From positions 1 through 20,456 of the IMG/VR virus record IMGVR_UViG_3300030099_006427: a stretch of DNA of 20,456 nucleotides; one strand, written 5' to 3'. Shown here in pieces: positions 1 to 20,456 of this stretch. The translations under genes and the position numbers were made by a program. A model generated the notes under the pieces. The model made no database searches, had not been told where the DNA came from, and saw only the letters and a list, made by a program, of their open reading frames with translations. Source of the DNA: a virus. Every line of letters begins with the position of its first letter. Within the stretch, counting starts at the first letter, position 1.

Positions 1-429
1 ATGGTTATTGATTGTCGTGTGGGAATGTTTCATCGCAGAAACAAAGGGCTTTGGCAACTCGTTCAAAAGTTTCGTTCTAATCCAAGACAATTTTACAAGA
101 AAAAGAATGAAACTTGGCAAGAAGCAAGGAACAGGTTAGTTGGATCAATTTATGGATTAGGTCTTGCAAAGACTACTTATGCGTTGGCATTGGGTTTTCC
201 GATTGAAGCACAACTTTGTTGCCTTGATGTTCACTTGTTGCGTTTTATGGGACATGACTTGAAGAAAGGTCACGCAAGTTCAGAAAAACAATACGAAGAT
301 ATGGAGAACGAGTGGCTTGATCGTTGCAACAAGATTGACGCATCTCCGAATGTTGTACGAGAAATTTATTGGAATAATGTGCAGAACAGAAGAAACTCTC
401 GCTATTGGAGTTACTGCTTAGAGAAGTGA
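1..429 (+). CDS. HhH-GPD DNA glycosylase-like protein (possibly 5'-truncated)
   Basis: Probable base-excision-repair DNA glycosylase of the helix-hairpin-helix superfamily. Residues 52-64 (GLGLAKTTYALAL) look like the HhH hairpin, and CLDVHLLR at 74-81 matches the strand-helix segment that carries the essential Asp (here D76) in the endonuclease III/MutY/OGG fold. The Lys of bifunctional glycosylases is not obviously at its usual place, so this could be monofunctional or only a structural relative. At 142 aa it is shorter than cellular members (about 210 aa). It begins at base 1, so more N-terminal sequence may lie outside the window. The downstream gene overlaps its stop. The family call is from motif memory, not from a search. 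Confidence 0.6.
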   Translation: MVIDCRVGMFHRRNKGLWQLVQKFRSNPRQFYKKKNETWQEARNRLVGSIYGLGLAKTTYALALGFPIEAQLCCLDVHLLRFMGHDLKKGHASSEKQYEDMENEWLDRCNKIDASPNVVREIYWNNVQNRRNSRYWSYCLEK

Positions 430-620
430 GAGAGTTAACTAGACAAGAATTTATTTGCAAAGACATTCACTATAACAACGCAAAGGTTGCAGAGTTATGT
501 GGTTATCCAAAAGCAATCAAGCTACTAGAAAAGAAGTTTAGCGTTCACAATCCAAAAAGAAAGATAGGCAAAAGAAGACTAGTCAGAAAAAATGGAAACA
601 AACTCGCACACAATGTCTAA
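426..620 (+). CDS. Small basic hypothetical protein
   Basis: No family recognised. The frame is open from a TTG at 405; GTG at 426 is preferred because it forms a GTGA overlap with the stop of the upstream gene, a typical translational-coupling arrangement. It encodes about 64 aa with a strongly basic C-terminal tail (KRKIGKRRLVRK). The next gene starts at ATG 613, inside its last codons. There is no ATG start and no Shine-Dalgarno sequence, so the reality of this gene rests mainly on its packing between two neighbours. Confidence 0.4.
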   Translation: MRELTRQEFICKDIHYNNAKVAELCGYPKAIKLLEKKFSVHNPKRKIGKRRLVRKNGNKLAHNV

Positions 621-786
621 TATACAACTTACCGATATGTGGTTTGACGGAAAATTTAATGAAGTTGCATCATATATTATAGACTCAAAAGAATTTATGG
701 AGAAAGATAGATTGATAGATTTTTGTTTGTATTTCCATAAGTATGTTGGAAGAGACGAATTACAAATCTTACAGAAACTCATTTAA
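613..786 (+). CDS. Small acidic hypothetical protein
   Basis: Fifty-seven residues, rich in aromatic and acidic residues; no recognised family. The frame also has an ATG at 592, but ATG 613 gives an 8-nt overlap with the upstream stop, a spacing that recurs elsewhere in this window (for example 6200 and 6393). It is the last gene before the strong promoter at 790-818, so it probably ends the upstream transcription unit. Confidence 0.45.
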   Translation: MSNIQLTDMWFDGKFNEVASYIIDSKEFMEKDRLIDFCLYFHKYVGRDELQILQKLI

Positions 787-789
787 TGC

Positions 790-818
790 TTGACAATCAA
801 GCCAAATTAAGGTAGAAT
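790..818 (+). promoter_or_regulatory. Sigma-70 promoter of the ligase gene
   Basis: TTGACA at 790-795, 17-nt spacer, TAGAAT at 813-818. The ATG at 825 is 6 nt after the -10, so the mRNA should be leaderless. Confidence 0.9.
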
Positions 819-824
819 ATATAC

Positions 825-2012
825 ATGATCGAAAAATTGCAAACACTATACAAAATCGACTCGCAAGGCAGATTGCGAGAGTGGACAATGAATGTCGATG
901 GCAACAAGTTTTATGCCATCAAAGGCTTAGTCGAAGGTAAGAAGACCCAAGACAAACCTACTATCGCAACTCCAAAGAATGTCGGTAGGTCAAACGAAAC
1001 GACTGCAACTGCACAAGCACGATTTGAAGCTCAAGCAAAGTGGCAGAAGAAGATTGATTCGGGTTACGCAATATCCGAAGAGGATGCGAAGGTAAAGAAG
1101 TTTTTCGAGCCTATGCTCGCATTGTCTTATGATGACAGAAAAAACGAGATCGCTTATCCTGTTTATTCTCAACCAAAGCTCGATGGCATTCGTTGCATCG
1201 TTCGACAAGAGAATGACGAGATCGTAGGTAGAACTCGTAATGGTAAGATCATCGAATGTATTCCTCATATACTAGATAGTTTGAAGGGATTTTTCATGGT
1301 TCATCCGCAAGCTATTCTCGATGGTGAGTTGTACAATCACGAATACAAAGAAGATTTCAACAAGATTACTTCGCTTGTTCGCAAGCAAAAACCTGTTCGA
1401 TCTGCTAAAGAAACCGATAAGGCATTTGCAAAGAAGGAAGCTAAGTGGCAAGAATCTTTGATCGAATCAGCAGATAAGATTCAGTATTGGGTTTACGATA
1501 TGCCAAAGCTCAATGATGTAATTAACGAAAAAACTTTGTTCGATTTCAGAATGACTGAACTCAAGGACAAGCTAATCACAAGAAAAGATTGTATCGTTAT
1601 TGTCGAAACCAATGAAGTTTATTCAGAAGGTAATCTCGATAACCTGTACGGACAATATCTTGAACAAGGATACGAAGGTCAAATGATTCGCAATGATGTA
1701 GGATATGACGCAAACAAGCGTAGCAAGAATCTACTCAAGCGTAAAGACTTTATGGATGCCGAATACAAGGTTGTCGATATTGATGAAGGTAATGGTAATC
1801 GTAGTGGTACTGCAAAACATCTTGTGTGCTATTGCGACAAAACCAAACAACAATTCAATTCTAATATCAAAGGTTCATTTGATTACCTCAAAGAAATCTA
1901 TGATAATCGTGACGAGTATATCGGAAAGTCTGCTACGATCAAGTTCTTTCAGTTGACACCCGATGGAATTCCTCGCTTTCCCTATGCAATTGCTTTTCGT
2001 GACTACGAGTAA
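825..2012 (+). CDS. ATP-dependent DNA ligase
   Basis: Seals nicks in duplex DNA through a covalent ligase-AMP intermediate, for phage replication, recombination and repair. The 395-aa protein has the nucleotidyltransferase motifs in order: motif I KLDGIR with the AMP-accepting Lys118, motif III LDGEL at 165-169, motif IV EGQMIR at 284-289 and motif V LLKRK at 303-307. A C-terminal OB-fold-like region follows (about 310-395). The N-terminal ~100 residues contain a KNVGRSNETT segment seen in the WGR-like front part of some viral and phage ligases. The start is fixed by a perfect promoter 6 nt upstream, with no room for a ribosome binding site. A small gene overlaps the 3' end. Confidence 0.93.
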   Translation: MIEKLQTLYKIDSQGRLREWTMNVDGNKFYAIKGLVEGKKTQDKPTIATPKNVGRSNETTATAQARFEAQAKWQKKIDSGYAISEEDAKVKKFFEPMLALSYDDRKNEIAYPVYSQPKLDGIRCIVRQENDEIVGRTRNGKIIECIPHILDSLKGFFMVHPQAILDGELYNHEYKEDFNKITSLVRKQKPVRSAKETDKAFAKKEAKWQESLIESADKIQYWVYDMPKLNDVINEKTLFDFRMTELKDKLITRKDCIVIVETNEVYSEGNLDNLYGQYLEQGYEGQMIRNDVGYDANKRSKNLLKRKDFMDAEYKVVDIDEGNGNRSGTAKHLVCYCDKTKQQFNSNIKGSFDYLKEIYDNRDEYIGKSATIKFFQLTPDGIPRFPYAIAFRDYE

Positions 2013-2220
2013 TTATAGCTTGATTGATTGGGATAAAGGAAATACCCTTGTTGAAGGCATTCCATTGACTCCGCAAGAAGCACACGATCTGAACTACGCT
2101 TTAGCAATCAATAATACAACCAAACGATATGTTAAGGATTACCAAGTAGAAGATAATAGTATAGAAAAACATATACAATACGATAATATAAAACATATCA
2201 ACATACAAAACAACAAATAA
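1984..2220 (+). CDS. Hypothetical protein overlapping the ligase 3' end
   Basis: About 78 aa, unknown function. The frame is open from ATG 1963; ATG 1984 or GTG 1999 would reduce the overlap with the ligase (stop at 2010-2012). The convincing protein-like part starts near the ligase stop and contains TPQEAHDLNYALAINNTTKR, a plausible helical region. The C-terminus is rich in Asn, Ile, His and Lys and looks low-complexity. No promoter lies between it and the ligase, so it is presumably coupled to ligase translation. Start uncertain. Confidence 0.5.
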   Translation: MQLLFVTTSNYSLIDWDKGNTLVEGIPLTPQEAHDLNYALAINNTTKRYVKDYQVEDNSIEKHIQYDNIKHINIQNNK

Positions 2221-2280
2221 AATACTTATCATGTTCCCTATAAATAACTTAATTAAAATTTACATTAAATACTTGAATAA

Positions 2281-2329
2281 TAGTGGGTTGAAGTGGGGCG
2301 AAGTGGTTCAAGAAGGGTGAACGACTTAA
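2281..2329 (+). repeat. Intergenic GC-rich repeat element, degenerate copy (E1)
   Basis: Contains AAGGGTGAACGACTTA, close to the core of the copy at 4379-4425, but the rest is diverged. TATAAT follows at 2347-2352 without a recognisable -35, so I do not call a promoter. The surrounding gap 2221-2388 holds nothing else I can support. Confidence 0.45.
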
Positions 2330-2388
2330 ATATATAAAAATATAAGTATAATAATTTCAGACTAACATACAAATAATACTACAAAATA

Positions 2389-2799
2389 ATGAATATAGTA
2401 ATTGATAATTATAGAATAAGAAGATATGACTCTCTTAACCTTTGTGTTGAAGTACATAAGCAAATGGGCAAAAGCAAAAACCCATATGGCAGAAATGGAA
2501 AGCCGAAAAATGGCGAAATTGCACAAAAAAATGAATCAAATAAACCCAAATATAAGTGGGATTTAGTTTGTTATTCACCTACATTAGATTATTGCTTGAA
2601 GAAATTGGTAGAGCATTGCTTGACAAATAAAGAAGAAATAAATACTATACAGAGTTTAAGAGATCAAATAACCCAATTAAATGAAGAAATTACTAAAATT
2701 AGCGAGGCAAATAACCGCTCAATCGAAGAAAATATTTTGTCAAATAACGACTTCTACGAAGAAAGAGCAGACCAAATCGCAGAAGAAGCTCTATATTAA
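2389..2799 (+). CDS. Hypothetical phage protein with C-terminal coiled coil
   Basis: 136 aa. The central KYKWDLVCYSPTLDYCLKKLVEHC segment (split: KYKWDLVCYSPTLDY, CLKKLVEHC) resembles small phage proteins in which a Trp-containing strand is followed by a helix with the pattern xxLxxALxxLV; that resemblance is from memory and unverified. Residues ~80-110 (IQSLRDQITQLNEEITKI) form a likely coiled coil, suggesting oligomerisation. No clear promoter or Shine-Dalgarno sequence precedes the ATG, although TATAAT lies 36 nt upstream. Confidence 0.6.
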   Translation: MNIVIDNYRIRRYDSLNLCVEVHKQMGKSKNPYGRNGKPKNGEIAQKNESNKPKYKWDLVCYSPTLDYCLKKLVEHCLTNKEEINTIQSLRDQITQLNEEITKISEANNRSIEENILSNNDFYEERADQIAEEALY

Positions 2800-2850
2800 G
2801 CGAAATTCTCACGGATTTCCGACTATTTACGAAGAATAATAATATATCTC

Positions 2851-2863
2851 GCTGATTATCAGC
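2851..2863 (+). terminator. Possible weak terminator hairpin
   Basis: GCTGA-TTA-TCAGC, 5 bp, followed after a few bases by a T-rich stretch (tatatttattttt). It sits between the gene ending at 2799 and the promoter at 2892. Confidence 0.3.
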
Positions 2864-2891
2864 ACTTTATATTTATTTTTAACTTATTTGC

Positions 2892-2920
2892 TTGACATTT
2901 TAGCGTGTATAGTCTAATAT
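2892..2920 (+). promoter_or_regulatory. Sigma-70 promoter of the tandem-paralogue operon
   Basis: TTGACA 2892-2897, 17-nt spacer, TAATAT 2915-2920; ATG at 2931 is 10 nt downstream, giving a leader of only a few nucleotides. Confidence 0.85.
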
Positions 2921-2930
2921 TATATCTATT

Positions 2931-3173
2931 ATGCAGAACAACGGAGAACTTAGCGAACAGGAAGATGCTGAATTTAGAGATAATGCTCTGAATATCATTC
3001 AACTTGTAACCAAAAACGAAGAAACCTTTACTGAAGAGGAAGAAAACGCTATTCATATAGCCAATGATGCCCTTGAGTTTTGGATTAGCGAAGGAAATGT
3101 GCGTAGAGCGTATTGGGAAACGCAAAATTCGCTTAATATTATAAAAAATATTATAGAATCAAAGCAATATTAA
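2931..3173 (+). CDS. Acidic hypothetical protein, tandem paralogue A
   Basis: 80 aa, acidic and predicted all-helical; function unknown. It is clearly related to the next gene: both carry a TEEE segment, then HxxND, then F.I...N..RA..E.QN.LN..K.I near the C-terminus. Its stop TAA and the ATG of the next gene share one base (TAATG), so the pair is translationally coupled. First gene of a three-gene operon driven by the promoter immediately upstream. Confidence 0.75.
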   Translation: MQNNGELSEQEDAEFRDNALNIIQLVTKNEETFTEEEENAIHIANDALEFWISEGNVRRAYWETQNSLNIIKNIIESKQY

Positions 3174-3394
3174 TGGAAAACAGCGACCAAATACAAGAAA
3201 AATTGTGTGAAATAAGCTGGATGATAATTGAAAAGCTCGATGACCCAAATATAGCCCTTACAGAAGAAGAAAAAGAGACTCTTCACCTATCAAATGATAC
3301 AATGATGTTCTTTATTGAACAAGAAAATTGGGAAAGAGCCTTAACTGAAGGACAAAATACATTAAATAAGCTAAAACAAATAACTGAATTTTAA
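3173..3394 (+). CDS. Acidic hypothetical protein, tandem paralogue B
   Basis: 73 aa, acidic, predicted helical. Shares the TEEE/HxxND/QNxLN framework with the preceding gene, indicating a tandem duplication followed by divergence. Starts by a TAATG overlap with its neighbour. Function unknown; two related helical proteins made in coupled fashion could form a heterodimer (inference). Confidence 0.75.
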   Translation: MENSDQIQEKLCEISWMIIEKLDDPNIALTEEEKETLHLSNDTMMFFIEQENWERALTEGQNTLNKLKQITEF

Positions 3395-3398
3395 TATT

Positions 3399-3599
3399 AT
3401 GCATATAAGGCGAGAAATAGATCATATATTGGACGAAATAAACGAAATAATTGCAAAAAATAAAGACTCAAATAAAGAAAAGTCTGAAGACAAGGCAATG
3501 ATCGAACATTTAGAGCGAACCATCAACCTCAAGACTGACGATGGCAAGCGAGCAAAGGGTATATGGACTGAAAGTCCCGAATTTATTTACCGAAACTGA
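3399..3599 (+). CDS. Charged hypothetical protein
   Basis: 66 aa, starts 4 nt after the previous stop, so it is part of the same operon. The N-terminal two-thirds is a highly charged helix (likely coiled coil), followed by KTDDGKRAKGIWTESPEF. No family recognised. The gene ends immediately before the promoter of the long structured RNA. Confidence 0.6.
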   Translation: MHIRREIDHILDEINEIIAKNKDSNKEKSEDKAMIEHLERTINLKTDDGKRAKGIWTESPEFIYRN

Positions 3600-3608
3600 A
3601 AAAAAGTC

Positions 3609-3637
3609 TTGACTTTTGTTAGAATATAGAGTATAAT
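3609..3637 (+). promoter_or_regulatory. Sigma-70 promoter of orphan RNA 1
   Basis: TTGACT 3609-3614, 17-nt spacer, perfect TATAAT 3632-3637. Predicted start of transcription about 3644. No substantial reading frame follows; the next ATG opens only a three-codon frame. Confidence 0.9.
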
Positions 3638-3643
3638 TATATT

Positions 3644-4080
3644 ATAACAATCAGAGAAGACCAACTCTTAAAAATGGGTCATTGATCTTTTACATTTTAT
3701 AGAATTTGGATAAGGTTAGCTACCATATCCTGTGAGTGACTTCTCGATGATGAGTCGAGAACTAGCGAATAAGTCTGTGATAAGCGGACTAAGGTATGCA
3801 GATTCTCTGTGGTGGAGATGTAGAGTCCAATCGGATGAGCATAAGACGAATACCAAGTCTAATCTGTAGTGCGAAGTAGGTAAACTGAAACTTTAGTTTA
3901 TCCCGAAAAGTTGAAGGTGAATAAGTATTCCTTCCTCACACATTTTTCTTTCTTAATCATAACTTTGGTTGTAGCGTAGTCGGACTCAATGCGAGCTAAG
4001 ACTCTCTTCCCTTACGAGCTGAAGACTGCAACCAATCTTTTAGCCTCTACAAGTCTACCTCATGGCTTGTAGGGGCTTTT
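3644..4080 (+). ncRNA. Orphan long structured RNA 1 (~437 nt), unidentified
   Basis: A stand-alone RNA gene: strong promoter upstream, no coding potential inside, and a 12-bp intrinsic terminator at its end. Helices I can pair by eye: GGATA 3708-3712 with TATCC 3726-3730; a perfect 7-bp TTCTCGA/TCGAGAA hairpin at 3741-3761 with loop TGATGAG; CAGATT 3799-3804 with AATCTG 3861-3866; TAAACT 3881-3886 with AGTTTA 3895-3900; and GGTTGTAG 3967-3974 with CTGCAACC 4026-4033 closing a 3' domain. It is not a tRNA, tmRNA or 6S RNA by inspection. Size, solitary promoter and phage setting recall the ornate phage RNAs GOLLD and ROOL, but I cannot match the sequence. A group I-like P4/P7 arrangement was considered and not supported. 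Confidence 0.75.
4042..4080 (+). terminator. Intrinsic terminator of RNA 1
   Basis: Stem AGCCTCTACAAG (4042-4053) pairs over 12 bp, with one G-U, with CTTGTAGGGGCT (4066-4077); loop 12 nt; T-run TTTT then CATTTT. Confidence 0.88.
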
Positions 4081-4097
4081 CATTTTACATTATTATT

Positions 4098-4170
4098 TTG
4101 AGAGGCAGTAATACGCCTAGTAGGTTAAAACCCTTGTAAGCTTTATCAAGTGTGGCGACTTGACTCTCAA
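4098..4170 (+). other. Cloverleaf-like structured segment, 73 nt
   Basis: TTGAGAG (4098-4104) pairs with CTCTCAA (4164-4170), enclosing short hairpins GGC/GCC, GGTT/AACC, CTTG/CAAG and TCAAGT-GTGGCG-ACTTGA. The length equals that of a tRNA without CCA, but the D-loop and TTCGA T-loop signatures are absent, so it is not called a tRNA. Could be a tRNA relic, an RNA processing element or chance. Confidence 0.3.
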
Positions 4171-4279
4171 TTCAATTTCAACAAATAAACAATCAAATAC
4201 TATAGAAATACTCATACTAGCAACAATAGGTTTAATATGCGGAGTGATACAAGCTATAAAAGAAAATATAGACTACTAA
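4160..4279 (+). CDS. Possible single-TM micro-peptide (TTG start)
   Basis: A 39-codon frame from TTG, with no ATG available. The central stretch EILILATIGLICGVIQAI is a convincing membrane helix, which is why I list it. No promoter or ribosome binding site is visible, and it overlaps the cloverleaf-like segment. The rest of 4083-4378 holds nothing else I can support. Confidence 0.28.
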   Translation: MTLNSISTNKQSNTIEILILATIGLICGVIQAIKENIDY

Positions 4280-4378
4280 ATAATGAAATTGCAAAACACA
4301 AATACCCAAATATAGGTTGAATGTAGTAAAAATAAATTAAAATTAAGTCGCCAATAAGTTTCGTAAGTCGTTAAGGGT

Positions 4379-4425
4379 GAACGAGTTGCGGGCTGGCGGC
4401 TCTCCCAAATTTTATAACTCGTTGA
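4379..4425 (+). repeat. Intergenic GC-rich repeat element (E2)
   Basis: Begins GAACGAGTTGCGGG, has a GC-rich centre, and ends with the inverted copy TAACTCGTTGA. Preceded by GTAAGTCGTT and followed by ACAACAAACTGC, which recurs before the promoter at 12061. Lies upstream of the promoter at 4470. Confidence 0.7.
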
Positions 4426-4469
4426 CTCGTACTGAGTTACAACAAACTGCAATTAATCGCAAAAAAAGC

Positions 4470-4497
4470 TTGACTTTGTTAGGGTTTCTGTCATACT
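4470..4497 (+). promoter_or_regulatory. Sigma-70 promoter
   Basis: TTGACT 4470-4475, 16-nt spacer, extended -10 TGTCATACT (hexamer 4492-4497). ATG 4505 lies 7 nt after the -10 (leaderless). Confidence 0.85.
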
Positions 4498-4504
4498 TGT
4501 ATAT

Positions 4505-4705
4505 ATGAAAGAAACAGTAAAGATACTAATGTCCCGTGATGGCTTCACTCAAGCTGAGGCGGTTAAACAAGTAGTTGGCTTCTTTAAGAGAATGCAACAA
4601 GATATCCAAGAAGGTGGCGATCCATTCGAGTGGGAAAATGACTTCATCCAAGAGTTTGGTCTTGAACCTGACTACTTCGAGGATTTTATTTTAAGGCTTT
4701 GCTAA
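4505..4705 (+). CDS. Small conserved-type phage protein (EGGDPFE motif)
   Basis: 66 aa, acidic. The pattern of an amphipathic N-terminal helix, then EGGDPFEWEN, then FGLEPDYFEDFI resembles small proteins widespread in phages and plasmids that end with GLEPDYLExLL; function unknown. The promoter places the ATG almost at the transcript start, so the start is secure. Monocistronic: the next gene has its own promoter starting 8 nt after its stop. Confidence 0.8.
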   Translation: MKETVKILMSRDGFTQAEAVKQVVGFFKRMQQDIQEGGDPFEWENDFIQEFGLEPDYFEDFILRLC

Positions 4706-4712
4706 AAAAGGC

Positions 4713-4741
4713 TTGACAATCGCACGAAAATTTGAGAGAAT
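4713..4741 (+). promoter_or_regulatory. Sigma-70 promoter
   Basis: TTGACA 4713-4718, 17-nt spacer, GAGAAT 4736-4741 (compare TAGAAT of the ligase promoter). ATG 4749 is 7 nt downstream (leaderless). Confidence 0.8.
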
Positions 4742-4748
4742 ATATACT

Positions 4749-4982
4749 ATGCTAAACGATAAACAAGTTGAAGAACAAGTAGAAATGTGGAATTGGAACT
4801 CGAACATCTTCGAGATTTACGATGAGATTCGTCACGAAAGTGACTACGATAAAGCAAGGCTTTTATCTCACGCTTACCAATTCTTTAACCAAGATCACAT
4901 GATCGCAGAACTCGCAGATCATCTTTGCGTCAACATAGCAGAAGCTAAAGAAGGTGCATCGGTAATCGCTAAAACCAAATGA
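4749..4982 (+). CDS. Hypothetical acidic helical protein
   Basis: 77 aa. Although the frame is open further upstream, ATG 4749 is chosen because the upstream TTG is part of the -35 box. The sequence is helix-rich with several Trp residues (VEMWNWNSN) near the N-terminus; no recognised family. Its stop overlaps the next start as ATGA (4979-4982), so the two are coupled. Confidence 0.75.
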   Translation: MLNDKQVEEQVEMWNWNSNIFEIYDEIRHESDYDKARLLSHAYQFFNQDHMIAELADHLCVNIAEAKEGASVIAKTK

Positions 4983-5245
4983 GTCATATGTCAGAATTAT
5001 CCGTTCAACAACAGAACGAGGAAAAAGAGTTGAACATAAAAGATCTTGAAGTAATCTTTGATGTTCTTAATGTCTTCACTCCTTCCGACATTGCTCATGT
5101 ATATCCCGAAATGGGAACAGATGAATTCATGAAGGATGTGAATTGCACTTGGGCGAAAGTTCTTGATATAATCAAACGAGAAGATCGCAACAAGGGTTAC
5201 AAAAAGCTCAAAGAATCTGCAAAAATTCTTTTCGATAATCCTTGA
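4979..5245 (+). CDS. Hypothetical protein
   Basis: 88 aa from the ATGA overlap at 4979; an internal ATG at 4988 is an alternative start. Predicted helical with a Lys-rich C-terminus; contains LNVFTPSDIAHVYPEMGTDE. Unknown function. Its final codons run into the -35 box of the next promoter (5242-5247). Confidence 0.72.
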   Translation: MSHMSELSVQQQNEEKELNIKDLEVIFDVLNVFTPSDIAHVYPEMGTDEFMKDVNCTWAKVLDIIKREDRNKGYKKLKESAKILFDNP

Positions 5246-5270
5246 CAACAACAACAAAAGCTGACATACT
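5242..5270 (+). promoter_or_regulatory. Sigma-70 promoter
   Basis: TTGACA 5242-5247, 17-nt spacer, CATACT 5265-5270. ATG 5277 follows after 6 nt (leaderless). The -35 overlaps the upstream stop codon region. Confidence 0.88.
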
Positions 5271-5276
5271 ATACCT

Positions 5277-5606
5277 ATGAAAGAAAAAATTGAAGTACCA
5301 CAAAAGTCTTATGCTGAGTTTGAAAAGCTCGCATGGGTAAGTACCAAGGCAATTCCTGTCATTGGAAGCAAGTTGAATGTAAAAATCAATGGAATTGGCG
5401 AAGCAATCGTCAAGAAGTATTTTGTTGAGCATGGTTTCATTGGAATGATTGTTCAACCATTGAATCCTCCAAGTTGGTATGTTAATCAGAATGGTGCAGA
5501 CGAACCATGTCATGTATTTCCTGCTGAATGTACCGAGTTTGAAGTTCGCAAGGACAATGGAGAAGTAAACCAAGAGTTTTACGATTCTATTCTCAAGGCA
5601 AATTAA
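5277..5606 (+). CDS. Hypothetical phage protein, beta-rich
   Basis: 109 aa. The alternating pattern IPVIGSKLNVKINGIGEAIV followed by a long second strand region (FIGMIVQPLNPP) suggests a compact beta-barrel-like fold, and I associate this N-terminal pattern with small proteins of aquatic phages. No catalytic motif. Monocistronic, with its own leaderless promoter and another promoter immediately after its stop. Confidence 0.8.
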   Translation: MKEKIEVPQKSYAEFEKLAWVSTKAIPVIGSKLNVKINGIGEAIVKKYFVEHGFIGMIVQPLNPPSWYVNQNGADEPCHVFPAECTEFEVRKDNGEVNQEFYDSILKAN

Positions 5607-5609
5607 GGC

Positions 5610-5637
5610 TTGACTTTCACATATAACCTGTCATAAT
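5610..5637 (+). promoter_or_regulatory. Sigma-70 promoter of a six- or seven-gene operon
   Basis: TTGACT 5610-5615, 16-nt spacer, extended -10 TGTCATAAT (hexamer 5632-5637). ATG 5649 is 11 nt downstream, leaving a leader of about 5 nt. Confidence 0.85.
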
Positions 5638-5648
5638 TATAGTATAAA

Positions 5649-5858
5649 ATGAGTATTGCAAAAAACGCTAGAGCATCAAGAGTAATGTCAAATGTTTCCA
5701 ACGGAACATATGTAAGAGGTTCAAAGTTCGCTAACTTTGGCTCGATTGCAGAAGATAGTATCTACTATCATACCATGTTGGCACAAAAGGCAGACAAAGA
5801 ACGAGCAGAACGAATTGCCCAAAGCAAGATTCGTCTTAGACAGAAAGGATTAGCATAA
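5649..5858 (+). CDS. Small basic hypothetical protein
   Basis: 69 aa, Arg/Lys-rich C-terminus (QKADKERAERIAQSKIRLRQ). No family recognised. First gene of a chain in which every following gene starts by overlapping the previous stop; here TAATG at 5856-5860. Confidence 0.72.
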   Translation: MSIAKNARASRVMSNVSNGTYVRGSKFANFGSIAEDSIYYHTMLAQKADKERAERIAQSKIRLRQKGLA

Positions 5859-6091
5859 TGGAAGATATGGAACTCAATCCCGAAATGTACAAGGAGTATG
5901 TTGAGGAACATTACGATGTCGAACCCGATTATCCAACCGCAGGAGGATTTATGCTCGTTGACCACACAAGCATGGCACAAATGGGAGGACAAAAACCTTG
6001 CTTCCACTCAATGAATGATGCGGTAATGTGGGCAGAGAATAATCTCGACCACAATTGTTATAATGTATATAAACTACATTGCGTTTTATGA
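5858..6091 (+). CDS. Hypothetical acidic protein
   Basis: 77 aa with N-terminal acidic segment, then GGFMLVDHTSMAQMGGQKP and a C-terminal DAVMWAENN...NVYKLHCVL. The layout (a short strand, then an Ala-rich helix) is like that of small phage modifiers, but no family is recognised. Coupled by one-base overlap to the upstream gene and by ATGA to the next. Confidence 0.7.
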   Translation: MEDMELNPEMYKEYVEEHYDVEPDYPTAGGFMLVDHTSMAQMGGQKPCFHSMNDAVMWAENNLDHNCYNVYKLHCVL

Positions 6092-6207
6092 AAGAACTAA
6101 TGGAAGAAATCAAAGCCCTTCAATGGCGATTGCAAAATTGCAATGGAGGAAAAATCACAATCACTAGTCAAGGATTTGACATTAAGTTAGGTAAAGAACA
6201 TGAGTAG
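6088..6207 (+). CDS. 39-aa hypothetical protein
   Basis: Starts with ATG at 6088 in an ATGA overlap with the preceding stop. Begins MKELMEEIKALQWRLQ, a likely short coiled coil, then GGKITITSQGFDIKLG, a beta hairpin-like end. The overlap on both sides (8 nt with the next gene) makes a real coupled gene likely. Confidence 0.6.
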   Translation: MKELMEEIKALQWRLQNCNGGKITITSQGFDIKLGKEHE

Positions 6208-6400
6208 CGAAGATCAACTCAGAAACTATCTACATTTCTTGGGCTTAAAATCCGAGCAAGTCGAGTATGCGACCAACATCGCATACGATAGACTATCTTT
6301 CAACCTTAAAGTTGAAAAAGAAAATTCGGAAAAGTGGCATTATCATCCCGAAGAAGTATCGAACAGAAAATGGAGTGAAATTATCAAACAAGATGATTGA
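6200..6400 (+). CDS. Small hypothetical protein
   Basis: 66 aa, starts 8 nt inside the previous gene. Polar and acidic, no recognised domain; contains a short aromatic stretch EKWHYHPEEVSNRKW. The next gene starts within its last codons (ATG 6393), continuing the coupled chain. Confidence 0.62.
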   Translation: MSSEDQLRNYLHFLGLKSEQVEYATNIAYDRLSFNLKVEKENSEKWHYHPEEVSNRKWSEIIKQDD

Positions 6401-6629
6401 AGAAGTAAGTTACATAAAAGAATATTGTCAATTGCCTCCTTTGGAAGCACCTTTGTATGACGAAGACGCAGACACTTGGTCTCTTTGGTTCGAAGAGAAG
6501 CAATGCTCTTGGTTTCCTTATCCCGAAGAAGGATTGCTAGCCATTCCTTTTGAGGACAAATACGAAGCACAAAAAGCCTATCTATATCTTACAGATGAAG
6601 AAGACACAACTACAGCAAAAAATTCGTGA
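6393..6629 (+). CDS. Acidic Trp-rich hypothetical protein
   Basis: 78 aa. The frame is open further upstream, but ATG 6393 preserves the 8-nt overlap seen in this operon. Very acidic with Trp/Phe/Tyr clusters (DADTWSLWFEEKQCSWFPYP). Such small acidic proteins can be DNA mimics or host inhibitors, but nothing here proves it. The 3' end overlaps the next gene. Confidence 0.65.
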   Translation: MIEEVSYIKEYCQLPPLEAPLYDEDADTWSLWFEEKQCSWFPYPEEGLLAIPFEDKYEAQKAYLYLTDEEDTTTAKNS

Positions 6630-6750
6630 ACTTGGCTTCGCGCTAGCTGATCAAGAGCTAAGGCGCCAGCGTACAGCTGACTACCTAGGTCAACGTTTGC
6701 TGCATAAGATTCTGCTGGAAAAACTGTATAAGACAGAAAAGCGGGCCTAA
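6595..6750 (+). CDS. Small basic hypothetical protein
   Basis: 51 aa from ATG 6595, overlapping the upstream gene by 35 nt. Mostly a charged helix (QQKIRELGFALADQELRRQR). No family recognised. Its base composition is noticeably richer in G+C than its neighbours towards the 3' end, which leads directly into a GC-rich intergenic element. Confidence 0.5.
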   Translation: MKKTQLQQKIRELGFALADQELRRQRTADYLGQRLLHKILLEKLYKTEKRA

Positions 6751-6762
6751 AGCACTGGGTTA

Positions 6763-6807
6763 CAACGAGTTACGGCTCGGGCCCTCCCGCGCAGTCGTAT
6801 TGTGCAA
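6763..6807 (+). repeat. Intergenic GC-rich repeat element (E3)
   Basis: AACGAGTTACGG start, GC-rich centre, TCGTATTGTGCAA end. The 50 nt from its end to the promoter closely match the same part upstream of 10690. Confidence 0.72.
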
Positions 6808-6828
6808 GAATTTAGTTGAATTTTAGGC

Positions 6829-6856
6829 TTGCAATTGCACGAAATTCTGTCATAAT
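6829..6856 (+). promoter_or_regulatory. Sigma-70 promoter
   Basis: TTGCAA 6829-6834, 16-nt spacer, extended -10 TGTCATAAT (6851-6856). ATG 6869 is 12 nt downstream. Confidence 0.75.
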
Positions 6857-6868
6857 TATATATAAACA

Positions 6869-7048
6869 ATGAGTAAGACAAACAAAGAAAGAGGCATTTC
6901 ATGCCCGACTAAACACCCAAGTTTAAACGCTATATGCAAGAAGTACTCGCATACAGGAGCAAAACCACTTGTTCCTCACATCAATGACGAGAATGTCATG
7001 GTGACTCAAAAGGTGCGAAATGCCCAAGAAAAAAATGCTAATCGGTAA
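6869..7048 (+). CDS. 59-aa hypothetical protein with Cys/His pattern
   Basis: Starts just downstream of a promoter. Contains ISCPTKHPSLNAICKKYSHT, with two Cys and two His that could bind a metal, though the spacing is not a standard zinc finger. Otherwise polar and basic. Monocistronic: the next promoter begins 9 nt after its stop. No family recognised. Confidence 0.65.
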   Translation: MSKTNKERGISCPTKHPSLNAICKKYSHTGAKPLVPHINDENVMVTQKVRNAQEKNANR

Positions 7049-7056
7049 CTTTTTTC

Positions 7057-7085
7057 TTGACAGACAACCAAAAATTTAGTATAAT
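7057..7085 (+). promoter_or_regulatory. Sigma-70 promoter of the DUF932-like gene
   Basis: TTGACA 7057-7062, 17-nt spacer, perfect TATAAT 7080-7085. Unusual for this window in leaving a ~30-nt leader before ATG 7122. Confidence 0.9.
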
Positions 7086-7121
7086 TATAGAATAATTTAA
7101 CCAACAAAAGCTAAAAAAATT

Positions 7122-7889
7122 ATGAGTAAAAGTATAGACCTATCAGTATGCGGAACAAAGCAAGTTCCGTTTTCGCAAATCAAGAGCGTTCAAACGCCCG
7201 AAGCAACAGAATCTTGGCAACCAATTAGCCATTCATTCTTGGTTGATCGAGTATCGAAGCAAATCGAAGACAATGGTTGGAGTATCAAGGATACTTATCA
7301 TTCTCTCCATCGTTTCGGTCAAAGGTACTTTGGCTTGTTCCATGTGGAAAACACAGGTTCAGATGCCGAAGATCGTGGAACGATCATTGGACTTCGCAAC
7401 TCGCACGACAAGTGCTTTCCTGCAGGATTGTGCATGGGAAATGCACCATTCGTTTGTTCCAATCTTATCTTCACTAACGAGGTTGTTCTCGCTCGCAGAC
7501 ATACCAAGAATATCTTGCGTGACTTGAACCAAGTTATTGCTCGCACTCTTGGTCAAATGACTGAAACTTGGGCAAATGACGAACTTCGTCTTGATGCTTA
7601 CAAGCAGTATGAGCTTGACAACGCACAAGCAAACGACATTGTGATTCGTTCCTATCAAAATGGTGCGATCAGCAAGGCAAAGATTGCCGATGTTGTGGAA
7701 CAATGGCAAAAGCCCGAACATGAAGACTTTGAAGAAAGGAATATGCACTCGTTGTATAACGCTTTCACTCATGTACTCAAAGGCGGTGTTCATGCTTTAC
7801 CTGCTCGTTCTCAAGCGTTGCATGGAGTTCTAGACTCAGTAGTCGGACTTGCCAAGCAAGAAGTCGCAGAAGCCGAACTCGTAGCATAA
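7122..7889 (+). CDS. DUF932-like phage protein
   Basis: 255 aa. The central block GLRNSHDK (90-97), FVCSNLIF (110-117) and RRHT (125-128) resembles the DUF932 family of phage and plasmid proteins, whose role is not established; the assignment is from pattern memory. The C-terminal third is helical (YNAFTHVL...LHGVLDSVVGLA). Its strong promoter and longer leader with an A-rich box (AAAAAAATTATG) instead of a Shine-Dalgarno sequence suggest high expression by a different initiation route from the leaderless genes around it. Followed 6 nt later by a small gene and then a strong terminator. Confidence 0.75.
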   Translation: MSKSIDLSVCGTKQVPFSQIKSVQTPEATESWQPISHSFLVDRVSKQIEDNGWSIKDTYHSLHRFGQRYFGLFHVENTGSDAEDRGTIIGLRNSHDKCFPAGLCMGNAPFVCSNLIFTNEVVLARRHTKNILRDLNQVIARTLGQMTETWANDELRLDAYKQYELDNAQANDIVIRSYQNGAISKAKIADVVEQWQKPEHEDFEERNMHSLYNAFTHVLKGGVHALPARSQALHGVLDSVVGLAKQEVAEAELVA

Positions 7890-7895
7890 CAATTT

Positions 7896-8126
7896 ATGAA
7901 AAAGCAAAAATACCTGCAATCCGTAGTCGATAACCTCAATGGTCGTTTTGTTTCACTTCTAGTGAAGGAAGGCGAACAACGCAAGGTTTATTCAGCAAGA
8001 GTGAATTCCACTACTGCTAAGAATGTAATGTTCACCGATACCAATGGTGGAAACCGCAAGGTCAATCGTAGGCATATTCTGCGAGCAACTTGTGCGGATA
8101 GAACTTTCAAGAGGTCTATCGGCTAA
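7896..8126 (+). CDS. Small basic protein, possible beta-barrel
   Basis: 76 aa, basic, starting 6 nt after the DUF932-like gene, so co-transcribed. The segment GRFVSLLVKEGEQRKVYSAR followed by NVMFTDTN and KVNRRHILRATC has a strand-rich look, suggesting a small beta-fold nucleic-acid-binding protein (inference). A terminator follows its stop. Confidence 0.72.
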   Translation: MKKQKYLQSVVDNLNGRFVSLLVKEGEQRKVYSARVNSTTAKNVMFTDTNGGNRKVNRRHILRATCADRTFKRSIG

Positions 8127-8163
8127 ATAGGAAACCCAAATCCTCCAAATATGGGGGTCAAAT

Positions 8164-8195
8164 AACCTCTCCGATTTTTTCGGGGAGGTTTTTTT
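8164..8195 (+). terminator. Strong intrinsic terminator
   Basis: AACCTCTCCGA pairs over 11 bp (one G-U) with TCGGGGAGGTT around a T-only loop, followed by a run of seven T. Ends the DUF932-like operon. Confidence 0.92.
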
Positions 8196-8206
8196 GTTGC
8201 TGACTA

Positions 8207-8253
8207 TCAACGACTTATGGCACGGCGGCTGGCCCAAATTACCTATCTCGTTG
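8207..8253 (+). repeat. Intergenic GC-rich repeat element (E4)
   Basis: TCAACGACTTA start, GGCGGCTGGCCC centre, TATCTCGTTG end (inverted relative to the start). Sits between the terminator and the promoter at 8300. Confidence 0.68.
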
Positions 8254-8299
8254 TTCTTTAACGCTTTACAACTATTTTACTAATTTGTGCATTTTATGC

Positions 8300-8327
8300 T
8301 TGCAATTAGCCCAAAACCTGTCATAAT
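8300..8327 (+). promoter_or_regulatory. Sigma-70 promoter
   Basis: TTGCAA 8300-8305, 16-nt spacer, extended -10 TGTCATAAT (8322-8327). ATG 8335 after 7 nt (leaderless). Confidence 0.82.
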
Positions 8328-8334
8328 TATACTT

Positions 8335-8574
8335 ATGAAAATTGAGAAAGAATTCGAAGAAAACGACAACGAGCTTAACGCAGAGGAAGCAATGGAGGCA
8401 TCAATGGCATTTATTAATGACATCTTGATTCAACCTGCTCTCGAAAGAGATGAGCTTAACAAACAGGATGCAAAGATTTTGGGAGTAGTTGCAGACGCAT
8501 TGAAGGTTATCGCACAAAAGGCAAAGGCTTACGAAATGCTACGAGAGAATGGCAACGAATATTTTCGAAATTAA
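8335..8574 (+). CDS. Acidic helical hypothetical protein
   Basis: 79 aa. ATG 8335 is chosen over an upstream in-frame ATG because the promoter places transcription initiation right here. N-terminus very acidic (EKEFEENDNELNAEEAMEAS), then an Ala/Lys-rich helical part. Likely all-alpha. Function unknown; monocistronic, followed by another promoter 3 nt after its stop. Confidence 0.75.
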   Translation: MKIEKEFEENDNELNAEEAMEASMAFINDILIQPALERDELNKQDAKILGVVADALKVIAQKAKAYEMLRENGNEYFRN

Positions 8575-8577
8575 GCC

Positions 8578-8606
8578 TTGACAAAACACAAAAAATTTCA
8601 TAGAAT
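8578..8606 (+). promoter_or_regulatory. Sigma-70 promoter
   Basis: TTGACA 8578-8583, 17-nt spacer, TAGAAT 8601-8606. ATG 8613 after 6 nt (leaderless). Confidence 0.9.
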
Positions 8607-8612
8607 TATAGC

Positions 8613-9002
8613 ATGATAAAGAAAAACACTCAACTAAAAGGCTTCGATGATTTGGTTTTTATCCAACACGGAGGATTCGCTTGTGGCAAGGCAGTTCACG
8701 CTCGACTAAGTTTCGGATGGAGAGACAAGGAGAACTTTGATCAATTTACGATCTCGGTCGTTCAAAACCAAGGAGATGGTTCGGGCTTGTATGGTCACGA
8801 AGATGACAACACTTACGAAGTCGCAATGTGGTTTCAAGATCGAGATAGCATGCTTCCATTGGGGAAGTATGACGATGTTCTCGCCTATCAAACTCCTGCA
8901 CAAGTTACTCAGCTAATGCATCAAGCACAACTGAATGACTTCGCTTGGGTTTCTCTTCTGCACAATCTAAGAGACGAGTTAGAACAAGAACTTAAAAACT
9001 AA
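8613..9002 (+). CDS. Hypothetical protein
   Basis: 129 aa, mixed alpha/beta. N-terminal half is strand-rich (DDLVFIQHGGFACGKAVHAR, then FDQFTISVVQNQGDGSGLYG), C-terminal half helical. No catalytic signature recognised. First gene of a three-gene unit with the next ORF 1 nt after its stop. Confidence 0.78.
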   Translation: MIKKNTQLKGFDDLVFIQHGGFACGKAVHARLSFGWRDKENFDQFTISVVQNQGDGSGLYGHEDDNTYEVAMWFQDRDSMLPLGKYDDVLAYQTPAQVTQLMHQAQLNDFAWVSLLHNLRDELEQELKN

Positions 9003-9003
9003 T

Positions 9004-9147
9004 ATGTATATTATATTAAAAAACGGAGAAGTAATGGACTTTGAACCAAGACCAATCGAGCAAGCCATTTGGCTTATTCAACAACTCGAATTGGGTCTTG
9101 ACAGACTCAAGGAACATTCACCCTATACAATCGGAAAGGCAAGCTAA
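9004..9147 (+). CDS. 47-aa hypothetical protein
   Basis: Starts 1 nt after the previous stop and ends in a TAATG overlap with the next start, so it is a coupled middle gene. Contains IEQAIWLIQQLELGLDRLKE, an amphipathic helix. Unknown function. Confidence 0.65.
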   Translation: MYIILKNGEVMDFEPRPIEQAIWLIQQLELGLDRLKEHSPYTIGKAS

Positions 9148-9374
9148 TGAGTTATAACGGATGGAAAAACTATGAGACTTGGAATGTCGCTCTTTGGATC
9201 GGCAATGACGAAGGAATCTACAACTTCGCCAAAGAGTGTGCAAGCTATCAAGACTTTGCTAACGATATGCAGACCTACTTCGGATCAACCGAAACACCTG
9301 ACGAAGTCGCTTGGAATGATTCAGCGTTAGACACAGACGAGCTTGACGAGTTGATTACAGAACTCGCAAGCTAA
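9147..9374 (+). CDS. Small conserved phage protein (NGWxNYETWNVALW family)
   Basis: 75 aa. The N-terminus NGWKNYETWNVALWIGND is a signature I recognise from a widespread small phage and plasmid protein family of unknown function (a DUF; DUF7249 is my best recollection). The family typically has 70-100 aa and an acidic C-terminus, as here. Translationally coupled to the upstream micro-gene. Last gene of its operon; a GC-rich intergenic element follows. Confidence 0.85.
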   Translation: MSYNGWKNYETWNVALWIGNDEGIYNFAKECASYQDFANDMQTYFGSTETPDEVAWNDSALDTDELDELITELAS

Positions 9375-9381
9375 TGATATA

Positions 9382-9429
9382 GAACGACTTAGGGCATCAG
9401 CCCCTGGCGCGCAGCGCTTAACTCTTTGA
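9382..9429 (+). repeat. Intergenic GC-rich repeat element (E5)
   Basis: GAACGACTTAGGGCATCAGC start, GGCGCGCAGCGC centre, AACTCTTTGA end. Lies between the operon end at 9374 and the promoter at 9474. Confidence 0.65.
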
Positions 9430-9473
9430 GGATCAGCAACTTACAACTATCTTTAGTTTTATTAATTTTTTTG

Positions 9474-9501
9474 TTGACTTTACCCGAGAATCTGTCATAC
9501 T
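9474..9501 (+). promoter_or_regulatory. Sigma-70 promoter
   Basis: TTGACT 9474-9479, 16-nt spacer, extended -10 TGTCATACT (9496-9501). ATG 9508 after 6 nt (leaderless). Confidence 0.87.
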
Positions 9502-9507
9502 ATACTT

Positions 9508-9666
9508 ATGATTAAAGCAAAAGATAGAATGAAAGAGTTTAACAAATTGCCTAGCAACACAATCCCTTGGGAGACATTCAAGCGACTAGTCGGTCAGTTT
9601 GGATTAGAAAAGGCAATCGAAAAGTCTCAACAAATTATCAAGAAAAGGCTTGACAAGCAAGTGTAA
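9508..9666 (+). CDS. 52-aa basic hypothetical protein
   Basis: Leaderless micro-gene. Basic and helical; PWETFKRLVGQFGLEKAIEK looks like a compact helical unit. Its last codons (RLDKQV) contain the -35 box of the next promoter, so the GP88 promoter is embedded in this coding sequence. No family recognised. Confidence 0.72.
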   Translation: MIKAKDRMKEFNKLPSNTIPWETFKRLVGQFGLEKAIEKSQQIIKKRLDKQV

Positions 9667-9678
9667 TTATACTATTAT
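9650..9678 (+). promoter_or_regulatory. Sigma-70 promoter of the GP88-like gene
   Basis: TTGACA 9650-9655 (inside the upstream gene), 17-nt spacer, TATTAT 9673-9678. ATG 9685 after 6 nt (leaderless). Confidence 0.88.
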
Positions 9679-9684
9679 TATACC

Positions 9685-10407
9685 ATGATTAAAACGACAT
9701 TGCTTACATCGGGTAATCAAAAGATTCTCAAAGGAGAAAAACTTGGTTACATTACCAAAGGAATTCACCTTGCACCTGCGAATCTTTCGGGCTATGAAAC
9801 TTGCAGATGGAGAAGCAAAGGTTGCACAATGTCTTGCTTGAATACTGCTGGAAGAGGACAGATGAACACGATTCAAGATTCACGCATTGCCAAGACAAAA
9901 CTTTTCTTTGAGCAAAAGTCTGATTTTCTTCTAAAGCTAGCCAAAGAGATTTCTTCGTCTATTAAGTCCGCAATCAAGAAGGATATGCAAGCCGTATTTC
10001 GCTTGAACCTTACGAGTGATCTTATGTGGGAAAATGAAAAGGATGCAGAAGGATTGACTATCTTTGAGCGTTTCAAGGATACAACTTTTTACGATTATAC
10101 TAAGTCGTTTTCTCGCATGGCAAAGTTCATCAACCAAGCAGAAGATTTTCCTTCCAACTACCACTTGACTTTCTCTCGTTCAGAAAGTAACGACAAGGTT
10201 GCAGAAATGGTTCTTGCTATGGGTGGAAATGTTGCGGTAGTATTTCGCAATCAGTTGCCCAAGACTTGGAAAGGTTTTGAGGTTGTCAATGGTGATGAAA
10301 CCGATTTGCGTTTCCTTGACAAGAAAGGCGTTGTCGTTGGCTTGATCGAGAAAGGTCGAGCAAAGAAAGACGAGACAGGATTTGTGCAAGAAGGAGTAAA
10401 CTCTTAA
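9685..10407 (+). CDS. GP88-family phage protein
   Basis: 240 aa. The N-terminal region has the hallmarks of the phage gene-product-88 family: GIHLAPANLSGYETC, then RSKGCTMSCLNTAGRG, with Cys40, Cys47 and Cys51 that could bind metal, followed by SRIAKTKLFF. The biochemical role of the family is unknown. The middle part includes AVFRLNLTSDLMWE and YHLTFSRSESND, and the C-terminus ends with a strand-rich GLIEKGRAKKDE segment. Leaderless promoter embedded in the upstream micro-gene. Family assignment from pattern memory, but the pattern is distinctive. Confidence 0.85.
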   Translation: MIKTTLLTSGNQKILKGEKLGYITKGIHLAPANLSGYETCRWRSKGCTMSCLNTAGRGQMNTIQDSRIAKTKLFFEQKSDFLLKLAKEISSSIKSAIKKDMQAVFRLNLTSDLMWENEKDAEGLTIFERFKDTTFYDYTKSFSRMAKFINQAEDFPSNYHLTFSRSESNDKVAEMVLAMGGNVAVVFRNQLPKTWKGFEVVNGDETDLRFLDKKGVVVGLIEKGRAKKDETGFVQEGVNS

Positions 10408-10414
10408 TTTACCC

Positions 10415-10443
10415 TTGACAACTCAAAGCAATTAGGATAGTAT
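10415..10443 (+). promoter_or_regulatory. Sigma-70 promoter
   Basis: TTGACA 10415-10420, 17-nt spacer, TAGTAT 10438-10443. ATG 10450 after 6 nt (leaderless). Confidence 0.87.
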
Positions 10444-10449
10444 AGTATA

Positions 10450-10611
10450 ATGGATTATTACGAAAGCGCCAAGGATACAATCATAACGAGAGAAAGAGCT
10501 TTGCTTGAATTGGCAAGGCATCATTGCGAAGACATCGAGCAATTTTTTGATGACTTAGGAGATCGAGAAAGTTATGATGCGCAAGAAGTGCTTGTTTGGT
10601 TAGGCTACTAA
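10450..10611 (+). CDS. 53-aa acidic hypothetical protein
   Basis: Leaderless micro-gene encoding an acidic, helix-rich peptide (ESAKDTIITRERALLELARH, then ESYDAQEVLVWLGY). No recognised family. Monocistronic, followed by a GC-rich intergenic element and then the second structured-RNA region. Confidence 0.72.
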   Translation: MDYYESAKDTIITRERALLELARHHCEDIEQFFDDLGDRESYDAQEVLVWLGY

Positions 10612-10622
10612 AACCTTACTAT

Positions 10623-10668
10623 TCAACGAGTTAGGGCCAGGGCCCTGCCCGCCAATCGTATTGTGCAA
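10623..10668 (+). repeat. Intergenic GC-rich repeat element (E6)
   Basis: TCAACGAGTTAGGG start, palindromic centre CAGGGCCCTG, TCGTATTGTGCAA end. One of the best-preserved copies in forward orientation. Confidence 0.75.
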
Positions 10669-10689
10669 TTATTTAGTTGTATTTTAGCC

Positions 10690-10717
10690 TTGACTTTTAA
10701 GGTTATTCTGTCATAAT
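10690..10717 (+). promoter_or_regulatory. Sigma-70 promoter of structured RNA 2
   Basis: TTGACT 10690-10695, 16-nt spacer, extended -10 TGTCATAAT (10712-10717). Unlike its siblings there is no ATG at the predicted start (~10724). Confidence 0.83.
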
Positions 10718-10723
10718 TATACT

Positions 10724-10990
10724 TAGTTCTTTTGATAATCACTTTATGCCAACGAGTTCTGTCCGAGCTGCAAATCGGAGGAGATAAGAGAGGTGCGGAT
10801 TGCAGTCCTAATTAAACTCTTGTAGGTTCGACTCCTACCTCGTATGGCTCGCCTTTTGTTAGCGGAAGTAGTTCGGGCTCTGTAGGGGCAAATCTCAAGA
10901 GGGCAACAATGGTCGCAAGCGACTCCTACATCCATGAATGAAAAAACTAACAAACTCAGAGTTTTCCGTCCTTTCTCATTCGTCAAAAAA
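10724..10990 (+). ncRNA. Structured RNA 2 with tRNA-like domain, 3' end approximate
   Basis: Starts at a strong promoter and has no long forward frame. 5' domain: ACGAG 10752-10756 pairs with CTCGT 10839-10843 (extendable by GCCA/TGGC with a bulge), CTGCAAATC 10768-10776 pairs with GATTGCAG 10798-10805, and a canonical T-arm GTAGG-TTCGACT-CCTAC lies at 10822-10838. This is a tRNA-like topology without anticodon arm or CCA. 3' domain: TGTAGG 10881-10886 pairs with CCTACA 10925-10930 around a GTCGC/GCGAC hairpin. Both domains use the same TGTAGG and CGACTCCTAC words, so alternative pairings are possible. It could be an independent RNA or a structured leader for the small frame at 10934. The 3' end is not marked by a clear terminator. 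Confidence 0.55.
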
Positions 10991-11017
10991 GGATACCACT
11001 TTACCCTTGACAATTAA
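10934..11017 (+). CDS. Possible 27-aa basic peptide downstream of RNA 2
   Basis: ATG frame reading MNEKTNKLRVFRPFSFVKKG and ending in HFTLDN, protein-like in composition. The last codons supply the -35 box of the next promoter, as in other micro-genes here. It overlaps a 10-codon frame (MVASDSYIHE) through ATGAATGA. If real, RNA 2 would be its regulatory leader. Confidence 0.35.
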   Translation: MNEKTNKLRVFRPFSFVKKGYHFTLDN

Positions 11018-11035
11018 GCTAAAACCTGCCATACT
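11007..11035 (+). promoter_or_regulatory. Sigma-70 promoter
   Basis: TTGACA 11007-11012, 17-nt spacer, CATACT 11030-11035. ATG 11042 after 6 nt (leaderless). Confidence 0.87.
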
Positions 11036-11041
11036 ATATAC

Positions 11042-11266
11042 ATGATTGAGAAAAATTGGAAACCACAACCTTCACAAAAAGCCGAGGAAGTAGATTACGC
11101 AATCACTTCTATTTTTGGCTTTGACCGCAAGGAACAAATTAAAAGCAAGAAGTGCGTCTTCTGTTCTGAAGAAGTCGAGCTTGATTCTTTCAAGGACGAA
11201 TTGTCACTCAAAGAGTATCACATCAGCGGAATGTGTCAGTCTTGCCAAGATAGAATGTTTGCATAA
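11042..11266 (+). CDS. Small zinc-ribbon protein
   Basis: 74 aa with two CxxC knuckles: C38-V-F-C41 and C65-Q-S-C68, separated by a DELSLKEYHISGMC segment. This is the layout of a small phage protein family with a treble-clef or ribbon-type zinc site and a conserved (L/I)SxxEFxISGxC run. Probably a nucleic-acid or protein adaptor; exact role unknown. Leaderless promoter; TAATG overlap with the next gene. Confidence 0.82.
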   Translation: MIEKNWKPQPSQKAEEVDYAITSIFGFDRKEQIKSKKCVFCSEEVELDSFKDELSLKEYHISGMCQSCQDRMFA

Positions 11267-11487
11267 TGCAGATAGGTACTACAACAAAGTGGCTAATGAC
11301 TACCTCAAGCGATGGTTGCGTGGTCATAGTATCAGAAGAAAAGAAGTCCGAGACAACTGACTTTTTTATTTCGCAAGATTGTCTTGACAAAAATGTAAAG
11401 AATAAAGAGTTTACAGAACACAAAACTTTAAAACATAATGACAAGCCTGTATATGTCTTGACTTCAGACTTGCGAAAATTTCTTTAA
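11266..11487 (+). CDS. Hypothetical protein coupled to the zinc-ribbon gene
   Basis: 73 aa, starts in a TAATG overlap. Strand-rich N-terminus (TKWLMTTSSDGCVVIVSEEK) and basic middle; no recognised domain. It ends 8 nt before the next -35 box. Confidence 0.6.
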   Translation: MQIGTTTKWLMTTSSDGCVVIVSEEKKSETTDFFISQDCLDKNVKNKEFTEHKTLKHNDKPVYVLTSDLRKFL

Positions 11488-11494
11488 ATTTATC

Positions 11495-11522
11495 TTGACA
11501 TTTGCCTAAAACCTGTCATACT
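11495..11522 (+). promoter_or_regulatory. Sigma-70 promoter
   Basis: TTGACA 11495-11500, 16-nt spacer, extended -10 TGTCATACT (11517-11522). ATG 11529 after 6 nt (leaderless). Confidence 0.88.
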
Positions 11523-11528
11523 ATACAT

Positions 11529-11867
11529 ATGATAAGAAAAAAATACGAAGTTATTAAAGATGGAATGCTCGAAGGTGGTTTCGAGAAGTCTAGAGATGGA
11601 ATGAATGAAGCTCTTCAGCTTGTCGAAGAACTTGCGGTTGACTACATGGGCGAATATGATTGCCTCGAAATAGTCTATACCGAATATGATGAGCTTGATC
11701 AAATAGTTCATTGCGAACAGGTTCAAGAGTTTGAAGATGATTCTCCTGAGAACGATATCGACGAGTCAATGGATGGAGATTTCGATTCGGCTATGACTTC
11801 CGCAGGTTTTGGAACTGACGAGGATTATGGTTGCTTCGAAGATGAAACCTACGGAGCAGATCTTTAG
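11529..11867 (+). CDS. Highly acidic hypothetical protein
   Basis: 112 aa; start fixed by the leaderless promoter. Begins MIRKKYEVIKDGMLEGGFEK and becomes very acidic after residue 40, with an Asp/Glu-rich C-terminal half (DDSPENDIDESMDGDFDSA, then TDEDYGCFEDETYG). The charge pattern is that of DNA-mimic or inhibitor proteins, which is suggestive only. Monocistronic. Confidence 0.75.
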   Translation: MIRKKYEVIKDGMLEGGFEKSRDGMNEALQLVEELAVDYMGEYDCLEIVYTEYDELDQIVHCEQVQEFEDDSPENDIDESMDGDFDSAMTSAGFGTDEDYGCFEDETYGADL

Positions 11868-11918
11868 ACCCCAAATACCAAACCGACAAATACCAAATAA
11901 CATTCTTTCTTAATCATC

Positions 11919-11990
11919 CCTAAGTCGTTGCTAGTCAGCGGCTTAGCGGGGTCCCGCTGAAACCTAACTCGTTGATTTATAGCGACTTAT
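11919..11990 (+). repeat. Intergenic GC-rich repeat element (E7)
   Basis: Longest copy: CCTAAGTCGTTG, hairpin AGCGGGGTCCCGCT at 11945-11958, CCTAACTCGTTGA, then TAGCGACTTA. Carries end motifs in both orientations. The stretch 11868-11918 before it and 11991-12060 after it hold no gene; the latter contains ACAAACTGCTTAATCG, which is shared with the region after E2. Confidence 0.72.
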
Positions 11991-12060
11991 GCAAACCTAT
12001 TAGCTTACTTTATGGTGCTATAAGCTGAGCAACAAACTGCTTAATCGGGTGATTTTTTTC

Positions 12061-12089
12061 TTGCGATTTTCGGGTTTGTGTGCTATATT
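12061..12089 (+). promoter_or_regulatory. Sigma-70 promoter
   Basis: TTGCGA 12061-12066, 17-nt spacer, TGC TATATT (12084-12089). ATG 12096 after 6 nt (leaderless). Confidence 0.82.
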
Positions 12090-12095
12090 TTACAT

Positions 12096-12203
12096 ATGAA
12101 AGTTAAGGTTAGAAAGACAATCATCATGCCGAAAAGCCAACCGCACAAGCGGAAGAATAAGGTTTTGCCACGCAAGGCAAAGCACAAAAAGGCTTTAGTC
12201 TAA
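12096..12203 (+). CDS. 35-aa very basic micro-protein
   Basis: Nearly half of the residues are Lys or Arg (KVKVRKTIIMPKSQPHKRKN and onward). Leaderless promoter fixes the start. Likely nucleic-acid- or membrane-associated by charge; no family recognised. The next promoter starts 10 nt after its stop. Confidence 0.7.
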   Translation: MKVKVRKTIIMPKSQPHKRKNKVLPRKAKHKKALV

Positions 12204-12212
12204 ACTTTTTCC

Positions 12213-12241
12213 TTGACATTTAACCATTATTGCTGTAACTT
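12213..12241 (+). promoter_or_regulatory. Sigma-70 promoter
   Basis: TTGACA 12213-12218, 17-nt spacer, weak -10 TAACTT 12236-12241 preceded by TG. ATG 12249 after 7 nt (leaderless). Confidence 0.78.
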
Positions 12242-12248
12242 ATATATT

Positions 12249-12536
12249 ATGAACGAATCACAAAGATTAGAACTCATTCGCAACGCAGTTGCTAACGCCG
12301 ACCAAAAAGTCTCCAAGGACTTTCAAGGTCTACTTGACGAGCTGAAGGCTGAAAAGCTCGCCGAGGATTTGGTCATCGAGCATGGTTTGCTTGAGGCAAC
12401 TCAGTCCGAAGTTGAAGACGAGTTTGTCTCTCTCGATGCAGTCGAGCGTGATGAGGTCGAAGACTTCGATGCTGACGAGAACCTCGTTGACATGGATCAA
12501 GTCTCTGACTCCATGCGTGAGGTTTTCGGAGAGTAA
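12249..12536 (+). CDS. Acidic helical protein, paralogue of the gene at 16256-16555
   Basis: 95 aa. Shares long identities with the minus-strand gene 4 kb away: NAVANAD, ELKAEKLAEDLV, EHGLLEAT, VEDEFVSLDAVE. N-terminal half helical and mixed charge, C-terminal half strongly acidic with low complexity (DEVEDFDADENLVDMD). An in-frame upstream TTG belongs to the -35 box; ATG 12249 is right after the -10. Function unknown; two retained copies argue for selection. Confidence 0.82.
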   Translation: MNESQRLELIRNAVANADQKVSKDFQGLLDELKAEKLAEDLVIEHGLLEATQSEVEDEFVSLDAVERDEVEDFDADENLVDMDQVSDSMREVFGE

Positions 12537-12552
12537 CATAACTCTCTCAGCC

Positions 12553-12600
12553 TCAACGAGTTAGGTTTCTGCCCCTTGCCCGCAGCCCGTAAGTCGTTGA
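12553..12600 (+). repeat. Intergenic GC-rich repeat element (E8)
   Basis: TCAACGAGTTAGG start, GCCCCTTGCCCGCAGCCC centre, TAAGTCGTTGA end. Followed by CGCAAGCATCTTGCG, a separate small hairpin. Confidence 0.72.
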
Positions 12601-12650
12601 CCGCAAGCATCTTGCGACACAAAAAAGATGCTGATTTCGTCATTTTTTTC

Positions 12651-12679
12651 TTGCAATTACCTTGTAACCCTGCTATATT
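12651..12679 (+). promoter_or_regulatory. Sigma-70 promoter
   Basis: TTGCAA 12651-12656, 17-nt spacer, TGC TATATT (12674-12679). ATG 12686 after 6 nt (leaderless). Confidence 0.83.
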
Positions 12680-12685
12680 ATATAT

Positions 12686-12817
12686 ATGACAATTGAAGAA
12701 CTAAAGAAGATAATTGAACAAAACGCAGAAGCCGCTGAGCTTGGACACATCGGAGCGCAAATGGCAGTGATCAACGCTGAGCTTGAACTCAGTAGAATAG
12801 GTCAAAAAGATAGTTGA
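12686..12817 (+). CDS. 43-aa helical hypothetical protein
   Basis: Leaderless micro-gene. An Ala/Glu-rich helix (EELKKIIEQNAEAAELGHIG) continuing to INAELELSRIG; probably a short coiled coil. No family recognised. Its own promoter and the next promoter bracket it closely. Confidence 0.7.
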   Translation: MTIEELKKIIEQNAEAAELGHIGAQMAVINAELELSRIGQKDS

Positions 12818-12826
12818 ATTATTTTC

Positions 12827-12855
12827 TTGACTTTTCGGATAAATTCCTTTAGATT
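12827..12855 (+). promoter_or_regulatory. Sigma-70 promoter of the micro-peptide operon
   Basis: TTGACT 12827-12832, 17-nt spacer, TAGATT 12850-12855. ATG 12862 after 6 nt (leaderless). Confidence 0.85.
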
Positions 12856-12861
12856 TATACT

Positions 12862-13092
12862 ATGACAGAAATTGATATCATTAACTCTCACAGAATTATT
12901 AACGACAAAGGTCTTGACCTTGCTCTTGCTCTTAGGAATGCTCAAGTCGAGCTTGGTTCAATCGCCCATGTGGCAGAGAAGAATCTCGCAGAAGATGGCG
13001 AGTTCGCCAAGATTCACGCTTCCAATGTCAAGAAGTGGGTTGATGAAGTCAACTCTCGCATCGAAAAGGCTTTGAACAAAGCAGTAAGCTAA
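12862..13092 (+). CDS. Helical hypothetical protein
   Basis: 76 aa, Ala-rich and helical (DLALALRNAQVELGSIAHVA, then ASNVKKWVDEVNSRIEKALN). First gene of a four-gene unit ending in two membrane micro-peptides. No family recognised; the next ATG is 1 nt after its stop. Confidence 0.75.
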   Translation: MTEIDIINSHRIINDKGLDLALALRNAQVELGSIAHVAEKNLAEDGEFAKIHASNVKKWVDEVNSRIEKALNKAVS

Positions 13093-13093
13093 C

Positions 13094-13258
13094 ATGATAC
13101 AAGAACAGATCAACAGACTAGTCTCGACCTTGCAGGCTTTGACCATGCAACGAGTTAACGCCTTGCGAATCGGCAACCAATCCGAAGCAGATCAGATCCA
13201 ATCGGTAGCAATCGCAATCGATGCCAAGATCCACGAACTCGAAAGGCAATTGCGATGA
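13094..13258 (+). CDS. 54-aa coiled-coil protein
   Basis: Starts 1 nt after the previous stop. One continuous Gln/Ala-rich helix (QINRLVSTLQALTMQRVNAL, then IHELERQLR) with heptad-like hydrophobic spacing. Its stop is part of an ATGA overlap with the next frame. Confidence 0.65.
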   Translation: MIQEQINRLVSTLQALTMQRVNALRIGNQSEADQIQSVAIAIDAKIHELERQLR

Positions 13259-13314
13259 CTGATATTTTTACCCTTGTAATGTTTACTATTATTTTATTGG
13301 ATTTGATTTTATGA
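13255..13314 (+). CDS. 19-aa membrane micro-peptide
   Basis: Sequence MTDIFTLVMFTIILLDLIL is a single hydrophobic helix. Begins by ATGA overlap with the upstream coiled-coil gene and ends by TTATGA overlap with the next micro-peptide, a chain unlikely by chance. Confidence 0.5.
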   Translation: MTDIFTLVMFTIILLDLIL

Positions 13315-13391
13315 TTGAAGTTTTAGAATTCTTGGCAACTTACTTTCCTTATGTCATGCCTGTTCTCTTGGTTTATTCTATGAATGGGTAA
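13311..13391 (+). CDS. 26-aa membrane micro-peptide
   Basis: Hydrophobic peptide (MIEVLEFLATYFPYVMPVLL, then VYSMNG), one likely membrane segment. Overlaps the preceding micro-peptide by four bases. Could be a lysis, membrane-stress or superinfection factor; only hydrophobicity and coupling are visible. Confidence 0.5.
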   Translation: MIEVLEFLATYFPYVMPVLLVYSMNG

Positions 13392-13400
13392 ACTTTTTGC

Positions 13401-13429
13401 TTGACTTTCACAAATTTTTTTGTTATATT
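13401..13429 (+). promoter_or_regulatory. Sigma-70 promoter
   Basis: TTGACT 13401-13406, 17-nt spacer, TATATT 13424-13429. ATG 13436 after 6 nt (leaderless). Confidence 0.87.
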
Positions 13430-13435
13430 ATATAC

Positions 13436-13684
13436 ATGATTAAGAATAAAACTAGACTCATCGAGATTCACGAATGGACTTCATTCATCTCGGTAAAGAT
13501 TCACGAAGGTGGAGAATTCCCACGAGTTCGCTCCGCAAGTACTCTCAAGTACTTCAACGAGATTTTGAAGGATGAGCTTTCACACGCTCGTTCGCTTGGT
13601 TACGAGCCACAAATCAAACGCTCAGGCGTTGGTAAGTTTGGCGGTATCAAGTACAAAGACTTGCACAAACTAAAAAGTGCTTGA
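13436..13684 (+). CDS. Basic hypothetical protein
   Basis: 82 aa, basic. Start set by the leaderless promoter rather than an upstream in-frame codon. A strand-rich N-terminus (RLIEIHEWTSFISVKIHEGG) is followed by a helix and a Gly/Lys-rich tail (KRSGVGKFGGIKYKDLHKLK). No recognised family. Its stop codon overlaps the -35 box of the next promoter (13681-13686). Confidence 0.72.
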   Translation: MIKNKTRLIEIHEWTSFISVKIHEGGEFPRVRSASTLKYFNEILKDELSHARSLGYEPQIKRSGVGKFGGIKYKDLHKLKSA

Positions 13685-13709
13685 CTTTTCGCCATCAGTT
13701 TGCTATACT
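13681..13709 (+). promoter_or_regulatory. Sigma-70 promoter of membrane micro-peptides
   Basis: TTGACT 13681-13686, 17-nt spacer, TGC TATACT (13704-13709). ATG 13718 after 8 nt. Confidence 0.87.
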
Positions 13710-13717
13710 ATAAGCAT

Positions 13718-13792
13718 ATGTTAGAAATTATTATTATATCGCTTGCTATTGGAGTATTCTCAGAACTTAAGTCACAAAATGAGTCTAATTGA
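13718..13792 (+). CDS. 24-aa membrane micro-peptide
   Basis: MLEIIIISLAIGVFSELKSQ followed by NESN: a short hydrophobic helix with polar C-terminus. Positioned directly at the predicted transcript start of a near-consensus promoter, so expression is likely. Overlaps the next peptide by 14 nt. Confidence 0.55.
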   Translation: MLEIIIISLAIGVFSELKSQNESN

Positions 13793-13853
13793 TCACATTG
13801 TATTTATCCCTTGGATTGTTGTCCTAATCTTGATCTGGCGAAGCGGACTGTAA
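13779..13853 (+). CDS. 24-aa membrane micro-peptide
   Basis: MSLIDHIVFIPWIVVLILIW followed by RSGL: one convincing membrane helix with a basic C-terminus. Last + strand gene before the convergent element at 13865. Confidence 0.52.
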   Translation: MSLIDHIVFIPWIVVLILIWRSGL

Positions 13854-13864
13854 AGTACTGCTAG

Positions 13865-13912
13865 TCAAGGAGTTAGGGCTCGCCCGCCCCCGCTGAAGGC
13901 AGAAGTCGTTGA
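13865..13912. repeat. Intergenic GC-rich repeat element (E9) at the convergence point
   Basis: TCAAGGAGTTAGGG, GC-rich centre CGCCCGCCCCCGC, AAGTCGTTGA. Lies between the last + gene and the 3' end of the first - gene, with no promoter on either side, so here it can only act as a boundary or terminator-type element. Confidence 0.65.
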
Positions 13913-13937
13913 CTGTTAGGGGTTTAGGCTGTCAAGC

Positions 13938-14402
13938 TCAAACTTGTTGCCATTCCCAAATTTCGGGATGACTTGGAAAGTGAAGGATAAACCTACCACC
14001 TTGAGCCTTGGCAATGTCACGCTCGACATCAGAAGGCTCGACTCCAAACTTGAGGCGAAAGTTTGCCTCGGAAGTAGAGCAACCAAGCTCTTTCTTTAGA
14101 CGAACGACATCGCCCATGGTTGGGCGGTTTGGCTTGTTAAGGAAAACCCTTTGAGGCTTTGCCTTTGGAGCTTCAAACTGAGAAGGTTCAGCACCAAAGC
14201 GAGAAGGAGCGAACTCGTTCCAAAGTTGGGCAACTTCGATGGAGTCCATGCCTTCAGCAACGAGATGCTTTGCCATTGCAACGAGAGACTTACGCTCGTC
14301 TCTGCCACGAGTCCAAACCGAATGATCATCGGAGAAGTCGAAAAACCAATCGTGAGATCGGAGAGCGTTTTTAAAGTTGGAGAGTAGTTTTTTCTTAATC
14401 AT
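13938..14402 (-). CDS. Hypothetical phage protein, 154 aa
   Basis: First gene of the minus-strand block as transcribed from its own promoter. N-terminus SNFKNALRSHDWFFDFSDDH resembles replication- or repair-associated small phage proteins only vaguely. Middle part contains APKAKPQRVFLNKPNRP, a Pro/Lys-rich linker, followed by a helical segment LKKELGCSTSEANFRLKFG. No catalytic motif recognised. Confidence 0.78.
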   Translation of the reverse strand: MIKKKLLSNFKNALRSHDWFFDFSDDHSVWTRGRDERKSLVAMAKHLVAEGMDSIEVAQLWNEFAPSRFGAEPSQFEAPKAKPQRVFLNKPNRPTMGDVVRLKKELGCSTSEANFRLKFGVEPSDVERDIAKAQGGRFILHFPSHPEIWEWQQV

Positions 14403-14408
14403 ATGTAT

Positions 14409-14437
14409 ATTAAAGCATATAAAGACCCAAAAGTCAA
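14409..14437 (-). promoter_or_regulatory. Sigma-70 promoter
   Basis: On the minus strand TTGACT (14432-14437), 17-nt spacer, TTTAAT (14409-14414); ATG at 14402 after 6 nt (leaderless). Confidence 0.85.
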
Positions 14438-14460
14438 GGCTAAAATTCTCGCAAAAATTT

Positions 14461-14505
14461 GCACAATCCTACTGCGCGGGGAGGCCCGTAGCCCTAACTC
14501 GTTGA
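14461..14505 (-). repeat. Intergenic GC-rich repeat element (E10)
   Basis: On the minus strand TCAACGAGTTAGGG, then GGGCCTCCCCGCGC, then TAGGATTGTGC. Same orientation as the transcription of the gene it precedes. Confidence 0.75.
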
Positions 14506-14508
14506 CTA

Positions 14509-14661
14509 TTACCGACTTACGATGGTAACTTTATGCTCACGCTTTAGCTTTTCAGCTTTCGCAACTGCTTGTGAGCGAGTTCTTGCGTTGTCAACTAGCT
14601 TTCCGAATAGCGTGATATTAAACCACTCGGTAAAGTTTGGGTTTCTGTAGACCTTTATCAT
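14509..14661 (-). CDS. 50-aa small phage protein
   Basis: Starts by ATGA overlap with the preceding gene (stop 14658-14660). Contains FTEWFNITLFGKLVDNARTR followed by an Ala/Lys-rich helix; I associate this strand-then-helix arrangement (ITLFGKxVDxxxTR) with small proteins of aquatic phages and, more loosely, with the DUF2188 layout. No function known. Confidence 0.68.
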   Translation of the reverse strand: MIKVYRNPNFTEWFNITLFGKLVDNARTRSQAVAKAEKLKREHKVTIVSR

Positions 14662-14936
14662 AGTGCAAACCAATCGGATGAGTCAATCGTTTGCCCATTT
14701 AGTACAGGCGAGAAATTGACTTGGTGAACTCCGACATCAAGGATTCCGTTGATGCGTTCGCGAGTGGTTGGAGTGTTCCAACCTGCAAGAGTCCAAAAGA
14801 TAAGACCGCTTGAGTCTCGCTTTATGATCTTGTTTCCATGAAGCCAAACGGAATTGCCGTCTGTGTGTGTGTTGCCAATGGTTTTCGCTTTGCCTTTCTC
14901 GAAGGCTTCCTTTATTTGTTCTGTGACTTTTCTCAT
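14658..14936 (-). CDS. Small conserved-type phage protein (LAGWNTPTTRxRxNG motif)
   Basis: 92 aa. Strand-rich core IGNTHTDGNSVWLHGNKI, then FWTLAGWNTPTTRERINGIL, then a C-terminal block ending NGQTIDSSDWFAL. I recognise the LAGWxTxTTRxRxNxLL signature from small phage proteins of unknown function. First gene of a two-gene unit; the downstream micro-gene overlaps its stop. Confidence 0.8.
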   Translation of the reverse strand: MRKVTEQIKEAFEKGKAKTIGNTHTDGNSVWLHGNKIIKRDSSGLIFWTLAGWNTPTTRERINGILDVGVHQVNFSPVLNGQTIDSSDWFAL

Positions 14937-14945
14937 TATTATATA

Positions 14946-14974
14946 AGTATAGATTAAAAAGGTTAACTTGTCAA
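14946..14974 (-). promoter_or_regulatory. Sigma-70 promoter
   Basis: Minus strand TTGACA (14969-14974), 17-nt spacer, TATACT (14946-14951); ATG at 14936 after 9 nt. Confidence 0.9.
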
Positions 14975-14980
14975 GCGTTT

Positions 14981-15163
14981 TTAAGCATTACGCTCACGAG
15001 AACGCCAACCACGACCATGCCACTCGATGGATTCGACATCACGAATGGCGTCACGAATGTGGGAAATCCGAAGGTTTGCCCGATCAACGGCATCTTGATC
15101 GGTAGCGTTATCAAGCTCGGCTTGAGCTTCTTTGAGGCGAATTTTTAGCATGAATACTGACAT
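14981..15163 (-). CDS. 60-aa coiled-coil hypothetical protein
   Basis: Charged helix (KIRLKEAQAELDNATDQDAV, then RISHIRDAIRDVESIEWHGR) ending in a basic tail. Located 28 nt downstream of the preceding gene, with the A-rich box AAAAAATTATG before its start and no separate promoter, so it is the second gene of that operon. Confidence 0.7.
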   Translation of the reverse strand: MSVFMLKIRLKEAQAELDNATDQDAVDRANLRISHIRDAIRDVESIEWHGRGWRSRERNA

Positions 15164-15191
15164 AATTTTTTGTGTGTTAAGATTAAAGGTT

Positions 15192-15350
15192 TTAGTCTAT
15201 CAGACCATCTTCATGATCCAAGCGGAGCAACTCGTCTTGGAGTTGACCGATCTCGGAGCGGATAGCTACCTTGTCGGCAATGGTTAACTCGCAATCCACG
15301 AGGGTTTCACGGAGAACGGAGATTTCGATTTCGATTTCTTTTCTAGTCAT
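15192..15350 (-). CDS. 52-aa coiled-coil hypothetical protein
   Basis: Repetitive acidic helix RKEIEIEISVLRETLVDCEL then SEIGQLQDELLRLDHEDGLI, a likely coiled coil similar in style to its downstream neighbour. One of the few genes with a true ~40-nt leader; its start context is GCTAAAAATTATG. Promoter at 15397-15425. Confidence 0.7.
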   Translation of the reverse strand: MTRKEIEIEISVLRETLVDCELTIADKVAIRSEIGQLQDELLRLDHEDGLID

Positions 15351-15396
15351 AATTTTTAGCAATTTGGATTTTAAACTTTCTTTATCTTATATATAC

Positions 15397-15425
15397 AATG
15401 TAGCACAAAAAGGGCGTTTTGTCAA
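15397..15425 (-). promoter_or_regulatory. Sigma-70 promoter with leader
   Basis: Minus strand TTGACA (15420-15425), 17-nt spacer, TACATT (15397-15402). The expected start codon position reads ATA rather than ATG; translation starts ~40 nt later. Near-duplicate of the promoter at 15546-15574. Confidence 0.85.
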
Positions 15426-15428
15426 GAA

Positions 15429-15539
15429 TTATTTTACTTTTTTTTCAATTATTTTGGAGAGAGTAAGAAGGATATTCTTTTTGCCTTTGGCTTTCATGAG
15501 CTTGGCAACTTTGGTTAGTTTATTCTTTCTTAGCTTCAT
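15429..15539 (-). CDS. 36-aa very basic micro-protein
   Basis: MKLRKNKLTKVAKLMKAKGK followed by KNILLTLSKIIEKKVK: Lys-rich amphipathic helix, reminiscent in composition of antimicrobial-like or nucleic-acid-binding peptides, but no family is recognised. Leaderless promoter directly upstream. Its stop lies just before the next promoter. Confidence 0.68.
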   Translation of the reverse strand: MKLRKNKLTKVAKLMKAKGKKNILLTLSKIIEKKVK

Positions 15540-15545
15540 ATATAC

Positions 15546-15574
15546 AATGTAGCACAAAAGCCTTCAAAAGTCAA
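15546..15574 (-). promoter_or_regulatory. Sigma-70 promoter
   Basis: Minus strand TTGACT (15569-15574), 17-nt spacer, TACATT (15546-15551); ATG at 15539 after 6 nt (leaderless). Confidence 0.87.
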
Positions 15575-15639
15575 GAAAAACTTTCAACTATTTTTTCAGA
15601 TTTGTGTTGTAAGATTATGATGTTCAGTTAGTTGCGACA

Positions 15640-15673
15640 GATTTTCGGGAGGGCCCGAACCCTAACTCGTTGA
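15640..15673 (-). repeat. Intergenic GC-rich repeat element (E11)
   Basis: Minus strand TCAACGAGTTAGGG then hairpin TCGGG-CCCT-CCCGA, continuing to a diverged downstream end. Follows the gene at 15685-15876. Confidence 0.68.
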
Positions 15674-15684
15674 TTGCTAGGAGT

Positions 15685-15876
15685 TTACCAGACGAAACAA
15701 CCTCCTGGACTAGCTTGCCGACCAACGGCAAGCGGGTGAAGTTCCAAGTCGGCGACTGGCACCGACCAAACCCTAGAGGAGAAACCTCTAGCACGGACGA
15801 CTGCGGAGTCGTCGGTTAAGGACTCAACCACGCAGGAGAATCCGTTGAAGAGAACGATGTCATTAATCTTAATCAT
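15685..15876 (-). CDS. 63-aa hypothetical protein, beta-rich
   Basis: Start at ATG 15876 immediately after the promoter; an in-frame upstream ATG would lie above it. Strand-rich (KINDIVLFNGFSCVVESLTD, then SAVVRARGFSSRVWSVPVAD), compatible with a small SH3-like barrel, then a Gly/Pro-rich tail. No family recognised. Confidence 0.72.
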   Translation of the reverse strand: MIKINDIVLFNGFSCVVESLTDDSAVVRARGFSSRVWSVPVADLELHPLAVGRQASPGGCFVW

Positions 15877-15882
15877 ACATAC

Positions 15883-15911
15883 AACATAACAAAGAAAACC
15901 TGAAAAGTCAA
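15883..15911 (-). promoter_or_regulatory. Sigma-70 promoter
   Basis: Minus strand TTGACT (15906-15911), 17-nt spacer, TATGTT (15883-15888); ATG at 15876 after 6 nt (leaderless). Confidence 0.87.
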
Positions 15912-15934
15912 GAAAAACTTTCAACTATTTTCCT

Positions 15935-15980
15935 GCACAATCCTATTTTTCGGGCAGGGGGCTGAATCGTAACTCGTTGA
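15935..15980 (-). repeat. Intergenic GC-rich repeat element (E12)
   Basis: Minus strand TCAACGAGTTACGATTCAGC, then CCCCTGCCCG, then TAGGATTGTGC. Nearly identical to the copy at 17872-17916. Confidence 0.77.
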
Positions 15981-15997
15981 TGCTTAAGCCTTTAAAG

Positions 15998-16073
15998 TGG
16001 AGCCGCTTGTCGGGATCGAACCGACGACCTTTCGCTTACAAGGCGAATGCTCTACCAGCTGAGCTAAAGCGGC
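15998..16073 (-). tRNA. tRNA-Thr(UGU)
   Basis: Complete 76-nt cloverleaf on the minus strand: acceptor GCCGCTT/AAGCGGC, D-arm GCTC-AGCTGGTA-GAGC, anticodon arm TTCGC-CTTGTAA-GCGAA with anticodon TGT, T-arm GTCGG-TTCGATC-CCGAC, discriminator T, encoded CCA. It decodes ACA. It directly follows the 51-aa gene, whose stop codon shares the first tRNA base, so it must be processed from that operon's transcript. Downstream lies element E12. Confidence 0.97.
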
Positions 16074-16228
16074 TAAGAGTTAGCAGGAAACAACCCATAA
16101 CGACGCTTGCCGTCTGAGGTTGCCAACCTACGCTTGAGAAGCCTTTCAGCTTCTTTCTTGCGCATGGCAATGGATTCAACTTGCCAAACAGAGCCTGCTT
16201 GGGCGAGAATGCTTTTAAGTATGTACAT
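16073..16228 (-). CDS. 51-aa basic hypothetical protein
   Basis: Starts 27 nt after the acidic paralogue gene and uses the A-rich start context AAAAAAATTATG. Basic helix (VESIAMRKKEAERLLKRRLA) and a C-terminus GKRRYGLFPANS. The stop codon overlaps the 5' base of tRNA-Thr. No family recognised. Confidence 0.68.
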   Translation of the reverse strand: MYILKSILAQAGSVWQVESIAMRKKEAERLLKRRLATSDGKRRYGLFPANS

Positions 16229-16255
16229 AATTTTTTTGAGTTATAGGTTAAAGGA

Positions 16256-16555
16256 TTAGTCCTCGATGGTGTCAAAGAGGTCAACAAAGGAACTGCTTAC
16301 GCAGTCCATGTCGACTTGTTCCTCGTCGTTCTCGTCGATTGCGTCCTTGTCGGACTCGACTGCGTCGAGAGAGACGAATTCGTCCTCGACATCTCTGTCG
16401 GTTGCTTCGAGCAAGCCATGCTCAAGGACTAAGTCCTCAGCGAGCTTTTCAGCTTTAAGCTCTTCAAGCAAGTCGGTGAACTTGGCGTTGACTTTGTTGT
16501 CGGCATTAGCGACTGCGTTAGCGATAAGTTGGAGTCTTTCTTTTTCGTTAATCAT
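16256..16555 (-). CDS. Acidic helical protein, paralogue of the gene at 12249-12536
   Basis: 99 aa. Shares NAVANAD, ELKAEKLAEDLV, EHGLLEAT, VEDEFVSLDAVE with the + strand paralogue; the acidic C-terminus differs in sequence but keeps the character (DAIDENDEEQVDMD). Starts MINEKERLQLIANAVANADN. First gene of an operon that also carries a basic micro-gene and tRNA-Thr. Leaderless promoter. Function unknown. Confidence 0.82.
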   Translation of the reverse strand: MINEKERLQLIANAVANADNKVNAKFTDLLEELKAEKLAEDLVLEHGLLEATDRDVEDEFVSLDAVESDKDAIDENDEEQVDMDCVSSSFVDLFDTIED

Positions 16556-16561
16556 AAGTAT

Positions 16562-16590
16562 AATGTATCAGAGTTTTTGGTAAAAGTCAA
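16562..16590 (-). promoter_or_regulatory. Sigma-70 promoter of the paralogue/tRNA operon
   Basis: Minus strand TTGACT (16585-16590), 17-nt spacer, TACATT (16562-16567); ATG at 16555 after 6 nt (leaderless). Confidence 0.86.
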
Positions 16591-16613
16591 TTAAAAGTTA
16601 TTCACAATCCGCA

Positions 16614-16733
16614 TTAAGCGTTTTGCTCTCGCCTTTGCCAAGAGCGATTTCTTACTTGAACATTCAAGCGACGGATTTGGAGTTCAAGCTTTGCCTTGAG
16701 CTTGGCTTGTTGGAGTTGTTGTGCTTTAGTCAT
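16614..16733 (-). CDS. 39-aa Gln/Lys/Arg-rich coiled-coil peptide
   Basis: MTKAQQLQQAKLKAKLELQI then RRLNVQVRNRSWQRREQNA: a single basic amphipathic helix. Start context AAAAAAAATTATG with a ~40-nt leader from the promoter at 16774-16801. No family recognised. Confidence 0.62.
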   Translation of the reverse strand: MTKAQQLQQAKLKAKLELQIRRLNVQVRNRSWQRREQNA

Positions 16734-16773
16734 AATTTTTTTTGTTAAAGGTCTTTCTTAATCTTATAACTAC

Positions 16774-16801
16774 ATTATGCATATATATCGGCAAACCGCA
16801 A
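16774..16801 (-). promoter_or_regulatory. Sigma-70-like promoter with leader
   Basis: Minus strand TTGCGG (16796-16801), 16-nt spacer, CATAAT (16774-16779). Leader of ~35-40 nt to ATG 16733, resembling the leader of the gene at 15350. Confidence 0.65.
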
Positions 16802-16995
16802 GCATATTTTTTTTCAGCCAAGTATTTTTATTGTAAAGTGTTGGTATTCAGTGGGTATTGAAAGAATTTTTTTTTACATGACTGCGGAGAAAAAACTGCC
16901 GAAAATGCAATTAAGCAACTTTTTTTGCTGTAAAGTATTGGGCATCATGTAGTTCTGTCATATTTTTTCGTTAAGTTTTTATAACTATCTAAGCG
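16802..16995. other. Gene-free AT-rich stretch
   Basis: No convincing gene on either strand. Contains long T tracts and a 13-nt near-repeat, TGTAAAGTGTTGG (16832-16844) and TGTAAAGTATTGG (16929-16941). A 24-codon + frame from ATG 16879 exists but has no promoter and is not called. Confidence 0.4.
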
Positions 16996-17045
16996 TCAAC
17001 GAGTTAGGCGCTTCGCGGCAGGGGGCTGAACCCTAACTACTTGGT
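16996..17045. repeat. Intergenic GC-rich repeat element (E13)
   Basis: Carries TCAACGAGTTAGGCG on the + strand and, at the other end, the diverged inverted half CCCTAACTACTTGG; the centre GGCAGGGGGCTGAA matches E12 and E14. Lies downstream of the minus-strand operon ending at 17037. Confidence 0.68.
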
Positions 17046-17354
17046 AGTCAGTAGCTTAGCACTAACTACCTTAGTGCATTGCCAAACCCAAGCATCACGC
17101 TTACGCTTGCCATGACCTTGAAAGCCACGATAGTAACGCAGGCTTGCTTGCCAAGCGTTCTTGCCATACTGATGGACTTGGAACTTGTGTCCAGTCGTGC
17201 GGTTGACTACCTGCAGGACATACAGGTCACCACTTCGGTGAGCTTTCCACCTGCGTTGGCTACCACGCCAAGCAGGATCAAAGGGAATAGTACTGCTTGG
17301 AGTACTCTTTAGCCTATCAAGCTGAGCAAGCGAAAGTTGATCAAGGTCTGCCAT
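17037..17354 (-). CDS. Basic hypothetical protein
   Basis: 105 aa, strongly basic in its second half (FQGHGKRKRDAWVWQCTKVV). The middle SGDLYVLQVVNRTTGHKFQV looks like strands, so a small nucleic-acid-binding fold is plausible but unproven. Starts 3 nt after the stop of the membrane-protein gene; a TATAGT lies 6 nt before its ATG but lacks a good -35, so I take it as operon-expressed. Confidence 0.72.
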   Translation of the reverse strand: MADLDQLSLAQLDRLKSTPSSTIPFDPAWRGSQRRWKAHRSGDLYVLQVVNRTTGHKFQVHQYGKNAWQASLRYYRGFQGHGKRKRDAWVWQCTKVVSAKLLTTK

Positions 17355-17357
17355 AAC

Positions 17358-17567
17358 TTAACTATACCTCAAGTCAAGAATGTTAAAGGACAAGATGCTG
17401 ACCAACAGGCAGATAATGCCAAAGAGCCAAGCAAAACCATCGGTTGCATGGTATACAGAAGGAGCATACCAAGGGCAAAGCATGAACAGAACGAACGCAC
17501 AAGCGGATACGACGAACGCAAAGCAAAGGATGGAATCTGCGATAGTGGATAGTATTTTCTTAATCAT
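17358..17567 (-). CDS. Two-TM small membrane protein
   Basis: 69 aa. Two hydrophobic segments, SILCFAFVVSACAFVLFMLC (about 13-32) and WLFGIICLLVSILSFNIL (about 48-65), separated by a short polar loop; Lys at the N-terminus. The topology is compatible with a holin-like or superinfection-exclusion protein, but there is no lysin gene in view. Leaderless promoter; first of a two-gene operon. Confidence 0.74.
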   Translation of the reverse strand: MIKKILSTIADSILCFAFVVSACAFVLFMLCPWYAPSVYHATDGFAWLFGIICLLVSILSFNILDLRYS

Positions 17568-17573
17568 AAGTAC

Positions 17574-17602
17574 AATCTAATGGATTTATTGGTAAAAGTC
17601 AA
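17574..17602 (-). promoter_or_regulatory. Sigma-70 promoter
   Basis: Minus strand TTGACT (17597-17602), 17-nt spacer, TAGATT (17574-17579); ATG at 17567 after 6 nt (leaderless). Confidence 0.87.
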
Positions 17603-17615
17603 GGAAAAAGTTTAA

Positions 17616-17813
17616 CTATTTTCGAGGCATGTCGGAAAGCATTTCCAAGTCGTTGGCTTGTATGCTTTGCGTTATCTCAAGCGTTTCCTCGACTAGCACA
17701 TCGAGAACGGCGTTGAGAATCTCAAGCTCGTCATTGCTTGGATTCTGTTTGAGAACGGCACGAATCCGCTTTGTTTCGTCTTCAATTTCGTTGAGTCTCT
17801 TAATCATTTTCAT
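17616..17813 (-). CDS. Acidic helical hypothetical protein
   Basis: 65 aa, almost entirely helical and acidic (MIKRLNEIEDETKRIRAVLK, then ELEILNAVLDVLVEETLEIT). Probable coiled coil. Start at ATG 17813 directly after the -10. No family recognised. Confidence 0.74.
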   Translation of the reverse strand: MKMIKRLNEIEDETKRIRAVLKQNPSNDELEILNAVLDVLVEETLEITQSIQANDLEMLSDMPRK

Positions 17814-17819
17814 ACCTAT

Positions 17820-17848
17820 AACATAGCATAGGAAACCCGAAAAGTCAA
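17820..17848 (-). promoter_or_regulatory. Sigma-70 promoter
   Basis: Minus strand TTGACT (17843-17848), 17-nt spacer, TATGTT (17820-17825); ATG at 17813 after 6 nt (leaderless). Confidence 0.87.
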
Positions 17849-17871
17849 GAAAAACTTTCGACTAATTTATT

Positions 17872-17916
17872 GCACAATCCTATTATCGGGCAGGGGGCTG
17901 AATCGTAACTCGTTGA
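17872..17916 (-). repeat. Intergenic GC-rich repeat element (E14)
   Basis: Minus strand TCAACGAGTTACGATTCAGC, then CCCCTGCCCG, then TAGGATTGTGC; near-identical twin of E12. Confidence 0.77.
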
Positions 17917-17931
17917 TTATTAGTGTCTTGA

Positions 17932-18042
17932 GGCGCCCATATCCTCGTCAGTCGGGCGTTAGTTGGGGATTTTCATTTTCATAATCTTCGGGGCGCCAAG
18001 TCCCGACTTATACGGCGCTTAGTTGGGAATTTTCTTTATCAT
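17932..18042 (-). repeat. Tandem 60-nt motif: 7-codon ORF plus hairpin, two copies
   Basis: On the minus strand each copy reads ATG..AAA-ATYCCC-AACTAA followed by a GC hairpin. Copy 1: ORF MIKKIPN (18019-18042) then GCGCC...GGCGC. Copy 2: ORF MKMKIPN (17959-17982) then CGCCC...GGGCG. The offset is exactly 60 nt. The hairpin loops contain GGGA and GGAT, which can pair with TCCC and ATCC just upstream of AACTAA, a possible pseudoknot in both copies. Transcribed from a leaderless promoter at 18049-18077. Could be leader peptides, a regulatory RNA or decayed gene starts. Confidence 0.5.
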
Positions 18043-18048
18043 ACTTAT

Positions 18049-18077
18049 AAGGTAACAGAGTTTTGGTGAAAAGTCAA
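18049..18077 (-). promoter_or_regulatory. Sigma-70 promoter of the tandem motif
   Basis: Minus strand TTGACT (18072-18077), 17-nt spacer, TACCTT (18049-18054); ATG of the first 7-codon ORF at 18042 after 6 nt. The -35 overlaps the stop codon of the upstream micro-gene. Confidence 0.82.
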
Positions 18078-18154
18078 GTTTTTTTTTGCTTTTTTTTCAT
18101 CTTAGCGATAACAAACTTGCAAAGGATTTTTTCTCTTTCGGTTAACTTAATCAT
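18074..18154 (-). CDS. 26-aa basic micro-protein
   Basis: MIKLTEREKILCKFVIAKMK followed by KKQKKT; Lys-rich short helix. Predicted leaderless from the promoter just upstream. Similar in size and charge to the micro-proteins at 12096 and 15429. No family recognised. Confidence 0.58.
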   Translation of the reverse strand: MIKLTEREKILCKFVIAKMKKKQKKT

Positions 18155-18160
18155 ACCTAT

Positions 18161-18189
18161 AAAGTACCACACAAAAGCCCAAAAGTCAA
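18161..18189 (-). promoter_or_regulatory. Sigma-70 promoter
   Basis: Minus strand TTGACT (18184-18189), 17-nt spacer, TACTTT (18161-18166); ATG at 18154 after 6 nt (leaderless). Confidence 0.84.
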
Positions 18190-18212
18190 GAAAAACTTTC
18201 AACTATTTTGTT

Positions 18213-18233
18213 GCACAATGCTACTGTTGACCC
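18213..18233 (-). repeat. Truncated intergenic repeat element (E15)
   Basis: Only the promoter-proximal end survives (minus strand AGCATTGTGCAA). The TCAACGAGTTA half is missing and unrelated sequence begins, marking the border of the early-type region. The rest of 18234-18394 shows no gene, repeat or clear promoter. Confidence 0.5.
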
Positions 18234-18394
18234 TCCCCATTTTTCAAAATCGTTTTGTGTTTATTTTACAACAAGACAGTCGGGGGTGCCTTTTTTCAAT
18301 ATGGAATCGAAATCCATTCGTTCCAAACATATGCTCGGGTCAAAAAAATACGGGACCTATTAGATTTCGGGGTGTATTTACTTATGTTAATTCA

Positions 18395-19132
18395 ATGCCA
18401 CGCAAGAAAAAAAGACGGAGCGACATAACGGACGAACAGGCGATACAGGACGTAATAGCTACTCTGCATAAAACAAACATTAAACTTAAAAAATTTAATT
18501 TTTCGGAGAAGCAGAAAGAACTACTTAAAATATTATTTGACAAAAGAACAAACATTGTGTTTGTAAGCGGTCCTGCAGGAACCAGTAAGACCTTTATGGC
18601 GATATACGGAGCGCTTCAGTTATTTAACATGAACAATGAATATGGAATTACTTATGTTAGAACTATAGCTGAAAGCGGTGACAAAAGTTTGGGCTCTCTT
18701 CCTGGAGAAATGCAGGAAAAAATAAACCCATACATGATGCCAATGAACGATAAATTAGATGAATTACTATATGCTGGTCAGGCACAAGTAATAAAAGAAA
18801 ACGATATAATAAAAGGCATGCCAATTAATTATCTTCGCGGCGCATCATGGTTAAATGAAATTATTATTGCTGACGAGTCTCAGAACTTTACATTAAAAGA
18901 GCTAACTACTCTTATGACTAGATTAGGCAAAAACAGCAAATTATTTATATGCGGTGATTCTATGCAAAGCGATATCAATGGAAAGAGTGGCTTTAGTGAA
19001 ATGCGAGCGATTTTTGATGATAGTGAAAGCAAGCGTAAAGGAATACATTGTTTTGATTTTGAAGTGGAAGATATAAAAAGAAGCGAAATACTAAAATTTA
19101 TAATCAGCAAATTACAACATTATAAAAAGTAA
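18395..19132 (+). CDS. phoH: PhoH-like P-loop ATPase
   Basis: PhoH-family ATP-binding protein, frequent in aquatic phages, where it is often discussed with phosphate stress or RNA metabolism; its phage function is not settled. 245 aa from ATG 18395: basic N-terminus (PRKKKRRSD), Walker A GPAGTSKT at 59-66, YVRTIAESGDKSLGSLPG at 87-104, Walker B IIIADESQN at 156-164 and the GDSMQSD sensor-type motif at 187-193. The frame is open upstream to ATG 18218, but those extra 59 residues do not look like the family and family proteins start near the basic segment. No sigma-70 cassette precedes it, so it may be expressed in another temporal class. Confidence 0.93.
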   Translation: MPRKKKRRSDITDEQAIQDVIATLHKTNIKLKKFNFSEKQKELLKILFDKRTNIVFVSGPAGTSKTFMAIYGALQLFNMNNEYGITYVRTIAESGDKSLGSLPGEMQEKINPYMMPMNDKLDELLYAGQAQVIKENDIIKGMPINYLRGASWLNEIIIADESQNFTLKELTTLMTRLGKNSKLFICGDSMQSDINGKSGFSEMRAIFDDSESKRKGIHCFDFEVEDIKRSEILKFIISKLQHYKK

Positions 19133-19147
19133 GTGTAAATTAGTCTA

Positions 19148-19870
19148 ATGCCAAACTATATGTCAGATGGAGGAATCTCTTTTCAAGCCCTCAGGGAATT
19201 TATTTCTGGAGCTGGAGGCGAAGTAGGACTAGAGAACATCTCTATGTCTTCTCTGATGATTGATGCACAAGCTCAGTCTGTCACTCTTAATGGCGGAGAC
19301 TTTTCAAAACCTCACTCTGCTAGCGAGTTTTATTCGATGAGTTATTCTTCTCAAGAACCAATGGATAGTACTCCCGCAATATGTAAAAATGTCTCAAACC
19401 CCTATGTCCTGGTCAATGGATCTTACCAGGGTAACGATATGGATCCAGGTTCTTTTTGTGCGATTCATAATCCAGGTATTGGATTTACAAGCACAACCCT
19501 AGCAAATGCGTTGGCTCAAAAAACTTCGCACTTTGATGGACTCGATTGTACATATCCTATTTCTTATACCTCCAGCGCTTTAGACGGTGATGGCAGAATA
19601 ACCAGTTTATGCGTAAATTTTGGAGGTAACTGTAATCCTGATCTTGAAGATGATGATAATGGACAAGAAATCCGACACCTTTTATTCGCAATAGGAACTG
19701 ACGAATCATTTCAACTGCTTTCATCGAATAATGGTGCTATTAATCACAGCAGCTCTTATAGTTCAAATTTTGCCTTAAGCAGTCACGATATGAGTGATGT
19801 TACTCAAAGCCCTGGAGTAAACTATGCAATAATCGAAATATATGGAAACAGTTCTTACCAAGCAGACTAA
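19148..19870 (+). CDS. Hypothetical, possibly virion-associated protein
   Basis: 240 aa, rich in Ser, Asn, Gly and Asp, with low Lys content, as is common in tail or fibre proteins. The N-terminus has the pattern GISFQALREFISGAGGEVGL, similar to the 'ISFSDLRxEF' starts of phage tail-fibre-like proteins; this is a weak resemblance. Several Cys residues in the middle (ICKNVSNPYV, SLCVNFGGNC). Sits 15 nt downstream of PhoH and 2 nt upstream of the next gene. Confidence 0.7.
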   Translation: MPNYMSDGGISFQALREFISGAGGEVGLENISMSSLMIDAQAQSVTLNGGDFSKPHSASEFYSMSYSSQEPMDSTPAICKNVSNPYVLVNGSYQGNDMDPGSFCAIHNPGIGFTSTTLANALAQKTSHFDGLDCTYPISYTSSALDGDGRITSLCVNFGGNCNPDLEDDDNGQEIRHLLFAIGTDESFQLLSSNNGAINHSSSYSSNFALSSHDMSDVTQSPGVNYAIIEIYGNSSYQAD

Positions 19871-19872
19871 AA

Positions 19873-20433
19873 ATGACAACTTACATTAAAACAATCAGCC
19901 TAGAAGACTATCTCGCAGAATTTGAAGATAGCGCTAAAGAAGCAATCGCTAATTTTTCTCATGTTTTAGAAAATCAAGCAACAGAATTGATTCATACTCA
20001 ATCTTATATAGACGAGTATTCGTCTGAAGCAAAGCTTAAAGAAATTATGGCTGCTGGAGATCTTTATCATGCTCGCAGTATTGAAGGAAACGATCAAAGA
20101 ATAATTTATGGCATGAATGCAGAGCGTCCAGACCTAGGAAAAATAAAAATAGAAGGATATAAAAGAACTGGAGTTTTCGGTTATCCTAAATACTCATTTT
20201 GCGGATGGCATACAAACAACAACAATGAGGGAGAAAGAACTTACATTGTATATAATGAAGAAGAAAATCAAGGTTTCTTCAAGTATTATGATGCTGATAA
20301 AGATGAAATCATCACAAAATGGGAGCCTAAAGGCGTAACCACTAATATTATAGACATTTCTGCATCAAAACCATGCTGGCACTTTGCTGGAAGTTTGGGC
20401 AACAGAATAAGCGTTGGTTTTAGAAAAATTTAA
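19873..20433 (+). CDS. Hypothetical protein, possibly structural
   Basis: 186 aa. Helical N-terminal third (LEDYLAEFEDSAKEAIANFS), then strand-rich sequence with many aromatic residues (RTGVFGYPKYSFCGWHTNNN, then GERTYIVYNEEENQGFFKYY) and a C-terminal segment PCWHFAGSLGNRISVGFRKI. No family recognised. Starts 2 nt after the preceding stop, so co-expressed with it. Confidence 0.72.
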   Translation: MTTYIKTISLEDYLAEFEDSAKEAIANFSHVLENQATELIHTQSYIDEYSSEAKLKEIMAAGDLYHARSIEGNDQRIIYGMNAERPDLGKIKIEGYKRTGVFGYPKYSFCGWHTNNNNEGERTYIVYNEEENQGFFKYYDADKDEIITKWEPKGVTTNIIDISASKPCWHFAGSLGNRISVGFRKI

Positions 20434-20456
20434 TGCATGAGGCTAATTATAGAGTC
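20433..20456 (+). CDS. Start of a further gene, cut by the window end
   Basis: ATG at 20433 overlaps the preceding stop (TAATG), an arrangement used repeatedly here; another in-frame-open ATG lies at 20437. Only 24 bases are visible, so nothing can be said about the product. Confidence 0.35.

Follow-up and report, generated by a model that had tools for sequence, protein, structure and literature searches.

We identified in a marine phage a predicted RNA of about 440 nt whose core (positions 3708-3940) is, judged by its sequence, a divergent form of the manA motif (RF01745). It is encoded in the window, by which we mean the entire stretch of DNA analysed (20,456 nucleotides). The window comes from a virus record of 33,003 bases in which a DNA ligase, PhoH and numerous small genes are encoded; the parts of the RNA unit all lie on the + strand. 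The manA family itself is known; what is new is that here a manA RNA forms a transcription unit of its own, headed by a boxA-type leader. We think it probable that this stand-alone, boxA-led unit works in the style of an rRNA operon and makes a structured manA-core RNA that acts in trans.

The manA core and its variable domains

Searching positions 3400-4550 by cmscan with an E-value threshold assigned 3742-3939 to manA RNA (52.4 bits, E=2.8e-12), so the RNA is not the orphan that the original prediction took it for. The score is 2.8 bits short of the manA gathering score (55.2 bits), and at gathering thresholds Rfam yielded just one tRNA in the window and no manA. The low score is due to a 21-nt hairpin (TTCTCGA-TGATGAG-TCGAGAA, 3741-3761, defined in subfamily alignment A3), an insertion that separates the conserved GAATAA from the closing-helix strand GTGAGTGAC. 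This insertion was misread by cmscan as P1 and the 5' end was misaligned; the real P1 is the GGATA..TATCC hairpin at 3708-3730. Elsewhere the inserted hairpin was found only in locus L329, with a different paired sequence (CCACCC..GGGGTGG). A kinship with GOLLD or ROOL, to which the RNA had earlier been compared in style, found no support, since their covariance models gave no match on 3400-4550 even at E=10. Neither cmscan nor ARAGORN found HEARO, a group I intron, RNase P, tmRNA or tRNA in this region, and these too were rejected.

Four syntenic relatives carry manA downstream of a DNA ligase 58-70% identical to that of the window and on the same strand. They lack the inserted hairpin and score 73.6-84.4 bits, over the 55.2 cut-off. 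Scanning IMG/VR, whose records may be fragments, with an 18-mer common to the window and these four relatives retrieved 31 contigs. RNA of the window type is present in the window phage and at least 24 related contigs, with one copy per phage record; outside the 31 contigs retrieved, one member was found in a Marinimicrobia MAG (L341). Because members were gathered by an exact 18-mer, that stretch is invariant by construction and the diversity of the subfamily is understated. All but five of the 31 contigs group with the window RNA; these five (L321, L323, L325, L330 and L331) were set apart as a distinct manA subtype (GTGGTGGCGGAATAAC..) that has the 18-mer without a boxA leader, and several of these then carry repeated hairpins such as GTAGCAGGGATGCGTCTGCTAAA..AACGCA.

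The homology is reciprocal. An independent model (R1), built from 23 subfamily members alone, found canonical manA RNAs of marine origin with E-values from 8e-11 to 4e-18; among the 23, the window member scores lowest against it (193.6 bits). Run on relatives without manA (L241, L242 and others), R1 found none. Blastn searches of INPHARED with the window RNA and the L276 RNA gave nothing useful, the Melnitz match being promoter-like sequence only. A loose manA sequence pattern returned mostly chance matches and was dropped for tighter ones. A weak manA match (29.8 bits, E 2e-4) was seen in a 208-kb phage (L278, positions 1501-1700), where it has a promoter to itself and precedes a terminase-like gene.

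The core is closed by TGTGAG (3731-3736) pairing with CTCACA (3935-3940), where the manA core ends. This helix covaries, with GGGAG/CTCCC in canonical manA, TGTGGG/CCCACA in relatives and TGTGAG/CTCACA in the window representing compensatory changes. Within the core, the P3 hairpin AGTCTGT/GCGGACT (3772-3790) follows the conserved GAATAA and is supported by alignment and covariation. A multi-branch domain closed by TGCAGATT/AATCTGTA spans 3797-3868; all seven pairs of its helix (helix 5) change on both sides, as do all seven pairs of P1 (helix 1). The CAGATT/AATCTG helix drawn in the original prediction (3799-3804/3861-3866) proved real, being conserved and covarying in relatives. The multi-branch domain also contains a GUGGU loop (3809-3813), for which a tertiary pairing to ACC is possible by inspection (GGU-ACC versus GGC-GCC). 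A small hairpin AAAC/GTTT (3888-3899) and the 3' hairpin GAAGG/CCTTC (3913-3934) correspond to helices 9 and 10 of the joint alignment.

If the RNA is structured as proposed, its homologues should covary, and this was found. In a MAFFT alignment of the 23 members, 20 of the 49 pairs in the consensus structure show double changes. MAFFT misaligned the two manA subfamilies when both were included, and an Infernal alignment (A4) of the subfamily with canonical manA was taken instead. In this joint alignment 96.5% of cells pair, and both partners change in 35 of the 49 pairs. It reaches a covariation score of 0.553, versus 0.163 for shuffled and at most 0.124 for slid alignments, and none of 500 shuffles matched it. 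Of the two results, that from MAFFT is the more independent, since the model itself shaped the joint alignment.

Outside the core, a variable 3' domain of the window (3967-4033) is predicted to fold as a hairpin GGTTGTAG..CTGCAACC (3967-3974/4026-4033), and no similar sequence was found among the relatives' loci fetched. Extra 3' domains also occur in L273, L275, L333 and L337, and extra 5' domains in L274, L275, L308, L326, L328, L334, L338 and L341. These variable domains look like exchangeable add-ons to a fixed core. Past the terminator, window positions 4096-4171 (TTTTGAGAG..CTCTCAATTC) share the flanks of the L274 5' domain, which lies in the interval between boxA and P1; the flanks also resemble the 5' domains of L275, L308 and L326. 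This stretch is possibly a mobile RNA domain.

Promoter, leader and terminator

In the unit (3609-4085) a near-consensus promoter is followed by about 440 nt of untranslated sequence and then by a strong intrinsic terminator; promoter and terminator were assigned as consensus matches. The sigma70-type promoter TTGACT-17-TATAAT (3609-3637), already pointed out in the original prediction, matches the consensus at 11 of 12 positions and places the predicted RNA start at about 3643-3645. It is in the top 7 of the 86 promoter-like sites of the window (positions 1-20000; 47.6 +/- 6.5 in shuffles). Most small genes of this phage have a near-consensus promoter of their own, and throughout the 33,003-base record the small genes are often each preceded by one. 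The terminator (4042-4077) ranks best in the window, which holds 27 terminator-like sites versus 14.4 expected. The original prediction was right about its presence and short on its length, as our scan gave a stem of 14 bp, not 12, with 7 G-C pairs, followed by TTTTCATTTT.

No credible reading frame lies between promoter and terminator. Stops break all three forward frames and the largest ORFs on either strand are 45-46 aa, so a coding role was rejected, in agreement with the earlier estimate of about 437 nt lacking coding capacity. The region folds more stably than dinucleotide shuffles (z = -2.5; 0/100 as stable). With a promoter, a terminator, no notable frame and a fold better than 100 shuffles, the observation of a stand-alone structured RNA was correct, and its homologues covary with no conserved protein frame. 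The next ORF starts at 4505, about 430 nt past the terminator and behind its own promoter. Before it lies a hairpin-rich non-coding stretch (4345-4402, AGTCGCCA..TGGCGGCT; fold z about -2), for which no relative was found save a 27-nt match covering a promoter in L245.

The RNA begins with a leader hairpin, AGAG-(AAGACCAA)-CTCT (3653-3668). Most members have a covarying hairpin before boxA, with stem variants TTGAG/CTCAA, TTAAG/CTTAA, CTGAG/CTCAG and TCGAG/CTCGA. In the window a potential pseudoknot would form between the loop GACC (3659-3662) and GGTC (3677-3680), which directly precedes boxA. Such loop-tail pairing of at least 4 bp (4-5 bp) occurs in 8 members versus 1.0 expected, and 0/2000 permutations were as high. 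One member (L327) carries a second hairpin of the leader type (TTGAGAAGGGGAACTCAA, later ACCTC) 3' of the core and ahead of the terminator.

A boxA-like element, TTGATCTTTTACATTTT (3682-3698), with the core GATCTTTTACA at 3684-3694, was recognised by pattern and consensus match. The pattern [CT]G[AT]TCTTT[AT] is present between promoter and core in all 25 members with sequence there, compared with 1.3% of shuffles and 0/98 canonical manA. Because this pattern had been read off these same sequences, the test was repeated with the published boxA consensus GYTCTTTAANA (PMC5725501), which is gamma-proteobacterial and may not be that of the host. Matches with at most one mismatch were found in 21/25 members (5 exact and 16 with one mismatch; the other 4 have two), versus 5.4% of shuffles and 1/98 canonical manA. 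The window copy has two mismatches to this consensus. The exact leader 17-mer occurs once in each of nine window-type loci and in no other of the 307 loci examined.

BoxA is a known signal recruiting NusB/S10 (PMC10250234, PMC4807359); for antitermination complexes on rrn it is both required and by itself enough (PMC10250234). In the leader of E. coli rrnB, which we inspected alongside, the elements come in the same order: P2, hairpin and then TGCTCTTTAACA. The 16S leader of the Marinimicrobia MAG with L341 lacks this boxA, and another genome of the same phylum has TGATCTTTGAAAA in its 16S leader. The subfamily closing helix TGTGGG resembles rrn boxC (TGTGTGGGCAC), which we treat as a possible coincidence since canonical manA uses GGGAG.

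Genomic context and proposed role

manA was described as a riboswitch candidate and 5'-UTR cis-regulatory element (PMC2864571), and the layout of canonical marine manA (n=84) fits this view: an ORF begins a median of 49 nt downstream, a terminator within 150 nt is found in 15, and a TATAnTAT-like box typically lies directly before P1. As 15/84 have a terminator before the next gene (L147, L151, L235, L179, L198, L219, L221, L226 and L238 are among such loci), stand-alone forms may exist among canonical manA too.

The window RNA does not occupy a 5'-UTR position, and most of the 23 members share its stand-alone layout. A promoter matching at least 10/12 positions precedes the core in 22/23, 32-275 nt before P1. 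A strict scan detected terminators in 15/23 and about 6 more, with longer loops, were seen by eye; by these sequence matches, most members end before, and separately from, the downstream genes. The next ORF varies between phages and has a promoter of at least 9/12 in front of it in 15/23. In L273, L275, L276, L309, L314, L317, L319, L326 and L332, a small gene that is conserved (M.TLKDILSNYGYI.S.QLAE..) lies downstream of the RNA behind a promoter of its own; it does not follow the RNA in the window. L311 and L334 have no evident terminator and a gene 28 and 51 nt past the core, respectively, so read-through or cis-regulation is possible in these two.

In the arrangement we propose, transcription from a strong sigma70 promoter of host type would yield an untranslated RNA of about 440 nt, whose first 60 nt or so would form a hairpin (a pseudoknot in some members) followed by boxA. 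Host NusB/S10 would bind boxA, allowing RNA polymerase to escape Rho-dependent termination on the folded, untranslated RNA, and would perhaps aid its folding, as for rRNA. Since such an RNA is exposed to Rho and boxA recruits NusB/S10, an rRNA-style unit is the simplest account. The product would be a manA core self-closed by TGTGAG/CTCACA, with optional 5' and 3' domains and, in most members, an end at an intrinsic terminator. It would work in trans, either as a stable folded RNA or as part of an RNP and not as a switch for the next gene, because the next gene is not the same from phage to phage and in most cases has a promoter of its own. Use of Nus factors, abundance of the RNA and action in trans are what we infer from this organisation.

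The layout of promoter, aptamer, terminator and gene is also the usual one for a transcription-attenuating riboswitch, in which a ligand sensed by the manA core would set read-through of the terminator at 4042-4077 into downstream genes. The listing of manA as a riboswitch candidate (PMC2864571) and the genes directly behind the core in L311 and L334 agree with this. However, the gap between core and terminator varies from 0 to 240 nt with no overlap, and the terminator sequence differs in each phage. The variable downstream genes, their own promoters in 15/23 members and the distance of about 430 nt from the window's terminator to its independently promoted next ORF speak against it as well, and we regard attenuation as rather unlikely.

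The presence of boxA in 25/25 members could instead mean that an abundant boxA RNA soaks up NusB/S10, so that host rRNA synthesis falls during infection. There is a precedent in overproduced nut RNA, which titrates Nus factors and lowers rRNA expression (as cited in PMC4807359), but such a decoy would leave the conserved, covarying manA core unexplained and the canonical manA RNAs of cyanophages have no boxA. We find it improbable. It is more improbable still that the unit is a vestigial leader, an ordinary 5' UTR manA element whose gene was lost or moved: the window member does score lowest of the 23 (193.6 bits to R1) and carries an insertion, but compensatory changes persist in its closing helix, the inserted hairpin is paired and common to L329, and the stand-alone layout is retained in more than 20 phages.

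The rRNA-style, trans-acting unit remains our preferred reading. On the wider proposition, that large marine phages turned the manA fold into an rRNA-operon-like free RNA gene acting in trans during infection, and that the manA family is not simply a riboswitch, our judgement is evenly balanced.

Comparison with known systems

Like GOLLD, ROOL and OLE, the window RNA is a stand-alone structured RNA, and GOLLD and ROOL also occur in phages. It differs from them in length, being about half as long or less, and at E<=10 their models match it neither in sequence nor in structure. The wcaG RNA (RF01761) is likewise a structured RNA, of cyanophage and marine occurrence, and a putative cis element, but has no cmscan match in the window RNA.

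With the rRNA leader (boxB-boxA-boxC) and lambda nut, the unit shares a promoter, a hairpin and a boxA-like element within about 50 nt, followed by a long untranslated RNA; the boxB-boxA order and about the same spacing from the promoter are those of the E. coli rRNA operon leader. The differences are a phage RNA product of about 440 nt, a hairpin able to form a pseudoknot and the boxA variant GATCTTTWACA. Here phages would be putting antitermination signals of the rRNA type to work for a non-coding RNA, a use that the gamma-proteobacterial boxA survey explicitly excluded (PMC5725501).

The closest system is manA itself (RF01745; Weinberg 2010). The core fold, P1 hairpin, closing helix, covariation and occurrence in marine phages are the same, as are the conserved GAATAA, TAAGGT, GTGGTG, ACC and TCC blocks, whereas the window RNA has an extra core hairpin and a score 2.8 bits short of the gathering score. 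The classification of manA is that of a 5'-UTR cis element, while here a promoter, a boxA leader and usually a terminator make it a separate unit. Since 2010 manA has counted as an orphan riboswitch candidate, and it still carries the annotation 'cis-reg'. A clade with manA as a separate, boxA-led RNA gene argues against the presumed regulation of the next gene and makes a role in trans testable.
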